Shown here piece by piece: positions 1 to 64,000 of a stretch of DNA of 64,000 nt. The stretch is taken from positions 3,162,001-3,226,000 of the forward strand of contig NZ_CP126279.1 in assembly GCF_003234815.2 (NCBI RefSeq), given 5' to 3'. This stretch comes from Curtobacterium sp. MCBD17_035. Lineage in GTDB: Bacteria > Actinomycetota > Actinomycetes > Actinomycetales > Microbacteriaceae. The notes beneath the pieces were generated by a model. That model ran no database searches and had not been told where the DNA came from. It saw only the letters and a list, made by a program, of their open reading frames with translations. A program made the position numbers and the translations under genes. Within the stretch, counting starts at the first letter, position 1; the number at the start of each line of letters is the position of its first letter.

Positions 1-584
1 ACTCGGTCGACGATCCGCTCGCTGGTGCCGCGATCGGCGAGGACGCCGGGACGCCGGGACCGGCGGCGTCCGAGGGCGACCGCGCCGACGACGACCCACG
101 GCCAGAACACGTAGAACTGCTCCTCGACCGCGAGTGACCAGAAGTGCTGCAGCGGCGAGGCCGCCCCGCTGTCCCCGAAGTAGTCCGTGGCGGCACGGAT
201 GAGATGCCAGTTCTGGACCATGAGCATCGAGGCGACGCCGTCCCACGTGACCGCGCTCGCCCGCGCCAGGTGGTCGACGGCCCAGGCCAGGGCGACCGTG
301 ACGAGCACGGTGAGCGCCGCGGCCGGCAGCACGCGCCGTGCCCGCCGGAGCGCGAACGCGGCGAGGTCGACCGTGCCGGTCGCACGGGCCTCCCGGAGCA
401 ACCCCGTCGTGATGACGAACCCGGAGACGACGAAGAACACGTCGACACCGACGAACCCGCCGACCGGTCGACCCAGCACGTGGGCCGCGACGACGAGTGC
501 GACCGCGATGCCCCGGAACCCCTCGATGTCCGGACGGAACGGCGCGGCGCCGACGTGCCCGGAGGGATCCACAGCACGACGCAC
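1..584 (-). CDS. Acyltransferase 3 family membrane protein (partial, cut by window start)
   Basis: The visible N-terminal 194 residues match the OafA/YrhL-type membrane O-acyltransferase family. They open with FRPDIEGFRGIAVALVVAAH, then have a VDVFFVVSGFVIT segment and the family hallmark FWSLAVEEQFYVFWP near residue 160, in hydrophobic helices. Such proteins acetylate cell-surface or exported polysaccharides at the cytoplasmic membrane. The GTG at 584 was chosen because GGAG lies 10 nt upstream and an in-frame TGA lies six codons before it; GTG 572 is the alternative. The C-terminal half lies outside the window, so the acceptor cannot be guessed. A second family member lies at 30796-31947. 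Confidence 0.85.
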   Translation of the reverse strand, partial: MRRAVDPSGHVGAAPFRPDIEGFRGIAVALVVAAHVLGRPVGGFVGVDVFFVVSGFVITTGLLREARATGTVDLAAFALRRARRVLPAAALTVLVTVALAWAVDHLARASAVTWDGVASMLMVQNWHLIRAATDYFGDSGAASPLQHFWSLAVEEQFYVFWPWVVVGAVALGRRRSRRPGVLADRGTSERIVDR

Positions 585-937
585 GGCAGCGATGCTCCGT
601 CACGACCGGGAGGCCCGGCGCGGCTCCGCCACGGATCGCGCGTCCCGAGGACGGGGGCGTCACCCCACGGTTCACCCGGCGCGCTCGACACCCGTCCCCG
701 CGCGTACCGAACACTCGGACGGCGCGCGCGGGGCGGGGCACCACGACCGCCGTGGGCGTCCCCCCACTGGTACGTCCACGCGGTCCCGCAGCTCTCGGGT
801 CGAGCCGCTGCGTGTCCTGGAAGGATTCCACAGGACGGTCGTCCAGGGCAATCCTCCGTGGGGATGATCCCGTCCGAGCGCCCACCCAGTTCGGGGGACC
901 CTGCCGCGGCGGCCGTCGCCGCGCTACCGTTCTGCCC
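585..937. other. Intergenic region between divergent acyltransferase and TetR genes
   Basis: No convincing gene is present on either strand in this 353-bp stretch; open frames here lack starts, RBSs or family features. It must hold the promoters of both flanking genes. Near the regulator it contains a short perfect palindrome GGACGGTCGTCC at 833-844 and an imperfect dyad at 814-836 (GTCCTG...CAGGAC), either of which could be an operator for the adjacent TetR protein. This is inference only. Confidence 0.5.
925..930 (+). promoter_or_regulatory. -10 hexamer TACCGT of a leaderless promoter
   Basis: TACCGT ends 7 nt before the ATG at 938 and there is no Shine-Dalgarno sequence, so the TetR mRNA probably starts at or next to its start codon. 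Confidence 0.5.
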
Positions 938-1699
938 ATGGGCATCCGCGAGGACCAGCGACGCCGCACCCGGTGGACGATCCTGCTCGCGGCGGCCGCC
1001 GAGTTCGAGGAACGGGGGTACGAGGCCACCTCGTACGCATCCGTCGCCGCCCGCGCCGACGTCGCGAAGAGCCTCGTGAGCTACCACTTCGCGTCGAAGA
1101 CCGACCTGGTCGACGACCTGTTCGCGATCGCGTACGAGAACGGCGTGTTCGCCGCGGCCCCGGTCGACCTCGACGCACCCCTCGACGAACTGGCGCGGTC
1201 GACGGTCCACGTCGCGATCCAGGAGGAGTCGAACGTGATCGCGCGGGCGGCCATGCGCCTGCAACGTGAGGCGCCGCTCATCCCGACACGGATGCCCCCG
1301 CCCTACCTCGGCTGGGTCGGGCGCTGCCGGAACGCCCTGACCCGCGCGATCGCGCTCGGGCAGCTCCCGGCGTGCACCGACGTGCCGTTCGAGGCCCGCA
1401 TGCTCGTCGCGCAGTTCGCGGGCGTGCGCGAGGTCACGACCGCGCTCGGCGACCACGAGGGTTTCGCCGCGAGCGCGGCCGTCGGGACCCTGGACCGCTT
1501 CGCGACGATGGGCGCGTCGGCCGACGCGCTCCTGCGGGCAGCGGGTCGTTCCGCCAGCGCGATCCGGGAGGCCGGGCTCACCGGTGCGGACCGCGTCGCC
1601 AGCCGGTACGAACACGTGGGCAGCGGGCAGGGGCGCTCGGGTCAGTCCACGACGACCCCGAGGGCGCGAGCGAACGAGGTCGCCAGCAACGCGGACTGA
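938..1699 (+). CDS. TetR/AcrR family transcriptional regulator
   Basis: The 253-aa protein has an N-terminal TetR helix-turn-helix: an RRTRWTILLAAAAEFEERGY helix followed by SVAARADVAKSLVSYHFASK, the typical recognition helix with FHF-like end. The remaining ~190 residues form the ligand-binding/dimerisation half and are not assignable to a ligand. The start at ATG 938 is supported by the TetR N-terminus and the leaderless -10 just upstream; the longer open frame has no family similarity. The 3' end overlaps the convergent pentapeptide gene by 58 nt. The likely target is itself and/or the divergent acyltransferase, judged from position only. Confidence 0.88.
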   Translation: MGIREDQRRRTRWTILLAAAAEFEERGYEATSYASVAARADVAKSLVSYHFASKTDLVDDLFAIAYENGVFAAAPVDLDAPLDELARSTVHVAIQEESNVIARAAMRLQREAPLIPTRMPPPYLGWVGRCRNALTRAIALGQLPACTDVPFEARMLVAQFAGVREVTTALGDHEGFAASAAVGTLDRFATMGASADALLRAAGRSASAIREAGLTGADRVASRYEHVGSGQGRSGQSTTTPRARANEVASNAD

Positions 1700-2298
1700 A
1701 CCTCGGACACGGTCGCACCGCGGAGCGCCGCCGCGTCCGCGACGACCGCGACGTCGGCGCCTCGGAGGTCGACGTCCCGGAGGCGGGACCCCGCTGCGGA
1801 GAGCTCGTGGATCCGACAGCCCGGGAACGCGACGCGGTCGGCCACGACGCCGCCGAGGTCGAGTTCCTCGATCGTGCAGTCCTCGAACGTGACGTCACGG
1901 AGGGTCGCGGCACGCAGGTTGACGAACCCGAGCTTGGCGCCGATGACGCGGACGTCGTCGAACGTCGAGTCGTACCACTCGGCCGACCCGATCCGGCCGG
2001 ACCGGATCACGACGGACCGCCAGGTGGACCGTGGCGTGCGGAACACGGGCGCGTCGAGCACGTCCACCACGGTGTCCCGGACACGCAGCATGCCGAGGTC
2101 CGCGTCGCCGGCTCGCAGCGTGCCGATGCGGCACCCCTCGACGACGAGTCCGGTCAGGGCACGGTCCACGACGTCGAGGTCACGGATGTCCCGCCCCTCG
2201 AGGAGATCGCCGGGGAGCAGGACGTCGCCCCCGCCCGGCTCGAGCTCGACGGGGGCGACGTCCTCGTGTCGGGGCGGCCGGGTGCGGTGCTCGGGCAT
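1642..2298 (-). CDS. Pentapeptide-repeat protein
   Basis: The 218-aa protein has a degenerate run of the A(D/N)LXX type, for example DADLGMLRVRDTVVDVLD, LRAATLRDVTFEDCTIEEL and LRDVDLRGADV, predicting a right-handed quadrilateral beta-helix. No signal peptide or membrane segment is seen, so it should be cytoplasmic. Some pentapeptide proteins mimic DNA and protect gyrase, but nothing here shows that role. It overlaps the TetR gene tail-to-tail. Confidence 0.75.
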   Translation of the reverse strand: MPEHRTRPPRHEDVAPVELEPGGGDVLLPGDLLEGRDIRDLDVVDRALTGLVVEGCRIGTLRAGDADLGMLRVRDTVVDVLDAPVFRTPRSTWRSVVIRSGRIGSAEWYDSTFDDVRVIGAKLGFVNLRAATLRDVTFEDCTIEELDLGGVVADRVAFPGCRIHELSAAGSRLRDVDLRGADVAVVADAAALRGATVSEVQSALLATSFARALGVVVD

Positions 2299-2325
2299 GC
2301 CCCGATCATCGCAGCCGGTCGCCGG

Positions 2326-3105
2326 TCAGTCGACGGGGCGCTCCAGCCCGACGCGGTCGACCTTGCGGTGGTAGTGCATCCCGGCGAGACCGCCGACGAT
2401 CGCGCCGACCAGGCTGAGGACGAGGGCGACCACGACGGTGATGATCCCGGTGACGGTGAGGCTGCCCTCGTCCACGGGGATCCGCGGGAACGCGTTCACC
2501 TGCTGGAGGAAGTTCGCCTGCGTCCCGGCGATCGCGACCACGATCGCGGCGACGATCGCGATGGCGACGGCCCAGAACCAGACCGCGAGGCCCTGCTTGA
2601 CGCCGTCGAACCGTGCCATGCGCCCGGCGACGTACCCGCCGCAGTAGTAGGCGACGAACAGGATCACGGCGAGCGCGATGGCGCCGATGAGTCCGACGGT
2701 GCCGGCGTTCGACGTGGCTGCCTTGCCGACCTGGTTCGCGTTCCCGCCGGTGATGCCGAGGCCGAGTCCGGCGCCGATCGCACCGAGGATCGCCGTGAGG
2801 ATGACGGCCGTGCCCATCGCGGTGAGCCACCCGAAGAAGGCCGATCCGAACTTGAAGCCGCCGAACTCCTCCTTCTGGCGTCCGACGACCTCTTGCCGGG
2901 TCAAGGGCGCACGGTCCCGGTCCTCGTGCGCCACGGCACGGTCCCGGTCCTCGTGCGCCACGGCACGGTCGTGCAGGTCGGCCCCGTCGTCGGCGGGACC
3001 CCGGTCGTCCACCGGCGCCCTGTGCTCGGGGACGTGCTCGCCGTCGTTCGGGTTGGTGAGTGGGACCGCCGGTGTCGTCTGGCGGCCGTCGTCGGCGTTG
3101 CTCAT
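2326..3105 (-). CDS. Four-helix membrane protein with acidic hydrophilic N-terminus
   Basis: The 259-aa protein begins with about 85 hydrophilic residues, then has four predicted transmembrane segments (around GWLTAMGTAVILTAILG, GTVGLIGAIALAVILFV, AVWFWAVAIAIVAAIVVAIA and TVTGIITVVVALVLSLVGAI). A strong AGGAGG lies 6-8 nt before ATG 3105, which decides the start. A 9-residue unit (RDRAVAHED) is duplicated in the N-terminal tail by a perfect 27-bp tandem duplication. No family function is recognised. Confidence 0.8.
   Translation of the reverse strand: MSNADDGRQTTPAVPLTNPNDGEHVPEHRAPVDDRGPADDGADLHDRAVAHEDRDRAVAHEDRDRAPLTRQEVVGRQKEEFGGFKFGSAFFGWLTAMGTAVILTAILGAIGAGLGLGITGGNANQVGKAATSNAGTVGLIGAIALAVILFVAYYCGGYVAGRMARFDGVKQGLAVWFWAVAIAIVAAIVVAIAGTQANFLQQVNAFPRIPVDEGSLTVTGIITVVVALVLSLVGAIVGGLAGMHYHRKVDRVGLERPVD
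2909..2962 (-). repeat. 2 x 27-bp perfect in-frame tandem duplication
   Basis: Two adjacent identical 27-bp units (2909-2935 and 2936-2962) duplicate nine residues within the membrane protein's acidic tail. The length is a multiple of three, so the frame is kept. Confidence 0.9.
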
Positions 3106-3264
3106 GGGTTCCTCCTCGGGGCCCGTCCGGGCCGTCCCGGGTCGGACGCGGTGTGCGTCGTCCGGCCCACAGTGTGCTCGCACCACACCCGGTGCGTCAT
3201 GGCTCCTGGGAACGGGGGACAAGCCCCTCCCAGGCGTCACCGGTCGCGGCACCCGCGCTGTCCC

Positions 3265-4287
3265 TCAGCCGCGGAGCGGCCCCGACGCGGGCACGGACGA
3301 GCCCTGCCGGAATCCCTCGACGAGGTCGGCGAAGGCCTCGACCGCGGTGTGCTGCGGCTCCCACCCCAGCTCCTCGCGCGCCTTGTCGGTCCGCATGATC
3401 GGCACGTTCGCCGCGATGTCGATCCAACCGGCGTCGGTCGGCTGGATCCGCAGGTGCCATGTCAGGGTGACGACGGCACGGAGCAGTCGGAGCGGGATCC
3501 GGACGGCGCGACGCATGCCGAGCACCGCGGCGAGCCGCGGCGGCGTGAGCACCGGGCCGGCGGCGATGTTGAACGCTCCCGCGGCCCGCCGGTCGATCGT
3601 CCGCCAGTACGCGTCGGCGAGGTCGTCGGCATGCACCGCCTGGAACACGAATGGTCCCGGGAGCGGGAGCACCGCCCACCGGGCCGCGCGGACGACGCGC
3701 ATGGGGACGAGGTGCCCGAGGAACAGCCCCCGGATCTCCGCTGCCGCCGGCTGCTGGAAGACCAACCCCGGGCGCAGGCGGGTGACCACGATGTCGGGGT
3801 GGGTGTCGGCGAACTCGTCCAGGGCCGCCTCGTTGAGCGCCTTGTGGATGCTGTACGTCGCCGTGGCCATGCCGTCGACCGGCCAGGACTCGTCCACGCG
3901 CAGCCGCTTGTCCGCAGCCCGGTAGGTGCCGACCGACGACGCCACGACGACCTGCCCCACGCCCGCGGCGGCGGCCGCTTCGAGCACGGCGGCCGTCCCC
4001 TCGACGTTGACGCGGTACTGCGTCGGGATGTCGTGCGTCGGCTGCAACGCCCAAGCCAGGTGGACGACGGCGTCGACGTGCTCGAGGAGCGGCGTCAGGG
4101 CCGCCACGGCACCGTCGGCGCCGACGTCGACGCTGTGCCACTCGACCCCGGCGTACGGGTCGGCCGACCGGTCCGGGATCCGTCGGGCGATGCCGACGAT
4201 GCCGGTCACGGCCTCCTCGGCCTGCAGGCGGCGCAGCAGCGCCGTGCCGACGTTGCCGGTGGCGCCGACGACGGCGACGCGGGTCAT
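3265..4287 (-). CDS. NAD-dependent epimerase/dehydratase (extended SDR)
   Basis: The 340-aa protein has an N-terminal Rossmann motif GATGNVGTAL, a catalytic YxxxK (YSIHK) and the substrate-domain layout of extended SDRs. This suggests NAD(P)-dependent oxidation, reduction or epimerisation of a sugar- or alcohol-like substrate. Its ATG at 4287 overlaps the stop of the upstream zinc dehydrogenase in an ATGA junction, so the two are translationally coupled and probably act in one detoxification or sugar-modifying step. No closer substrate can be read from the sequence. Confidence 0.85.
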   Translation of the reverse strand: MTRVAVVGATGNVGTALLRRLQAEEAVTGIVGIARRIPDRSADPYAGVEWHSVDVGADGAVAALTPLLEHVDAVVHLAWALQPTHDIPTQYRVNVEGTAAVLEAAAAAGVGQVVVASSVGTYRAADKRLRVDESWPVDGMATATYSIHKALNEAALDEFADTHPDIVVTRLRPGLVFQQPAAAEIRGLFLGHLVPMRVVRAARWAVLPLPGPFVFQAVHADDLADAYWRTIDRRAAGAFNIAAGPVLTPPRLAAVLGMRRAVRIPLRLLRAVVTLTWHLRIQPTDAGWIDIAANVPIMRTDKAREELGWEPQHTAVEAFADLVEGFRQGSSVPASGPLRG

Positions 4288-5471
4288 GCCGGAGCGCCGG
4301 GGGTCAGGACGACCTTGACGCAGCCGTCCTCCTTCTTCTGGAACACCTCGTACATGTGCGGGGCGTCCTCGAGGGACACGCGGTGCGTCGTCAGGTCGAG
4401 CGTGCCGAGCGGATCGGACGGGTCCTCGACGAGCGGCATGAGGTCGTCGAACCAGCGGCGGACGTTGCACTGTCCCTCACGGACCGTGATCTGCTTGTCG
4501 AACAGCGTCATCATCGGCATCGGGTCGGCCGTCCCGCCGTAGACACCGCTGAGCGAGACCGTGCCGCCGCGCCGGACCAGGTCGATCGCCGCGTGCACCG
4601 CGACGAGCCGGTCGACGCCCGCGGTCTCGATGGCCTTCTGCGCGAGCTTGTCGGGCAGCAGCCCGGCCGCCCGCTGGGCGAACCCGGCGACGGCGTCACC
4701 GTGGGCCTCCATACCGACGGCGTCGACGACGCCGTCCGGCCCACGGCCGTCGGTGAGATCCACGAGGTGCTCCACCACGTCGTCCGACATGTCGAACGTC
4801 TCGACACCGTACTTCGCCGCCATCTCGCGGCGGACGAGCTCCGGCTCGACGGCGAGCACGCGGTACCCGAGGTGTCTGCCGATCCGGGCCGCGAACTGCC
4901 CGACCGGGCCGAGCCCGAGCACCGCGAGCGTCCCGCCCTCGGGCACGTCGGCATATGCCACGCCCTGCCACGCGGTCGGGAGGATGTCGCTGAGGAACAG
5001 GTACTGGTCGTCGGGGCCGGTCGCGGGGACCTTGATCGGCCCGTAGTCGGCGTGGGGCACCCGGAGGTACTCCGCCTGCCCACCCGGCACCTGGCCGTAC
5101 ATCTTCGTGTAGCCGAACAGCGCGGCACCGCTGCCGTACTGCTTCACCTGCGTCGTCTCGCACTGCGACTGCAGCCCGTGCGTACACATCCAGCAGTGCC
5201 CGCACGAGATGTTGAACGGGATCACGACGCGGTCACCCGGAGCGAGGTTCGTCACGCCCGAACCGACCTCCTCGACGATCCCCATGGGCTCGTGGCCGAG
5301 CACGTCGCCCTTGTCGATGTACGGCCCGAGCACGCGGTACAGGTGGAGGTCGGACCCGCAGATCGCCGTCGACGTGATCCGGATGATCGCGTCGGTGGGC
5401 TCCTGGATCGTCGGATCGGGGACGGTCTCGACCGAGACCTTCTCGGTCCCCTGCCAGGTGAGTGCGCGCAT
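4284..5471 (-). CDS. Zinc-dependent alcohol/formaldehyde-type dehydrogenase
   Basis: This is a 395-aa medium-chain dehydrogenase. Catalytic-zinc ligands are visible in STAICGSDLHLY and GHEPMGIVEEVG, and structural-zinc cysteines in CGHCWMCTHGLQSQC. The Rossmann segment AVLGLGPVGQFAARIG binds NAD(P). The N-terminal pattern resembles actinobacterial proteins annotated as glutathione-dependent formaldehyde dehydrogenases, though the true substrate is unknown. GGAGGA precedes ATG 5471. It is the first gene of a two-gene unit with the epimerase. Confidence 0.88.
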   Translation of the reverse strand: MRALTWQGTEKVSVETVPDPTIQEPTDAIIRITSTAICGSDLHLYRVLGPYIDKGDVLGHEPMGIVEEVGSGVTNLAPGDRVVIPFNISCGHCWMCTHGLQSQCETTQVKQYGSGAALFGYTKMYGQVPGGQAEYLRVPHADYGPIKVPATGPDDQYLFLSDILPTAWQGVAYADVPEGGTLAVLGLGPVGQFAARIGRHLGYRVLAVEPELVRREMAAKYGVETFDMSDDVVEHLVDLTDGRGPDGVVDAVGMEAHGDAVAGFAQRAAGLLPDKLAQKAIETAGVDRLVAVHAAIDLVRRGGTVSLSGVYGGTADPMPMMTLFDKQITVREGQCNVRRWFDDLMPLVEDPSDPLGTLDLTTHRVSLEDAPHMYEVFQKKEDGCVKVVLTPGAPA

Positions 5472-5643
5472 GGTTCCTCCAGCTCGTCGGGCTGCGGCGG
5501 TGCCGCAGCGGTCGGCCGGGAGGCCCCTCCCGCGCCGGATCCATCGCTACCCGTCCGCCACCTGCCACGTCCGACCCGTGCAGGTCCCGTCCAGCCGGGG
5601 GTGTCCCCCGCCCTGCGGATCCGTTCGGCCCACTGCTGGCTGG

Positions 5644-5655
5644 GAGGACGTCCTC
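5644..5655. promoter_or_regulatory. Perfect 12-bp palindrome in a divergent promoter region
   Basis: GAGGACGTCCTC lies in the 259-bp gap between the zinc dehydrogenase (leftward) and a membrane protein gene (rightward). It is a candidate operator by position and symmetry only. Confidence 0.3.
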
Positions 5656-5730
5656 GGTTGGGGGTACAACGAGGATCACTCATGCGGATCGGGGGCAAGC
5701 TCGGATCGATCCCACCCGAAGGAGACCGTG

Positions 5731-6330
5731 ATGCTCGAGCGCTTCCGCAACCTGCCGATATGGGCGTTGGCCGTCGTGATGTTCGTCGTCCTCGTCGTCG
5801 TCCGTGGTGGCATCGACCTCGTCGACCCGCCGCGACACACCGACTGGCCCGCGCAGCTCATCGGTGACGCCGTCTACGCGGTCCTCCTGACAGCCCTGCT
5901 GTCCGTACGAGTCAGCATCGCCCGGCGGCGCGCGGGCGGTACGAGCGCCCTCTCCGCCATGCGACGCTCCCTGAATACCGGCCAGGTGCCCGATGACGCC
6001 GATCCCAGCACCTGGACACCGATGCTCGAGCGGTGGGAGCGGCAGCAGCGACGGTCCGCGTGGTTGGCTCCGGTGCTCTGCGCGGTCCTCGCGCTCGTCT
6101 CGGTCTGGCTGCTGACCCAGTTCGCCGATCCCATCGGGATCGCGCTCGTCGTGCTCTGGGTCGCCCTCGGCATCTGGAGCGTGGTCCAGACGCGCCGCGT
6201 GCTCCCACGGATCCGCCGGATGCTCGACACGCTGCGAGCTCGCGGCAGCGCCTGGACCTACCCCGCCGACGCTCCTACCGGCGGAACCGCGCCTGCACAG
6301 CCGCAGGCAGGTGCTCCGTCGCCGCACTGA
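5731..6330 (+). CDS. Integral membrane protein of unknown function
   Basis: The 199-aa protein has two N-terminal hydrophobic segments (IWALAVVMFVVLVVVRGG and a segment around YAVLLTALLSVRVSIA), a soluble loop containing WTPMLERWERQQRR, and two further helices (LAPVLCAVLALVSVWLL and GIALVVLWVALGIWSVV). AAGGAGA lies 5-8 nt before ATG 5731, which fixes the start within a longer open frame. The gene overlaps the convergent AlkD-like gene by 56 nt. No family is recognised. Confidence 0.8.
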   Translation: MLERFRNLPIWALAVVMFVVLVVVRGGIDLVDPPRHTDWPAQLIGDAVYAVLLTALLSVRVSIARRRAGGTSALSAMRRSLNTGQVPDDADPSTWTPMLERWERQQRRSAWLAPVLCAVLALVSVWLLTQFADPIGIALVVLWVALGIWSVVQTRRVLPRIRRMLDTLRARGSAWTYPADAPTGGTAPAQPQAGAPSPH

Positions 6331-6907
6331 GCAGCGCACGGTCCATCCCGCTCGCGTTCGACTCGAGGAACGCGACGAGCTCGTCGTGCGAGGCCCACTT
6401 GCCGACCCCGCGCAGGACGAGCGCCACGGCACGCCGCACGTGCTCGTTCCGCTCCCGCACGAGCCTGCCGACGATGTCGAGCGCGGTCGCGGCCTCCCCA
6501 CGCTTGACGAACGCGAGGGTCGCGGTGACCGCGATGCACCGCTCCCAGACGACGTCGCTCTTGGCGAGGGCGAAGAGCGGACCACGGGGCCGGTCGGCGA
6601 GCCACGCGCCCACGATGTGTTCCGCACTGACCTCGACGAGCAGGTCGCTGTCGACGCGCTCGCTGTGGGCCGCTGCCATGTAGTCCTCCACCACGGCCGA
6701 CCTGGTCGCGTCGTCACCGTCCCGGAACCGCTGGACGAGCAGCAGCACCGCCACGAGCCGTGCGTCCTCGACCTCGCTCCAGAGCAGCGCCCCCACCTCG
6801 CCGTCACCGAGGGTCGCGAACCGGCGGGCGACGCGTCGAGCGGCGGCGAGGTCGCCCGGGGTGCGGCTGAGTGCGCCGAGGACGTCCTCGGCGGTGTCGA
6901 CGGCCAC
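6275..6907 (-). CDS. AlkD-like DNA alkylation repair protein (HEAT-like repeats)
   Basis: The 210-aa helical protein aligns by eye with AlkD-type DNA glycosylases. It has a VDSDLLVEVSAEHIVGAWL segment (the family's W..VD..A..IVG.WL region), WERCIAVTATLAFVKRGE in the next repeat, and a C-terminal MDRALLSAATEHLP element. AlkD removes bulky or positively charged alkyl adducts from DNA. The start at GTG 6907 gives the usual family length; longer in-frame extensions run into the HTH remnant and look unlike protein. Confidence 0.65.
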   Translation of the reverse strand: MAVDTAEDVLGALSRTPGDLAAARRVARRFATLGDGEVGALLWSEVEDARLVAVLLLVQRFRDGDDATRSAVVEDYMAAAHSERVDSDLLVEVSAEHIVGAWLADRPRGPLFALAKSDVVWERCIAVTATLAFVKRGEAATALDIVGRLVRERNEHVRRAVALVLRGVGKWASHDELVAFLESNASGMDRALLSAATEHLPAAVQARFRR

Positions 6908-7018
6908 GTCAGTCCGCCGAACCGATCGCGACGGGGCGCGTGACGGACGGACAGGACCGGGAGGAGGACGGCACCGATCCAGGCTACGTGTGGCCCGCCG
7001 CGCGTCGTTCGACACGGC

Positions 7019-7441
7019 CGCGAACGCCTCATACCGGCCGAGATCTTCGATGTCGTGGAACAGGTCGCGAACACCCTGGCCGCGGGCAACGGGGTGGCCG
7101 TGATCCCGTCGCGGATGCAGCTGACGACACACGAAGGCGCCGACCTGCTCGGCGTTTCCCGGCCCACCCTGGTCAGGCTCCTCGAAGCGGGTGCGATCCC
7201 GTTCCAGAAGCCGGGTCGACACCGTCGGGTAGCCCTGAGTGACCTCGTCGCGGACCAGGAGCACGAGCAGGACGAGCGTCGCTCGGCGCTCCGAGAACTC
7301 GCCGCGCTCACGCAGGGCGTCGGGACCGAGCCGGGTCCGGTCCCACCGCTGCTCCTGCGTCGATCCGTGGGGAGACCCACCCCTCCCTCCGCCGTGCGAG
7401 GCTGGACCCCTGATCCCCACCCCGCTCGGAGGCACATCCCC
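7019..7441 (+). pseudogene. Antitoxin/excisionase-type HTH remnant, in frame with the next gene
   Basis: The frame encodes a good match to HTH_17/excisionase-type antitoxins that usually precede a PIN toxin. A GAGIFDVVEQV-like lead-in (PAEIFDVVEQVANTLAAGN) is followed by LTTHEGADLLGVSRPTLVRL, then PGRHRRVALSDL and RRSALRELAALTQ. No ATG, GTG or TTG occurs in frame before the GTG at 7055, inside the conserved domain, and a TGA lies at 6941. The C-terminus loses similarity after about 7324 and no toxin gene follows. No stop separates this frame from the aldo/keto reductase at 7442, so a read-through fusion is formally possible. Confidence 0.55.
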
Positions 7442-8482
7442 ATGACCTACGTCGCCCGTGACGACCGCTACGACTCGATGCCGTTCCGCCGGACCGGCCG
7501 GTCCGGCCTCGACCTGCCGCTGCTCTCACTCGGGTACTGGCACAACTTCGGTGACGACCGACCGTTCGAGACCCAGCGCGCGATCAGCCGGCGGGCGTTC
7601 GACCTCGGGATCACGCACCACGACCTCGCGAACAACTACGGGCCGCCCTACGGCGCCGCGGAGATCAACTTCGGCCGCATCATGCGGGAGGACCTCCACC
7701 CGTACCGGGACGAGCTCGTCATCTCGACCAAGGCCGGTTGGGACATGTGGCCGGGTCCGTACGGGCAGGGCGGCGGGAGTCGGAAGTACGTGCTCGCATC
7801 GCTCGACCAGTCGCTGCAGCGCATGGGCCTCGACTACGTGGACGTCTTCTACTCGCACCGCCTCGACGCCTCCACGCCGCTCGAGGAGACCATGACCGCG
7901 CTCGACACGGCTGTCCGGCAGGGTAAGGCGCTCTACGTCGGGATCTCCTCGTACGACACGGAGCGGACCCGTCAGGCGGCGGCGATCCTCCGCGACCTCG
8001 GCACCCCGCTGCTCATCCACCAGCCGTCGTACTCGATGCTCAACCGCTGGATCGAGACCGAGGGCCTCCTCGACGCGGCGGACGAGCTCGGGTTCGGGGT
8101 CATCGGGTTCACGGCGCTCGCGCAGGGCCTGCTCACGGGCAAGTACCTCGACGGCGTGCCCGAGGGGACCCGCGCCGCCGCCGGCACCTCGTTCGACCCC
8201 TCGGTCATCACGCCCGAGGTCGTCGGTCACCTCCGGGCGCTGCACGACATCGCGGCCGCTCGGGGGCAGTCCCTCGCCCAGCTCGCACTCGCGTGGGCCC
8301 TCCGCGACGAGCGGGTGACCTCGCTCGTGATCGGCGCCTCGCGGGTCGAGCAGGTCGAACAGAACGTCGCGGCGCTCGACCACCTGTCCTTCACGGAGGA
8401 CGAGCTGCGCGCCATCGACGAGCACGCGGTGGACTCGGCCGGCATCGACCTGTGGGCGGGGGCTCGGGCCGGCGAGGTCTGA
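7442..8482 (+). CDS. Aldo/keto reductase, YghZ/MgrA-like (L-glyceraldehyde 3-phosphate reductase group)
   Basis: This 346-aa TIM-barrel NADPH-dependent reductase has the tetrad segments HHDLANNYG (Asp and Tyr), VISTKAGWD (Lys) and FYSHR (His). Phrases such as AISRRAFDLGITHHDLANNYG and GQGGGSRKY are typical of the E. coli YghZ group, which reduces L-glyceraldehyde 3-phosphate. GGAGG lies 9 nt before ATG 7442. The same frame is open upstream through the HTH remnant, but the RBS and family N-terminus place the start here. Confidence 0.9.
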   Translation: MTYVARDDRYDSMPFRRTGRSGLDLPLLSLGYWHNFGDDRPFETQRAISRRAFDLGITHHDLANNYGPPYGAAEINFGRIMREDLHPYRDELVISTKAGWDMWPGPYGQGGGSRKYVLASLDQSLQRMGLDYVDVFYSHRLDASTPLEETMTALDTAVRQGKALYVGISSYDTERTRQAAAILRDLGTPLLIHQPSYSMLNRWIETEGLLDAADELGFGVIGFTALAQGLLTGKYLDGVPEGTRAAAGTSFDPSVITPEVVGHLRALHDIAAARGQSLAQLALAWALRDERVTSLVIGASRVEQVEQNVAALDHLSFTEDELRAIDEHAVDSAGIDLWAGARAGEV

Positions 8483-8518
8483 GCGCCGTCGGTCACTGCG
8501 CTCAGCTGCGGGGGCGGT

Positions 8519-8866
8519 TCAGGTCCCGGGGGTGCCGCCCGCCGCCGCGCCCGGGTCGGGGTCGGGTTCGCGGCCTGTTCCGGCCCCGTCCCTCGGGCGG
8601 CTGCCGTGGAGGCCACCCGGCGTGAAGTCCCCTTGGCGCAGGCCGTCACGGACCGCGCGGAGGGCCGCAACGAACCCGGCGTCGAACCGTTCGTCGTCCG
8701 GGTCGGGGTCCGCCAGCGTCTGCGCGATCCACGTGTCGAGTTGCCGCGCCACCGACAGGTGCGCCAGGTACTCGACGGGCCGGTCCTGCAGGAGCCGGTC
8801 GATGCGCGACGCCGAGTAGCTGCGGAGGCGGTCCGGCTCGAAGTCGAACACGCTGGGGATCAACAT
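8519..8866 (-). CDS. Hypothetical protein
   Basis: The 115-aa soluble protein has an N-terminal helical part (residues ~1-75) and a Gly/Pro/Asp-rich tail. No family is recognised. Expression is suggested by a TAGCTT hexamer 6 nt before the ATG (leaderless pattern) and by a perfect palindrome just upstream at 8875-8889 that overlaps the core promoter. It follows the lipoprotein gene, separated from it by a strong terminator hairpin. Confidence 0.55.
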   Translation of the reverse strand: MLIPSVFDFEPDRLRSYSASRIDRLLQDRPVEYLAHLSVARQLDTWIAQTLADPDPDDERFDAGFVAALRAVRDGLRQGDFTPGGLHGSRPRDGAGTGREPDPDPGAAAGGTPGT

Positions 8867-8874
8867 GACATGAA

Positions 8875-8889
8875 GCTAGACGGTCTAGC
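8875..8889. promoter_or_regulatory. Perfect 15-bp palindromic operator candidate
   Basis: GCTAGACGGTCTAGC (7-bp arms, one central base) sits about 9 bp upstream of the ATG at 8866, against the likely -10. The symmetry and position suggest a repressor site, for example TetR-type. The cognate regulator is not adjacent. Confidence 0.5.
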
Positions 8890-8915
8890 GATCTCCGTCC
8901 GGGGGGTTGCGCAAA

Positions 8916-8957
8916 GCGGACCGGATGGAGGCCACTCCGGGCCTCCATCCGGTCCGC
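8916..8957 (-). terminator. Terminator hairpin with 18-bp perfect stem
   Basis: Arms 8916-8933 and 8940-8957 are perfectly complementary with a 6-nt loop (ACTCCG). It lies downstream of the lipoprotein gene (stop at 9025) on the minus strand. There is no clear U-tract, as is common in high-GC actinobacteria. Confidence 0.75.
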
Positions 8958-8967
8958 GCGATCGAGC

Positions 8968-9031
8968 GTCAGCGCGTCAGCGCGTCAGCGCGTCAGCGCG
9001 TCAGCGCGTCAGCGCGTCAGCGCGTCAGCGC
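8968..9031. repeat. 8 x 8-bp perfect tandem repeat (GTCAGCGC)
   Basis: Eight exact copies of GTCAGCGC run from 8968 to 9031, with a partial ninth. The stop codon of the lipoprotein gene (TGA, 9025-9027) is formed inside the last unit. Since every unit carries TCA on this strand (TGA on the other), copy-number change would not extend the protein. It lies between the gene end and the terminator. Confidence 0.9.
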
Positions 9032-9453
9032 GTCGAGATGATGTACGTCACGGACGAGCCGGGCGTGCTGATGCTCACGGTGTAGCGGTCGCTGGTGTAG
9101 GTCGCCTGCGTGGCGGTGCCGCCGCCCTGCTTGGTGAAGCCGGCAGACGCGAGTGCCTGGCCCGCCTGAGCGAAGCCCTTCCCGCCCTTCGGCGAGACGG
9201 TGGCGCTCCAGCCGTCGCTGGCGTTGCCGCGGGCGACGATCACGTCACCCTTGACGACGGGCACGGCCTTCGGGAAGTTCGCCGGCAGCTTCGACGAGGA
9301 CGACGACCCCGATGCGGAGGAGGCCGACGCGGAGCCGGAGGAACCGGCGGAGGTGCTCGAGCTGCAGCCGGCGAGCAGTGCGGCCGCTGCGAGTGCGGTC
9401 GCGGCGCCGACCACGAATCGGGTGGAACGGGTGGTGCTGTGGAGCTGGTGCAT
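9025..9453 (-). CDS. Small secreted lipoprotein of unknown function
   Basis: The 142-aa protein has a basic N-terminus, a hydrophobic core and the lipobox ALLAGC (cleavage before Cys), followed by a long Ser/Ala/Gly linker. A ~75-residue globular part starts around LPANFPKAVPVVKGD. It should be anchored on the outer face of the cytoplasmic membrane. AGAAGGA precedes ATG 9453, which is preferred over the upstream ATG at 9492. The function is unknown. Confidence 0.8.
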   Translation of the reverse strand: MHQLHSTTRSTRFVVGAATALAAAALLAGCSSSTSAGSSGSASASSASGSSSSSKLPANFPKAVPVVKGDVIVARGNASDGWSATVSPKGGKGFAQAGQALASAGFTKQGGGTATQATYTSDRYTVSISTPGSSVTYIISTR

Positions 9454-9506
9454 TGATCCTTCTGGGACTCGGTGCGTTTCCTGTGGACACACCAGGATCG
9501 CACTGA

Positions 9507-9560
9507 CTCCCTGCGTCTCCGGTCGACGTCAGCCTCCCTGCGTCTCCGGTCGACGTCAGC
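9507..9560. repeat. 2 x 27-bp perfect direct repeat
   Basis: Units 9507-9533 and 9534-9560 are identical. The second contains the stop codon of the membrane protein gene at 9556; the first lies beyond it, towards the lipoprotein promoter. It looks like a simple tandem duplication. Confidence 0.85.
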
Positions 9561-10170
9561 GCGGCAGGAGCCGGAGCGGCACCCCGGCGTCGCGGAGCGC
9601 GAGTGTGGCGAGGACCCGGACCGCGTCGGGCTCCCCGGCCCGCCACCGCTCGACCACGGTGGGTTCCACGGCACGCAGCGTGCGGGGGTGCGCGTGCGCC
9701 AACGCCTGTGCCGCGAGGGCTTCCAGTCCGAGCGGTGTGCGCAGCAACGCCCGGACCGCGGCCGCCCGCCGCACGAAGCCGCCCCGCCGGCGCAGCCACA
9801 GGACGACGACGACGAGGACGGGCAGGCCCGCCACGACGACGCCGACGAGGACCGCGACGTGGTGGGCTGCCTCCTGCTGGTCGCGCCCCGCGGCGACGAG
9901 GGTCCGTGCGGCGTCACTCGCGTTCCGGAACGGCGTGCTCACGGCACGGCCCGCGAACGGCAGGTCGGCGATGCGGTCCGCCGCCCGCGACATGGTGCTG
10001 CGGAAACCCTCACCCGCGTCCTGCACGCGCCGACCGACGTCACCGAGTGCGGCGATCGACGCCCCGACCGCGCGCCCGAGCAGGACCGCCAGGACGATCG
10101 CGACGAGGGCGACCACGTCGGCGACCAGCTGCCGCACACGACGGACGGGATCGGCGGCGTACAGCTGCAT
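9556..10170 (-). CDS. Membrane protein of unknown function
   Basis: The 204-aa protein has two strong hydrophobic segments, VADVVALVAIVLAVLLGRAVG (residues ~16-36) and AVLVGVVVAGLPVLVVVVLWL (~105-125). Between them is a probable extracytoplasmic amphipathic helix, and the C-terminus is Arg/Ala/Leu-rich and likely cytoplasmic. GAGGAGG precedes ATG 10170. No family is recognised. Confidence 0.75.
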   Translation of the reverse strand: MQLYAADPVRRVRQLVADVVALVAIVLAVLLGRAVGASIAALGDVGRRVQDAGEGFRSTMSRAADRIADLPFAGRAVSTPFRNASDAARTLVAAGRDQQEAAHHVAVLVGVVVAGLPVLVVVVLWLRRRGGFVRRAAAVRALLRTPLGLEALAAQALAHAHPRTLRAVEPTVVERWRAGEPDAVRVLATLALRDAGVPLRLLPR

Positions 10171-10277
10171 GGGGCCTCCTCGCGTGGGCCCCGAGGCCCG
10201 GAACGGACCCGTTCATCATCGTCGTCCCGCGGACGGCGCGCCGAGGATCGGCCGACATCCGCCCCCCGTGCCGGGGC

Positions 10278-10703
10278 TCAGGCCGCGGTCGGGTCCTCGT
10301 CACCGAGCTGCGCGACGAGGTCCTGCACCCGCGCCGCGGTCTCCGACGTCCGACCGGCCGCGGGCGCGCTGAAGAAGTCGTCGAAGCCGGGCAGGTCGTC
10401 GGTGCCGGTGTCGACGACCGCGCGGTACCCCATGGTCCACGCCGGGAACCGTCGCTCGGCGATCGACTCCTGCGCGACGAGCTGGACCGCACCGTGGCGC
10501 GGGTCCGACGCGATGATCGCGTAGCGCTCGCGCACGGCGTCGTCGGGACCCTCGAGCACCTGCATGAACTGCCCGTCCTGGTGCAGCAGGACGCCGGTCA
10601 GACCGGCACGGGCGTTGTTCGCGCGGCTGTTCAGGAGCAGGACCGCCAGGTCGTCATCCGTGAACGGGTAGGTCGCGGAACTGGTGTAGACGGTGGACAG
10701 CAC
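10278..10703 (-). CDS. BLUF-domain blue-light photoreceptor (stand-alone)
   Basis: The 141-aa protein consists of a BLUF domain plus a short C-terminal tail. The flavin-site residues sit at exactly the spacing of AppA: Tyr6, Asn30 and Gln48 correspond to Tyr21, Asn45 and Gln63, and Trp89 corresponds to Trp104. The protein should bind FAD and signal blue light through the tail or a partner. The start at GTG 10703 is set by GAGGAG ~8 nt upstream and by the domain's N-terminal strand. It is divergent from an ECF sigma factor gene, a plausible but unproven output. Confidence 0.9.
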   Translation of the reverse strand: MLSTVYTSSATYPFTDDDLAVLLLNSRANNARAGLTGVLLHQDGQFMQVLEGPDDAVRERYAIIASDPRHGAVQLVAQESIAERRFPAWTMGYRAVVDTGTDDLPGFDDFFSAPAAGRTSETAARVQDLVAQLGDEDPTAA

Positions 10704-10926
10704 GACGGTTCTCCTCAGGTGGGGATCAGGGGTAGGACCCAGATTCCACCCACGACCGCCGCGAGCGGGACACCCAGTTCGGGGCGCATCGGGGAGGCAC
10801 GGCCCCAACGGTGTCTCCGAGCCGGTCCAGGAGGCACGAGTAGACGAGACGCAGCCGTCGTACCCCGTCGGCGGAGTCAGCGTCGACAGGACCACCCGAG
10901 ATCACGACACCCGAGACGGACCCGAG

Positions 10927-11508
10927 ATGCTGCACCGTCGACCGACCACCGACCCCGCCACGACGAGCGATGACGCGCTGCTCATCGCCGTCTGCGGCGG
11001 CGACCGCGAGGCCTTCCACCAGCTCTACCTCCGGCTGACGCCGCGCCTCGTGTCGTTCGCCCGCCGGACGCTCGTCGACCACGCCCAGGCCGAGGAGGTC
11101 GTGCACGACGTCCTCCTCGACGTCTGGTCCGACGACACGACACCGTACGACCCCGCGCGCGCGTCGGCGACGAGCTGGCTCCAGACCCTCACCCACCGCC
11201 GCGCCGTCGACCGGGTCCGGTCCATCGAGCGCACCCGGCAGCGGGAGATCCGCGTCGGGATGCGGGACTTCGAGCCGGTCGACCACGACGCCGCCGAGCG
11301 GTTGGACGTGCTGGCCGAGTGGGTCGCGGTGCGGAACGCGCTCGCCGACCTCACGCCGAACCAGCGATCCGCCGTGCTCTTGCGGTACCGCGACGGGCTC
11401 ACGGACCTGGAGGTCGCCGACCGGTTGAGCGTCCCGGTCGGCACCGCGAAGACGCGGATCCGGAGCGGTATCCGCAGCCTCCGCCGCTGCCTCAGCGTCG
11501 CGGTCTGA
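10927..11508 (+). CDS. ECF-type RNA polymerase sigma factor
   Basis: The 193-aa protein has region 2 (FHQLYLRLTPRLVSFARRTL followed by HAQAEEVVHDVLLDVW, then SATSWLQTLTHRRAVDRVRS) and region 4 (ALADLTPNQRSAVLLRYRDG followed by LEVADRLSVPVGTAKTRIRS). It directs RNA polymerase to a small regulon. No anti-sigma gene is adjacent. The gene on the other side of the 223-bp promoter region is the BLUF photoreceptor. ATG 10927 gives the usual ECF length, although no strong RBS is visible. Confidence 0.92.
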   Translation: MLHRRPTTDPATTSDDALLIAVCGGDREAFHQLYLRLTPRLVSFARRTLVDHAQAEEVVHDVLLDVWSDDTTPYDPARASATSWLQTLTHRRAVDRVRSIERTRQREIRVGMRDFEPVDHDAAERLDVLAEWVAVRNALADLTPNQRSAVLLRYRDGLTDLEVADRLSVPVGTAKTRIRSGIRSLRRCLSVAV

Positions 11509-11561
11509 CGGCGCGCGTCAGCGCGACGGCCCAGGACGGTCCGGGCGGCGGTCGCCGCGAC

Positions 11562-12236
11562 TCAGAGCGACCAGGCGTCGTCGACCCACGTCGACGGCGT
11601 GAGCGGAGCGCGCACCTGGTACCGCTCCTCCCAACCGCGCTCGAGGCGGGAGGCCGCCCGGTCGAACGCCGACATCAGGTCCAGGTCCTGCCGGAGCAGG
11701 GCCTGCAGCTGCAGGCCCTCGTAGAGGGCGATGAGCTGCTCCGCGCCGCGACGGGGGTCCATGGTGTGCGGTGCACGACCGACGGCGACGTCGTGCTCGA
11801 GACCGCGGCGGATCTGCGTGACGAACAGCTGGTACCGCGACTGCAGGTAGGGGGCCATGGGGTGCGTGCAGTCGCTCGCGACGCTCGCGAGGGCGACGAG
11901 CAGGCGCATGAGCGCGGGCTGCCGGACGTTCGACGCCACCATCGCGCGGAGGAACTCGACGGTGCTGACGTCGCCGAGGGTGTGCTCGATGGCTTCGGTG
12001 CGCTGGCCGTTCCACCGGTCGACGGCGGCGAGCACGAGGCCGTCCCACGACGGGAAGTGCTGGTGGAGCTCTTCGAGCGAGATGCCGATGCGGGCGGCGA
12101 CGGCTTCCGGACGGGCCTCGTGGAAGGGCACCTCGTGGAGCAGGTCGACGGCCCCGTCGACGATGATGACGCGGAGGTGGAGCGTCTGGGCTGCGGCGGC
12201 AGCGGCCGCGGTGTCCGCGTTGGTGTGGTCGAGCAT
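11562..12236 (-). CDS. TetR-like transcriptional regulator
   Basis: The 224-aa protein has an atypical N-terminal HTH (GAVDLLHEVPFHEARPEAVA, then ARIGISLEELHQHFPSWDGL) and a C-terminal ligand domain. It is clearly paralogous to the TetR gene at 28447-29061: both share HFP(S/T)W, EF(L/M)R, HP.APYLQ(S/T)RY and the LWEG/LYEG region. GAAGGGG supports ATG 12236; ATG 12239 is 3 nt earlier. No metabolic partner is obvious: the neighbours are the sigma factor and a surface protein. Confidence 0.8.
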   Translation of the reverse strand: MLDHTNADTAAAAAAAQTLHLRVIIVDGAVDLLHEVPFHEARPEAVAARIGISLEELHQHFPSWDGLVLAAVDRWNGQRTEAIEHTLGDVSTVEFLRAMVASNVRQPALMRLLVALASVASDCTHPMAPYLQSRYQLFVTQIRRGLEHDVAVGRAPHTMDPRRGAEQLIALYEGLQLQALLRQDLDLMSAFDRAASRLERGWEERYQVRAPLTPSTWVDDAWSL

Positions 12237-12476
12237 CATGCCCCTTCGTGGAGACGGGAGGGCGGACGACGTTGGCACCCTGGTCCGGTCTGGCGGACGT
12301 CGTGTCCGTCCCCACGATCAAACCGCCCAGAAGGTTTCTTCCGCACCCCCCGGTCCGGGGGTCCTCTCTTCAGGGGACAACCGGGGGGCGGCGCCCTCGG
12401 GGTATCGGGAGCGACGCCGTAGCATGACCACACCCGACGCGGGCCCGAACCCGCGACCCCGTATCCCAGGAGCACC

Positions 12477-13772
12477 ATGTACCCGAAGCATGCCCTCGTC
12501 CGCCGTGTCCGGATCCCGATCGTGGGCGGTGTCACCCTCGCCGTCGCGGGCGCCCTCGTCCTGGCCGCCGGCCCCGCAGCCCACGCCACCGAGGTCTCCG
12601 GCGCGATCACGAACGTCACCGTCAGCCCGACCGCGCCGGCGCTCGGCAGTCAGCTCCGCACGTCCATCGACTGGTGCGCGCCCGCCGACGCCCGCGCCGG
12701 TGACACGTTCGGCCTCACGTTGAGCGACCACCTCGGTCACCTGCCGACGGGCTTCGAACTCGACGACCCCGCGACCGGCGCGACGGTGGCGACGGCAACG
12801 ATCGCATCGAGCACCCCGTGGATCGTCTCGTTCACGTTCACGAACTACGTGGACACGCACCGCGACACCTGCGGCACGGCGTACGTCCAGTCGGACTTCG
12901 ACGGCACGACGACCCCGGGCGGTGTCACCACCCCGATCACCTCGACGACGAGTGACGGGCGGCAGTTCACGACGCCGATCACGCCGACCGGCCCGGCCTG
13001 GGGTGACCCGGCGGCCGCGTCGAAGTACGGCACGTGGGCGCGGCCCGACCAGGGCCGGACGAACCCGACGGACGCGGTCGTCTGGCACATCGACACCCCG
13101 AACGGCCCGTTCGCCTCCGCCACGACCACCGACGACGTTCCCGTCGGACAGACCTGGCAGTTCGACTGCGGCACGGTGCGGCTCTCCGAGGGTTCCTACG
13201 TCGACGGCGTCTACACGCACATCGCGGACCTCGCCGGATCGGACTTCCCGGTCACCTGCTCCACGTCCAGTGTGACCGTGTCCTGGCCGGCGCTCGCCGT
13301 CGCGGACCAGTACCGCGTCGAGGTCGCGACCTCCGAGCAGACGGCGAACGGTGACGGTCCGGCTCGTACCGAGCAGAACGTGGCGACCGTCACCACCCGC
13401 GCCACCGACGGCACGACCGCCACGACGGATGCCGGTGCACAGATGATCCAGGCGAGCGCGGGCGGCATGGGGCAGGGCGTCGCCGTGGCCGTCGCGCCGA
13501 TCGTGACGCCGACGCCGTCCCCCTCGGGCGGCACCGCGAGCGTGTCCCCGGCCGGAGCGAGCGCCGTACCGGCTGCTGCCGCTGCGACCGACACATCGGG
13601 CTCCCTCGCGTTCACCGGGCAGGACGACCGCCCGGCGATCGCGCTCGGTTCGGCCCTGCTCCTGGCGGGGATCGCCGTGCTCGCCCTGGCGCGTCGCCGT
13701 CGGCTCACCGTCGACGCGCCCGAGTCGGCCGGATCCGCGACGCCGCGTCACGGCCTCCGTCGGCAGCGCTGA
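12477..13772 (+). CDS. Cell-wall-anchored surface protein with LAFTG sorting signal
   Basis: The 431-aa protein has a signal peptide (residues 1-~38, ending AAHA), an extracellular beta-rich part, and a C-terminal sorting signal. The beta-rich part opens with AITNVTVSPTAPALGSQL and has paired cysteines, resembling Ig-like bacterial adhesin domains. The sorting signal has LAFTG, a hydrophobic helix and a basic RRRR tail, which is the LAXTG pattern used by class E-type sortases. It should be attached to peptidoglycan and exposed. AGGAGCACC precedes ATG 12477. No sortase gene is in the window. Confidence 0.8.
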   Translation: MYPKHALVRRVRIPIVGGVTLAVAGALVLAAGPAAHATEVSGAITNVTVSPTAPALGSQLRTSIDWCAPADARAGDTFGLTLSDHLGHLPTGFELDDPATGATVATATIASSTPWIVSFTFTNYVDTHRDTCGTAYVQSDFDGTTTPGGVTTPITSTTSDGRQFTTPITPTGPAWGDPAAASKYGTWARPDQGRTNPTDAVVWHIDTPNGPFASATTTDDVPVGQTWQFDCGTVRLSEGSYVDGVYTHIADLAGSDFPVTCSTSSVTVSWPALAVADQYRVEVATSEQTANGDGPARTEQNVATVTTRATDGTTATTDAGAQMIQASAGGMGQGVAVAVAPIVTPTPSPSGGTASVSPAGASAVPAAAAATDTSGSLAFTGQDDRPAIALGSALLLAGIAVLALARRRRLTVDAPESAGSATPRHGLRRQR

Positions 13773-13825
13773 CCCCCGGTCCCGGCGGCGCTGACCCACG
13801 TCCCGGCGGCGCACCGCGCCGTCGG

Positions 13826-13882
13826 GACCGGGCCGGCACGGACCGGGCCGGCACGGACCGGGCCGGCACGGACCGGGCCGGC
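13826..13882. repeat. 15-bp tandem repeat (about 3.8 copies)
   Basis: Three exact copies of GACCGGGCCGGCACG and a 12-bp partial copy lie between the surface protein gene and a small gene. The region is non-coding. Confidence 0.85.
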
Positions 13883-13930
13883 GGAACACCGCTGGCGCGG
13901 CGCCGGGATCGCGGTGCGAGGATGGACGCC

Positions 13931-14257
13931 ATGTCCCCTGACGATCTGGCACAGGGCCTCGCGCAGATGGCGAGCACCGGGTTCGAGCTCGGTGGCCGCG
14001 CGGACGAGGTCGCTCGGGACGTCCGCCTCATGTGGGAGCACCTCGGCGCTCCGGCCGGTGCCTTCGAGGCCGCGGCCGAGGCCGTCGCGAAGCTGCCGCA
14101 GCGTCCGGAGGTACCCGTCGCCGACCTGGCGCGCCGGGCCGAGATGGAGCAGGCCTTCGGCATCCAGCCGGTCGAGGTCGAGCTCGCCGCGGCGTTGTCC
14201 GCGCGCGAGCTGCTGCAGCGCATGGCGCGGATGCGCCCCGCCCCCGACACCCGCTGA
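13931..14257 (+). CDS. Small helical protein of unknown function
   Basis: The 108-aa soluble alpha-helical protein has no recognised family. The segments MSPDDLAQGLAQMASTGFEL and VARDVRLMWEHLGAPAGAFE look like amphipathic helices. GAGG is best spaced for ATG 13931; ATG 13922 is 9 nt upstream and too close to it. The gene is followed by a long bidirectional terminator. Confidence 0.6.
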   Translation: MSPDDLAQGLAQMASTGFELGGRADEVARDVRLMWEHLGAPAGAFEAAAEAVAKLPQRPEVPVADLARRAEMEQAFGIQPVEVELAAALSARELLQRMARMRPAPDTR

Positions 14258-14310
14258 CGCCCCCGGACGGCCCGGACTTGGAACGCCCCGGAACCCCACT
14301 TGGAACGCCC

Positions 14311-14364
14311 AGATCGCAGAACACGCCGCTTCCCGATGGTGGGAAGCGGCGTGTTCTGCGATCT
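14311..14364. terminator. Bidirectional terminator with 24-bp perfect stem
   Basis: Arms 14311-14334 and 14341-14364 are perfectly complementary with a 6-nt loop (GATGGT). It lies between convergent genes (small protein and SDR), so it can end transcription from both sides. Confidence 0.8.
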
Positions 14365-14428
14365 CGTCGCGGTGCTCGGGCGGCGGGCCGAACGCCCGGG
14401 CCCGGCCCGGCCCGGCCCGCGCCGGGCG

Positions 14429-15328
14429 TCACGGCGTGGGCATGCCACCGTTCACGTGGAGCGTCTCGCCGATGACGAACGAGGACTCACCACTCGCCAG
14501 GAACACGAAGGCCGGCGCGAGCTCGGCCGGCTGACCCCAGCGTCCGAGCGGGGTCTCGGCGCCGACCTCGGGCAGCTTCTCGGGGGCCTGGCCACCCGCC
14601 GGCTGCAGCGGCGTCCAGATCGGGCCGGGAGCGACCGCGTTGACGCGGATGCCCTTCGACGCGAGCTGGCCCGCGAGCCCCTTGGAGAACGTGTTGATGG
14701 CACCCTTGGTCGAGGCGTAGTGCACGAGCGCCGGCGACGGCTGGTACGCCTGGATCGAGGTCGTGTTGATGATCGTCGAGCCCGGCTGCAGGTGCGGCAG
14801 CGCGGCCTTCGTGATCCAGAACATCGCGTAGACGTTCGTCTTGAAGGTGGCGTCGAACTCCTCGTCCGACAGGTCGGTGAGGTCCTCGACGTGCTGCTGC
14901 TTGCCCGCGTTGTTGACGAGGATGTCGAGCCCACCGAGCTCGTCGACGGCCTTCGCCACGAGCTCACGGCAGAACGCGGCGTCCGTGATGTCGCCGGGCA
15001 GCGTGACGGCCTTGCGGCCCGCGTCCTCGATGAGGCCGACGATGCGCTTGGCGTCCTCTTCCTCCTCGGGCAGGTACCCGATCGCGACGTCGGCGCCCTC
15101 GCGCGCGTAGGCGATCGCGACGGCTGCGCCGATGCCCGAGTCACCGCCCGTGATCAGGGCCTTGCGCCCCTCGAGTCGACCGGAGCCGCGGTAGGTCTCC
15201 TCACCGTGGTCGGCGGGGACGTTCTCCGCCATCTCGGCATCGGTGCCGGATCCGCCGAGGTACTGCTCGTCGGGCACCTTGTCGGCGTAGAGCTTGCTCG
15301 GGTCCTGGAACGTGTACTGGTCCGTCAT
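14429..15328 (-). CDS. Short-chain dehydrogenase, general-stress type (YhdF/YdaD-like)
   Basis: This 299-aa SDR has a ~50-residue N-terminal extension (containing FQDPSKLYADKVP) typical of the stress-induced SDR group. A TGxxxGIG motif (ITGGDSGIG), NNAG and the catalytic YxxxK (HYASTK) follow. It should use NAD(P)H on a sugar- or polyol-like or unknown substrate. An AGGAGGAG stretch precedes ATG 15328. Confidence 0.88.
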   Translation of the reverse strand: MTDQYTFQDPSKLYADKVPDEQYLGGSGTDAEMAENVPADHGEETYRGSGRLEGRKALITGGDSGIGAAVAIAYAREGADVAIGYLPEEEEDAKRIVGLIEDAGRKAVTLPGDITDAAFCRELVAKAVDELGGLDILVNNAGKQQHVEDLTDLSDEEFDATFKTNVYAMFWITKAALPHLQPGSTIINTTSIQAYQPSPALVHYASTKGAINTFSKGLAGQLASKGIRVNAVAPGPIWTPLQPAGGQAPEKLPEVGAETPLGRWGQPAELAPAFVFLASGESSFVIGETLHVNGGMPTP

Positions 15329-15451
15329 GTCTGGGTCTCCTCCTCCTGGCTGAGGACCCCGACGGTACGCGGGAGACCGGGACGCGCTCACGGCCAGCCG
15401 GCGGCGGTTGTCCCCCGGGCGGAGGCGCTCCGGTCCCCGCCCGCCCCGTCG

Positions 15452-15658
15452 TCAGTCGGCGGGCCGGAACACCGCGATCGGCAGCGCTCCCGGCTCCTCG
15501 TCGACGTCGTCGGTGGCGATCCAGGTCCGTCCCTCGTGCTCGATGGTCGTCGGGAGCTCGCCCCGCACGATCAGGCGGATCGGCGGCTGGTCGCCGTCCA
15601 CGAGGTCCACGCCCCGCGCGCGGTCGTCACCGGTGTTGTCGACCACGTACTCCGTCAT
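15452..15658 (-). CDS. Small conserved-looking protein of unknown function
   Basis: The 68-aa acidic soluble protein begins 12 nt after the stop of the PPDK-like gene and is therefore probably its operon partner. It has a compact beta-like pattern (IRLIVRGELPTTIEHEGRTW) and no recognised family. Confidence 0.55.
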   Translation of the reverse strand: MTEYVVDNTGDDRARGVDLVDGDQPPIRLIVRGELPTTIEHEGRTWIATDDVDEEPGALPIAVFRPAD

Positions 15659-15670
15659 GGGTGCAGTCTG

Positions 15671-17398
15671 TCACCGTCCGGCGGCCCAGGTGTCGAGCCG
15701 CTCGAGCGCGCGCAGCGCCGCGGCCCGGTCGCCGCCCCGGTCGGGAGGCACGGGGGCGCCCGCCCCGTCGCTCGCCGCGGTCGCCGTCCCCGACGACGCG
15801 TCGCCGGCGTCCGTTCCGCTCCCGTCCCCGGTCGCGGCCCCCGCCGCTCCGACCCACACCCGACCGGAGGCACCGTCGACGGTCACGACGTCGCCGACGC
15901 GGACCACGACGCCGGAGGGGCCGGTCGCGGTGGTGTCGTCCCCGGCACCCGCGAGCACGAGGTCACCGGCGCCGACCACGGCCGGGACGCCCCACCCCCG
16001 CGCGACCACGGCCGCGTGACTGGCCAGGCCGCCCCGGCAGGTGACGATCGCGACCGCGGCGGACATCCCGACGACGTCCTTCGGGCTGGTCTCACGACGC
16101 ACGAGCACGACGTCGCCGTCCGCGGCGAGCGCCGCCTCGGACGAGAACACGACCGCCCCGGTGACGATCCCGGGCGACGCGCCGAGCCCGGTCACGAGCA
16201 GGGGCCCGCCGGCGGCAGCACCGTCCGCGTCGTCACCGTGCTCCGTGGCGGAGCCAGCACCACCCGTCTCGAGGTCGAGCCGCGCCCGCTCCCGGACCTC
16301 CTCCGGGACGCGCGCCACGGCCTCCTCGGGCGTCAGCGCGACCTCCGGGTCGTCCACCAGGTCGACGGCGGTGCGCACGGCGGCGACCGCGCTGAGCTTG
16401 CCGGCGCGGGTCTGGAGGAACCAGAGCCGTCCCTCCTCGACGGTGAACTCGACGTCGCAGACGTGGCGGTAGTGGGCCTCCAGGCGGCGCAGCGCGGCCA
16501 TGAGGTCGACGTACACCTGGGGGTCGAGGTCGGCGAGGTCGCGGACCGGCACCGGGTGCGCACTGCCGTCGACGACGTCCTCGCCCTGGCCGCGGACGAG
16601 GTAGTCGCCGTACGGGCCCGGCGCGCCGGTGGCCGGGTCGCGCGTGAAGACGACGCCGGTTCCGGAGCGTGGTCCGCGGTTGCCGAACACCATGGCCTGC
16701 ACGGTGACGGCGGTGCCGGCGTCGTCGTCGATGCCGTCGCGGGCGCGGTAGGCGCGGGCACGCTCGCTGTCCCACGACGCGAAGACCGCGGCGATCGCCT
16801 CGCGGAGCTGCTGCTCGGGGTCGTGCGGCACGGGCCGCCCGGCGAGCTCGGTGATCCGTCGTTGCAGCGTGCGGGCGTCCTCGGCGTCGGCGAGCGCCTC
16901 GACGGACACGCCCATGACGATCGTGGCGTACATCCGGAGGAAGCGCCGGTGGCTGTCCTCGGCGAAGGCGTCGTCCCCGGTGGCGCGCGCGAGCCCCCGC
17001 ACGGTGTCGTCGTTGAGCCCGAGGTCGAGGACCGTGTCGAGCATCCCGGGCATCGAGACGGCGGCGCCGCTCCGAACGGACAGCAGCAGCGGATCGTCCG
17101 GGTCGCCGAGCCGGCGGCCCATCCGCTGGCCGAGCGCCGCGACGTGTGCCGCGACGACGGCGTCGAGCGAGGGGGGCCAGCCACCGTGACGCCACCGACG
17201 GAACACCGGCAGTGCGATCGTGAACCCCGGGGGGACGTCGAGTCCCAGCGCGGTCATCTCGGCGAGGCCCGCGCCCTTGCCGCCGAGCAGCTCCGTGAGC
17301 TCGCGGACGGGGACGCCGTGGTGGTGGTCGAGCGCGAACACGGCGTCGTCGAGCGCGCGGTCCCGCGGTTCGACGCACGGCTCGGACGGGGAGGACAT
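15671..17398 (-). CDS. PPDK/PEP-synthase-like protein lacking the PEP/pyruvate-binding domain
   Basis: The 575-aa protein has an N-terminal ATP-grasp part of pyruvate phosphate dikinase (LGGKGAGLAEMTALGLDVPP; LSVRSGAAVSMPGMLDTVLD; QAMVFGNRG; GVVFTRDPATG). It is followed by the swivelling phospho-His domain TCRGGLASHAAVVARGWGVP with His461, and then only an Ala/Gly/Ser-rich tail. Canonical PPDK is near 880 aa and ends in a TIM barrel that handles PEP/pyruvate; that barrel is absent. It can probably autophosphorylate from ATP and pass phosphate to another acceptor. AGGAG supports ATG 17398. It is divergent from the P450 operon. Confidence 0.85.
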   Translation of the reverse strand: MSSPSEPCVEPRDRALDDAVFALDHHHGVPVRELTELLGGKGAGLAEMTALGLDVPPGFTIALPVFRRWRHGGWPPSLDAVVAAHVAALGQRMGRRLGDPDDPLLLSVRSGAAVSMPGMLDTVLDLGLNDDTVRGLARATGDDAFAEDSHRRFLRMYATIVMGVSVEALADAEDARTLQRRITELAGRPVPHDPEQQLREAIAAVFASWDSERARAYRARDGIDDDAGTAVTVQAMVFGNRGPRSGTGVVFTRDPATGAPGPYGDYLVRGQGEDVVDGSAHPVPVRDLADLDPQVYVDLMAALRRLEAHYRHVCDVEFTVEEGRLWFLQTRAGKLSAVAAVRTAVDLVDDPEVALTPEEAVARVPEEVRERARLDLETGGAGSATEHGDDADGAAAGGPLLVTGLGASPGIVTGAVVFSSEAALAADGDVVLVRRETSPKDVVGMSAAVAIVTCRGGLASHAAVVARGWGVPAVVGAGDLVLAGAGDDTTATGPSGVVVRVGDVVTVDGASGRVWVGAAGAATGDGSGTDAGDASSGTATAASDGAGAPVPPDRGGDRAAALRALERLDTWAAGR

Positions 17399-17458
17399 CA
17401 CGGCGCTCCTGGGGTCGGAAAGGTGTTCCACAGTAGCCAGTTCGTCGCCCGACGCGAC

Positions 17459-17464
17459 TACGGT
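17459..17464 (+). promoter_or_regulatory. -10 hexamer TACGGT of a leaderless promoter
   Basis: TACGGT ends 8 nt before ATG 17473 of the P450 gene and no Shine-Dalgarno is present. The intergenic space to the divergent PPDK-like gene is only 74 bp, so both promoters share it. Confidence 0.5.
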
Positions 17465-17472
17465 TGGCGACC

Positions 17473-18687
17473 ATGACGATCGGGAGCCCGACGGCGGGCG
17501 TCGACCTGATGGACCTCACCGCGTTCGCGGACGACCGCGAGATGGCGGTGTTCGCCGCGCTCCGGGAGCAGGACCCCGTGCACTGGAACGCCCCGTCGCA
17601 CCGCGGGCCGGGCTTCTGGGCGCTCACTCGGTACGCCGACGTCAAGGCCGCGGCGAGCGAGATGCCGCAGCTGACGAGCGCCGAGGGCACCCAGATCCTG
17701 GACCGCAAGGTGGAGGGCGCGCTGCAGAGCCTCCACAACATGGACGGGCAGGAGCACGTCGCCCTGCGCCGGGTCACGATCCCGCACCTGCGGGCCGTGA
17801 AGATCCAGCAGTGGCAGGCCATGATCGACGAGGCCGTGACGCTCCTGCTCGACGAGGCGGAGGCCCGCGGCACCTTCGACCTGGTCGAACGCATCAGCGC
17901 CCGCCTGCCGATGCTCGTGCTGTCCCGCGTCCTCGGCATCCCCGCGTCGGATGCGCCCCGCATGGTCGACTGGACGAACCGGTTGACGAGCTCCGACCCG
18001 GACCACCTGGTCGACGCCGACGCCCTCGCCGAAGCGCGGGACGAGGTCATGGGGTACTTCCAGCGCCTCACCGAGGAGCGTCGCGCCGACCCCCGGGACG
18101 ACCTCATCAGCGTCATGGCGAACGGCAGCGTGGCCGGGCAGCCGCTCACCTGGAACCAGCTGGCGGCGTACTACATCGTGCTCGTGGCGGCCGGGAACGA
18201 GACCACGCGGCACCTCGTCTCGGGCGGCACGGTGGCGCTCCACGAGCACGACGCGTGGGCGCGGCTGGAACGTGACCGCGGCCTCCTGCCGAGGACCGTC
18301 GAGGAGATGTTCCGCCACGTCAGCCCGGTCGCCGCGATGCGCCGGACCGCACTCGAGGACCTGACCATCGACGGACGCGACGTCGCCGCGGGCGACAAGG
18401 TCGTCCTGTGGTTCTCGGCCGCGAACCGTGACCCCGCCGTGTTCGAGGACCCGGACGACTTCCGCCTCGACCGCACGCCGAACGACCACCTGAGCTTCGG
18501 GTGGGGCGCGCACTTCTGCCTCGGGTCGCACCTGGCGCGGGCGGAGGTCCGGTCGTTCTTCGGCGCCGTGCTCGACCGCGGGATCCGGTTCGAGCTCGAC
18601 GGGGAGCCGGAACGCCTGCGGGTGAACCTGTTCCGCGGGTGGGACCGCGTGCCGGTGCGTGTGGTCCGGACGGGAGGCGCGGCATGA
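17473..18687 (+). CDS. Cytochrome P450
   Basis: The 404-aa soluble bacterial P450 has the I-helix AGNETTRH, ExxR (EEMFR) in the K helix, and the haem loop FGWGAHFCLG with Cys349 as thiolate ligand. The FGWGxHFCLG form is usual in actinobacterial P450s that hydroxylate terpenoid, steroid-side-chain or fatty substrates. It needs ferredoxin and reductase partners, and none are encoded nearby. Its stop overlaps the ALDH start (ATGA). It heads an operon with ALDH, ADH, a PEP-utiliser-like protein and PAP2, consistent with hydroxylation followed by oxidation. Confidence 0.93.
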   Translation: MTIGSPTAGVDLMDLTAFADDREMAVFAALREQDPVHWNAPSHRGPGFWALTRYADVKAAASEMPQLTSAEGTQILDRKVEGALQSLHNMDGQEHVALRRVTIPHLRAVKIQQWQAMIDEAVTLLLDEAEARGTFDLVERISARLPMLVLSRVLGIPASDAPRMVDWTNRLTSSDPDHLVDADALAEARDEVMGYFQRLTEERRADPRDDLISVMANGSVAGQPLTWNQLAAYYIVLVAAGNETTRHLVSGGTVALHEHDAWARLERDRGLLPRTVEEMFRHVSPVAAMRRTALEDLTIDGRDVAAGDKVVLWFSAANRDPAVFEDPDDFRLDRTPNDHLSFGWGAHFCLGSHLARAEVRSFFGAVLDRGIRFELDGEPERLRVNLFRGWDRVPVRVVRTGGAA

Positions 18688-20219
18688 GTCCCGAGACCGG
18701 TGTCAGCACCACCGCCGCTCCCGTCGACGCGGTCGTCGTCCCCGACCGCTCCGTGTTCATCGGCGGCGGCTGGGTCTCGCCCGACGACGAGGCCCCACTC
18801 GACGTCGTGGACCCGGCGACGGAACGGATCATCGGCACCGTCCTCGACGCATCCGCCGACCTCGCGCACCGCGCACTGCTCGACGCCCGGGAGGCCTGGC
18901 CCGCCTGGGCCGCGCTGCCACCGTCCCGACGTGCCGGGCTCCTCGACGCGCTCGCCGCGGAACTCGAACGGCACGGTGACGCCCTCGCCGAGCTCGCGAC
19001 GCACGAGATCGGCATGCCCATCCGGGAGTCCCGCGCGGTCCAGGTCGACCTGCCCGTCAAGGTGCTCCGCTCGACGGCGGCGATCGCCCGGCAGCTCGCC
19101 TGGGACAGCCGCGACGCCTCGGGCAGCTCCGTCGTGCGCGAGCCGGTCGGCGTGGTGCTCGCGATCACGCCGTGGAACTTCCCCGTCCACCAGATCGTGG
19201 CGAAGCTCGCGCCCGCACTCGCCGCGGGCTGCACGGTCGTGCTCAAGCCGGCCGAGCTCACGCCGCTCAACGCGCTGTTCCTCGCCGAGCTCGGGCGCCG
19301 AGCGGGGCTGCCCGCCGGGGTGTTCGACGTCGTCACCGGGACCGGCGCGACGACGGGCGAGGCGCTCCTCCAGGACGAGACGTGGGACATGGTGTCGTTC
19401 ACCGGCTCGCTCGCCGTCGGTCGGCACATCGGTGCCGTCGCCGGGTCGCGGATCAAGCGCGCGACGCTCGAACTCGGCGGCAAGTCCCCCGCGGTCGTGC
19501 TCGACGACGCCGACCTCGACCTGGCGGTGCGGACCACCGTGCGCAACTGCTTCACGAACGCGGGCCAGAAGTGCAACGCGCCGACACGGTTGCTCGTGCC
19601 GGCGGACCGGCTGCACGACGCGGTCCGGATCGCGGCGGAGTCCGCCGACGCGTACGTGCTCGGGGACCCGCTCGATCCCGGGACGACGATGGGTCCGGTC
19701 GTGTCGGCGGAGCAGCGCGCGAAGGTCCTCCGGTTCGTGGACACCGCACGAGCCGCGGGGGCGACGGTCGCCACGGGCGGCACCGCCGTCGACGGCACGG
19801 GGTTCTTCCTGCGCCCGACGATCGTCACCGACGTCGCCGAGGACGCCGAGATCGTCCGCGAGGAGGTGTTCGGTCCGGTCCTCGTCGTGCAGGGTCACGC
19901 GAGCGAGGACGACGCGGTCCGGATGGCGAACGACACCCCCTACGGCCTGTCGAGCGAGGTCTGGTCGGCGGACGAGGCCCGCGCGGCGGCGATCGCCCGA
20001 CGCATCCGTGCCGGTCAGGTGCGGGTGAACGGCGTCCGCACCCCGGCCCTCCCGGTCTCGCCGTTCGGCGGGTACGGACAGTCGGGGCTGGGGCGCGAGA
20101 TGGGGCCGTTCGCGATCGAGGAGTACCTCGAGGTGAAGGCCGTGCTCGGCGACCCCGTGCTCGATCCGACCGCGACCACCGCCGCACCAGCGGCCGCGGG
20201 GCAGGACCCGCTCGCGTGA
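18684..20219 (+). CDS. NAD(P)-dependent aldehyde dehydrogenase
   Basis: The 511-aa protein has the ALDH signatures ITPWNFPVHQ, FTGSLAVGR, LELGGKSP (general-base Glu) and NAGQKC with catalytic Cys297, and ends in the FGGYGQSGLGREMG oligomerisation strand. It oxidises an aldehyde to the acid. It is translationally coupled on both sides (ATGA with the P450, GTGA with the alcohol dehydrogenase). It probably acts on the aldehyde produced by the next gene's enzyme from a P450-hydroxylated substrate. Confidence 0.93.
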   Translation: MSPETGVSTTAAPVDAVVVPDRSVFIGGGWVSPDDEAPLDVVDPATERIIGTVLDASADLAHRALLDAREAWPAWAALPPSRRAGLLDALAAELERHGDALAELATHEIGMPIRESRAVQVDLPVKVLRSTAAIARQLAWDSRDASGSSVVREPVGVVLAITPWNFPVHQIVAKLAPALAAGCTVVLKPAELTPLNALFLAELGRRAGLPAGVFDVVTGTGATTGEALLQDETWDMVSFTGSLAVGRHIGAVAGSRIKRATLELGGKSPAVVLDDADLDLAVRTTVRNCFTNAGQKCNAPTRLLVPADRLHDAVRIAAESADAYVLGDPLDPGTTMGPVVSAEQRAKVLRFVDTARAAGATVATGGTAVDGTGFFLRPTIVTDVAEDAEIVREEVFGPVLVVQGHASEDDAVRMANDTPYGLSSEVWSADEARAAAIARRIRAGQVRVNGVRTPALPVSPFGGYGQSGLGREMGPFAIEEYLEVKAVLGDPVLDPTATTAAPAAAGQDPLA

Positions 20220-21286
20220 GGGCCGCCGTCGTCACCGAGGCCGGTGGTCCGTTCGTCGTCCGCGACGACGTCGAGCACCGCGCGCCCGGCCCCGGCGAGG
20301 TCGTCGTCCGGATCCGCGCCGCGGGCCTGTGCCACACCGACCTGTCCCTGGCCGCGGGCGCGTTCGGGCAGCGGCTCCCGGCCGTCCTCGGACACGAGGG
20401 CGCGGGCGAGGTCGTCGCCCTCGGGCCGGACGTCGACACCGTGGCCGTCGGCGACCGCGTCGTCGTGTCGTGGGTCCCCCGGTGCGGCCACTGCTCCGCG
20501 TGCCGCCGCGGCGAGTCGTACATCTGCCGGAACCGCCCCCGATCGTCGGCGCAGGGCGCGGCGATGACGGCCGGCGGTGCGGACGTGGTCGCCGGGATGG
20601 GCACCGCGACCCTCGCCGAGGAGACCGTGCTGCCCGTGACGGCGCTCGTGCCGCTGCCCGAGGACGTGCCGTTCACCGTCGGTGCGCTGCTCGGCTGCGC
20701 CGTCCCGACCGGGTTCGGTGCCGCCGTCGACACCGCGCACGTCGCCCCGGGCGAGACCGCCCTGGTGATCGGGGCCGGCGCGGTCGGGCTCAACGCCGTG
20801 CAGGGCGCCCGGATCGCGGGTGCGACCACGATCGCGGCGGTCGACCCGAGCGCGGACCGCCGTCGCCTGGCCGCGGAGCTCGGTGCGACGACGACCGCCG
20901 CGCCCGGGGACCTCGACGGTGCCGCGCTGACGGATGGCGAGGGCTTCGACGTCGCGATCGACGCGGTCGGGTCGTCCGGCACGATCCGGGCCGCGTGGGA
21001 CGCCGTCCGACGCGGTGGTCGGGTGGTCGTGGTCGGCGCGGGCCGGAGCGACGACCCCGTGCGGTTCAGCGCCCAGGAGCTGTTCCACGAGCAGAAGTCG
21101 ATCACCGGGTCGTTCTACGGCTCGAGCGACATGTGGCGGCAGGTCCCGCGCATGGTCGACGCCTGGCGTGCCGGGGACCTCCGGCTCGACGCGTTCCTGA
21201 CCGACGTCGTGTCCCTCGACGACCTCGAGGCGGCGGCGGCCCGGCAGCGCGCCGGCGACGTCCTCCGCGTGGTGGTCACACCGTGA
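20216..21286 (+). CDS. Zinc-dependent alcohol dehydrogenase (class III-like)
   Basis: This is a 356-aa medium-chain dehydrogenase with catalytic-zinc ligands in AAGLCHTDLSL and LGHEGAGEV, a structural-zinc cluster CGHCSACRRGESYIC, and the NAD-binding segment VIGAGAVGLNAVQGA. It belongs near mycothiol- and aryl/alkyl-alcohol-type dehydrogenases. GTG 20216 overlaps the ALDH stop (GTGA). The likely role is oxidation of an alcohol intermediate from the P450; the substrate is unknown. Confidence 0.9.
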   Translation: MRAAVVTEAGGPFVVRDDVEHRAPGPGEVVVRIRAAGLCHTDLSLAAGAFGQRLPAVLGHEGAGEVVALGPDVDTVAVGDRVVVSWVPRCGHCSACRRGESYICRNRPRSSAQGAAMTAGGADVVAGMGTATLAEETVLPVTALVPLPEDVPFTVGALLGCAVPTGFGAAVDTAHVAPGETALVIGAGAVGLNAVQGARIAGATTIAAVDPSADRRRLAAELGATTTAAPGDLDGAALTDGEGFDVAIDAVGSSGTIRAAWDAVRRGGRVVVVGAGRSDDPVRFSAQELFHEQKSITGSFYGSSDMWRQVPRMVDAWRAGDLRLDAFLTDVVSLDDLEAAAARQRAGDVLRVVVTP

Positions 21287-21368
21287 CCACCCGTCCGACC
21301 GACCGACCGGTCCGAACACCCGACGACCACGAACCGCGCAGCGCAGCGCACCGACACGGAGGACCGAC

Positions 21369-23732
21369 ATGGCCCAGCAGCTCACCGACGACGAGACCAC
21401 CTTCGAGCAGGTCGGCACCGGCCTGACGGTCTACGAGACCGACGACCTCGTCGAGGGCGTGGCGAAGTGGCTCGAGACACCCGAGGACGTCATCGCCTTC
21501 GCCGACCTCGACGACGTGTCCGACGTCGTCGTGATCGCCCGCGGCGGCACCACGACCTTCCTGACGATGGCGCTCAACGCGGGCATCCGCGGGGTCGTCA
21601 CGCTGCAGGGCGCACCGGAGAGCCACCTCGGCATCCTCTGCCGCGAGTACGGCATCCCGGCGGTGATGTCGGTCACGTTCGACAAGGGCGTCCGCACGCC
21701 GCGCGGCGAGGTGATCCCCGCCGACGGCGTGCGGATCCGGCTCGACGTGTCGTCGCGGCCGGGAGGCAGGGTGAGCGTCGAGCGCGGTGCTCCCGTCGAC
21801 GACTCCCCGGCGCCCGAGGGCGCCGCCCCGGCGATGAGCCAGGAGGAGTTGGCGCAGATCATGCTCCTGCTCGAGAAGTTCGGTGGCGTCGTGCCGAAGG
21901 GTTCCGAGGGCGATGCCGTCATGCAGGCCGAGATGACCACCCGGGTGCTGTACACCGACGCGGAGTCGATCCACCGCGACCTCACGCGCGAGGAGGTCAA
22001 CGAGGCGATCCGCTACTACACCTGGAACGAGTGGGACGCCCTCGCTTCGCGTGCCACCGAGGGCGAGTCCGGACTCATCCCCCGCCAGGAGTACGAGGCC
22101 ATGGGGATCATGAACTGCTGGTTCCAGCACCCGCGGTGGCTCCGTGCGATCGAGGACCGGATCGGGATCGACGGCGTCGTCGACATCGCGTCGATCGCCA
22201 AGCGCGAGATCGGCACCAAGGTCAACATGCTGCACATCTGGGCGCTCGCCACCGCGCCGTCGTTCGGGCGGGGCATCGCGCTCGAGCTCGGCCTGCACGA
22301 CGCCGACTACGAGGCCGACCGGATCCGCGACGCGTTCGGCGTCGTCCGTCGGCTCTACAACGGTTTCTGGGGCGACGGCCCGATCCTCACGTCGATGCAG
22401 GGGTACCGTGCCGAGGTCCTCGACCGCGACTGGATCGACCGCTTCAGCCAGGACCGGATCGCCCTGGGCGCGGACGCCGACCGCTCGACGTTCCAGCGGT
22501 TCCAGGGAGCCGCGGAGCTCATGGGGTTCCTGCTCCACTTCGACAACCGGCTCGGTGTGTCGGATCACGGGCCCTACCCGACCGACGACGGCGGGTTCGT
22601 CCTCGTCCGCGACATCTTCCTCAACGAGCCCGCCTGGCACTGGAACGACCCGGCCTCGCCGCTGCCCTGGTCCGTCACGACCGCGATGTTCTTCGGCCCG
22701 GACTCCGGCCTCGACGTCCAGGTCATCGACATCTCGACCGCGTTCACGAACCCGGCCAACTACGTGCCGTACATCCAGGGCGTGGCGGCGTACACGCGAC
22801 CGACCTGGGACGCGCCGATGTCCGACATCGACGTCCTGTCGCTCGAGGACATGGCCGCCCTGCGCACGCAGATCGAGGCGCAGTCCGCCGCCCTGTACGG
22901 ACGGATCGCGAGCATGGACCGCCGCGAGAAGATCGAGGCGGGCGCCCTCACGTACACCGCGGGCTTCGCGCTCCCGTTCGCCCGCGCCGCCGGCCTGCTC
23001 GACGAGCTCATCGCCGATCACGACTTCCTCGGGATCCACCCCGCGGTCGCCGCCTGCTACGACACGATCGTCAGCGGGGTCGCGACCGAGATGATCCCAC
23101 GACTGTTCCTCACGGGGTCGTGGGGCAACCCCGTCCCCGAGACCGCCTCGACCGGTCTCGTCGCCGACGAGACCGAGTTCGCCGTCCTCCAGGCGCTGCG
23201 TGTCCGCGGGTTCGCCACGACCGAGCAGATCGCCGAGAGCACCGGGCTCGACGCCGCGGCGATCGACGCGACACTCGCCGCCACCGACGAGCGCGGACAC
23301 ACCCAGCCGACCGGGGGACGTCGGGCCATGCACACGCTCACGCCGGCCGGACGCGCCCGCGCCGTGCTCCTCGCGGGCGACCGACTCAGCGCCACGCAGC
23401 GCAGCACCGTGGCGGACGTGTACGAGTCGTTCCTGTTCCCGAACCGCGACGTCAAGCAGCTCACCGCGGACGCGCAGTCGGGAGCGGACGTCACGGAGCG
23501 ACTCGAGGTCGTACACGGGCAGATCGGAGCCGTGCTCGCTCAGCTCGGGGATGTCGACCCGCGCTTCGGCCGGTACGGCGAGCGGCTCGAGCGAGCGATC
23601 ACGGCCTACCGCGGAGGCGACCGGGACGCCCTCGCCCGGCCCCTGTCCGGCTCGTACCACGACGTGTGGATGGAGCTGCACGAGGACCTCATCGCGACGC
23701 TCGGGCGGGAGCGCACGGAGGACGACGAGTGA
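21369..23732 (+). CDS. PEP-utiliser mobile (phospho-His) domain fused to an unknown domain and a winged helix
   Basis: The 787-aa protein begins with a PEP-synthase/PPDK swivelling domain: VVVIARGGTTTFLTMALNAG, then GAPESHLGILCREYGIPAVM, with His86 at the phospho-His position. Residues ~150-595 form a large domain I cannot assign; it is rich in Trp, His and acidic residues, with motifs such as MGIMNCWFQHPRWLRAIEDR and NEPAWHWNDP. Residues ~600-665 look like a winged helix (FAVLQALRVRGFATTEQIAE), and a helical tail follows. There is no ATP-grasp domain here; the only one nearby is in the divergent PPDK-like gene. It follows the ADH gene after 82 nt and overlaps the PAP2 gene (GTGA). Confidence 0.8.
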   Translation: MAQQLTDDETTFEQVGTGLTVYETDDLVEGVAKWLETPEDVIAFADLDDVSDVVVIARGGTTTFLTMALNAGIRGVVTLQGAPESHLGILCREYGIPAVMSVTFDKGVRTPRGEVIPADGVRIRLDVSSRPGGRVSVERGAPVDDSPAPEGAAPAMSQEELAQIMLLLEKFGGVVPKGSEGDAVMQAEMTTRVLYTDAESIHRDLTREEVNEAIRYYTWNEWDALASRATEGESGLIPRQEYEAMGIMNCWFQHPRWLRAIEDRIGIDGVVDIASIAKREIGTKVNMLHIWALATAPSFGRGIALELGLHDADYEADRIRDAFGVVRRLYNGFWGDGPILTSMQGYRAEVLDRDWIDRFSQDRIALGADADRSTFQRFQGAAELMGFLLHFDNRLGVSDHGPYPTDDGGFVLVRDIFLNEPAWHWNDPASPLPWSVTTAMFFGPDSGLDVQVIDISTAFTNPANYVPYIQGVAAYTRPTWDAPMSDIDVLSLEDMAALRTQIEAQSAALYGRIASMDRREKIEAGALTYTAGFALPFARAAGLLDELIADHDFLGIHPAVAACYDTIVSGVATEMIPRLFLTGSWGNPVPETASTGLVADETEFAVLQALRVRGFATTEQIAESTGLDAAAIDATLAATDERGHTQPTGGRRAMHTLTPAGRARAVLLAGDRLSATQRSTVADVYESFLFPNRDVKQLTADAQSGADVTERLEVVHGQIGAVLAQLGDVDPRFGRYGERLERAITAYRGGDRDALARPLSGSYHDVWMELHEDLIATLGRERTEDDE

Positions 23733-24544
23733 CCCACACCCACCGCGCCTCCAGTCCGAGGTCGGTGGGCCGGCGAGACGTCACCGAGTGGCGGAGCCCC
23801 GCGGGCCGACGCCTGGCCGACCGCCACCAGCGGCTCGTCGACCGGGTCGGCGCGCACCGGGCGCTCATCGGCCTGCTCGCCGTCGGGGGCGGGGTCGCGG
23901 CCGGCGCGACCTGGCTCGCAGCGACGATCTACGACGACGTGGCCGACCGCAACGGCATCGCGAGCCTCGATCAGCCCGCGCTCGCCTTGGCCAAGCGGCT
24001 CCGCTCACCCGCGCTCGACGGCACGGCGGCGGCGATCGCGCACGGGTTCGGCCCGGTCGGCATGCCCCTGCTCGCGGCGGCAGCGGGTGGCGCGTTCGCG
24101 CTCGAGCAACGGAAGGCCGCGCCGTTCACGCTGCTCGCCGCTGCCGGGCTCGGCTCGCTCGGCATGACCGTCGCCGGCAAGCGGATCATCCACCGCCACC
24201 GGCCGGGCCGTCGTGACGCGATCCCGCCGTACGAGCGGTCGCCGTCGTTCCCGTCCGGGCACACGCTCAATGCGACGACGATCGCCGGGATCGTCGCGTA
24301 CCTCCTCATGCTGCGGCAGCGTCGGCAGGCACCGCAGGTGGTCGTCGCCGGGTCGGCCCTCGCCACGATCGCTGGGGTCGGGCTGTCCCGGGTCCTGCTC
24401 GGCGCGCACTGGTTCACGGACGTCGCGGTGGGATGGACGACGGGTGCCGGGTGGCTCGCGACGGTCATCACCGTCCACCGACTGCACCTGACGACGGAGC
24501 ACGGCAGGACGCCGGCCGCCACTGACATCGACGGCCGGCGCTGA
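23729..24544 (+). CDS. PAP2-type membrane phosphatase
   Basis: The 271-aa membrane protein has the three phosphatase motifs KRIIHRHRP, SFPSGH and SRVLLGAHWFTD, with hydrophobic segments before and between them. Family members remove phosphate from lipid, prenyl or other organic phosphates, usually at the outer membrane face. GTG 23729 overlaps the stop of the PEP-mobile gene, so the pair is coupled. Alternatively it could serve undecaprenyl-phosphate recycling, unrelated to the operon. Confidence 0.88.
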   Translation: MTHTHRASSPRSVGRRDVTEWRSPAGRRLADRHQRLVDRVGAHRALIGLLAVGGGVAAGATWLAATIYDDVADRNGIASLDQPALALAKRLRSPALDGTAAAIAHGFGPVGMPLLAAAAGGAFALEQRKAAPFTLLAAAGLGSLGMTVAGKRIIHRHRPGRRDAIPPYERSPSFPSGHTLNATTIAGIVAYLLMLRQRRQAPQVVVAGSALATIAGVGLSRVLLGAHWFTDVAVGWTTGAGWLATVITVHRLHLTTEHGRTPAATDIDGRR

Positions 24545-24654
24545 GCCTCCCGGTCCGCGCATCCCGGAGGGCCGACACCGGTCCGCAGGTCACGATGCGG
24601 ACACGGGGGCGTTGCGATTCGATGAATGCCGGTCACGGGAGCCTCCACGGCCCC

Positions 24655-24660
24655 TACGGT
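24655..24660 (+). promoter_or_regulatory. -10 hexamer TACGGT of a leaderless promoter
   Basis: TACGGT ends 6 nt before GTG 24667 of a lipoprotein gene that has no RBS. Confidence 0.45.
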
Positions 24661-24666
24661 CGAGTG

Positions 24667-25434
24667 GTGACCGCTCGACCGCTGCTGCTGCCCACGCTCG
24701 TCGTGGGTGCGCTGCTGCTCGGCGGATGCAGCACCCCGGGGACCGCGGCGATCGCCGGGGCCACCACCGACGGGGCAGGCGCTGCCGTCGCCACGCCGCG
24801 CGTGGTCGAGACCGCCAGCCTCCTGAGGACCGAAGGCGAGCCGAGCACCGACACGACGATCAGCGCCGCCAGCCTGCGGACCGTCGACGTCATCGAACTC
24901 GACGCCGAGCAGCTCCGCCTGTCCGACGGCGACGACCTCGTCGCGGTCGCACCGATGACCGACGGCGACGCCACCGTGGGCCTCCTCCGTCGGCTGCTCG
25001 GCAAGCCGCGGATCACCCGCACGGCGGTGGGTGACGGCGGCACCTGTGTCCCGGCGAGCACGTCGTACACCTGGGGCCGAGGCCTCCGCGTCGTCGACCT
25101 CGCGCAGACGTCCACCCGCGGGAACGCCGTCGACATCCGCATGCTCAAGGCGTCGATCACCGGACGGTCGGGGGCCACCGTGCGCCTCCAGGGGCCCAAC
25201 GGTGTCACCGTCGGCGACGACATCCGCGAGCGCGTCGCCACGGCCTCGGGCCGCGACAAGGAGTCCTACGCCTCGGGTGACCGCGCGAACTGGCAGATCG
25301 TGCTGCAGGAGGGCTGGGTCCTCGATCCGGACGCCTCCGACGCCGAGGTCGACGGCGTCTCCGCGATCACGAAGGGCACCGAGGTCGCCGTCATCGGATC
25401 GCCCATGCCGGTGCACTCGTCCGACGACTGCTAG
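24667..25434 (+). CDS. Lipoprotein of unknown function
   Basis: The 255-aa protein has a short N-terminus, a hydrophobic segment PLLLPTLVVGALLLGGC ending in a lipobox, then a Thr/Ala linker and a ~190-residue extracytoplasmic domain with no recognised family. GTG 24667 is preferred because it follows the -10 at leaderless distance and gives a compact signal peptide; GTG 24664 is adjacent. Confidence 0.7.
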   Translation: MTARPLLLPTLVVGALLLGGCSTPGTAAIAGATTDGAGAAVATPRVVETASLLRTEGEPSTDTTISAASLRTVDVIELDAEQLRLSDGDDLVAVAPMTDGDATVGLLRRLLGKPRITRTAVGDGGTCVPASTSYTWGRGLRVVDLAQTSTRGNAVDIRMLKASITGRSGATVRLQGPNGVTVGDDIRERVATASGRDKESYASGDRANWQIVLQEGWVLDPDASDAEVDGVSAITKGTEVAVIGSPMPVHSSDDC

Positions 25435-25446
25435 TCCGCGTCGGTC

Positions 25447-26211
25447 TCAGTCGAGCGGGGTCCCGACCCGGTAGAAGGTGACCGCGTTGTCGACGAGCAC
25501 GGCCCGGGCGTCGTCGGGATCGAGCCCCTCGACGGCCACGGCGACGTCCTCGTCCCGGAACGGTCGCCGCGCTCGCGTGCTCGGCAGGTCCGTGCCGAAC
25601 AGGAGCGCGCGCGGGTCGACCCGGTGGACGGCGGCGAGGGTCTCGCGCACGTCGAGGTCCACGCGGCCGAACCCGGTCGCCTTGACACGGAGCCCGCGCT
25701 CGACGAGACGCAGCAGGACGTCCCGGTGCGCGTGCGTCATCCCGAGGTGGTCGACGGAGGCACGGGGCAGCGCCCGGAGCACCGGCTCGAGTTCGGCGAG
25801 ATCCGCCGCGTCGAGGTACAGCTCCACGTGCATGCCGGCGACGTCCCACGCTCGACGCCCGAGCGCCACGAGATCGGTCACCGCCGTGGATCCGCCGCGG
25901 TACAGGTTGCAGCGGATCCCCCGGACCCCGGCCGCGGCGAGCGCCCGGAGTCCGTCGTCGGCGATGTCCGTCGGCACGTTCACGACGCCGACGAACGACG
26001 GTCCGAGCCGGTCCAGCGCGTCGAGGAGGTACGTCGTGTCGACGCCCTGGAACGAACCGGACACCACGACGCCGCCGATCACGTCGAACGCCGCCGTCCG
26101 CGACCGGTAGTCGTCCACCGTGAACCGCGGCGGGAGGTACCCCTCGTTCGGCACGAGCGGGAACCGCGGATCGATGACGTGGAGGTGGCTGTCGAAGACC
26201 TGGATCGGCAC
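25447..26211 (-). CDS. Amidohydrolase 2 family metal-dependent hydrolase
   Basis: The 254-aa TIM-barrel protein has an N-terminal FDSHLHVID (HxH metal ligands), a mid-barrel DHLGMTHAHRD and a C-terminal LFGTDLPS with the catalytic Asp. The family includes 2-pyrone-4,6-dicarboxylate and related lactone hydrolases and decarboxylases; no substrate can be assigned. The GTG start at 26211 has CATCAT 6 nt upstream (possible leaderless -10) and no RBS. Confidence 0.82.
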   Translation of the reverse strand: MPIQVFDSHLHVIDPRFPLVPNEGYLPPRFTVDDYRSRTAAFDVIGGVVVSGSFQGVDTTYLLDALDRLGPSFVGVVNVPTDIADDGLRALAAAGVRGIRCNLYRGGSTAVTDLVALGRRAWDVAGMHVELYLDAADLAELEPVLRALPRASVDHLGMTHAHRDVLLRLVERGLRVKATGFGRVDLDVRETLAAVHRVDPRALLFGTDLPSTRARRPFRDEDVAVAVEGLDPDDARAVLVDNAVTFYRVGTPLD

Positions 26212-26233
26212 GCCGCCATGATGCGCACCCGTC

Positions 26234-26299
26234 CCCGCGAGATCGCACCTGCTGCCGCTCTGGAGCTCCCGAGAGGGGCAACGAGTGCGATCTCGCGGG
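26234..26299 (-). terminator. Long hairpin terminator (15-bp perfect outer stem)
   Basis: Arms 26234-26248 and 26285-26299 pair perfectly. The intervening 36 nt can form a smaller imperfect stem. It lies just downstream of the stop (26306) of the minus-strand exonuclease-family gene. Confidence 0.65.
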
Positions 26300-26305
26300 C
26301 GGGCG

Positions 26306-27133
26306 TCAGACGCCGAGGACGAGCCGCGCCACCACCGGGAAGTGGTCGCTCGCCGCCCAGGTGCTCGGGTCGTCGTGGTCGATGCGGATGCCCTCGACCT
26401 CCACGGGTCCGCGCGTCAGGATCCAGTCGATCCGGACGCCCCCGTCCACGGGCGGCTCCCAGCCGTTGAAGCTCGACACGGGGTCGTCGGAACCGGCGCG
26501 CGTCCAGGCGTCCGCGAACCCCGCGACCGCCAAGCGTTCCGACGCCGCGGCGAGCCCCGCGCCCTCGTTGAAGTCCCCCGTGACGACGACCGGCCCGGAG
26601 GCATCGGCGAGGCGCGCGGCGATGAGGTCCGCGCTCATCCGGCGCACCTCGGCGCCCCGGGACGTCTGGACGTAGTCGGTGTGGGTCGTCAGGAGCGTGA
26701 AGCGCTCGTCGGTGACGAGGTCGTGGAAGCGCCCCCAGGTCGCCATCCGGACGTGTGAGGTGTTCCAGGTGTTCGACCCGACGGCGTCCGGGGTGTCCGA
26801 CAGCCAGAACGCGCCGTCCTCCTCGACCGCCACGCGGTCCCGTCGGTGGAACACCGCCGCGTACTCGCCGCGCTCGCCGCCCTCGCGTCCCTGGCCGATG
26901 TCGCCGTACTCGGGCAGCGCTGCTCGGAGGTCCTCCATCTGCGCGTGGAACGCCTCCTGCACGCAGAGCACGTCGGGGTCGTTCCGCCGGATGATCGCCA
27001 CGAGCAGCGGCAGGCGATCCGCCCAGTCGTGTGCCGGGTCGTGGTGGTGGTTCTTGACGTTGTAGGTCATCACCGTCAGGGGCACGGCGGTGCGGAGCGT
27101 CGCGGCTCCGCCGGTCGTGGAGGGACTGCTCAC
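26306..27133 (-). CDS. Endonuclease/exonuclease/phosphatase family protein
   Basis: The 275-aa protein has the EEP-fold motifs in order: VMTYNVKNHHHDPAHDWADR, DVLCVQEAFH (metal Glu), VVTGDFNEGAG and ASDHFPVVARL (catalytic Asp-His). The fold covers DNases, phosphodiesterases and sphingomyelinases; no export signal is seen, so it is probably cytoplasmic. The start at GTG 27133 has TAGCGT 7 nt upstream. Confidence 0.85.
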   Translation of the reverse strand: MSSPSTTGGAATLRTAVPLTVMTYNVKNHHHDPAHDWADRLPLLVAIIRRNDPDVLCVQEAFHAQMEDLRAALPEYGDIGQGREGGERGEYAAVFHRRDRVAVEEDGAFWLSDTPDAVGSNTWNTSHVRMATWGRFHDLVTDERFTLLTTHTDYVQTSRGAEVRRMSADLIAARLADASGPVVVTGDFNEGAGLAAASERLAVAGFADAWTRAGSDDPVSSFNGWEPPVDGGVRIDWILTRGPVEVEGIRIDHDDPSTWAASDHFPVVARLVLGV

Positions 27134-27140
27134 GCCGTCG

Positions 27141-27146
27141 ACGCTA
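27141..27146 (-). promoter_or_regulatory. -10 hexamer TAGCGT of a leaderless promoter
   Basis: On the minus strand TAGCGT ends 7 nt before GTG 27133, with no RBS between them. Confidence 0.45.
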
Positions 27147-27182
27147 TCGTGCGCCCGTCGTCACGTCCGGTTCCGGACGCGA

Positions 27183-27218
27183 CGACGCCCTCCGTCCGTG
27201 CGCGGTCGGAGGGCGTCG
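27183..27218 (-). terminator. Hairpin terminator (11-bp stem)
   Basis: Arms 27183-27193 and 27208-27218 are perfectly complementary. It is placed directly after the OYE gene's stop at 27229 on the minus strand. Confidence 0.65.
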
Positions 27219-27228
27219 GGTCGTGCGA

Positions 27229-28302
27229 TCAGGCGCTGAGCGCCGGGTAGTCCGTGTACCCCTCGGCCGTCGTGCCGTAGAAGGTCGCCGGGTTCGGGGT
27301 GTTCTCCTCGGCGTCGCGCTCCCAACGGGTGGCGAGGTCGGGGTTCGCGATGGCGGCGCGGCCGACCCCGACGGCGTCGGCGAGACCAGCCTCGACGAGG
27401 CCGATCGCCTCGGTCCGGGTGGTCGGCGCGCTGAACCCGCTGTTCGCGATGAACGGCGCGCCGATGGTGCGTCGGATCCCCTGCACGAAGTCACCGGCGG
27501 GCTCGGCGTGGAGCACGTCGACGAACGCGAGCCCGAGCGGGGCGAGTCCCTCGGCCACGGCCGTGTACGTCGCGACGAGGTCGTCGCGGTCGGTCTCGAG
27601 CGCACCCTGGATGTTGTGCTCCGGGGAGAGGCGGATGCCCGTCCGGCCGGCACCGACGGCAGCGGCCACCGCGGCGGTCACCTCGACCGCGAGGCGCGCC
27701 CGGTTCTCCGGCGTCCCGCCGTACTCGTCCGTGCGCTCGTTCGACGCGGGCGAGAGGAACTGGTGCACCAGGTACCCGTTCGCGCCGTGGACCTCGACGC
27801 CGTCGAACCCGGCGCGGATCGCGTTGCGGGCCGCGGCGACGAACTGCTCGACGACCTCGTGCACCTCGTCGGTGGTGAGGGCGTGCGGCACCGGGTACTC
27901 GGCCTTGCCGAGCGGCGTGTGTGCCTCACCTGGCGCCGCGAGGGCGCTCGGGCCGACGATGCGCGGCGTCAGCGAGATGTCGGTGTGGGAGACGCGGCCG
28001 CCGTGCATGAGCTGCATCACGATCGTGCCCCCGGCGGCGTGCACCGCGTCGGCGACCCGGGCCCACCCGGCGACCTGCTCGTCCGTCTCGATGCCCGGCT
28101 GGCCGGGGTACGAGCGGGATTCCTGCACCGGCCAGGTCCCCTCGGTGACGATCATGCCGAGCCCGGCGCGCTGCGCGTAGTGCTCGACGAGCAGGTCGTT
28201 CGGGACGCCGTCGACCCCGGCGCGGGTGCGCGTGAGCGGGGCCATGACGATGCGGTTGCGGAGCTGGAGGTCGCCGAACTGGGCGGGGTCGAAGAGGTTC
28301 AC
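27229..28302 (-). CDS. Old yellow enzyme family FMN-dependent ene-reductase
   Basis: The 357-aa TIM-barrel flavoprotein starts with the family N-terminus NLFDPAQFGDLQLRNRIVMA. It has the substrate-binding HxxN in EVHGANGYLVHQFLSPASNE and the phosphate-binding C-terminal region DAVGVGRAAIANPDL. It reduces activated alkenes or nitro compounds with NAD(P)H. GTG 28302 fits the family N-terminus, but no RBS is visible; ATG 28335 is an alternative. The divergent TetR gene is the likely regulator. Confidence 0.88.
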   Translation of the reverse strand: MNLFDPAQFGDLQLRNRIVMAPLTRTRAGVDGVPNDLLVEHYAQRAGLGMIVTEGTWPVQESRSYPGQPGIETDEQVAGWARVADAVHAAGGTIVMQLMHGGRVSHTDISLTPRIVGPSALAAPGEAHTPLGKAEYPVPHALTTDEVHEVVEQFVAAARNAIRAGFDGVEVHGANGYLVHQFLSPASNERTDEYGGTPENRARLAVEVTAAVAAAVGAGRTGIRLSPEHNIQGALETDRDDLVATYTAVAEGLAPLGLAFVDVLHAEPAGDFVQGIRRTIGAPFIANSGFSAPTTRTEAIGLVEAGLADAVGVGRAAIANPDLATRWERDAEENTPNPATFYGTTAEGYTDYPALSA

Positions 28303-28389
28303 ACGAGGCCCGAACCGCGATCCGGGTTGTTCCATTCCGCAACTTGACCCCCAGAACGGGCGCTTTCCACAGGCTCCCGCCACCGCTTG

Positions 28390-28415
28390 CATGGAAGGAC
28401 CGCGCACCATCCATG
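28390..28415. promoter_or_regulatory. Dyad CATGGA-N14-TCCATG in a divergent OYE/TetR promoter
   Basis: Six-bp inverted arms lie 32 bp before the TetR start and 88 bp from the OYE start. It is a candidate TetR operator, from symmetry and position only. Confidence 0.3.
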
Positions 28416-28446
28416 ACGCGACGCCCACCGCAGGAGGACCACCCTG

Positions 28447-29061
28447 ATGGAAACGACGACCGACACCGCCGAGTCGGCCACCCAGACGCTCGCGGCCATG
28501 GACGTCCGCATCGGCATCGTCGAGGCGGCCCTGCGGGTGCTGTCCCGCCAGTCCTACCGCCGCACGACGTTGCGGGACGTCGCGGACGAGGCCGGGATGA
28601 CCCTGGAGCAGGTCGGCGAGCACTTCCCCACGTGGCCGGGGCTCGTCATGGCCACCCTGCACCACTGGCAGACCCTCCGGACCGCGCACCTCCTGGACGT
28701 CGGACGGGACCACGGCGTGCTCGAGTTCATGCGTCGCCTGGTCGAGGAGAACCTCGACGACCCCGTGATGGCACGGTTGCTCGTCATGGTGCTCGCGGAG
28801 GCGATGGACCCGACGCACCCGAGCGCGCCCTACCTGCAGACGCGCTACGAGGCGTTCCACCAGACCATCCTGACCGCGGTCGAACACGACATCGCGATGG
28901 GGCGCTTGCCCCACGACCTGCAGGCGGATCACGCCGCCGAGCTCATCCTCGGGCTCTGGGAAGGGCTGTGGATGCAGTTCCTGCTCCGCCCGCAGATGGA
29001 CATGCAGGCGGCGTTCGACCGCGCGCTCGGCGTGCTGGTCCGCGACTGGCGCGTGGTCTAG
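28447..29061 (+). CDS. TetR family transcriptional regulator (paralogue of the gene at 11562-12236)
   Basis: The 204-aa protein has a standard TetR HTH: GIVEAALRVLSRQSYRRTTL, then RDVADEAGMTLEQVGEHFPT. Its ligand domain shares long similarity with the protein at 11562-12236, including HPSAPYLQTRYEAFHQTILT against HPMAPYLQSRYQLFVTQIRR. AGGAGG lies about 11 nt before ATG 28447. Its position opposite the OYE gene suggests it controls that gene. Its stop codon overlaps the stop of the convergent winged-helix gene within CTAG. Confidence 0.88.
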   Translation: METTTDTAESATQTLAAMDVRIGIVEAALRVLSRQSYRRTTLRDVADEAGMTLEQVGEHFPTWPGLVMATLHHWQTLRTAHLLDVGRDHGVLEFMRRLVEENLDDPVMARLLVMVLAEAMDPTHPSAPYLQTRYEAFHQTILTAVEHDIAMGRLPHDLQADHAAELILGLWEGLWMQFLLRPQMDMQAAFDRALGVLVRDWRVV

Positions 29062-29372
29062 CCCAGGTCGCCTGCGTCCGGGGCGAGTGCGCTGAGGTAC
29101 GCGAAGTGCGCATCGAGCGCACGGCGACCGTCGCGCGTCAGGCCGGCCCAGGTGCGCGCGTGGCCTCGGTCGCGCTGGACCCGGCGGAGCACCACGTAAC
29201 CGGCGTCGGTGAGCACCCGGAGGTGCTTGCTCAGCGTCGCGTCCGAGACGTCGAGTGCGTCCCGCAAGGTCGCGAACTCGACCTCGCCACCGCGTGCCAG
29301 CAGCGCGCAGATCTGGAGGCGCTGCGGCGCGTGGATCGTCGCGTCGAACGTCGGTTCCATCGGTGCCGTCAC
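29058..29372 (-). CDS. Small winged-helix transcriptional regulator (HTH_34/ArsR-like)
   Basis: The 104-aa protein has a single winged helix: RLQICALLARGGEVEFATLR, then ALDVSDATLSKHLRVLTDAG and a basic wing with RDRGHARTW. GTG 29372 overlaps the stop of the upstream membrane-protein gene (GTGA), so the regulator is translationally coupled to it; ATG 29360 is four codons later. The palindrome in the shared promoter is a likely autoregulatory site. Confidence 0.8.
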   Translation of the reverse strand: MTAPMEPTFDATIHAPQRLQICALLARGGEVEFATLRDALDVSDATLSKHLRVLTDAGYVVLRRVQRDRGHARTWAGLTRDGRRALDAHFAYLSALAPDAGDLG

Positions 29373-29848
29373 GCGTCGCGGCGCCCGAGGTACCGCCGTG
29401 CGGCCGCGTCCGCGGGCGGACCGGTCAGGGCGGACACGAGCCCGACGACCGTCGCCACCACGATGCCCTCGGGGACGGTCCACGAGCGCACCACGACCGA
29501 GGCCGTGAGCGCGGCGACGGCGACGACCAGGGCGATGACGGACCAGGGAGCGCCCGCGCGGAGGAACTGCCACCGGTCGGGGTTCGCCCGCGAGAACCCG
29601 ACCACGCCCGTGCGGCGTCGGGCCAGGCCGATGGACAGGACGAGTCCGATGCCGAGCGGGAGGAGGTCCCACGCGGATCGGCTCCGCACGCCGTAGACGG
29701 TGAGGGCGATGCCGAGGCCGTGCAGCGCGTGGAACCACCACGGTGAGCGCAGCCGGTCGGTCATCCGGGCGCGTGCGGCACGGACGGCTTCGCGGGCTGC
29801 GAGCGGGTCGATCGGCCCGAAGGCCCGGTTCTCGTCGATGTTTTCCAT
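29369..29848 (-). CDS. Membrane protein co-transcribed with its winged-helix regulator
   Basis: The 159-aa protein has hydrophobic segments around WWFHALHGLGIALTVYGV, LPLGIGLVLSIGLA, WSVIALVVAVAALTASVVV and GIVVATVVGLVSALTG, that is, four probable helices. No transport or enzyme family is recognised. The mRNA is probably leaderless (TATTGT 7 nt before ATG 29848), and the -10 lies inside a palindrome. Confidence 0.7.
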   Translation of the reverse strand: MENIDENRAFGPIDPLAAREAVRAARARMTDRLRSPWWFHALHGLGIALTVYGVRSRSAWDLLPLGIGLVLSIGLARRRTGVVGFSRANPDRWQFLRAGAPWSVIALVVAVAALTASVVVRSWTVPEGIVVATVVGLVSALTGPPADAAARRYLGRRDA

Positions 29849-29851
29849 GTC

Positions 29852-29869
29852 GGCAACAATACTGTTTCC
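29852..29869 (-). promoter_or_regulatory. Operator-like palindrome covering the -10 box
   Basis: On the minus strand GGAAACA-GTAT-TGTTGCC has 6 of 7 matching arm positions and contains the leaderless -10 TATTGT (29856-29861). A regulator bound here would block polymerase; the winged-helix protein encoded in the same operon is the obvious candidate. Confidence 0.5.
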
Positions 29870-29960
29870 AACACGGAAAGCAAGAGGCACGGGTGCGGCG
29901 GCCTGCGGACGCCACCGTCGCGGCGGACTAGCGTCGGGCCTCCAGACGGAAGGGACGGGC

Positions 29961-30314
29961 ATGACGGACCTGGGACCACGCGAGACGGGGGCCGGCGACG
30001 AACGCGGCCCGCTGCAGAAGGCGGCCGACGCGTCGACCGGACGGCAGGAGCACGGCATCGGCGACCACGCCCACCGCGTGAAGGACACGGCGTACAGCCC
30101 CTCGAGCGACGCCGAGACGGAGGCCGCGCAGGACCTCCAGCGCGACGACGCCGACCTGGCGGAGGACGGCATCGACCCGTCGAAGGTCGTGACGGCGCCG
30201 GGGACCGGCGGCGCGGACGACGTCGGCGACGTCGAGCCCGAGGCGGGTGACATCCACCTGCCGTTCCAGGCGTCGGACAACGGCGCCGGCGACAACACGA
30301 CCGGCCCTCGGTAG
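29961..30314 (+). CDS. Small acidic hydrophilic protein
   Basis: The 117-aa protein is rich in Asp, Glu, Gly and Ala, lacks hydrophobic segments and looks disordered. GGAAGGGA precedes ATG 29961, and TAGCGT at about 29937 could be the -10. The function is unknown; such proteins in actinobacteria are often stress-related, which is a guess. Confidence 0.6.
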   Translation: MTDLGPRETGAGDERGPLQKAADASTGRQEHGIGDHAHRVKDTAYSPSSDAETEAAQDLQRDDADLAEDGIDPSKVVTAPGTGGADDVGDVEPEAGDIHLPFQASDNGAGDNTTGPR

Positions 30315-30321
30315 TCCCACC

Positions 30322-30711
30322 GTGGCACGCACGGGCGGACGTTCCCGCCGGGCCCTGGTGATCCGGAGCGTCGCGTTCCTCGTCGTCCTCGTGGTCGACG
30401 GGCTCCTCGTCCTCGCCGGCTCGCCGTCGTGGTCCCCACTCGTCGCATCACCACTGCTCATCGCGGCCGCCGTGGTCGGGTTCCTGACGGACCGGCGGGA
30501 CGACCGGCCGCTCGGCCCACGGTCCCCCGACCGCGACCAGCCCACGGGCCGGATCGCGCGCCAGGTGGGCCTCGCGGCGGTGGGCGTCGTCGGTGTGCTG
30601 ACGGTCGCCGTGCTCGCGCTCATCGGCCACCCGGAGGTCGCGCTCGTCGTCGCGCTCCTGCTGTCCCTCCTCGCGCTGCTGTTGCTGCGGGGCGGTGTGC
30701 GCGGCGCCTGA
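30322..30711 (+). CDS. Small membrane protein
   Basis: The 129-aa protein has hydrophobic segments at VIRSVAFLVVLVVDGLLVLA, PLVASPLLIAAAVVGFL, VGLAAVGVVGVLTVAVLALI and ALVVALLLSLLALLLL. It starts at GTG 30322, 8 nt after the previous stop, and is probably in the same operon. No family is recognised. Confidence 0.65.
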   Translation: MARTGGRSRRALVIRSVAFLVVLVVDGLLVLAGSPSWSPLVASPLLIAAAVVGFLTDRRDDRPLGPRSPDRDQPTGRIARQVGLAAVGVVGVLTVAVLALIGHPEVALVVALLLSLLALLLLRGGVRGA

Positions 30712-30782
30712 CCCCGAGGTCGGACCTCTGGCGCGGTGGCTCATCGTCGCGCTCGATGGACGTCCCGCAAAGCCGTCGCGCC

Positions 30783-30788
30783 TACCGT
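30783..30788 (+). promoter_or_regulatory. -10 hexamer TACCGT of a leaderless promoter
   Basis: TACCGT ends 7 nt before GTG 30796 and no RBS is present. Confidence 0.5.
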
Positions 30789-30795
30789 GCCCCGG

Positions 30796-31947
30796 GTGTC
30801 GGAGCCCGAACTCGCTGCAGCGCAGACCACGCCGCGCTCGCACCTGTACGAGATCGACGTGCTCCGGCTCCTCACGTTCGCGTGCGTCATCGCCGTCCAC
30901 ACCGTCAACTACATCGGCGGGTTCGGCGTCGTCACGGACGCGCTGCTCACCCTGCTCCACTTCACGCGTGGGGCGTTCTTCTGGCTGACCGCGTTCGTGC
31001 TCACCTACGGGCAGCTCCGTCGGCCGCGGCCACTCCGCCGGTTCTGGCCGCGGCGGTTCCTGCTCGTCGGGCTGCCGTACGTCGTCTGGTCGGGCGTGTA
31101 CGTGTTCCTGAACGCGACGATCTCGGACTCGCTCGGTGACCCGATCGCCCGGCTCGTCGACTGGGGGCAGGCGCTCCTGCGGGGCGACGCGGCGGAGCAG
31201 CTGTACTTCCTGCTCGTGACCATGCAGGTGTACCTCGTGATCCCGGCGCTCATCTGGGCCGTGCGGCGGTTCCCCGAGGCCCACCTGCTGTTCCTCTCGG
31301 TCGCGTTCCTCGTCCAGGGCGCGGTGTTCTGGGTCGCGCGGTACGAGCCCGCGACCGTCGCCTGGACGCACGGCTCCCTGACGAGTGTGTTCACGAGCTA
31401 CCTGTTCTTCGTCGTGGGCGGCGTCGTCGCCGGCGCGCACGCCGACGCGGTGCTGAGGTGGGTGCGCGGGCACCGGGTCGTCCTCGCGGTCGCACTCACC
31501 GCCACCGCCGTGCTCGCCCTCGCCGTCTACGCGCTGAACCGTCACATCGGCCTCGACCTCAGCGACGCCTCGGACGAGATGCAGCCCGTGCAGCTCGTGT
31601 GGAGCACGGTCGCGACACTCGCCCTGCTGAGCGTCGGCGCCTGGTGGGCGGACCACCGCCGCCCGGGTTCGTGGGACGACCGGACGCTCGCGTGGGCGTC
31701 GGACCGGTCGTTCGGGATCTTCCTGAGCCATCCGGCGATGATCACGATCCTGCTCGCGCTCGGCATCACGGCACCGTCGAACCCCGCCGCCCTGCGCGTG
31801 CCGATCGCGTACGTCCTCGTCGTGATCGGTGCGGTCGTCACGACCGAGGTGTTCCGGTGGACGCCGCTCAGCCTGCCGCTGACGGGGCGCCCGATGGTGC
31901 GTCGCACCCGGGAGGCCCGTGCTCAGCCCGTCGGTGAGAACCGGTAG
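30796..31947 (+). CDS. Acyltransferase 3 family membrane protein
   Basis: The 383-aa polytopic protein has the family N-terminus YEIDVLRLLTFACVIAVHTV and about ten hydrophobic helices. It resembles fungal/bacterial ExoZ- or Lag1-unrelated acyltransferase-3 proteins that acylate surface glycans. It differs from the truncated family member at 1-584, lacking the VEEQFY signature. The GTG start follows a leaderless -10. The 3' end overlaps kdpE by 25 nt, tail to tail. Confidence 0.8.
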   Translation: MSEPELAAAQTTPRSHLYEIDVLRLLTFACVIAVHTVNYIGGFGVVTDALLTLLHFTRGAFFWLTAFVLTYGQLRRPRPLRRFWPRRFLLVGLPYVVWSGVYVFLNATISDSLGDPIARLVDWGQALLRGDAAEQLYFLLVTMQVYLVIPALIWAVRRFPEAHLLFLSVAFLVQGAVFWVARYEPATVAWTHGSLTSVFTSYLFFVVGGVVAGAHADAVLRWVRGHRVVLAVALTATAVLALAVYALNRHIGLDLSDASDEMQPVQLVWSTVATLALLSVGAWWADHRRPGSWDDRTLAWASDRSFGIFLSHPAMITILLALGITAPSNPAALRVPIAYVLVVIGAVVTTEVFRWTPLSLPLTGRPMVRRTREARAQPVGENR

Positions 31948-32609
31948 CCCATCCCCGCCTCGGTGACGAGGTACCGCGGGCTCGCCGGATCCGGCTCGAG
32001 CTTCTTCCGCAGCTGCGCCATGTACAGCCGCAGGTACCCGCTGTCACCCCCGTGCGACGGACCCCACACCTCGGTGAGGAGCATCTCACGGGTCATGAGT
32101 CGATCCGGGTGCGCCAGGAGGACCTCGAGCAGCCGCCACTCCGTCGGGGTGAGCCGCACGGGGGCGCCGGTGCCTTCGGCCCACGTCACTTGCTTGGCGG
32201 CGAGGTCGACCACGAGGTCGCCGATCCGGACGGTCGGGGCCTCCTCGGCCGGGGCCCGTCGACGGCCGAGCGCCCGGAGGCGGGCCAGGAGCTCGTCCAT
32301 CTGGAACGGCTTCGTCACGTAGTCGTCCGCCCCGGCGTCGAGCGCGTCCACCTTGTCGGCCGAGTCCGTGCGGCCGGACAACACGAGCACGGGCACCTGG
32401 GTCCACGCCCGGAGCGCCTCGAGCACCCCAAGACCGTCGAGCCGCGGCATGCCGAGGTCGAGGAGCACGAGGTCCGGCCGCTGCGTGATCACCGCGTCGA
32501 GCGCAGCCCGGCCGTCGCGGGCGGTGACGATCTCGTAACCACGGGCGCCGAGCGTGACGGACATGGCTCGGACGAGCTGGGCGTCGTCGTCGGCGATGAG
32601 GATCTTCAC
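31923..32609 (-). CDS. kdpE: Response regulator KdpE
   Basis: This 228-aa OmpR-family regulator has a receiver domain with the acidic pocket DDD (residues 7-9), phospho-acceptor Asp51 in LVLLDLGMP and Lys in VTKPFQ. The C-terminal winged helix contains LTPTEWRLLEVLLAHPDRLM and YLRLYMAQLRKKLE, as in KdpE. It should activate the kdpFABC operon that starts about 2.5 kb away on the other strand. GTG 32609 overlaps the stop of the kinase gene (GTGA). Confidence 0.9.
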   Translation of the reverse strand: MKILIADDDAQLVRAMSVTLGARGYEIVTARDGRAALDAVITQRPDLVLLDLGMPRLDGLGVLEALRAWTQVPVLVLSGRTDSADKVDALDAGADDYVTKPFQMDELLARLRALGRRRAPAEEAPTVRIGDLVVDLAAKQVTWAEGTGAPVRLTPTEWRLLEVLLAHPDRLMTREMLLTEVWGPSHGGDSGYLRLYMAQLRKKLEPDPASPRYLVTEAGMGYRFSPTG

Positions 32610-34078
32610 TGATGTCCTTCCTGACCCGCGCCGGCGATCGGCAGGCGGACGACGACCGTGAGCCCGCCACCCGGGGTGTCGTCGACCCGGATGGTCCCAC
32701 CCATGCCCTCGGTGAACCCGCGGGCGAGCGCGAGTCCGAGTCCGAGTCCGCTCTCGTTGTCCGTGTCCCCGAGCCGCTGGAAGGGCAGGAACACGTCCTC
32801 ACGGCGCGACGCCGGGATGCCCGGACCCGAGTCCGCGACGCGCAGCTCGACGACCGTGCCGGAGGCGGTCGCGGCCACGCGGACCCGCACGCCGTCCGGC
32901 GAGTAGCGCTGCGCGTTCGCGAGCAGGTTCACGACGACCCGCTGCAGGAGCACCGGATCGGCGCGGACGGGCAGGAGATCGGCGGGCAGGTCGAGGTCGA
33001 CGTCCGTGGGACCGAGTGCGAGCTCGTCGAGCGCCGGGGCGACGACGTCCTCCAGGGCGATCGTCTGCGGCGTCACCGCGAGCACCCCGGCCTGCACGCG
33101 GCTCACGTCGAGCAGGTCGGCCAGCAACGCCGCGAGGGACCGCAGGCTCTCGTCGGCGGTCGCGAGCAGTTCCTCCCGGTCGGACTCCGTCAGCGTGACG
33201 TCGGCTGCGCGGAGTCCGCCGATCGCCGCCGTGGCCGCGGCCATCGGGCGGCGCACGTCGTGTCCGACCGCGGCGAGCAGGGCGCTCCGGACCCGGTCGG
33301 TGGCCGCGATCCGCTCCGCGTCGACCGCGGCCCGGGCGAGCACGCGGTGCTCGAGCGCGGCGTCGACCTGCTGCTCGACGACGGCCAGGAGGCGCCGCTC
33401 ACCCGGTCCGACCGCGCCACCCCGGAACTCCACCACGCCACCACCCGGGAGGCTCCGGGTCGCGTCCGGCGTGCCGAGTACCGCCCCCGACGACGCGGCC
33501 ACGTCGTCGTCCTGCCGGACGAGCACGCTGTCGAACCCGAACGCCTCGCGGGTGCGGTCGACGAGCGCGGCGAGGGCGTCGTCGCCGCGGAGCACGCTCC
33601 CCGCGATGCCCGTGAGGAGGGCGGACTCCGCAGCGGCCCGGCGGGCGGTGCGGGAGTGCCGCGCCGAGCGGTCCACGACCACGCTGACGAGCACGGCGCT
33701 CACCACGTACAGGACGAGGCCCGCGAGGTGCGACGGCTGCTGGACCGTGATGCGGTGGACGGGAGCGACGAAGAAGTAGTCGAGCGACAGTCCCGACAGC
33801 ACCGCGGCGAGCACCGCCGGCCATGCGCCGCCGATGAGCGCGGCGACGAGCACGAGGAGCTGGTACGCCAACGCCTCGACCGTGATGTCCCCGCGGGCCC
33901 CGATCGCGACGAGCAGCCCGGTGAGCGACGGTCCGACGACGACCACCAACGCGACGGCACCGAGCACGCGGGACCGGCTGAGGCTGCCGGTCCGCCCGGT
34001 CGCGAACCGCACGGTGCGGCGGAGCACCGAGGAGTCGGGGTGGACCGCGCGATCGGCCTCGGGTCGTCGACGCTCCAT
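32606..34078 (-). CDS. Shortened KdpD-like sensor histidine kinase
   Basis: The 490-aa protein corresponds to the C-terminal half of KdpD. It has four transmembrane helices of the DUF4118 type, a GAF-like region, the phospho-acceptor H in AVGHDVRRPMAA, and ATPase motifs VVNLLANAQRYSPDG, DSGPGIP and GLGLGLAL. The N-terminal KdpD ATPase-like and UspA-like cytoplasmic domains are missing. It is strongly similar to the second half of the full KdpD at 39782-42304 and is coupled to kdpE by overlap. It probably phosphorylates KdpE with altered signal input. ATG 34078 is preferred over an upstream start at 34108. Confidence 0.87.
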   Translation of the reverse strand: MERRRPEADRAVHPDSSVLRRTVRFATGRTGSLSRSRVLGAVALVVVVGPSLTGLLVAIGARGDITVEALAYQLLVLVAALIGGAWPAVLAAVLSGLSLDYFFVAPVHRITVQQPSHLAGLVLYVVSAVLVSVVVDRSARHSRTARRAAAESALLTGIAGSVLRGDDALAALVDRTREAFGFDSVLVRQDDDVAASSGAVLGTPDATRSLPGGGVVEFRGGAVGPGERRLLAVVEQQVDAALEHRVLARAAVDAERIAATDRVRSALLAAVGHDVRRPMAAATAAIGGLRAADVTLTESDREELLATADESLRSLAALLADLLDVSRVQAGVLAVTPQTIALEDVVAPALDELALGPTDVDLDLPADLLPVRADPVLLQRVVVNLLANAQRYSPDGVRVRVAATASGTVVELRVADSGPGIPASRREDVFLPFQRLGDTDNESGLGLGLALARGFTEGMGGTIRVDDTPGGGLTVVVRLPIAGAGQEGHQ

Positions 34079-34125
34079 GCACTCATCCTGCCGTCTGGCT
34101 GCGTGCACCGCCTGTCACCGCACGA

Positions 34126-34131
34126 TATACT
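34126..34131 (+). promoter_or_regulatory. Near-consensus -10 box TATACT in an AT-rich patch
   Basis: TATACT lies in a short AT-rich island between the kinase (leftward) and Abi (rightward) genes. On the other strand the same patch reads TAGTAT, so it may serve both directions. A rightward transcript would start near 34138 and include the hairpin at 34171-34221. Confidence 0.45.
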
Positions 34132-34170
34132 ACGTATCAGAAAGGGGACACGGGCGACGACGACCCAGAG

Positions 34171-34221
34171 ACGGCAGAAGCTCCGGGTCCGCCGAGGCGG
34201 AATACCGGAGCTTCCTTCCGT
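34171..34221 (+). ncRNA. Long hairpin RNA candidate upstream of the Abi gene
   Basis: Arms GAAGCTCCGG (34177-34186) and CCGGAGCTTC (34205-34214) pair perfectly. An inner 5-bp stem has loop CGAG, and outer ACGG/CCGT pairs extend the structure to about 19 bp in total. It lies in the 150 nt between TATACT and the Abi start. It could be a structured leader, an attenuator, or an antitoxin RNA of the kind described for AbiF-type genes. The assignment as RNA is inference. Confidence 0.4.
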
Positions 34222-34281
34222 GGCCCAGGCGACATGCAGCAGAGGTCATCGAGGGCTTTCGAGAGGAACATACCACATTCC

Positions 34282-34971
34282 ATGCCTGATCCGGACGATG
34301 CCTGGTTCCGAGGCTGGGTGAGTGGCCCGAGGCTCGAACCGTACCTCCGAGCCGCGGGCCACGATGCCCGACGCGCTCGTGCGCTGTACGGATGGAACGC
34401 ACGGTTGGCGTCTGCTTTCCTCCACGACCTCGCGCATCTCGAGGTCGGTCTGCGGAACGCCTTCGACCGCGCGCTCTGCGACGCGGTCCTCGATGGCGAC
34501 GACCACTGGACGGACCGCCGGACGCTCCGTCAGCTGTTCCCGGTCCAGGCGCGTCCAGATCGACACACCGGTGGGATCCGAGACGCCAACGCCATCGCGC
34601 GCCGAAGGGTGGCCGAGGCGACCGCACGGGCGCGACCAGCAGACGGAAGCACCGTGCTCCCCGGCAAGATCATCGCCGAGCTGCCGTTCGGATTCTGGGC
34701 ACTGATGCCCACGGACCGTCTGGAACGGGGAGTCTGGCGACCGTACCTGCACCGTGTGTACGGACCGGGAACCCACCGCGATGACGTGCGCGACGCGCTC
34801 GACGCCCTCCGGCGGTTCCGGAACCGGGTCGCCCATCACGAGTGCATCATGCAGGGCGCGGAGACCCACCGCCGTCGGCTCGTCGGGCAGGTGCGCCGGC
34901 TGTCCGAGGAGGCCGCGCGCGACCTTGCCGCGCGCAGTGAGGTCGCGCGCCTCCTGCGCGAGCGCCCGTGA
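34282..34971 (+). CDS. Abi-family (AbiD/AbiF-like) HEPN protein, putative phage-defence RNase toxin
   Basis: The 229-aa protein matches actinobacterial Abi-like proteins: WVSGPRLEPYLRAAGHD, then ALYGWNARLASAFLHDLAHL, EVGLRNAFDRAL, GKIIAELPFGFW, and a C-terminal FRNRVAHHE that contains the RxxxxH (RNRVAH) HEPN nuclease motif. Family members cause abortive infection or act as RNase toxins. ATG 34282 is chosen because family similarity begins there; ATG 34234 would add 16 unrelated residues. The gene is the only defence-like gene inside the kdp locus, and its codon use is somewhat less G/C-biased than its neighbours, suggesting acquisition. Confidence 0.8.
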   Translation: MPDPDDAWFRGWVSGPRLEPYLRAAGHDARRARALYGWNARLASAFLHDLAHLEVGLRNAFDRALCDAVLDGDDHWTDRRTLRQLFPVQARPDRHTGGIRDANAIARRRVAEATARARPADGSTVLPGKIIAELPFGFWALMPTDRLERGVWRPYLHRVYGPGTHRDDVRDALDALRRFRNRVAHHECIMQGAETHRRRLVGQVRRLSEEAARDLAARSEVARLLRERP

Positions 34972-34989
34972 CGCGCGCCGGGGGCAGGT

Positions 34990-35034
34990 GTTAGTGGTCC
35001 GTACGGCTTCGCTCCGGGGGCGTTAGGGATCCGT
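34990..35034 (+). promoter_or_regulatory. Two 13-bp direct repeats 32 bp apart upstream of kdp
   Basis: GTTAGTGGTCCGT (34990-35002) and GTTAGGGATCCGT (35022-35034) match at 11 of 13 positions. The 32-bp spacing is three helical turns. They sit upstream of the kdp genes where KdpE would bind. No experimental basis; a candidate site only. Confidence 0.4.
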
Positions 35035-35040
35035 GAGGAC

Positions 35041-35064
35041 GCCCGGCCGGACTCCGCGCCGGGC
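35041..35064 (+). other. Leader hairpin upstream of the kdp operon
   Basis: GCCCGGC and GCCGGGC form a 7-bp stem at the start of a roughly 80-nt GC-rich leader before the first small kdp gene. I could not match the leader to a c-di-AMP riboswitch consensus. Confidence 0.35.
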
Positions 35065-35143
35065 GCACGATCGCTTCCGGCATCCGGATCGGGTGCGGCC
35101 CCGGCTCCGGCCTCGGCCAGCTGACAACCAGGAGTTGGTCCTC

Positions 35144-35227
35144 GTGTTCGACGTGTTCGTCGTCCTCGGCACGGTCGCGCTGTTCGGCGTGATCGCGCTC
35201 ATCGGCAAGGGGGTGGAGCGCCTGTGA
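35144..35227 (+). CDS. 27-aa single-helix membrane peptide at the head of the kdp operon
   Basis: GTG 35144 is preceded by AGGAG about 9 nt upstream and encodes a short acidic N-terminus, one hydrophobic helix ([20 protein letters not shown]) and the end VERL. Its stop overlaps the GTG start of kdpF (GTGA), so it is translationally coupled to the operon. It looks like a second KdpF-sized subunit or a regulatory small membrane protein. No function is known to me. Confidence 0.65.
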
Positions 35228-35313
35228 TCGTCATCACCATCGCCGCGGCCGTGCTCGGCATCGCCGCCATCGGCTACCTCGTGTGGGCGCTCGTCCGCCC
35301 GGAGCAGTTCTGA
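35224..35313 (+). CDS. kdpF: KdpF, small subunit of the K+-transporting ATPase
   Basis: The 29-aa peptide has one transmembrane helix and the typical end [13 protein letters not shown] (E. coli KdpF ends LVYALINAEAF). It stabilises the KdpABC complex in the membrane. GTG 35224 overlaps the preceding stop; the TGATG junction couples it to kdpA. Confidence 0.85.
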
Positions 35314-36998
35314 TGAGCGCCGCGGAGACCTGGGCGGGCATCGCGTCCGTCGCGGCACTCGTGCTGCTCCTCGTCGTCGTCCACCGCTCGCTCGGCGACC
35401 ACATGGCCCGCATCTACACCCCCACGAAGCACATGCGGGTCGAGCGCGGCGTCTACCGGCTCATCGGGGTCGACCCCGACGCGGAGCAGTCGTGGCCCGC
35501 GTACCTGCGGAGCGTCCTGCTGTTCAGCGTGGTCGGCGTGTTCGCCATCGACACGCTCGAGCGTCTGCAGGCCGTGCTCCCCGCGAGCCTCGGACTCCCC
35601 GCGGTCACGCCGAGCCTGGCGTTCGACACGGCGGTCTCGTTCGTGACGAACACGAACTGGCAGTCGCACTCCCCCGAGCTCACGATGGGCTACACGGTCC
35701 AGATGGCCGGCCTGGCCGTGCAGAACTTCCTGTCGGCCGCGGTCGGCATGGCGGTCGCCGCGGCGCTCGTCCGCGGGTTCGCCCGGCGACGTACCGGGAC
35801 CCTCGGCAACTTCTGGGTGGACACGGTCCGCACGGTGTGGCGTCTGCTGCTGCCGGTGTCCTTCGTGTTCGCGATCGTCCTCATCGCGGGCGGTGCGGTG
35901 CAGAACTTCCTCGACCCGACCACCGTCCACACGCTCGCGGGCGGCACGCAGACGATCGCGGGTGGCCCCGCGGCGTCGCAGGAGGCCATCAAGGAGTTCG
36001 GCACGAACGGCGGCGGGTTCTTCAACGCGAACTCCGCCCACCCGTTCGAGAACCCGCAGCCGTGGACGAACCTCCTCGAGGTGTTCCTGCTGCTGGCGAT
36101 CCCGTTCAGCCTGCCGCGCACGTTCGGCACGATGGTCGGCGACCGCCGCCAGGGGTACGCCATCCTCGCCACGATGAGCGTCATCTTCCTCGTCTCGCTC
36201 TCGGCGATGTCGTCACTCGAGCTCGCCGGCGGCGGCACCGCGGCCCACCTCGCGGGTGCCGCGATGGAGGGCAAGGAGGTCCGGTTCGGCGTCATCGGGA
36301 CGACGATCTTCAACACCTCCTCGACCATCACGTCCACCGGCGCCGTGGACGGCATGATCGACAGCCAGACCCCGCTCGGCGGCATGATGGCGATGATCAA
36401 CATCATGCTCGGCGAGATCGCGCCGGGTGGGACCGGGTCCGGCCTGTACGGCATGCTCGTCCTCGCCGTCATCACGGTGTTCATCGCCGGCCTGCTCGTC
36501 GGCCGCACGCCCGAGTACCTCGGCAAGAAGATCCGTGCCCGCGAGATGACGTTCGCGTCCCTGTACGTGCTCGTCACACCGGCGATCGTCCTGCTCGGTG
36601 CGGGACTCTCCCTCGTGATCCCCGGCGTCGCCCAGCAGGTCGAGCACACCTCGATCTCCAACCCGGGCAACCACGGGTTCTCCGAGCTGCTCTACGCGTT
36701 CACGAGCGCCACGAACAACAACGGGTCCGCGTTCGGCGGCATCACCGCGAACACGACGTGGATGAACTCGGCCCTCGCGGTCGCGATGGCCCTGGGCCGG
36801 TTCGTCCCGATCGTGCTCGTGCTCGCGCTCGCCGGGTCCCTCGCCCAGCAGGACCACGTGCCCGCCACCTCCGGGACGCTGCCGACGCACCGCCCGCTGT
36901 TCATCGTCCTGCTCGCCGGTGTCGCCGTGATCGTCACCGCCCTGACCTACTTCCCGGTCCTCGCACTGGGCCCCCTCGCAGAAGGACTCGTCCGATGA
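35313..36998 (+). CDS. kdpA: KdpA, K+-binding subunit
   Basis: The 561-aa polytopic protein has the KdpA-specific selectivity-filter-like segments [42 protein letters not shown] and [11 protein letters not shown]. It forms the K+ path of the high-affinity P-type importer. It overlaps kdpF and kdpB by 1-4 nt. Its length matches the usual ~560 aa. Confidence 0.95.
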
Positions 36999-39136
36999 GC
37001 ACCATCGCTCCCGACACCGAGGACACGACCGTGTCCGACCACCCCACCCGGCGGAACGCCGCGTTCGGCCCCCGGCAGCTCGCCGCCGGCCTCCCGGGCG
37101 CCGTCCGCAAGCTCGACCCCCGCATGATGTGGGGGAACCCCGTCATGTTCATCGTCGAGGTCGGCGCCGCACTGACGACGGTCACCGCGATCGTCGACCC
37201 CCTCTCGCACGAGCCGGCAGCGGGCGCCGCGGCCGTCCCCGCGTCCTTCACCTGGGCGATCGCGATCTGGCTCTGGCTCACGGTCGTGTTCGCGAACCTC
37301 GCCGAGTCCGTGGCCGAGGGGCGGGGCAAGGCGCAGGCCGACGCGCTCCGGAAGACCCGCAGCACGACGACGGCCCGCCGTGTCGTCGCGTACGACCGAG
37401 CCGGGGACCCCGCTGCCCACCGGGCACAGACCGAGGAGGTCGCCAGCGTCGACCTGGCCAAGGGCGACGTCGTGCTCGTCGAGGCGAACGACGTGATCCC
37501 GGGCGACGGCGACGTCATCGACGGCATCGCCTCGGTCGACGAATCGGCCGTCACGGGCGAGTCCGCCCCCGTCATCCGCGAGTCCGGCGGCGACCGATCG
37601 GCCGTCACGGGCGGCACGCGCGTGCTGTCCGACCGGATCGTCGTGCGGATCACGTCGACGCCGGGCGAGACGTTCATCGACCGGATGATCCGGCTCGTCG
37701 AGGGCGCGGCACGGCAGAAGACCCCGAACGAGATCGCGCTCAACATCCTGCTCGCGTCGCTGTCGATCATCTTCGTCATCGTCTGCCTCACACTCCAGCC
37801 ACTCGCCGGCCTCGTCGGGTCGACCGTCAGCGTCACGGTGCTCATCGCCCTGCTGGTCTGCCTCATCCCGACCACGATCGGCGCGCTGCTCTCCGCGATC
37901 GGCATCGCCGGCATGGACCGGCTGGTCCAGCACAACGTGCTCGCGATGTCGGGCCGCGCGGTCGAGGCCGCCGGCGACATCACCACACTGCTCCTCGACA
38001 AGACCGGCACGATCACGTACGGCAACCGCCGGGCCTCCCGGGTCGTCCCGGTCGGCGCGGTGACGGAGGCCGAACTCATGGCCGCCACCGCGCTCTCGTC
38101 GGCCGCCGACGGCACGCCGGAGGGCCGCTCGATCGTGGAGCTCGCCGCCCAGGCCGGCGCCCCGACGGGCGCCCCCGCGGGCGCGGTCGAGGTCCCCTTC
38201 ACGGCGCAGACCCGCATGTCCGGTGTCGACCTCCGTGACGGCACGCAGGTCCGGAAGGGCGCCGCGGCCGCGGTGCTCGACTGGGCCGGGACGAGCGACA
38301 GCGCCGTGGTCGCCCAGGTCGACGCCACCGTGGCGGAGATCTCGGACCAGGGCGGGACCCCACTCGTCGTCGCGCGCCGGGACGCGGACGGCACCACGGC
38401 CCTCCTCGGCGTCGTGCACCTCAAGGACGTCGTCAAGGACGGCATCGCCGAGCGCTTCGCGGACATGCGCGCCATGGGCATCCGCACCGTCATGATCACG
38501 GGTGACAACCCGCGCACGGCGGCCGCGATCGCGGCCGAGGCGGGCGTCGACGACTTCCTCGCCGAGGCGACGCCCGAGGACAAGCTGCGGCTCATCAAGC
38601 AGGAGCAGGAGGGCGGCAACCTCGTCGCGATGACCGGTGACGGCACGAACGACGCCCCGGCGCTCGCCCAGGCCGACGTCGGCGTCGCGATGAACACGGG
38701 CACGACCGCGGCCAAGGAGGCCGGCAACATGGTCGACCTCGACTCGGACCCGACGAAGCTCATCGACGTCGTGCGGATCGGCAAGCAGTTGCTCATCACC
38801 CGCGGGGCGCTCACCACGTTCTCGATCGCGAACGACGTCGCGAAGTACTTCGCGATCATCCCCGCGATGTTCCAGGTGGCGTTCCCCGGCCTGGCGGTGC
38901 TCAACGTCATGCACCTGCACAGCCCGGCGTCGGCGATCCTCAGCGCGGTCGTGTTCAACGCGCTCGTCATCGTCGCGCTCATCCCCCTGTCGCTCCGCGG
39001 CGTCACGTACCGGGCGGCGTCCGCGTCGAGCATCCTCGGCCGGAACCTGCTCGTCTACGGCCTCGGGGGCGTCATCGTGCCGTTCATCGGCATCAAGATC
39101 ATCGACCTCATCGTCGGTCTCATCCCGGGCTTCTGA
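36995..39136 (+). CDS. kdpB: KdpB, P-type ATPase catalytic subunit
   Basis: The 713-aa P-type ATPase has a TGES actuator loop (AVTGESAPV), phosphorylation Asp335 in DKTGTIT, hinge [20 protein letters not shown] and the expected transmembrane segments. It energises K+ uptake by KdpA. ATGA overlap with kdpA. Confidence 0.96.
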
Positions 39137-39161
39137 GCCCGGCTACGAGGAGTTCCACACC

Positions 39162-39770
39162 ATGGCATCGACACGCACCACACTCCGCACGGCGGGCGTC
39201 GCCCTCCGTCTCACCGTCCTCAGCACGATCGTCCTCGGCGTCGGGTACCCGCTCGCCGTCTGGGGCGTCGGGCAGGTCGCGTTCCCGCACCAGGCGAACG
39301 GCTCGATGGTCCAGGACTCGTCCGGCCACGTCGTCGGCTCGTCGCTCGTCGGCCAGTCGTTCACGACGCGGAAGGGCGCCACGATCGACCGTTGGTTCCG
39401 GTCGCGCCCCTCCGCGGCGGGGGATGGGTACGACGCCAACGCGTCCTCCGGCTCGAACCTCGGCCCGGACAACCCCGACCTCGTCACGGCCGTCCGGGAC
39501 CGCCGCGCCGCCATCGCGAAGGCCGACGGCGTGCCCGTCTCCTCCGTGCCGGCCGACGCCGTCACCGCGTCCGGCTCGGGCCTCGACCCCGACATCAGCC
39601 CGGCGTCCGCGCTCGAGCAGGTCGACCGCGTCGCCCACGCCCGCGGCCTGTCCACGGCGCGGGTCCGGCAGCTCGTCGAGGACCACACCGCCGGACGCCA
39701 GCTCGGGTTCCTCGGTGACCCGACGGTGGACGTGCTCGAGCTCAACCTCGCGCTCGCCGACCTGCGCTGA
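39162..39770 (+). CDS. kdpC: KdpC subunit
   Basis: The 202-aa protein has one N-terminal transmembrane helix (RLTVLSTIVLGVGYPLAVW) and an exterior domain with SLVGQSF, FRSRPSA and SGSGLDPDISPASA, which are characteristic of KdpC. It completes the KdpFABC complex. GAGGAG precedes ATG 39162. Confidence 0.95.
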   Translation: MASTRTTLRTAGVALRLTVLSTIVLGVGYPLAVWGVGQVAFPHQANGSMVQDSSGHVVGSSLVGQSFTTRKGATIDRWFRSRPSAAGDGYDANASSGSNLGPDNPDLVTAVRDRRAAIAKADGVPVSSVPADAVTASGSGLDPDISPASALEQVDRVAHARGLSTARVRQLVEDHTAGRQLGFLGDPTVDVLELNLALADLR

Positions 39771-39781
39771 GGACGACGAGC

Positions 39782-42304
39782 ATGCAACGGGGACGCCTCC
39801 GGGTCCTGCTCGGCGCCGCCCCGGGCGTCGGCAAGACCTACACCATGCTCGAGGAGGGCCGCCGCCTCCGCGACGAGGGCCGTGACGTCGTCGTGTCCGT
39901 GGTGGAGACCCACGGCCGCGCGGCGACCGCGGCCCTCGTCGCGGGGCTCGAGCTGGTCCCGCGGCGCACGGTCGAACACCGCGGCGTCCGGCTCGACGAC
40001 ATGGACCTGGAGGCCGTGCTCGCCCGCCGCCCGGACGTCGCGCTCGTCGACGAACTCGCCCACACGAACGCGCCCGGCAGTCCGCACGACAAGCGCTGGC
40101 AGGACGTCGAGGCGATCCTCGCCGCCGGGATCGACGTGATCTCGACGGTGAACGTGCAGCACATGCAGTCGCTGTCGACCGTCGTGCAGGAGATCACGGG
40201 CACGGTGCAGCGCGAGACCGTCCCCGACGCGGTCGTCCGGGCCGCCGACCAGATCGAGGTCGTCGACCTCTCGCCACAGGCCCTGCGAGACCGGCTCTCC
40301 GACGGGCTGGTCTACCCCGCGGCTCGGATCGACGCCGCGCTGTCCAACTACTTCCGGCTCGGGAACCTGACGGCGCTCCGCGAGCTCGCGCTCCTCTGGC
40401 TCGCCGACGAGGTCGACGACGCCCTGAAGAAGTACCGCGCCGAGCACGGCATCCAGCACAAGTGGGAGGCCCGGGATCGCGTCCTGGTCGCACTCACCGG
40501 CGGTCCCGAGGGCGAGACCCTGCTCCGCCGCGGGGCACGGATCGCCGCCCGGTCCGCCGGCGGCGAGCTCGCCGCCGTGCACGTCACCACGAGCGACGGC
40601 CTCCGCGAGCGCCATCCGGGTGCGCTCGGTCGCCAGCGCGCACTCGTCGAGCAGCTCGGCGGCACCTACCACCAGGTCGTCGGGGACGACGTCCCGACCA
40701 CGCTCGTGCGGTTCGCCCGATCCGTCGACGCGACCCAGATCGTGATCGGGGTGAGCCGTCGGTCGCGGGTGCTCGCCGCGCTGACCGGTCCGGGCATCGG
40801 CACGACCATCGTGCGCGAGTCCGGTGACATCGACGTCCACATCGTGACGCACAGCGCCGCCGGGGGCCGCCTCGCACTCCCCCGACTGGGCGGCAGTCTG
40901 TCGCGCTCCCGGGTCGTGGCCGCGTTCCTCCTGGCCCTCGCGATCGGGCCGCTCCTGACGTTCGTGCTGTCCTCCGTGGGCGACCGCGACGCGATCACGG
41001 TCGAGGTGCTCGCCTACCAGATGCTCGTGCTCGTCGTGGCGCTCGTCGGCGGGATGTGGCCGGCCGTGTTCGCCGCGGTGCTGTCGGGGCTGTCCCTCGA
41101 CTTCTTCTTCGTGCAACCCCTGTACACGGTGACCGTGCAACGGCCCTGGCACCTCGCGGCCCTCATCCTCTACGTGGCGAGCGCCGTCGCGGTGAGCTGG
41201 GTCGTGGACCGGTCCGCGCGACGATCGCGCGCCGCCCGCCGTGCCGCCGCCGAGTCCGCGCTCCTGGTCGGGATCGCCGGCAGCGTCCTGCGCGGGGACG
41301 ACGCCCTGCAGGCACTCGTCGACCGAGCGCGTGAGGCGTTCGGGTTCGACGGTGTGCTCGTCCGGCAGGGTGAGGACGTCGTCGCCGAGGCCGGCGCCGT
41401 GCATGGTGCGCCGAGCGCGACCACGCGCCTCCAGTCCGGCGGCACCGTCGAGTTCCACGGTTCCGCCGACCCGGGCGGACAGCGGTTGCTCCGCGTCGTC
41501 GAGCGGCAGATCGACGTGGCGCTCGACCACCGCACCCTGGCGCGGACGGCGGGCGAGGCGGAGCGGATCGCGGCGGCGGACCGGGTGCGCAGCGCCATCC
41601 TCGCCGCCGTCGGGCACGACGTGCGTCGGCCGCTGGCCGCCGCGTCGGCCGCGATCCAAGGCCTCCGCGCGCAGGACGTCACCCTGTCCGACCACGACCG
41701 GGAGGTCCTCCTCACCACCGCCGACGAGAGCCTGCGGACCCTCGGGTCACTGCTCGCGGACCTGCTCGACGTCTCGCGGGTCCAGGCGGGCGCGCTCGCC
41801 GTGGCGACCGCACCGATCGGCGTCGACACCGTCGTCGCTCCGGCGCTCGACGAGCTCGAGCTCGGCCCGGGCGCCGTCGACCTCGACCTGCCCGCCGAGC
41901 TCCCGCCGGTCCGTGCCGACGCGGTGCTGCTGCAGCGGGTCGTCGTGAACCTGCTCGCGAACGCCGAGCGGTACGCCCCCGCCGGCACCCGCGTCCGCGT
42001 GGCGGCGAGCGCCTTCGGCGGCATGGTCGAGCTGCGCATCGCGGACCAGGGCCCGGGCATCCCACCGGAGCGTCGGGACGACGTGTTCATGCCGTTCCAG
42101 CGACTCGGGGACACGGACAACGACACGGGGCTCGGCCTCGGACTGGCGCTCGCCCGCGGGTTCATCGAGGCGATGGACGGATCGGTCGAGGTCGACGACA
42201 CCCCGGGCGGCGGCCTGACCGTCGTCGTGCGGCTCCCCATCGCGGGACACCTCGGCGTCGGAACCGTCACCACGCACACGCACGGCACGGCGACGAGCAC
42301 GTGA
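39782..42304 (+). CDS. kdpD: KdpD full-length sensor histidine kinase
   Basis: The 840-aa protein has an N-terminal KdpD domain with Walker A GAAPGVGKTYTML and LVDELAHTNAPGS, a UspA-like domain (~245-370), four DUF4118 helices, a GAF-like region, the phospho-acceptor His in AVGHDVRRPLAA, and N/G boxes NLLANAERYAP, DQGPGIP and GLGLGLAL. It senses K+ limitation or ionic stress and phosphorylates KdpE. It follows kdpC by 11 nt. Unusually, it is separated from kdpE and is the second KdpD-type kinase of the locus. Confidence 0.95.
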   Translation: MQRGRLRVLLGAAPGVGKTYTMLEEGRRLRDEGRDVVVSVVETHGRAATAALVAGLELVPRRTVEHRGVRLDDMDLEAVLARRPDVALVDELAHTNAPGSPHDKRWQDVEAILAAGIDVISTVNVQHMQSLSTVVQEITGTVQRETVPDAVVRAADQIEVVDLSPQALRDRLSDGLVYPAARIDAALSNYFRLGNLTALRELALLWLADEVDDALKKYRAEHGIQHKWEARDRVLVALTGGPEGETLLRRGARIAARSAGGELAAVHVTTSDGLRERHPGALGRQRALVEQLGGTYHQVVGDDVPTTLVRFARSVDATQIVIGVSRRSRVLAALTGPGIGTTIVRESGDIDVHIVTHSAAGGRLALPRLGGSLSRSRVVAAFLLALAIGPLLTFVLSSVGDRDAITVEVLAYQMLVLVVALVGGMWPAVFAAVLSGLSLDFFFVQPLYTVTVQRPWHLAALILYVASAVAVSWVVDRSARRSRAARRAAAESALLVGIAGSVLRGDDALQALVDRAREAFGFDGVLVRQGEDVVAEAGAVHGAPSATTRLQSGGTVEFHGSADPGGQRLLRVVERQIDVALDHRTLARTAGEAERIAAADRVRSAILAAVGHDVRRPLAAASAAIQGLRAQDVTLSDHDREVLLTTADESLRTLGSLLADLLDVSRVQAGALAVATAPIGVDTVVAPALDELELGPGAVDLDLPAELPPVRADAVLLQRVVVNLLANAERYAPAGTRVRVAASAFGGMVELRIADQGPGIPPERRDDVFMPFQRLGDTDNDTGLGLGLALARGFIEAMDGSVEVDDTPGGGLTVVVRLPIAGHLGVGTVTTHTHGTATST

Positions 42305-42368
42305 CGGGCCCGCACTGCGCCTCCCGGTCGCTGGCGCGCGAAGCGGGCCGAGGGAGGAAGATCGGAGC

Positions 42369-43298
42369 GTGAAGACACTGGAGTTGCCACAGACCGACCT
42401 GACCGCGTCCGACATCGTGCTCGGACTCATGCGGATCACCGACATGTCCGACGAGGAGATCCGCACCCTCGTCGGCACCGCCCGGGACGCCGGGATCACG
42501 ATGTTCGACCACGCGGCCGTGTACGGCGGCGCGATGCACCACTGCGAGCGCCGGTTCGGCGAGGCGCTCGGACTCTCGTCCTCCGAGCGGGACGAGATCG
42601 TCATCCAGACCAAGGTCGGGATCCGCGACGGGTACTTCGACTTCTCGAAGGAGCACATCCTCGAGTCGGTCGACGGCTCGCTCGAGGCCCTGCACACCGA
42701 TCACATCGACGTCCTGCTCCTGCACCGGCCCGACGCACTCGTCGAGCCCGACGAGGTCGCCGCGGCGTTCGACGAGCTCCACGCGGCCGGCAAGGTCAAG
42801 CACTTCGGTGTCTCGAACCACACGCCCGGTCAGGTCGAGCTCCTCAAGCGCTCGGTCCGGCAGCCGCTCGCGTTCAACCAGGTGCAGCTGAGCATCACGC
42901 ACGCGAACCTCGTCGCGCAGGGCGTCGCCTCGAACATGGCCGGGCTCGAGCAGTCGGTCGACCGTGACAACGGCATCCTCGACTACTCGCGCCTCAACGA
43001 CATCACCCTGCAGGCGTGGTCGCCGTTCCAGAAGGGGTTCTTCGACGGCGTGTTCCTGGGCGACCGCGAGCAGTACGGGGAGCTCAACGACGTCATCGAC
43101 GAGCTCGCCGACGCGTACGACTGCACCCCGACCGGCATCGCCGTGGCCTGGATCACCCGCCACCCGGCGCAGATGCAGGTCGTCCTCGGCACGACGAACC
43201 CGCAGCGTGTGCGGGACTCGGCCGCCGGGTCGGACGTCCGGCTGTCGCGGCCGGACTGGTACCGGTTGTTCACCGCCGCGGGGCACCTGGTCCCGTAG
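42369..43298 (+). CDS. Aldo/keto reductase, YdhF-like
   Basis: This 309-aa reductase has FDHAAVYGG (Asp, Tyr), VIQTKVGI (Lys) and VLLLHRPDAL (His), and its C-terminal SPFQKGFFDG region resembles E. coli YdhF. NADPH-dependent, substrate unknown. GTG 42369 is preceded by GGAGGAAG. Confidence 0.9.
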   Translation: MKTLELPQTDLTASDIVLGLMRITDMSDEEIRTLVGTARDAGITMFDHAAVYGGAMHHCERRFGEALGLSSSERDEIVIQTKVGIRDGYFDFSKEHILESVDGSLEALHTDHIDVLLLHRPDALVEPDEVAAAFDELHAAGKVKHFGVSNHTPGQVELLKRSVRQPLAFNQVQLSITHANLVAQGVASNMAGLEQSVDRDNGILDYSRLNDITLQAWSPFQKGFFDGVFLGDREQYGELNDVIDELADAYDCTPTGIAVAWITRHPAQMQVVLGTTNPQRVRDSAAGSDVRLSRPDWYRLFTAAGHLVP

Positions 43299-43310
43299 CG
43301 GGGCGCTCGG

Positions 43311-43378
43311 CGTCGCACCGCGTTCGTCCCGTTGCACCGCGCGATCCCGTGGTGCAACGGGAACCGCGCGGTGCGACG
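43311..43378. terminator. Bidirectional terminator with nested stems
   Basis: The outer arms 43311-43322 and 43367-43378 (12 bp) and inner arms 43328-43338 and 43351-43361 (11 bp) are each perfect. It sits between two convergent aldo/keto reductase genes. Confidence 0.75.
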
Positions 43379-43391
43379 TCCGCGGAGGTCG

Positions 43392-44255
43392 TCAGCGCCC
43401 GATGGCGTCGAGCTCCTCGAGCGCGTCCGCGGGCAACTCGATGCCCGCGCCCTCGACGTTCTCGTGCAGGTGCTGCACCGACTTCGTGCCCGGGATGAGC
43501 AGCATCACCGGCGAGCGCTGCAGCAGCCAGGCGAGCGCGATCTGGAGGGGCGACGCACACAGGCGCGCCGCCACCCGTCCCAGCGTGTCCGACTGGAGCG
43601 GGTTGAAGCCGCCGAGCGGGAAGAACGGCGTGAACCCGATGCCGAGCTCCGCGCAGCGGTCGACGAGCGCGTCGTCGTCGCGGTGCGCGAGGTTGTAGTG
43701 GTTCTGCACGGTGACGAACGGGGCGATGCTCCGGGCCTCCTCGAACTGCGTCATCGTCACGTTGCTGATGCCGAGGTGCCGGATGCGGCCCTCCTGCTGG
43801 AGTTCGACGAGCGCTTCGTACGGCTCGGCGATCGAGCCCTCCTCGGCACCGAACGCCCCGCCGACGCGGAGGTTCACGACGTCCATGGCCTCGACGCCGA
43901 GGTGCTCGAGGTTCTCGTCGATCGCCTCACGCAGGTCCTCGCGGCCGAGCGCCGAGGGCCAGTCGCCGTCGGCCGTCCGCCGCGCGCCGACCTTCGTGAC
44001 GATGTGCAGTCCCTCGGGGTACGGGTGCAGGGTCTCGCGGATGAGCTCGTTGACCGTGAACGGGCCGTAGTAGTCGCTCGTGTCGATGTGGGTGATGCCG
44101 AGCTCGATCACGGCGCGGAGGACCTCCTCGGCGCCCTGGCGGTCCTCGGGCGGACCCATCACCCCGGGTCCCGCGAGCTGCATCGCGCCGTAGCCGAAGC
44201 GGGTCACGGTGAGGTCGTCGGCGAGGGTCAGGGTTCCACCGGGGAGCGTCGTCAT
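43392..44255 (-). CDS. Aldo/keto reductase
   Basis: The 287-aa reductase has IDTSDYYGPF (Asp, Tyr), IVTKVGARR (Lys) and DVVNLRVGG in place of the usual catalytic-His segment, a variant common in one AKR subgroup annotated as oxidoreductases. The C-terminal IPGTKSVQHLHENV binds NADPH phosphate. ATG 44255 fits the family N-terminus (MTTLPGGTLTL). The upstream extension is not protein-like. Confidence 0.87.
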   Translation of the reverse strand: MTTLPGGTLTLADDLTVTRFGYGAMQLAGPGVMGPPEDRQGAEEVLRAVIELGITHIDTSDYYGPFTVNELIRETLHPYPEGLHIVTKVGARRTADGDWPSALGREDLREAIDENLEHLGVEAMDVVNLRVGGAFGAEEGSIAEPYEALVELQQEGRIRHLGISNVTMTQFEEARSIAPFVTVQNHYNLAHRDDDALVDRCAELGIGFTPFFPLGGFNPLQSDTLGRVAARLCASPLQIALAWLLQRSPVMLLIPGTKSVQHLHENVEGAGIELPADALEELDAIGR

Positions 44256-44368
44256 GCCGTCGATGGAACTCCCGGCGCCTGGGCCGACACCCAACCGCCC
44301 CGGTCCCCCGTTCCGAACACCCTGCACAGCGACACGCAGCGATCGGCGAGAGGGAAGAGGTGGTCGAC

Positions 44369-44548
44369 GTGGCTCCGACACCGTTCTGGACCGTGGCCTA
44401 CACCGAGTCCGGCAGCACCGAGGTCGCGGTGGCCGTGCTCGGTGCGTGCGACCGTGATGACGCCGTGCGGCGCGCGCTCGACGTGCTCGGCGTCGGGGTC
44501 ACCGTCGTCTGGGTCGAGCCGCGGCACGACGCCGTCGTGGCGGCCTGA
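44369..44548 (+). CDS. Small protein of unknown function
   Basis: The 59-aa soluble protein has a beta-alpha-beta-like pattern (FWTVAYTESGSTEVAVAVLG, then a helix and VGVTVVWVEPRHD). GGAAGAGG lies 8 nt before GTG 44369; GTG 44360 is an alternative. No family is recognised. Confidence 0.55.
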   Translation: MAPTPFWTVAYTESGSTEVAVAVLGACDRDDAVRRALDVLGVGVTVVWVEPRHDAVVAA

Positions 44549-44606
44549 CCGCCCCGCCGAGGGCGTCACCGGCAGGCCCGCGGCCTGACCGCCCCGGTCG
44601 GCAGCG

Positions 44607-45791
44607 TCAGCCGAACAGGCGCCGGGAGGCGATCGCCGCGCCCTCGACGAGTGCGCCGAGCTTGGCCCACGCGACGTCGGTCGCCACGAACTCGTAGCTC
44701 GCGAAGGTGGCGAGCCCGCAGTCGGTCCCCGCGATGACGCGTGCCGGGTCGCCCACGGCCTCGGCGGCCTCGACGATCCGGTTCGCCACGACCTGCGGGT
44801 GCTCGAGGTAGTTGGTCGTGACGTCGATGACGCCCGGGATGAGCAGGGCACCGTCGGGCAGCGGGTGCTGCCGGAAGGCGGGGAGTTCGTGCTGGTGGGC
44901 GGGGTTCCCGAACGGGATGCTGAACGCCCCGACCTCGGCCCGGTAGAGGTGCTCGAGCAGCTCGTCGACGGGGACGTCGTCCTGGTGCGGGCCCTGCCAG
45001 TTGCCCCAACAGACGTGGAGTCGCACGCGGTCCTTCGGGATGTTCCGCAGTGCCCGGTTGATCGCCTCGACGTGCAGGTCGACGGCGGCCAGGAACTCGT
45101 CGAGCGTCGCGTCGCCGAAGTGGATGACCCGCTCCATGGCGAGGTCCGGGGCGTCGAGCTGCAGCGTGTGCCCGCGTGCCACGATCTCCTCGTACTCGAC
45201 GCGGAGCTCCTCGGCGAGCGCGAACACGTACTCGCGGTGGTCGCCGTAGTGGGGGTTCTCCTCGTCGAGGAGCAGGGTCGTCGCGACGATGCCCGGGGTC
45301 GCGGCGGACACGAACGTGCCCGCGGGACGACGCCCGGCCTCGGCGTTCCGCGCCAGCTCCCGTTCGAACGCGTCGAGGTCGGACCGGACCCCGGCACGCT
45401 CCTCGTCGTAGTGGAGCAGTCCCTGCGCCAGCGGGGTGTCCCAGACCCGGGCGAACTCGGCGCCCTCGTCGATCTGCCGTGCCTGGAAGGCGGCGTACTC
45501 CGGGAACTTGATCGAGTCCAGCGTGGGCTTGCGGTGGCCGACCCCGCCGAACCCGTCGATGCGGTCGCGGATGTAGGTCGAGAACCCGACGCGGGGGACC
45601 TCACCGTCGTTGACGACGTCGAGACCCGTGGTGAGCTGCTGTTCGACGGTGCGTGCGAGTACGCGGTCGGTCTCCGCACGGAGCGCGTCGACGTCGATGT
45701 CGTGACCCTGATCGCGTGCGACGAGCAGCCGCGTGAGCTCGGGGGAACGCGGGAGGCTCCCGGTGTGCGTGGTGAGGATGCGGTCGGTCAT
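44607..45791 (-). CDS. Cobalamin-independent methionine synthase (MetE) C-terminal-like protein
   Basis: The 394-aa protein corresponds to the catalytic UROD/MetE-like barrel: THTGSLPRSPELTRLL at the start, DVVNDGEVPRVGFSTY, then HVCWGNWQGPH and GTDCGLATF, which carry the expected zinc-ligand His and Cys residues. It lacks the N-terminal barrel of full MetE. Similar short forms are annotated as 5-methyltetrahydropteroyltriglutamate-homocysteine methyltransferase-like or epoxyalkane CoM-transferase-like. The methyl or thiol substrate is uncertain. Confidence 0.85.
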   Translation of the reverse strand: MTDRILTTHTGSLPRSPELTRLLVARDQGHDIDVDALRAETDRVLARTVEQQLTTGLDVVNDGEVPRVGFSTYIRDRIDGFGGVGHRKPTLDSIKFPEYAAFQARQIDEGAEFARVWDTPLAQGLLHYDEERAGVRSDLDAFERELARNAEAGRRPAGTFVSAATPGIVATTLLLDEENPHYGDHREYVFALAEELRVEYEEIVARGHTLQLDAPDLAMERVIHFGDATLDEFLAAVDLHVEAINRALRNIPKDRVRLHVCWGNWQGPHQDDVPVDELLEHLYRAEVGAFSIPFGNPAHQHELPAFRQHPLPDGALLIPGVIDVTTNYLEHPQVVANRIVEAAEAVGDPARVIAGTDCGLATFASYEFVATDVAWAKLGALVEGAAIASRRLFG

Positions 45792-45890
45792 GCGTTCGAT
45801 CCTGCCGCACCCCCGGGACCCCCGACGACCGACCGTCACCGAGGGCAACACCGCGGGCCGGCGCCAGCCCGACGACCGGGTTCGCCGGTG

Positions 45891-46124
45891 TCAGTCCCCG
45901 AGCTGGTCGTCGCGTTCCTCGTCGCGGAGGTCGTCCTGCAGCTCCTCCTCGGTGAGGCCGCGGCCCACGACCGGCGTGCGGAACACGCTCGGGGCCGCGG
46001 AGTCCTCGTCCTCGAAGTCCGCGTCGTCGAAGTCGACGCCCTCGGGCAGACCGCCCTCGGGCCCGTCGCCGCCGGGCAGACCGCCCTCGGGATCGCCACC
46101 GCCGGGTGTCAGGGGTTCCATCAT
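45891..46124 (-). CDS. Small acidic, Gly/Pro-rich protein
   Basis: The 77-aa disordered-looking protein has a repeated PEGGLP motif and an acidic C-terminus (EEELQDDLRDEERDDQL). GGAG is correctly spaced for ATG 46124; ATG 46130 and 46121 are alternatives. The function is unknown. Confidence 0.5.
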   Translation of the reverse strand: MMEPLTPGGGDPEGGLPGGDGPEGGLPEGVDFDDADFEDEDSAAPSVFRTPVVGRGLTEEELQDDLRDEERDDQLGD

Positions 46125-46253
46125 CGACATGCTCCGAGCATGCTCCTCGGACGGCCCGCCGCGCCCGGGCCGCGGTGGGCCGTCACCCGCTGTTCACTCG
46201 AGCTCGGGTCAGTGGTCCGGGAGGCGCGGCCGACGGCACCGCCGTCCCACCGA

Positions 46254-46289
46254 GGGAGCACGCTGGGTGCACACCACCCAGCGACTCCC
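46254..46289 (+). promoter_or_regulatory. 5'-UTR hairpin before the SDR gene
   Basis: CGCTGGGTG (46261-46269) pairs with CACCCAGCG (46275-46283), and GGGAG/CTCCC extend the stem. It ends about 18 nt before ATG 46307 and just before the RBS. It could be an operator or an RNA element that affects translation. Confidence 0.4.
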
Positions 46290-46306
46290 CGAGGAAGAGG
46301 AACGCC

Positions 46307-47074
46307 ATGCCCGTCCTGGACCGTTTCGACATGACCGGACGGACCGCCGTCGTCACCGGTTCGACCCGCGGGCTCGGCAGGGCCTTCGCCACGGCCCTCG
46401 CGGAGGCCGGGGCGAACGTCGTGGTCGTCGGGCGGGACGCGGACGCTGCCGCGACCGTCGAGGCCGAACTCGGCGCGCTCGGTGCCGACGTCCTGACCGT
46501 CCTCGCGGACGTGACCCGCCGCGATGACGTCGAGCGGCTCCTCGCCGCCGCGGTCGACCGGTTCGGGCGGGTCGACGTCCTCGTCAACAACGCGGGCGCC
46601 TGCATCCACAAGCCCGCCCTCGACGTGACCGACGAGGAGTGGCACGAGGTCATGAGCGTCAACGTCGACGGGCTCTGGATCGCGAGCCAGGTCTTCGGGC
46701 GGCACATGATCGAGCGGGGTGGTGGATCGATCGTCAACGTCGGATCGATGTCGGGCGCGATCGTCAACCGCCCGCAGTGGCAGCCCGCCTACAACGCCTC
46801 GAAGGCGGCCGTCCACCACCTCACGCGGAGCCTCGCTGCCGAGTGGGCGCCGATGCACGTCCGCGTGAACGCCATCGCGCCCGGGTACATGCGGACGGAC
46901 ATGGCGCCGGTCGACGCCACCGAGTTCCACCGCCACTGGATCGAGGACACGCCGCAGCAGCGCGCCGGGGAGCCCGACGAGTTGGGGCCGGCGATGGTGT
47001 TCCTGGCGAGCGACGCCTCGAGCTTCGTGACCGGGTCGGTGCTGACGATCGACGGCGGCTACACCGTGTTCTGA
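46307..47074 (+). CDS. Short-chain dehydrogenase/reductase
   Basis: This 255-aa classical SDR has VTGSTRGLG (NAD(P) binding), NNAG, catalytic Ser in GSMSG and YNASK, and the C-terminal VTGSVLTIDGGYTVF. It resembles gluconate 5-dehydrogenase and related sugar/polyol SDRs. GAGGAAGAGG precedes ATG 46307. Its last 20 nt are part of a 27-bp sequence repeated exactly at 47709, where a degraded copy of this gene lies. Confidence 0.9.
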   Translation: MPVLDRFDMTGRTAVVTGSTRGLGRAFATALAEAGANVVVVGRDADAAATVEAELGALGADVLTVLADVTRRDDVERLLAAAVDRFGRVDVLVNNAGACIHKPALDVTDEEWHEVMSVNVDGLWIASQVFGRHMIERGGGSIVNVGSMSGAIVNRPQWQPAYNASKAAVHHLTRSLAAEWAPMHVRVNAIAPGYMRTDMAPVDATEFHRHWIEDTPQQRAGEPDELGPAMVFLASDASSFVTGSVLTIDGGYTVF

Positions 47075-47081
47075 CCGCCGC
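47055..47081 (+). repeat. 27-bp direct repeat, copy 1 (SDR 3' end)
   Basis: It covers the last codons of the SDR gene, its stop and 7 nt beyond. It is identical to 47709-47735. Confidence 0.85.
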
Positions 47082-47104
47082 CGGGGGGCCACGGGACCGC
47101 GCCG

Positions 47105-47593
47105 TCAGGCGCGGTGGACGTCCGCCGTCCGCGCGCCTCGGGCACGCCCGCGCGGTCCGTCGTGATGGACGAGCACCGGGCACGTGGCGTACTCCGCGCA
47201 CGCCGAGCTGACCGAACCGAGCAGGAGTCCGGCGAAGCCCCCGTGACCACGGCTGCCGACCACGAGCATGACCGCGTCCTCGCTCGCCTCGATGAGCGAG
47301 CGCGCCGGGGGGCCGTTCACCACCTTCGTCCGGAACCAGCTCGGCTGGCCGTCCGGGAACACGTCGGCGCAGGCGTCATGGAGGACCGCGCGGACGTCCT
47401 CCTCGGGTGACCAATCGGTGAGTACAGCAGCTCCGTAGCTGGCCTGGGGGGTTTGCCAGGTCCCGACCGCGACGAGCTTCGTGTGCAGGGACCGCGCGAG
47501 GTCCGCCGCGTAGCGGAAGGCCTCCCTGGACTGCGGCGACCCGTCGACGCCGACGACGATGTCACCCGTGTGCTGAAGTTCGTGATCGCTCAT
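47105..47593 (-). CDS. Universal stress protein (UspA family)
   Basis: The 162-aa single-domain Usp has GDIVVGVDGSPQSREAF at the start and the ATP-binding pattern VVGSRGHGGFAGLLLGSVS near the C-terminus, so it is an ATP-binding-type Usp. The gene lies between the intact SDR and a decayed SDR fragment, bounded by 27-bp direct repeats. No strong RBS is seen at ATG 47593. Confidence 0.88.
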   Translation of the reverse strand: MSDHELQHTGDIVVGVDGSPQSREAFRYAADLARSLHTKLVAVGTWQTPQASYGAAVLTDWSPEEDVRAVLHDACADVFPDGQPSWFRTKVVNGPPARSLIEASEDAVMLVVGSRGHGGFAGLLLGSVSSACAEYATCPVLVHHDGPRGRARGARTADVHRA

Positions 47594-47655
47594 GTGACCA
47601 GGTTCCGGCCCCGTCGTAGCGCGGACCAGGGACCGTAGTCCCGGATCGATCACCG

Positions 47656-47728
47656 CGCCAGCAGTGGTAGCCCGCGTACAACCCGTCGAAGGCAGGCCGT
47701 CCATCACCGCGGCTACACCGTGTTCTGA
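47656..47728 (+). pseudogene. Remnant of a second SDR gene copy
   Basis: 47656-47707 is a diverged copy of the SDR interior (46766-46817, the QWQPAYNASKAAVHH region), with an in-frame TAG and a one-base insertion. It is joined directly to an exact copy of the SDR 3' end from 47709. About 240 bp of the gene between these parts is missing, so it cannot encode an enzyme. Confidence 0.7.
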
Positions 47729-47735
47729 CCGCCGC
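47709..47735 (+). repeat. 27-bp direct repeat, copy 2
   Basis: Exact copy of 47055-47081. It contains the stop of the SDR remnant (plus strand) and the last codons and stop of the marR remnant (minus strand). Confidence 0.85.
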
Positions 47736-48168
47736 GCGCGCCACGAGCGAGACGAGCGTTGGCCTGCCGGGCCGCAGCGGTCATCCGTTCCAGGAACGCG
47801 ATGACCGTCGCCAGCTCGGGGTCCGGCGTCTCACGGAGCGACCCCGCGATCTGCGCACCCGAGAAGGCGAGGAACGCGCGGGCCTGTTCCCGGGCCTCCC
47901 GGACGGGTCGCAGCGTGACGCGTCGACGGTCGCTGCCCTCGCGTGACCCCACGATGTGCCCGGCGGCCTCGAGACGGTTGAGCAGCACGGTCGTCGCGCC
48001 GGAGGTCATGCCGATCTCACGACCGAGACGGCCACCGTGCTCATCCGCGGGGACGGGAGCGTCCGTGCGACCTTGCCGTCGGACGGGACCGACGGCGCGA
48101 CGGCGGAACTCGAGGTCCTGCGCCGCGGTGTACGAGTCGTGGATGCGGCCGATCGTCGTCGACGCGCC
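47713..48168 (-). pseudogene. Decayed MarR-family regulator gene
   Basis: From 48009 downwards the frame encodes the recognition helix onward of a MarR protein (MTSGATTVLLNRLEAAGHIV, then SDRRRVTL). Upstream in the same frame HDSYTAAQDLEFRRR looks like the normal N-terminal helix. The helix between them (PSDGKVARTL) reads in another frame, indicating two offsetting frameshifts, and no ATG, GTG or TTG occurs in frame before 48009. A stop at 48169-48171 closes the frame. A truncated 98-aa product from ATG 48009 would lack part of the DNA-binding domain. Confidence 0.55.
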
Positions 48169-48332
48169 CTAGCGTGGCGGACTGGCCGCCGACCGCCAGC
48201 CACTCCGGACGAGGGACACCCCGTGCAGGCGTCCGGAGCGGGTGACATCCGGGGTGACCTCGACCCCCGGTGACCCCCACACGGTCCGGGACGAGCGCGA
48301 GGTGGGCCCGTCCCGCGTGTGACCCTTCCGCG

Positions 48333-49925
48333 ATGAGCAGCACCATGCGGGCGCGGACCCCGCCGGTCGACGACGTCGCGGGCCAGCGTCGGCGGGCGTG
48401 GACAGGGGCGGGGTCCCCCTGGTCGGACGCCCTCGTGGTGGCCGCCATCGCGACGCTCGTCACCGGAGCCGGCTGCTGGGTGCCGTCCGCGACGTGGGAC
48501 GAGGGTGCGACGGTGAGCGCGGCGACCCGGTCGTGGTCGGAGCTGGTCGCCCTGGCCCGGACCGTCGACCTCGTGCATCTGGCCTGGTACGCGACGATGC
48601 ACTGCTGGTTCGACCTCGTCGGGTACTCGCCGCTCGCGCTCCGCGCCGTGTCGGTGCTCTGCGTCGGTGCGACCGCCGGGCTCGTCACGGTCCTCGGACG
48701 GGTGGTGCTCGGCCGATCCGCCGGGCTGCTCGCGGGTGCGTTCTTCGTGCTCCTCCCGCGGGTCACGCTGTCCGCCACCGACGGACGGTCGGGCGCTGCC
48801 TCCGCGTTCGTCTCGGTCCTGCTCACCCTGGTGCTCGTGACGGTGGCCGGTCGCCTCCTGCGCGAGCAGAGGGAGGACCCGCTCGGACGACGGCCACGGA
48901 GGACGCTGCTCTGGACCGTGTACGGCATCGTGGCGGTGCTCGCGGTCGTCGTGTTCCTGCACGACGTGCTCATGCTGGTCGTGCACGCGATCGCCGTCGC
49001 GGCGTGGGCGACCCGCTGCCCGGACCGTACCGCGAGCCGACGCCTCGCCGTCGGCTTCGTGAGCGCCGCGGGTGGGGCCGCGGTGGTGTGCGTGCCGTTC
49101 GTCCGGATGGCGGCCGCGCAGGTGGGCCAGGTCTCCTGGCTCCATCGCCCCGACCTCGGCACGGTCAAGCAGATCGTCGTCGAACAGTGGTTCTCCGCCG
49201 ATCCGCCGTTCGCGGTCCTCGGCGTGCTCCTGGTGGGTCTCGGCCTGGCGCGGTGCTGGCGGGAGCGGTCGACGACCGGCCCGCTGCTCGTGGCGTGGCT
49301 CCTGGTCCCGACGATCATGCTGCTCGCGGTGTCCGTGGTCTGGACGCCCGTCTACCAGGCTCGGTACCTGGCCTTCTGCAGCCCGGCCGTCGCGCTGCTC
49401 GCCGCCGTGGCGATCCGTGGCTGGCGTCCGAGCCGGATCGTCGTGGTCCTCGTGCTCGCGGCGGTCCTCGCGGCGCCGGCGTACGCGCGACAGCGCACCG
49501 AGGAGGGCAAGGACACCGACTGGGCGCGTGTGGCCCGGGAATCGAGCGCGGTGCGTGCGGCGCCGAGGACCACCGCCGCGCTGTACGGCGACGTCGAGGG
49601 GGACGCGGACTCGACCCTCGACGTCATCCCCCTGCTCTACCCGGATTCGTTCCCGGGCGCGGTCGACTGCAGAGCCGGGCGCTCCGCCGACACGCGCGAC
49701 ACGCTGTTCCCGAGTCGGCGGCCCCTGTCGCAGGCACTCCGGTGCGCCCGAGGGCACCGGACGGTCTGGCTGGTCACCACCCGGGAGGACCGGGCGTGGC
49801 GGTCACGGGTCGTCGCCGCCCTGACGTCGACCGGGTACCGGATCGACGTGCCCGACCGCGGCGGTGCCACGAGCGTGATGCGGTTCCACCGTGACCACGA
49901 GCACGCATCCGCTCGCGGTCGATGA
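48333..49925 (+). CDS. Polytopic membrane glycosyltransferase-like protein (GT39/PMT type)
   Basis: The 530-aa protein has a soluble N-terminus, about ten hydrophobic helices and an early exterior loop SATWDEGATVSAATRSW, whose Asp-Glu matches the catalytic DE of lipid-linked GT-C mannosyltransferases. A C-terminal soluble domain follows. It probably transfers sugar from a polyprenyl donor to a surface acceptor. ATG 48333 is one of two close starts (also 48345). No RBS is evident. Confidence 0.7.
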   Translation: MSSTMRARTPPVDDVAGQRRRAWTGAGSPWSDALVVAAIATLVTGAGCWVPSATWDEGATVSAATRSWSELVALARTVDLVHLAWYATMHCWFDLVGYSPLALRAVSVLCVGATAGLVTVLGRVVLGRSAGLLAGAFFVLLPRVTLSATDGRSGAASAFVSVLLTLVLVTVAGRLLREQREDPLGRRPRRTLLWTVYGIVAVLAVVVFLHDVLMLVVHAIAVAAWATRCPDRTASRRLAVGFVSAAGGAAVVCVPFVRMAAAQVGQVSWLHRPDLGTVKQIVVEQWFSADPPFAVLGVLLVGLGLARCWRERSTTGPLLVAWLLVPTIMLLAVSVVWTPVYQARYLAFCSPAVALLAAVAIRGWRPSRIVVVLVLAAVLAAPAYARQRTEEGKDTDWARVARESSAVRAAPRTTAALYGDVEGDADSTLDVIPLLYPDSFPGAVDCRAGRSADTRDTLFPSRRPLSQALRCARGHRTVWLVTTREDRAWRSRVVAALTSTGYRIDVPDRGGATSVMRFHRDHEHASARGR

Positions 49926-49994
49926 TCCGACCCGGACGCCACCGGCGGCGCGACGGGCGTCGCATCGTGCGGCTGTGCGCCCCGGGGCCGCCAG

Positions 49995-51659
49995 TCAGCG
50001 CTTGCCGTTGCCGGTCGCGTTCCCGTGTCCGTTCCCGTGCCCGTCCGCAGCGTCCTCCACGACGTTGCCGACGCCCTTCCCGGGGTGCTGCTTCACGGTG
50101 CCGGCGGCAGTGGTCGGCGTCGCCACGGGCACGGTCGGCTCGGGCTGCGGCACGGTCGTCGGGGTGACGGACGGCTGCGGCGCGGGCTCGCTGGTCTGGG
50201 ACGGCGGCGCGGGTTCGCTCGGTCCGCTGCTCGGGACCTGGGACGGCAGGGGTGACGTCACCGGGCCGGAGGTCATGGTCGTGGCGGTCCCGGTCGGCTC
50301 CGGGGTCGCCGGACCCCGTGACCGGACGGCGAGCGCGACGAGGACCCCGATGACGACGAGCGCGGCGACGACCGCGACGACGATCCACGCGGTCCGGCGG
50401 CGCCGCGCGCGCTCGGCTCCCGAGCCCGACGGGCCTGGTCCGCCCGGCCCGGCACCACCACCGCCGGATCCCGCGCCACGTCCACCGGATCCCGCGCCAC
50501 GTCCGCCGGCCCCGCCGGCCCCGCCGGCCCTGGCGCCGCCTCCACCCCCACCGTCGGCACCAGCCACGCCGCCACCGAGCACGGCGGTCGGGGCGTCGGC
50601 CCCGCCGCCCTGGGTGCCGGTGAGCAAGCGCGTCGGCGCGTCTCCGGTGGGCATCGCCCGCGTCGGCGCGTCCATCGCGGCCGTCGGACGGTCCGCGTGC
50701 GCAGCGTCCGCGCCCACGGCACCGACCGCGGCACCGGCCACCCCGGCAGCCGCACCGGCTGCGGCGGCGGCGCGCCCCGGACCTCCCGGTCGATCGAGCA
50801 GGGCAGTCGGCGCGGCGGCCGTGTCGACGTCGCGGCCCAGGGCGCGGAGTCGGGCGGCGGCCTCGGCGGCGGTCGGCCGGTCCTCCGGCGCCATCGCGCT
50901 CATGGTGTGGAGCAGGGTGCGCCACGCGACGGGCAGCGACGGATCGATCTCGGGTGCCCGGGTCAGTCGCGCGGTGGCGGACTCCATGACGCCGCCCGGG
51001 AACGCCTGCCGTCCGGTGAGCGCCTCGAGCAGCAGCAGCCCGAGCGCGTACACGTCCGCCTCGCCGGTGAGCTCCTGGTTCGTCACCTGCTCGGGCGCCA
51101 GGTACGCGGCCGTGCCCATGACCATGCCGGTCCCGGTCAGCCGGGCGGCGTCGCGGAGCAGGGCGATGCCGAAGTCCGCCAGCTTCACCCGGAGGCCGCC
51201 CGGTGCTGTCGCGTCGTCCTCGATCAGGACGTTCGCGGGCTTGACGTCGCGGTGGACGATGCCCTGCGCGTGGACGGCGGCGAGCGCGTCGGCCACCTGC
51301 GCGCCGATGTGCGCGACGACGCCCCGCGCGAGCGCACCGTCGCGCATGCGGGTGGCCAGGTCGGTGCCCGGCACCAGTTCCATGACGAGGAACGACTCAC
51401 CGTCGCCGTCGGCGATCGCCGCGTCGTACAGGGTGACGAGCGAGGGGTGCCGGAGGCTCGCGAGGACGCGGATCTCGGCTTCGGCCCGGCTGCGCTCACC
51501 GTGGTCGACGGGCCCGGTGCGGAACACCTTGACGGCGACCTCGCGGCCGAGCTGCTCGTCGACCGCGCGGTACACGGTCGCCATGCCGCCGTGGCCGAGC
51601 GTCCCGAGCACCTGGTAGCGGCCGCCGATGGTCCGTGGGGCAGGTCCGTCGTCGCTCAT
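49995..51659 (-). CDS. Membrane Ser/Thr protein kinase (PknB-like)
   Basis: The 554-aa protein has a complete kinase domain: P-loop LGHGGMATVYRA, Lys in REVAVKVF, catalytic HRDVKPAN, DFG and YLAPEQ. An Ala/Gly-rich linker with repeats of GGRGAGS and PTRAM/PTAVL-like Thr sites follows, then one transmembrane helix (AWIVVAVVAALVVIGVLVAL) and a Pro/Ser/Thr-rich exterior tail ending in HGNGHGNATGNGKR. No PASTA domains are present. The mRNA is probably leaderless (TAGCGT 8 nt before ATG 51659). Confidence 0.9.
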   Translation of the reverse strand: MSDDGPAPRTIGGRYQVLGTLGHGGMATVYRAVDEQLGREVAVKVFRTGPVDHGERSRAEAEIRVLASLRHPSLVTLYDAAIADGDGESFLVMELVPGTDLATRMRDGALARGVVAHIGAQVADALAAVHAQGIVHRDVKPANVLIEDDATAPGGLRVKLADFGIALLRDAARLTGTGMVMGTAAYLAPEQVTNQELTGEADVYALGLLLLEALTGRQAFPGGVMESATARLTRAPEIDPSLPVAWRTLLHTMSAMAPEDRPTAAEAAARLRALGRDVDTAAAPTALLDRPGGPGRAAAAAGAAAGVAGAAVGAVGADAAHADRPTAAMDAPTRAMPTGDAPTRLLTGTQGGGADAPTAVLGGGVAGADGGGGGGARAGGAGGAGGRGAGSGGRGAGSGGGGAGPGGPGPSGSGAERARRRRTAWIVVAVVAALVVIGVLVALAVRSRGPATPEPTGTATTMTSGPVTSPLPSQVPSSGPSEPAPPSQTSEPAPQPSVTPTTVPQPEPTVPVATPTTAAGTVKQHPGKGVGNVVEDAADGHGNGHGNATGNGKR

Positions 51660-51667
51660 GCTGCCCA

Positions 51668-51673
51668 ACGCTA
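51668..51673 (-). promoter_or_regulatory. -10 hexamer TAGCGT of a leaderless promoter
   Basis: TAGCGT ends 8 nt before ATG 51659. Its first three bases are also the TAG stop of the upstream gene, so the kinase has its own promoter embedded at that gene's end. Confidence 0.45.
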
Positions 51674-52432
51674 CCGAGGCAGGGGCCGCGTGGTTCCGAG
51701 CGGGACGGAAGCGCTGCCGGCCAGGCCCTCGCGTGCGACGGCGTAGGAGGGTTCACGGAGGGCGCGGGTCCACGGGTAGGTCCCACTCCCCGGGAGCGGT
51801 CGCAGCATCGGGTCGAACCGCGTGCCGGTGTCCGTGTCCGTCGTGCCGGCGTCGCGGGCGAGCACCAGTCGCGCGAAGGGGTGCCACACGCCGAGGGGTT
51901 CCGCGTGCAGGAGCTGGAGGACCCACGAGCCCTCGTCGAGCACGGCTGCGCTGGCGCTCGGATCGGACGGCAGCGTCGGTCCGGGCAGCGCACGTGCGGC
52001 GACGAGCACGGGGCCGAGCGCGCCGCGGTACGGCACCAGGGACGTGAAGCGGAGACCGTCGGGGGTGCGGGCAGGGCGGAGCATCCAGCGGTCCGGCAGC
52101 CCGAGCCCGGTGGCCGCGAGCAGGAGGTCTGCGGGCCCGCCCGGGGTGGTGGCGCGGACAGCGAGGCCCCAGATGTCGGGCAGCACCGCCGGCAGGCCGA
52201 TCCCCCGCGACAACCGTGCCTCGACGACCTGGCCGTCGGCAGCGCCGTCGTCGATCCACCCGATGCCACTGGGCTCCGCACGTCGGTACCAGTCGATCCG
52301 CCCCCGCAGTGCGACCCCGTGCGGGTGGACCGGGCGGCCGCGACGCGCCGCTCGGACGGCAGCGATGCCCGCCGCGGCGAGCGCGCCGGCCGCGGCGGCG
52401 AACGGTACTCGGCTGGCGTCCTCGGTGTGCAT
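51671..52432 (-). CDS. Hypothetical protein, single N-terminal hydrophobic segment
   Basis: The 253-aa protein has a short hydrophobic stretch near residues 10-28 (FAAAAGALAAAGIAAV) followed by a basic patch and a soluble domain of ~220 residues (GVALRGRIDWYRRAEPSGIG onward). No family is confidently recognised, and neither an RBS nor a clear leaderless -10 is seen before ATG 52432. It lies directly upstream of the kinase gene. Confidence 0.65.
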   Translation of the reverse strand: MHTEDASRVPFAAAAGALAAAGIAAVRAARRGRPVHPHGVALRGRIDWYRRAEPSGIGWIDDGAADGQVVEARLSRGIGLPAVLPDIWGLAVRATTPGGPADLLLAATGLGLPDRWMLRPARTPDGLRFTSLVPYRGALGPVLVAARALPGPTLPSDPSASAAVLDEGSWVLQLLHAEPLGVWHPFARLVLARDAGTTDTDTGTRFDPMLRPLPGSGTYPWTRALREPSYAVAREGLAGSASVPLGTTRPLPR

Positions 52433-52539
52433 GTGCCCACGATGCCAGCGCTTCCCGCACGCGCCCACAGCGGGGCGCGGGGCGCGGTTCCGGCGTGACG
52501 GGATCGGATCAGCGTCGTGCAGCTCGGCGATCGTCGGCC

Positions 52540-53520
52540 TCAGATGACGTAGGTGGCGAAGAGCGGCCCGTACGTCTGGCCGTTCCCGGGGACCGGGTCG
52601 CTCCCCGGGGCCCCGACCGCGGCGGCCTCGACGAGCACCTGCCCGTTGTTGGTGCGCAACGGCAGGGCCCGGTTCGGGATGTGCGCCGAGTGCTCGAGGG
52701 TGAAGCTCGCCCCGGTAGGGATCGGTGCGTCCACGCGGTACTCGCGCCGAATGCCGACCGCCCCGCCGGGGAAGGTCGCGGGACCCGTCGGGACGACGTT
52801 GCCGGTCGTCAGACCGATCGCGGCACCGTCCGCGCCGACGCCGACCAGTTCGATGGCCGACACGATGGTGGCGCCCCCGATCGAGATCGTGCCGAACGTG
52901 TACGTGAGCAGGGACCCCGCGGGCAGTGGCACGCTGCCCGCGTTCCGGATCACGCTGCGGAACGTGTAGGTGCCGTTCACCCGGTACGCGGGTTGCCCGC
53001 TGATCGTCGTGCCGGGGCCCTGCAGGAACGGCCATGTCGGTCCGCCGGCACTGACCACGGCGATGTCGAAGGCCGGGACCACCGTCCGGGTGGCACTCGC
53101 CGGGGCGATGCCGCTCACGGTCGCGGTGAGCGTCACGGTCCCGGCTGCCGTCCCCGCCGTCAGGTCGGTCGCCCGTGCGGTCCCCGAGGCGTCCGTCGTC
53201 ACCGTGCGCTGCGTCACCCCGGGCGCGCCGAAGAAGGCGGGCCCGGAGACCCGGAGGACGATCGTCTCGCCAGCGACGGGCTTCCCGTCCGCGCCGACGA
53301 GCACCGCGCGGCCGTCCGACAGATCACCGCCCGTCGGCCGTTGGTCGGGCTCGTCGAACACCACGTGGAGGATCGCTCCAGCACTCGCCGCCGCTGCGGG
53401 CGTGGTCGCGCTCAGCGCGATGGCCGGGATGCTCCATGCCGCTGCACCCACCAGCGTGCGGCGTGCGATCGTCTGCGGGCGCCCGTCGGGGCCCGTCCGC
53501 CGCTCGTCGTCGTCGCTCAT
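52540..53520 (-). CDS. Tat-exported protein with Ig-like (invasin/Big-type) domain
   Basis: The 326-aa protein has a twin-arginine signal (ARRTLVGAAAWSIPAIALSA, cleavage near PAAAA). Residues ~50-150 form an Ig-like domain (GKPVAGETIVLRVSGPAFFG, then TVTTDASGTARATDLTAGT), and a second beta-rich domain of ~165 residues follows without recognised family. The signal and Ig domain are paralogous to those of the protein at 55706-57241. It is probably secreted and folded before export. The ATG at 53520 has a weak RBS. Confidence 0.72.
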   Translation of the reverse strand: MSDDDERRTGPDGRPQTIARRTLVGAAAWSIPAIALSATTPAAAASAGAILHVVFDEPDQRPTGGDLSDGRAVLVGADGKPVAGETIVLRVSGPAFFGAPGVTQRTVTTDASGTARATDLTAGTAAGTVTLTATVSGIAPASATRTVVPAFDIAVVSAGGPTWPFLQGPGTTISGQPAYRVNGTYTFRSVIRNAGSVPLPAGSLLTYTFGTISIGGATIVSAIELVGVGADGAAIGLTTGNVVPTGPATFPGGAVGIRREYRVDAPIPTGASFTLEHSAHIPNRALPLRTNNGQVLVEAAAVGAPGSDPVPGNGQTYGPLFATYVI

Positions 53521-53612
53521 CCGGTCGTCCACCTCTCGTCGTCGGACTCCGGCCCGTGCCGGAGGTGATCGGAACGGTAGGTGCACAGGGCGCCGAGGAC
53601 GACCGGGTCCGC

Positions 53613-53642
53613 GGTGGATCCCCACGTCGACGGGGATCCACC
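53613..53642 (-). terminator. Terminator hairpin (11-bp perfect stem)
   Basis: Arms 53613-53623 and 53632-53642 pair perfectly around an 8-nt loop. A second 8-bp hairpin lies at 53685-53709. Both follow the DNA polymerase gene's stop (53725) on the minus strand. Confidence 0.65.
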
Positions 53643-53724
53643 GGATCTCGATCACTCGCCGTGTCAGCCGACGTCGGGTGATCACCGGGGAGCGCCTCAC
53701 CCTCCCCGGCGAGTGCCGCGCCGC

Positions 53725-55428
53725 CTACTTGGCCGACGCGTAGTCGTCGGCCACCGCGACCTGCAGCGGGAACTCGACGGGGAAGTCCCCGAACAACAGG
53801 CGCCCGGCATCGGCGGCCGCGGACCGGACGTGCTCGACGACACGGTCGGCGTCGCCTTCGGGCGTGTGCACCATGATCTCGTCGTGCAGGAAGAACACCA
53901 GGTGCGGGCCGGCGGTGACCGGTCCGGGCCACTCGGCCATCAGGCGCGTCCGGAGCCCGGCGAGCCAGGACAGCGCCCACTCGGCGGCGCTCGCCTGCAC
54001 GACGAAGTTCCGGGTGAACCGACCCCAGCTCCGCGCACGACTCCGCGCCGCCCGTTCGAGTGCCGGTGAACCCTCGGCCGAGAACGCGTGGGCCTGGGCG
54101 GCCAGCTGGTCGGGGGACGGTGCCGGCGAGGTCCGCCCGAGCCGTGACGTGACGACCTCGCCCCGCTCGCCCGCCCGGGCCGCTGCCTCGACGAGCGCGA
54201 GCGCCTTCGGGTACGCCCGCGCCAGTCGGGGCACGAGCCGTCCGCCCTCGCCCTGGGTGGCGCCGTACATCGCGCCGAGCATCGCGCCCTTGGCCTGCTG
54301 CCGGGTCTCGACCGCACCCGAGGCGACCACGCCGTCGTACAGGTCGCGGCCCCGCCCGGCCTCCGCCATCGCACGGTCCTGCGCGAGCGCGGCGAGGACA
54401 CGGGGTTCGAGCTGCGCCGCGTCCGCGACGACGAGTTTCCAGCCGGGGTCGGGGACGACCGCGGCCCGGATCTGCTTCGGCAGCTGCAGGGCTCCGCCGC
54501 CGCTGGCCGCCCACCGCCCGGAGACGACACCGCCGACGACGTACTCCGGGTGGAACCGGCCGTCCTCGATCCACTCGTCGAGCCACGTCCAGCCGTTCGC
54601 GGTGAGCAACCGGGAGCGCCGCTTGTAGTCGAGCAGCGGTTCGATCGCCGGGTGGTCGTGGCGCGCGAGCTCCCACTTGCGGGTGGAGTCGACGACGAGC
54701 CCGGCCCGGCGGAGGGAGCGGAGGACGTCCGCGGGCGAGTCGGGGTTGAGCCCGGGGTCGTCGAGCCGTTCGCGCAGCACGGCGGCGAGCTCCTCGAGCC
54801 GCCGCGGTCGGACGCCGTACGGCACGCGGGGGCCGAGCACGTCCTCGAGGATCCGCTCGTGCACGTCGACCCGCCACGGCAAGCCCCCGAAGCGCATCTC
54901 CGCGGCGACGAGTGCCCCGGCAGACTCGGCGGCGAGCAACAGCCGGAGCGCACCCGGATCCCGGGACCCGGCCACGGCCTCCTGTTGCGCGCGGAACTCG
55001 GCGACGGGATCGGCAGCGGACACCGGATCTGCAGCGATCCGTCCGGTGGACGACGGCCCCGACGCGAAGATCGAGTCGTCGAACAGGGCGTCCGCGCGCG
55101 GTGCGGGGGCGGCCTCGCCGGGGTCGTCCCACCAACCGTCCGGTGCCGTCGCGAGCGGCGACCCGGCGGTCGCGACCGCGGTGCGCAGGATCCGGTGGCA
55201 CAGCCGCAGGTCGACGCACCGCGCGACACGGCCGCCCGCCGCGAGCACCTGTGGGTACCAGCGGGCCGTGTCGTCCCACACCCACCGCACGCCCGGCGCT
55301 TCGTGCACCGCGATCCAGGCCGGGAGGCCCGCCGCGGCCACGTGCACCGGCGCGCCCTGGGCGGTCCCCGCGTCCGACACGACGGTCGCGAGCGTGCCGC
55401 CGTCGACGCGGTTCAGGACGATGTGCAC
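53725..55428 (-). CDS. Family A DNA polymerase, actinobacterial bifunctional 3'-5' exonuclease/polymerase type
   Basis: The 567-aa protein has an N-terminal exonuclease-like region (CVDLRLCHRILRTA) and a PolA palm with motif A VVADAAQLEPRVLAALAQD, motif B RQQAKGAMLGAMYGATQGEG and motif C FFLHDEIMVHTP. It is shorter than PolA and lacks the 5' nuclease domain, matching the second PolA-like protein seen in many actinobacteria, probably for repair. GTG 55428 has CATGAT 6 nt upstream (leaderless pattern). Confidence 0.87.
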   Translation of the reverse strand: MHIVLNRVDGGTLATVVSDAGTAQGAPVHVAAAGLPAWIAVHEAPGVRWVWDDTARWYPQVLAAGGRVARCVDLRLCHRILRTAVATAGSPLATAPDGWWDDPGEAAPAPRADALFDDSIFASGPSSTGRIAADPVSAADPVAEFRAQQEAVAGSRDPGALRLLLAAESAGALVAAEMRFGGLPWRVDVHERILEDVLGPRVPYGVRPRRLEELAAVLRERLDDPGLNPDSPADVLRSLRRAGLVVDSTRKWELARHDHPAIEPLLDYKRRSRLLTANGWTWLDEWIEDGRFHPEYVVGGVVSGRWAASGGGALQLPKQIRAAVVPDPGWKLVVADAAQLEPRVLAALAQDRAMAEAGRGRDLYDGVVASGAVETRQQAKGAMLGAMYGATQGEGGRLVPRLARAYPKALALVEAAARAGERGEVVTSRLGRTSPAPSPDQLAAQAHAFSAEGSPALERAARSRARSWGRFTRNFVVQASAAEWALSWLAGLRTRLMAEWPGPVTAGPHLVFFLHDEIMVHTPEGDADRVVEHVRSAAADAGRLLFGDFPVEFPLQVAVADDYASAK

Positions 55429-55468
55429 CCGTCGATCATGCCCGGGACCACCGGCACGACCGGCACGG

Positions 55469-55582
55469 TCAGCCCTCCTCGGCTCCGACGAGGTACTTCC
55501 GAAGAGAGCCGTCCGCGAGCACCGTACGCACGACGGCGGGGTCGTGCAGGGCGTGGCGGTCGAGCGACGACGGGCGACACAT
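55469..55582 (-). CDS. Possible very small protein or gene remnant
   Basis: This 37-codon frame from ATG 55582 encodes LDRHALHDPAVVRTVLADGS and ends LRKYLVGAEEG. The look is that of a helical fragment of a regulator-type domain. No RBS is visible and it lies directly upstream of the polymerase gene. Low confidence that it is translated. Confidence 0.25.
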   Translation of the reverse strand: MCRPSSLDRHALHDPAVVRTVLADGSLRKYLVGAEEG

Positions 55583-55705
55583 CGGGTGAAGGTCCAGCCG
55601 CCGATGCCCCGACCCCCGTGCCCGACGCGGACGGGGTGAGGACCGGATGTGACCATGCCCGGACGCTTCCCGACCCCCTCCGACCGAACTGGAGCACAGA
55701 TCCAC

Positions 55706-57241
55706 ATGAGCGACGACCGACCCGACCAGCAGCAACCCCGCACCCTCTCGCCGGCGACGGCGTCGGAGGATCGATTAGGGAGTCCCAGCCGTCGCTCGAT
55801 CGTCCTCGCGGGAGCGTGGAGCGTTCCCGCGATCGCCCTCGCCACCGCGACCCCTGCACATGCGGCCAGTGACAGCGCCACCATCACGGTCTCGTTCGCC
55901 GATTCCGCGCCTCGCGCACCGGGTTCCTCGCTCGCCGACGGGACCGCGACCGTCCGCTCCGGCAGCGGAGTTCCGTTGCCGAACGAGACCGTCGTCCTCA
56001 CGGTCTCCGGACCCGCCTCCTTCGGCCCCCCGGGGACCACCACGGTCACGGTCACCACCGACGCCGCAGGCCAGGCGGCTGCCGCCGGTCTCACCGCGGG
56101 CACGACCAACGGCACGGTGACGCTCACCGCGACCGTGACCGGTGCGGGGACTGCCACCGCCACGATCAGCGTCCTCCATCAGGGTGTGCTCCACCAGGAG
56201 GCCGCGGTCCGGTTCCCGGCGGCGACCGGCGCGTTCACCGCACTCGCCTCGAACAGCACGTCGAACAACCGGTACGGCGTCGCTGGCGTGACCTCGACCG
56301 GCGAGGTGTGGAGTTACTACTCGGGGACGAACACGGTGCGACGGGTCGCCACCGGTGCCGATCCGTCGATCGCGCCGGCGATCGCCCTCCGGGGGAACTC
56401 GAACGACAGCTTCACCCACTACGTGAAGGGAGGCGTGGCTTTGAACGACAATGGCTCACCGCTGTTCCCCGGGGTACCGGGACCGTTCACGCACCTGACC
56501 GCGACGAGTACTGCGGACAACCTGTACTGCGTCGTCGCGGTGACGTCTGCCGGTGCCGTCTGGCGGTACTTCTACGGCAACACGTCCTCCAGTGTGGCGC
56601 AGGTCGCGTCGGACGCGGATCCGACGATCCCGCCGGTGTCGGCGATCAGCTCCGTCAGCAAGGACTCCTCGCAGGTCTTCGTGACCCGGGACGGCGTCCT
56701 CCACTCCCGCAGTACTGCAGACGCGACTCCCTTCCCAACGACGGCGCGGTTCGTGGGCGCGTCGGCGACCAGCACGCTGGCCAACCACTACGCGTTCGTC
56801 GCCGTGACGTCCACCGGCGAGGTGTGGCGCCTCGGCTATCGCAGCAGTGCGCCGACCCTCATCGACCGCGTCGCCACCGGCGCCGACCCCACGGTCACAC
56901 CGGTGGTCGGGATCCGCTCCGACGCCAACGACCACGTTCCGGTCTGGGTCGGGACGGACGGCCGGGCGTACTCGACCTGGTCGAGTACGCCTGTCTTCCC
57001 GGCGGCGACCGGCCGCTTCACGCATCTCGCCGCGGACGCGGAGGCGCACAACCGGTTCGCGGTCGTGGGGGTCACGACGACCGGCGAGGTGTGGCGGTGG
57101 CACTACGGCGGGAACAACTCCAGAACCGACGACTACGCGCGTGTCCTCACCGGTGCGGACCCCGCGATCGCACCGGGTGTGGGACTGCGCGACGACTCGA
57201 ACGACTCCGTCGCGTTCTCGGTGACCGGGGCGTCCGCCTGA
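55706..57241 (+). CDS. Tat-exported protein: Ig-like domain plus four ~85-residue repeats
   Basis: The 511-aa protein has a twin-arginine signal (Arg29-Arg30 in SPSRRSIVLAGAWSVPAIAL, cleavage near AHA-A at ~53). An Ig-like domain (~55-155) paralogous to the gene at 52540 follows. Four tandem repeats start near residues 177, 261, 349 and 439. Each repeat contains a (Y/F)xVVxVTSTGEVWR strand set followed by VATGADP.I.P and R.DSND, suggesting a four-bladed or partial beta-propeller. It may bind a surface ligand or glycan. GGAG is 12 nt before ATG 55706. Confidence 0.7.
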   Translation: MSDDRPDQQQPRTLSPATASEDRLGSPSRRSIVLAGAWSVPAIALATATPAHAASDSATITVSFADSAPRAPGSSLADGTATVRSGSGVPLPNETVVLTVSGPASFGPPGTTTVTVTTDAAGQAAAAGLTAGTTNGTVTLTATVTGAGTATATISVLHQGVLHQEAAVRFPAATGAFTALASNSTSNNRYGVAGVTSTGEVWSYYSGTNTVRRVATGADPSIAPAIALRGNSNDSFTHYVKGGVALNDNGSPLFPGVPGPFTHLTATSTADNLYCVVAVTSAGAVWRYFYGNTSSSVAQVASDADPTIPPVSAISSVSKDSSQVFVTRDGVLHSRSTADATPFPTTARFVGASATSTLANHYAFVAVTSTGEVWRLGYRSSAPTLIDRVATGADPTVTPVVGIRSDANDHVPVWVGTDGRAYSTWSSTPVFPAATGRFTHLAADAEAHNRFAVVGVTTTGEVWRWHYGGNNSRTDDYARVLTGADPAIAPGVGLRDDSNDSVAFSVTGASA

Positions 57242-57333
57242 TCGGACGCATTTCGTCATTCTCGAGTGGCGCGGGAATGGGCGCGGTCCAGGCTGGGTTT
57301 CAGGAACGTCCGCGAACGCACCGAGGGAACCCC

Positions 57334-58998
57334 ATGCACCACCTGAGAACCGCCACCGTCGTCGCCGCCACCGCGGCACTCGCACTCGCACTCACCGGGT
57401 ACTCCGGCGCCACGGGGACCGCGCCGGCGAGCGCCGCCAGCAGCACGAAGGGCGGGACGCTCCACATCCTGACCACCGCGACGGCGGTGCACCTCGATCC
57501 CGCGACGAGCCAGAACCTGTCGACGACGACGCTCGGCCTGGTCGTCCGACGCCTCACCACGTGGGACATCCGGCCGGGGAAGACCGCGAAGGTCGTGCCG
57601 GACCTCGCCACGACCACGGGCACGCCGAGCGACGGCGGGAAGACCTGGACCTACCACCTGAAGAAGGGGATCGAGTTCCAGGACGGCACCCCGATCACCA
57701 GCCAGGACATCAAGTACGGCGTCGAGCGCTCCTTCGCGCCGACCCTCACCGGTGGCCTGAGCTACCACAAGTCATTGCTCGTCGGAGGCTCGAGCTACCA
57801 GGGTCCGTTCGACGGCGGGCAGCTCGACAGCATCGCGACGCCCGACGACCGCACGATCGTGTTCCACCTCGATGCGGCCTACGGCGACTGGCCGTGGATC
57901 GCGTCGATGCCCGCGTTCGCGCCCGTGCCGCAGGGCAAGGGCGACCCGAACACGTACGACGCGAAGCCGGTCGCGTCGGGCCCCTACCAGGTGCAGTCGA
58001 ACCAGCAGGGCTCCCAGCTGACCCTCGTGCGGAACAAGCACTGGAGCGCCGGGACGGACAAGGTGCGCACCGCGGGCCCCGCGAAGATCGTGTTCGAGGA
58101 GAGCCAGGACGAGTCGACCCTGACCCAGAGCCTCATCGCCGACTCGGGTGACGCGAAGGACTCGTTCGCAGCCACCTACCTCGGGGCCGCAGAGCTCAAC
58201 CAGGTCCGCCCGAACCCGTCCGCCGCGTCGCGCGTCGCCACGTCGAAGGCCGGCCCGATCACGTACCTCGCCATGAACACGCAGCGTGGCGCACTGAAGG
58301 ACCTCCAGGTGCGCAAGGCCCTGGAGTACGCGACCGACAAGCGCGCCTTCCGGATCGCCGCCGGTGGCGCCCAGGCGGGCACGTACGCGTCGACGCTCAT
58401 CACACCGGGCATCGCGGGCCGCAAGTCGTACGAACTGTACAAGGCGCCGGCGTCCGGGAACGTGAAGAAGGCGAAGGCGCTGCTCAAGGCGGCGGGCCAG
58501 AAGGACCTGCACTTCACGCTCCTGACGCAGAACGACCCGTCGTACCTCGCCCAGGCGCAGGCGCTCCAGCAGGGGCTCAAGCGCGCGGGCATCGCGGTGA
58601 CGCTCAAGCCCGAGGACGTCGACAGCTTCTACACCGACGCCACGAACGACTCGTCGTACGACCTCGTCCTGTACGGCTGGCAGCCGGACTTCCCGAGCGC
58701 GAACGCGAACATCCAGCCGCTGTTCGCCTCGTCCCAGATCGGGAACGGCGGGTACAACGTGTCGCACTACAGCAACAGCGACGTCGACGCCCTCATCACG
58801 AAGGCGACGGCGACGGTGAACCGCTCGAAGGCGAACGCGCTGTGGGCCCAGGTCGACCGTCGCATCATGCAGGACGCGCCGATCGTGCCGCTGACCTACG
58901 CGAAGCAGTCGTTCCTCCGCGGCTCGGACGTCCAGCACTTCTTCGTGCCGGACTTCCCCGCGTACCCGAACTACCTCAAGGTCACGCTCGCCAAGTGA
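57334..58998 (+). CDS. ABC transporter peptide-type substrate-binding protein with lost lipobox Cys
   Basis: The 554-aa family 5 SBP has SKGGTLHILT at the mature start, GVERSFAPTL, DGTPITSQDIKYGVERSF and LAMNTQRGALKDLQVRKALE, typical of dipeptide/oligopeptide binding proteins. The signal ends LALALTGY: Tyr23 (TAC, 57400-57402) replaces the Cys expected in a lipobox (LTGC). It may be secreted free or anchored by an uncleaved signal. GAGGGA precedes ATG 57334. It is coupled to the ATPase gene by GTGA. Confidence 0.9.
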   Translation: MHHLRTATVVAATAALALALTGYSGATGTAPASAASSTKGGTLHILTTATAVHLDPATSQNLSTTTLGLVVRRLTTWDIRPGKTAKVVPDLATTTGTPSDGGKTWTYHLKKGIEFQDGTPITSQDIKYGVERSFAPTLTGGLSYHKSLLVGGSSYQGPFDGGQLDSIATPDDRTIVFHLDAAYGDWPWIASMPAFAPVPQGKGDPNTYDAKPVASGPYQVQSNQQGSQLTLVRNKHWSAGTDKVRTAGPAKIVFEESQDESTLTQSLIADSGDAKDSFAATYLGAAELNQVRPNPSAASRVATSKAGPITYLAMNTQRGALKDLQVRKALEYATDKRAFRIAAGGAQAGTYASTLITPGIAGRKSYELYKAPASGNVKKAKALLKAAGQKDLHFTLLTQNDPSYLAQAQALQQGLKRAGIAVTLKPEDVDSFYTDATNDSSYDLVLYGWQPDFPSANANIQPLFASSQIGNGGYNVSHYSNSDVDALITKATATVNRSKANALWAQVDRRIMQDAPIVPLTYAKQSFLRGSDVQHFFVPDFPAYPNYLKVTLAK

Positions 58999-60731
58999 GC
59001 GAGGACCGCACCGCGCCCGTCCTCGACGTCCGGGGGCTCCGTGTCGCCTTCGGCGGCGGTGCCCCCGTCGTCGACGACATCACGTTCGCCCTGCACCCCG
59101 GCCGGGTCCTGGCGCTCGTCGGCGAGTCCGGTTCGGGCAAGTCCGTCTCGGCGATGAGCGTCCTCGGGCTCCTGCCGTCGACCGCCGCGGTGTCGGGGAG
59201 CATCCGCTTCCGGCGCACGCCCGACGCGGAGCCCGTCGAGCTCGTCGGGGCGGACGCGGACGTCCTCCGCAGCGTGCGCGGTGCGGGCATCGGCACCGTG
59301 TTCCAGGAGCCGATGGGGTCGTTCACGCCCGTGCTGTCGATCGGCACGCAGATCGCCGAGGCCGTCCGTGCGCACCGGTCCGGCGCTGACGTCGTCGCCC
59401 GGACGGAGGCGCTGCTCACCGCCGCCGGCATCGCCGACCCCGCCCGGGTCCGGCGCGCGTACCCCCATGAGCTGTCCGGCGGGCAGCTCCAGCGCGCGAT
59501 GATCGCGATGGCGCTGGCGGCCGACCCGGTCGCGCTCATCGCCGACGAGCCGACGACCGCACTCGACGTCACCGTGCAGGCCGGGATCCTCGACCTGCTC
59601 CGCCGCCTGTGTCGCGAGCGTGACCTCGCCGTGCTCCTCATCACCCACGACATGGGCGTGGTCGCCGACGTGGCGGACGACGTCCTCGTCATGCGGGCCG
59701 GGCGGGCGGTCGAGGCGCAGTCGGCCGCCGACCTGTTCGCGGCGCCGCACGCCGCCTACACCCGCGAGCTCCTGGCCGCGGTCCCCGTCCTCGGCGGGCC
59801 GAGCCGGGCCTCCCGGCCGGACGCGGAGACGCGGCCCACCACCGGCACGTCGTCGTCCGGACCGAGATCCACGGCCGGGTCCACGGACCGGGAGGTCGTG
59901 GCCCGCCTGACCGACGTCGCCATCACGTACGGCGGACGGCGCGCGACGCCCGCCGTCGCCGACATCGACCTCGCGATCCGCTCGGGCGAGGTCCTCGGGC
60001 TCGTCGGCGAGTCCGGCTCGGGCAAGTCGACGATCGGGCGGGCGCTCGCCGGCCTCGTCCCGGTGTCGTCCGGGACCGTCGAGGTCTCCGGCACGGATCT
60101 CCGGCGCGCGCGGCGGCGGCGGCTCCGCGCGGTCCGCAGCCGCGTCGGGTACGTGTTCCAGGATCCCGCGTCCTCGCTCAACCCCCGCGCGACGATCGGG
60201 TGGAGCATCGCTGAGCCGCTGCGCCTGCACACCGACCTCGGCGAGACCGCCCGCCGGGCCCGGGTCCGCGAGCTGCTCGAGGCCGTGCGTCTCGACCCCG
60301 CGTACGCCGACCGGTTCCCGCACCAGCTCTCCGGCGGGCAGCGGCAGCGCGTGGCGGTGGCGCGCGCGCTCGCCCTGCACCCGGTCCTCCTGATCGCCGA
60401 CGAACCGACGAGCGCGCTCGACGTCACCGTGCAGCGCACCGTGCTCGACCTGCTCGCGACGCTGCAGGCGGAACTCGGGTTCGCGTGCCTGCTCATCAGC
60501 CACGACCTGGCCGTCGTCCGGCAGCTCGCCGACGAGGTCGTCGTGCTCCGCCGCGGCCACGTCGTCGAGCGCGGCACGGCGGCCGAGGTCCTCGAGGACC
60601 CGCAGGACCCGTACACACGCATGCTGCTCGCCGCCGCCCCCGTCGCGGACCCGATCCGCCAGGCCGAGCGGCGGTCCACCTGGCGCCGGCTCGTCGCCGC
60701 CGGTGGCACGACCGAGGAGGCCCGCGCATGA
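58995..60731 (+). CDS. ABC transporter fused double ATPase (DppD-DppF type)
   Basis: The 578-aa protein has two complete ABC domains. Domain 1 carries Walker A GESGSGKSV, signature LSGGQLQRA and Walker B LIADEPTTALD; domain 2 carries GESGSGKSTIG, LSGGQRQRV and LIADEPTSALD. They are joined by a Ser/Thr/Arg linker around residues 275-295. It powers the importer with the two following permeases. GTG 58995 overlaps the SBP stop. Confidence 0.95.
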   Translation: MSEDRTAPVLDVRGLRVAFGGGAPVVDDITFALHPGRVLALVGESGSGKSVSAMSVLGLLPSTAAVSGSIRFRRTPDAEPVELVGADADVLRSVRGAGIGTVFQEPMGSFTPVLSIGTQIAEAVRAHRSGADVVARTEALLTAAGIADPARVRRAYPHELSGGQLQRAMIAMALAADPVALIADEPTTALDVTVQAGILDLLRRLCRERDLAVLLITHDMGVVADVADDVLVMRAGRAVEAQSAADLFAAPHAAYTRELLAAVPVLGGPSRASRPDAETRPTTGTSSSGPRSTAGSTDREVVARLTDVAITYGGRRATPAVADIDLAIRSGEVLGLVGESGSGKSTIGRALAGLVPVSSGTVEVSGTDLRRARRRRLRAVRSRVGYVFQDPASSLNPRATIGWSIAEPLRLHTDLGETARRARVRELLEAVRLDPAYADRFPHQLSGGQRQRVAVARALALHPVLLIADEPTSALDVTVQRTVLDLLATLQAELGFACLLISHDLAVVRQLADEVVVLRRGHVVERGTAAEVLEDPQDPYTRMLLAAAPVADPIRQAERRSTWRRLVAAGGTTEEARA

Positions 60732-61669
60732 CCGCGAACGTCGTCGACCGCCCCGTCGCCCCCACGCCCGCCGCCACCGGGTTCCGCGCCGTCGCCCGCC
60801 GCGTCGGCCGGGACCGCTGGGCACTCGCCAGCGCGATCGTCATCGTCGTGTTCGCGCTCGTCGCGATCGGCGCACCGCTCATCGCCGGGCTCAGCGGGCA
60901 GGACCCGTACCGGTACCACCTCGGGACGCTCACCGGGTTCGGCGCACCGAAGGGCACGGGCGGCGGGATCAGTGCCGCGCACTGGTTCGGCGTCGAGCCG
61001 CTGACCGGTCGCGACCTGTTCGCGATCGTCACCTACGGCGCCCGGACCTCGCTCGGGGTCGGGATCGCCGCGACGATCCTGTCGATGGTGCTCGGCGTGC
61101 TCGTCGGCGTCACCACCGGGTTCTTCGGCGGCTGGTACGACCGCGGGATGAGCCGGGTCGTCGACGTCATGTTCGGGTTCCCGTCGCTCGTGTTCATGAT
61201 CGCGCTGACCGCCATCGTGCCGAACCGGTTCCCCGCCCCCGTGCTCGTCGTGCTCGTCATCGGGTTCTTCGGCTGGCCGGCCGTCGCCCGGGTGATCCGC
61301 GGGCAGACACTGTCCCTGCGGCAGCGGAACTTCGTCGTCGCGTCGACCGCGATGGGCGCCGGTTCCTGGCACGTCATCATCCGCCAGCTCCTGCCGAACC
61401 TCGCCGCGACGATCACCGTCTACGCGACGATCTCGATCCCGAGCATGATCGGGGCCGAGGCCGCCCTGTCGTTCCTCAGCGTCGGGGTGACGCCCCCGAC
61501 GCCGTCCTGGGGCCGCACCATCGGCGACGCCGTGGGGTGGGTGCAGACCGACCCCATGTACCTCGTGTTCCCGGGAGCCGCCCTGTTCGTCATCACGCTC
61601 GCGTTCAACCTGCTCGGGGACGCCCTCCGCGACGCCCTCGACCCGCGCCGGACGGAGGTGTCGCGATGA
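60728..61669 (+). CDS. ABC transporter permease (DppC/OppC type)
   Basis: This 313-aa permease has six helices and the coupling (EAA) region PAVARVIRGQTLSLRQRNFV followed by ASTAMGAGSWHVIIRQLLPN. The N-terminal soluble stretch before the first helix is typical of DppC/OppC. ATGA overlap with the ATPase gene. It lies before, not after, the DppB-type gene, an inversion of the usual B-C order. Confidence 0.93.
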   Translation: MTANVVDRPVAPTPAATGFRAVARRVGRDRWALASAIVIVVFALVAIGAPLIAGLSGQDPYRYHLGTLTGFGAPKGTGGGISAAHWFGVEPLTGRDLFAIVTYGARTSLGVGIAATILSMVLGVLVGVTTGFFGGWYDRGMSRVVDVMFGFPSLVFMIALTAIVPNRFPAPVLVVLVIGFFGWPAVARVIRGQTLSLRQRNFVVASTAMGAGSWHVIIRQLLPNLAATITVYATISIPSMIGAEAALSFLSVGVTPPTPSWGRTIGDAVGWVQTDPMYLVFPGAALFVITLAFNLLGDALRDALDPRRTEVSR

Positions 61670-62664
61670 GGACCTGGCGCTTCGTGCTGTTCCGCGTCCT
61701 CGGCGCGATCGTGGTGTTGTTCGTCGTGGCCGCGGTCACCTACGCGCTGTTCACCCTGCTGCCGACGAACGCCGCCCGCGCGATGTGCGACAAGCCCTGC
61801 ACGCCCGACCGCCTGGCGCAGGTCAAGGCGTTCATCGGCACCGACCTGCCCTGGTGGCAGCAGTTCCTCGACTACCTGTCGGGCATCTTCGTCGGGCGGC
61901 ACTTCGGCAGCGGCTCGACCGCCGTGGTCTGCGGCGCACCGTGCTTCGGGTACTCGTTCCAGCTCCACCAGAGTGTCACGACGCTGATCCTGTCCCGCCT
62001 GCCGGTCACGGCCTCCATCGCGATCGGCGCCGCCGTGCTGTGGCTCGTCGCGGGTGTCGCCGGCGGCACCGTGTCCGCGCTCCGGCGTGGATCGGTCCTC
62101 GACCGGGCGGTCATGACGATCGCCGTCGGTGGGGTCTCGGCGCCGGCGTACCTCGTGGGACTGTTGGCGATCCTCCTGTTCGGGTTCGTGCTCCGGATCC
62201 TGCCGACCGGCGGCTACGTCGCGTTCACCGACGACCCCGTGCAGTGGTTCCTGCACCTGCTCCTGCCCTGGTGCGTGCTCGCGTTCATCAGCGCCGCCAT
62301 CTACGCCCGACTGACCCGCGGCGAGATGCTCGAGGTGATGGGCCAGGACCACATCCGCACCGCCCGCGCCAAGGGCCTGAGCGAGTCGCAGGTCGTCGTC
62401 CGGCACGGGCTCCGCACCGCGATCCTGCCCGTCGTGACCCTGTTCGGGCTCGACCTCGGCACCCTGCTCGGCGGCGCGGTGATCACCGAGAAGGTGTTCT
62501 CGATGCAGGGGCTCGGCGCACTGCTCATCGACGCGGTGCACTCGCTGGACCTGCAGGTCGTCGTCGGGTTCACGCTGTTCGCGGCGTTCCTGGTCGTCAC
62601 CGCGAACGTCATCGTCGACCTCGTGTACGGGGTCGTGGATCCGCGGGTGCGGACGGGGCGCTGA
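61666..62664 (+). CDS. ABC transporter permease (DppB/OppB type)
   Basis: This 332-aa permease has the DppB N-terminus (FVLFRVLGAIVVLFVVAAVT), a long exterior loop with four cysteines (MCDKPC and VVCGAPC), and the EAA region RGEMLEVMGQDHIRTARAKG. It pairs with the preceding permease. The loop cysteines could form disulfides outside the cell. It is the last gene of the importer operon. Confidence 0.93.
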   Translation: MRTWRFVLFRVLGAIVVLFVVAAVTYALFTLLPTNAARAMCDKPCTPDRLAQVKAFIGTDLPWWQQFLDYLSGIFVGRHFGSGSTAVVCGAPCFGYSFQLHQSVTTLILSRLPVTASIAIGAAVLWLVAGVAGGTVSALRRGSVLDRAVMTIAVGGVSAPAYLVGLLAILLFGFVLRILPTGGYVAFTDDPVQWFLHLLLPWCVLAFISAAIYARLTRGEMLEVMGQDHIRTARAKGLSESQVVVRHGLRTAILPVVTLFGLDLGTLLGGAVITEKVFSMQGLGALLIDAVHSLDLQVVVGFTLFAAFLVVTANVIVDLVYGVVDPRVRTGR

Positions 62665-62836
62665 GGTCGAGCGGCGCGCCCGTCACCCGGGTCCCGGTTT
62701 CTCCGCCGTCGGACTTCACCGAAGCACGGTCCGATCTGAACCAGGTGACCGAGGGCCGACACGGGCAACGCGATCAGATCAGCCGGTCCGCCGTGTGCCG
62801 TGACCTCGGCCAACCTGTCGCTCCGCACCGGTCTCC

Positions 62837-63253
62837 TCATCGTCGCACCCGCGCACCCGACCAGAACCAGGCGCTCGTCACGAACACGACGACCGCGAAG
62901 AAGAAGCCGAGCGCGTCCGTTCCCCCGTCGTACGTCCGGGCGTCGACGGCATGAACGGTCCCGACGACGAGGACGACGCCGACCACCGCCAGGAGCATCG
63001 CGGCACCCCGGAGCACGAGCGCCCGCGTGTTCGACCGGTCTGAGCGCGCCGCCGGCTGGACGTCGTACCGCGACAACCACCGGCGACTCCGGAGAACGGA
63101 CTGACCGATGCCCGCCACCGCGCAGATCAGAGCCCCCAGGTCGAAGAGCACCATCGCCCACGGAGTCCTGTTGAACCAGAGCGCGGCACCGACGGCCATG
63201 ACCAGCCCCAGGAGCGCCACCCAACGGGTCAGTGTCCACAGCAGTCGCCACAT
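62837..63253 (-). CDS. Small four-helix membrane protein
   Basis: The 138-aa protein has hydrophobic segments VALLGLVMAVGAALWF, AMVLFDLGALICAVAGI, GAAMLLAVVGVVLVVGTV and LGFFFAVVVFVTSAWFW. GGAGGG is well spaced before ATG 63253. No family is recognised. The 172-bp gap to the importer operon contains only weak dyads and no visible gene. Confidence 0.72.
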   Translation of the reverse strand: MWRLLWTLTRWVALLGLVMAVGAALWFNRTPWAMVLFDLGALICAVAGIGQSVLRSRRWLSRYDVQPAARSDRSNTRALVLRGAAMLLAVVGVVLVVGTVHAVDARTYDGGTDALGFFFAVVVFVTSAWFWSGARVRR

Positions 63254-63283
63254 GCCGTACCCTCCGTCTCCCGGGCCGTGCCC

Positions 63284-63499
63284 TCAGTCCTCCGTGTCGA
63301 CGCCACCCGGTCGCACCGCCGCGGTGTCGGCAACGTCGATCCGGGTCATGCCGTCGCCACGGTCCTCGGTGGTGATCCGCGGGGCCGCATCCGCCTCGGT
63401 CGACCCCGAAGCCCGGGTGAGCTCGTCGTGGCGCCGCTCCGAGAACGTCATGTCCACGCCGTCGTCGGTCGTCTCGAGGGGATCGCGAGCATCCGTCAT
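63284..63499 (-). CDS. Small hydrophilic protein
   Basis: The 71-aa protein is rich in Asp, Thr and Arg, has no hydrophobic segment and no recognised family. A leaderless -10 (TAGCGT) lies 7 nt before ATG 63499, which decides this start over a longer upstream frame. It lies 30 nt before the membrane protein gene, possibly in the same operon. Confidence 0.6.
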   Translation of the reverse strand: MTDARDPLETTDDGVDMTFSERRHDELTRASGSTEADAAPRITTEDRGDGMTRIDVADTAAVRPGGVDTED

Positions 63500-63506
63500 A
63501 CGAGGG

Positions 63507-63512
63507 ACGCTA
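63507..63512 (-). promoter_or_regulatory. -10 hexamer TAGCGT of a leaderless promoter
   Basis: TAGCGT on the minus strand ends 7 nt before ATG 63499; no RBS is present. Confidence 0.45.
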
Positions 63513-63707
63513 CCCGCCGCTACACGAATTGGATGCGTGAGCAGCACCGATGCCACCAGCTCCAGCTCCATCTCGTGGAGTTGCATGCCGACGTGCAGCC
63601 GGGGCGGCCGCCGGCCCTGTCGGCTCGGCTGGCGGGATGTCGCACGAGCTGACCCGCGCCGTCCATCACGAGACCGGGACGACGGTCCATGAGGAGCATG
63701 GTTGCTC

Positions 63708-63719
63708 GTTAAATTTAAC
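63708..63719. promoter_or_regulatory. AT-rich perfect palindrome GTTAAATTTAAC
   Basis: This 12-bp perfect palindrome in an otherwise GC-rich genome lies about 34 bp before the ATPase start. A related site is repeated at 63739-63750, 31 bp away. It is probably a regulator-binding site. Confidence 0.55.
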
Positions 63720-63738
63720 GCCGTCATCTGCCGGATGT

Positions 63739-63750
63739 GCTAAATTTATC
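63739..63750. promoter_or_regulatory. Second copy (GCTAAATTTATC) covering the ATPase -10 box
   Basis: It shares the core TAAATTTA with 63708-63719. It includes TAAATT (63741-63746), which sits 6 nt before GTG 63753 as a leaderless -10. Binding here should repress the ATPase gene. Confidence 0.5.
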
Positions 63751-63752
63751 AA

Positions 63753-64000
63753 GTGCGCTCACCTCTCACGAACCCGTTCCAACCGGGTTCCGACGTGGTT
63801 CCAGATGTATGGGCTGGTCGTGTCGAGCAGTTGGCCGATTGGCGGGACGTCGTTCGCCCGCGTCGTCATGCGGGCCTGTACGAGACAGGCCGAACCATCC
63901 TCGGTGAACCTGGTACCGGCAAGTCGAGCCTGGTACGCCGGATCGCACGCGATGCCGCAGAGGGCGGCGACTGGGTCACCCCCCAACTGCGCATACCTGC
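63753..64000 (+). CDS. P-loop (AAA/STAND-like) ATPase, partial, continues beyond the window
   Basis: The 82 visible residues begin with SPLTNPFQPGSDVVPDVWAG, then RVEQLADWRDVVRP, a typical lead-in of orphan AAA ATPases (NPF.PG....P...AGR), and contain Walker A LGEPGTGKSSLVRRI. Such proteins are often acquired and sometimes part of defence or mobile loci. GTG 63753 follows a leaderless -10 within a palindromic operator. Codon use is less GC-biased than in most of the window, suggesting recent acquisition. The C-terminal effector is not visible. Confidence 0.75.
   Translation, partial: MRSPLTNPFQPGSDVVPDVWAGRVEQLADWRDVVRPRRHAGLYETGRTILGEPGTGKSSLVRRIARDAAEGGDWVTPQLRIP

Follow-up and report, generated by a model that had tools for sequence, protein, structure and literature searches.

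A truncated pyruvate phosphate dikinase, a three-domain phospho-histidine protein and a P450 operon in Curtobacterium: a putative multi-part small-molecule dikinase

What might a truncated pyruvate phosphate dikinase (PPDK) do beside an operon for a P450, two dehydrogenases, and a second protein with a phospho-His domain? The locus that raises this question lies in a 64-kb window (the whole stretch of DNA analyzed here; 72.7% GC) of the 3.46-Mb genome of a Curtobacterium from soil or plants, and was re-annotated from sequence. The truncated dikinase, PPDKs, is encoded on the minus strand (15671..17431); its candidate starts are at 17431 and 17398, of which the ATG at 17398 is the likely one, and the boundary of 15452 given in the first-pass annotation was too low. 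The plus strand encodes the P450 (17473..18687), an aldehyde dehydrogenase (ALDH; 18684..20219; Pfam Aldedh, E 1.9e-158), a zinc alcohol dehydrogenase (ADH; 20216..21286) nearest to NDMA-dependent and mycothiol-dependent groups, the three-domain protein H787 (21369..23732), and a PAP2 phosphatase (23729..24544; Pfam PAP2). The genes for P450, ALDH, and ADH are kept in homologous clusters; that for PAP2, an operon member in the window, is strain-specific. The layout first described for the five plus-strand genes holds for starts, stops, and overlaps: 4-nt overlaps join P450 to ALDH, ALDH to ADH, and H787 to PAP2, a single gap of 82 nt separates ADH from H787, and 74 bp lie between the divergent ATG codons of PPDKs and P450. 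Rfam and tRNA scans found nothing.

PPDKs is a true pyruvate phosphate dikinase in truncated form, consisting of an ATP-grasp domain and a phospho-His swivel (Pfam PPDK_N and PEP-utilizers). Like pyruvate phosphate dikinase, with which these two domains align across about 490 residues (residues 14 to 510 of 873 in solved PPDKs; E about 1e-110), it retains the ATP-site segments SVRSGA, DVEFT, and LQTR and the phospho-His motif GGLASHAAV, whose His472 (codon 16016..16018, minus strand) is the phospho-acceptor by homology to PPDK His455 and VadK His422. Unlike that enzyme, it has no PEP/pyruvate domain, the barrel falling outside the alignment, and it carries Ala or Val at the regulatory Thr position preceding the catalytic His. 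The pyruvate phosphate dikinase model TIGR01828 scores 497 bits, below its equivalog minimum of 843 bits; of the features of that family, ATP-grasp and phospho-His are present and the same-chain PEP/pyruvate TIM barrel is missing. For VadK-type truncated PPDKs (NF004531, cut-off 456 bits), the score is 452.3 bits, and those of orthologs are 480 (L048), 456.1 (L045), and 434 (L041). Because the orthologs end at a similar point, 22 to 34 residues past the swivel domain, the truncation is conserved and is no local frameshift.

The N domain of H787 (aa 10 to 140; 21396..21788, plus strand) is a second swivel domain of the phospho-His type. Its AF2 model (mean pLDDT for H787, 85) fits the swivel of rifampin phosphotransferase (RPH) with Z 14.2 and rmsd 1.8 to 2.1 A, and His86 (codon 21624-21626) is invariant among all aligned homologs. 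The swivel context T/SxxGGxxxH appears as T78-x-x-G81-A82-xxx-H86, with Ala replacing the second Gly. In Pfam, H787 matches PEP-utilizers at aa 54 to 103 only and ATP-grasp is absent, in agreement with the earlier claim of a second phospho-His domain without ATP-grasp in the plus-strand operon.

The M domain (aa 156 to 582, about 430 aa; 21834..23114, plus strand) has no Pfam match. Its model is of good quality by its scores (mean pLDDT 85, pTM 0.86), and comparison with the PDB gave no convincing match by Foldseek (best E 0.14), VIA-align (best Z 4.8 over 73 residues), or profile search (best E 0.31). These searches reject M as a known fold, although the lack of a match is no proof of a new one; as modeled, M is possibly a new fold. 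The likeness to RPH is confined to the swivel: the chains here are split, and M gave no hit to the rifampin-binding domain, none appearing in the structure-comparison lists, which alone do not exclude an RPH-like substrate domain. M carries a EGESGLIPRQEYE segment that does not vary and numerous invariant charged positions, which look like an active site; R, K, E, D, and N are among its invariant residues. We propose that M is the acceptor or substrate domain.

The C domain (aa 600 to 787; 23166..23729, plus strand) resembles Rv1126c, the operon partner of the truncated PPDK VadK (Rv1127c) of Mycobacterium tuberculosis. VadK, from which the PEP domain is absent, autophosphorylates on its catalytic histidine (His422), was co-expressed with Rv1126c for solubility, and has been reported as a histidine kinase with which methylcitrate-cycle enzymes interact (PMC13400623). 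In a mycobacterial genome (L127), a C homolog of 201 aa follows a truncated PPDK; nearby lie a gene of the PE family and others resembling zwf and a hydrolase. By its gene order, we take this pair to be Rv1126c-Rv1127c of H37Rv. A partner of this kind, the name Rv1126c resting on that gene order, is encoded with a truncated PPDK as the C domain of H787, as standalone C genes, and as the L127 pair. In contrast to VadK/Rv1126c, C is fused here to a second swivel and M and lies beside P450, ALDH, and ADH, and methylcitrate genes were not seen near the Curtobacterium cluster. As judged from its domains, H787 is a fusion joining a truncated PPDK-C pair of the VadK type to a second phospho-His carrier, and the cluster offers the VadK-Rv1126c pair a possible acceptor module.

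One half of C is a MarR-like winged helix by structure comparison. Among 114 C homologs, the recognition helix is one of the least conserved stretches (6.7% K/R, 20% D/E), and S762, H764, W767, H771, and R782 are invariant and placed in the C-terminal helices. Given a recognition helix that varies and lacks basic character, with the invariant residues elsewhere, C more probably serves in docking or catalysis than in DNA binding, and a DNA-binding regulator is disfavored.

Do these parts belong together? In a scan of relatives taking one genome per species, H787 or parts of it were found in Curtobacterium, Intrasporangium, Gordonia, Nocardioides, Kribbia, Arthrobacter, Pseudonocardia, Rhodococcoides, and Nocardia. 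The family is rare (3/60 in the genus, 8/395 in the class, and 6/396 in the phylum). The gene set is conserved in Curtobacterium, Gordonia, Nocardioides, Pseudonocardia, Nocardia, Rhodococcoides, and Arthrobacter; Kribbia and Intrasporangium, where contigs are short, show part of it. As the same set recurs in other actinobacterial genera with gene orders that differ, the association is more than chance. N adjoins M in nearly every locus. H787 is split into three genes in half of the genomes; Arthrobacter, Pseudonocardia, Nocardia, and Gordonia lacunae encode N, M, and C separately, so that H787 counts as a domain-fusion link. Orthologs of PPDKs (58 to 66% identity), sometimes outside the fetched locus, are present in all 14 of the 14 other genomes reached via homologous loci, 12 of them with N-M and two (L046 and L049) reached via C and P450. 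These findings support the first-pass view that the two phospho-His proteins form a set that accompanies P450, ALDH, and ADH; a check for their independent occurrence without a shared neighborhood, run across the relatives, did not refute the association.

Divergence follows a similar pattern. Sequence divergence runs parallel among N, M, P450, ALDH, and ADH (distance-matrix r 0.65 to 0.97), with values of 0.90 for N-M, 0.93 for N-P450, 0.90 for M-ALDH, and 0.97 for P450-ADH; C and PPDKs give 0.82, and N and PPDKs only 0.29. Gordonia paraffinivorans and G. lacunae belong to separate sequence groups, and thus species history alone does not explain the correlated divergence. The picture is one of two units, PPDKs with C and N-M with P450, ALDH, and ADH, which would work together.

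The pairing has exceptions. PPDKs with C occurs without N-M and without a nearby P450 in two genomes (G464 and G483), and a third (G512, a short contig) also lacks N-M; PPDKs is therefore not obligately tied to H787. Distant N-M pairs (150 to 300 bits; G075, G193, G242, and G381) are accompanied by a full-length PPDK or none, a truncated PPDK not being found, nor was one found in a metagenome-assembled genome with N-M (G769). Sets of N, M, PPDKs, and C without P450 occur in G509, G612, and G761. An obligate pairing of PPDKs with N-M was rejected on the first two of these grounds. The view of the locus as two His proteins was right about the pairing; it missed the third domain of H787, the VadK-partner homolog C, and the existence of PPDKs with C apart from N-M.

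Our preferred reading, to which we assign a probability of roughly 0.5, is that these genes specify an ATP-dependent small-molecule dikinase made of several parts and coupled to a pathway of terminal oxidation. We favor it because PPDKs keeps the ATP and phospho-His residues without an acceptor barrel, the parts co-occur, and N-M co-diverges with P450, ALDH, and ADH. ATP would phosphorylate PPDKs on His472, C would dock PPDKs, and the phosphoryl group would reach His86 of H787 either directly from the ATP-grasp domain or from His to His. The N swivel would then pass the phosphate on to a substrate bound by M, a compound of alcohol or enol type. P450, ADH, and ALDH would oxidize a terminal methyl group as far as the carboxylate, either ahead of phosphorylation or after it, and a phosphatase, of PTP type in relatives, would remove the phosphate. 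A branched or terpenoid alcohol is the likely substrate class, which is the weakest step of the proposal. From these parts, we infer that an organic molecule is phosphorylated by the cluster. Counted against this reading are the two swivels, the lack of an RPH-like match for M, the inconstant phosphatase, the incomplete pairings, and neighbors that are absent in Curtobacterium.

A comparable arrangement is known from Corynebacterium glutamicum, where the cre cluster encodes the phosphatase CreD and also has ADH and ALDH. Relative to CreHI-CreJ-CreD, our cluster has the same logic of kinase, P450, ADH, ALDH, and phosphatase with different parts, and all five kinds of gene occur together in L041, L047, L048, and other loci. 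In the window, the phosphatase of this set is the nonconserved PAP2, and the comparison is one of gene sets and not of homology to Cre proteins. In alkylphenol oxidation, CreHI is used with the P450 CreJ and CreD (PMC9549646); it is one of the two-component small-molecule dikinases, with HpeHI and PpsAB, which have split chains and a catabolic role (PMC12167813, PMC9618137). Enzymes of this class phosphorylate a small molecule and release AMP. The earlier comparison with phenylphosphate synthase pointed to this same functional class of split small-molecule dikinases. As in HpeHI, CreHI, and PpsAB, the ATP-grasp and phospho-His parts here lie on separate chains in a catabolic type of cluster, which in cre also includes a P450 and CreD. 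However, the ATP subunit of those enzymes is ATP-grasp only and of PEP-synthase type, whereas PPDKs is of PPDK type and brings a swivel along. In their partner chain, the swivel lies on the C-terminal side of an RPH-like substrate domain; in H787, it is N-terminal to M, with C in addition. The two phospho-His swivels exceed the number that known small-molecule dikinases use. Given the swivel on the ATP subunit and the N-terminal partner swivel, we consider this a variant that would work like the HpeHI class, not a member of it.

The main rival is a regulatory phosphorelay, which we regard as considerably less probable. PPDKs and C would form a non-canonical histidine kinase pair of the VadK type, and H787 would act as a regulator or effector under phosphorylation control, adjusting P450, ADH, and ALDH, no metabolite being phosphorylated. 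The report of VadK as a histidine kinase with methylcitrate-cycle enzymes among its interaction partners (PMC13400623), the winged-helix half of C, and the occurrence of PPDKs with C apart from N-M are consistent with such a relay, but the variable, nonbasic recognition helix makes DNA binding less likely, M has the features of an enzyme, and the fusion of the N swivel to M resembles the substrate-carrying dikinases.

The companion genes bear on a second alternative, which we find improbable. N-M would phosphorylate an alcohol or carbonyl only transiently and M would expel the phosphate (dehydration, isomerization, or C-C bond formation), in the manner of 25-hydroxysteroid kinase (25-HSK) and its lyase or of RedH/PigC, with P450, ADH, and ALDH processing the product. 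The size and conservation of M exceed what a passive binding site requires, and PPDKs weakly matches the RedH/PigC models through shared domains. APH/EcKL-type kinases, the broad class of 25-HSK (PMC8449060), adjoin several homologous clusters, together with DUF7065-like proteins; however, PPDKs and H787 are unrelated to 25-HSK, EcKL genes are absent from the 64-kb window and from the fetched Pseudonocardia and Nocardia loci, and no lyase signature was seen. Phosphatase genes in most clusters suggest instead that a phosphoester persists. A Y_phosphatase3-type (PTP-type) gene accompanies most clusters (L036, L038, L039, L041, L043, L045, L047-L049, L111, and L113). The phosphatase type varies among clusters, the PTP type taking the PAP2 position elsewhere. 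The PAP2 gene, proposed at first as a pathway part, is reduced to an 81-bp remnant in a genome of the same species (L033) and was not found in other homologous loci, and it was dropped as a core component. Finally, chance or historical linkage, by which a drifting truncated PPDK and a hypothetical protein unrelated to it came to lie beside a P450 operon for detoxification, would suit the rarity in the genus and the varying gene order, but is very improbable in view of the motifs conserved in homologs, the orthologous PPDKs in every genome reached, the correlated divergence, and the domain fusion.

Within the dikinase reading, the substrate can be narrowed a little. CYP125 and CYP124 types are branched-chain or isoprenoid terminal hydroxylases. 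The PDB chains nearest to the P450 are of these types (best match 8vxi, CYP125MRCA; E 3.5e-84), and EcKL kinase, HMG-CoA lyase, and CrtI-like genes adjoin several homologous clusters; the Curtobacterium locus itself lacks genes for EcKL, DUF7065, and HMG-CoA lyase. The P450 type and these neighbors weakly favor a branched or terpenoid substrate.

A literature search, mostly excluding subscription papers, found no description of this cluster or of a P450 with PEP-utilizing proteins, and the cluster appears conserved yet undescribed. It links VadK, an unexplained truncated PPDK relevant to tuberculosis, to defined candidates for acceptor and docking domains in harmless relatives, whose chemistry is open to assay, and it adds, in M, a domain without a recognized fold. 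It also suggests a second, independently assembled strategy of phosphorylating, oxidizing, and dephosphorylating, comparable to that of p-cresol catabolism and useful for selective C-H oxidation. More tentatively, M may be a new catalytic fold fed by the second swivel, VadK-family PPDKs may be general ATP-fed donors to separate acceptor modules, and Rv1126c-type proteins may serve for docking in a broader class of split dikinases with which actinobacteria oxidize terpenoids or branched alcohols. The Nocardioides cluster, as read from its sequence, contains HMG-CoA lyase and thiolase genes.

Homologues of the C domain, the Rv1126c-like part of H787 and putative partner of the truncated PPDK (pyruvate phosphate dikinase), adjoin apparent full-length PPDK genes in uncultured Actinobacteria (loci L074, L093, and L105), and C may therefore be a general PPDK partner. 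Weak PEP-utiliser-like domains lie on either side of the C homologue in Streptomyces and Amycolatopsis (L077, L081, L083, L084, L088, L094, and L103). A 573-aa protein with a PEP-utiliser swivel at its C-terminal end (L038, 15404-17125; L043, 15421-17133) is a possible further phosphotransfer component; its gene is adjoined at both loci by genes for an APH-type kinase (EcKL) and a Y_phosphatase3-type phosphatase (PTP).

In several species (L042, L044, L035, L036, and L112), the M domain or the entire H787 is present twice per cluster, possibly for heterodimers or for two substrates. The phosphatase gene PAP2, complete in the window (23729-24544), persists as a remnant of just 81 bp in a genome of the same species (L033, 10362-10492); the difference is a recent gain or loss at the strain level.

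Elsewhere in the window, kdpA (35283-36998) is surrounded by two sensor kinases with KdpD-type DUF4118 domains (32606-34108 and 39782-42304), and an 812-aa protein on the minus strand (53725-56163) carries a DNA polymerase A domain in its C-terminal part only.
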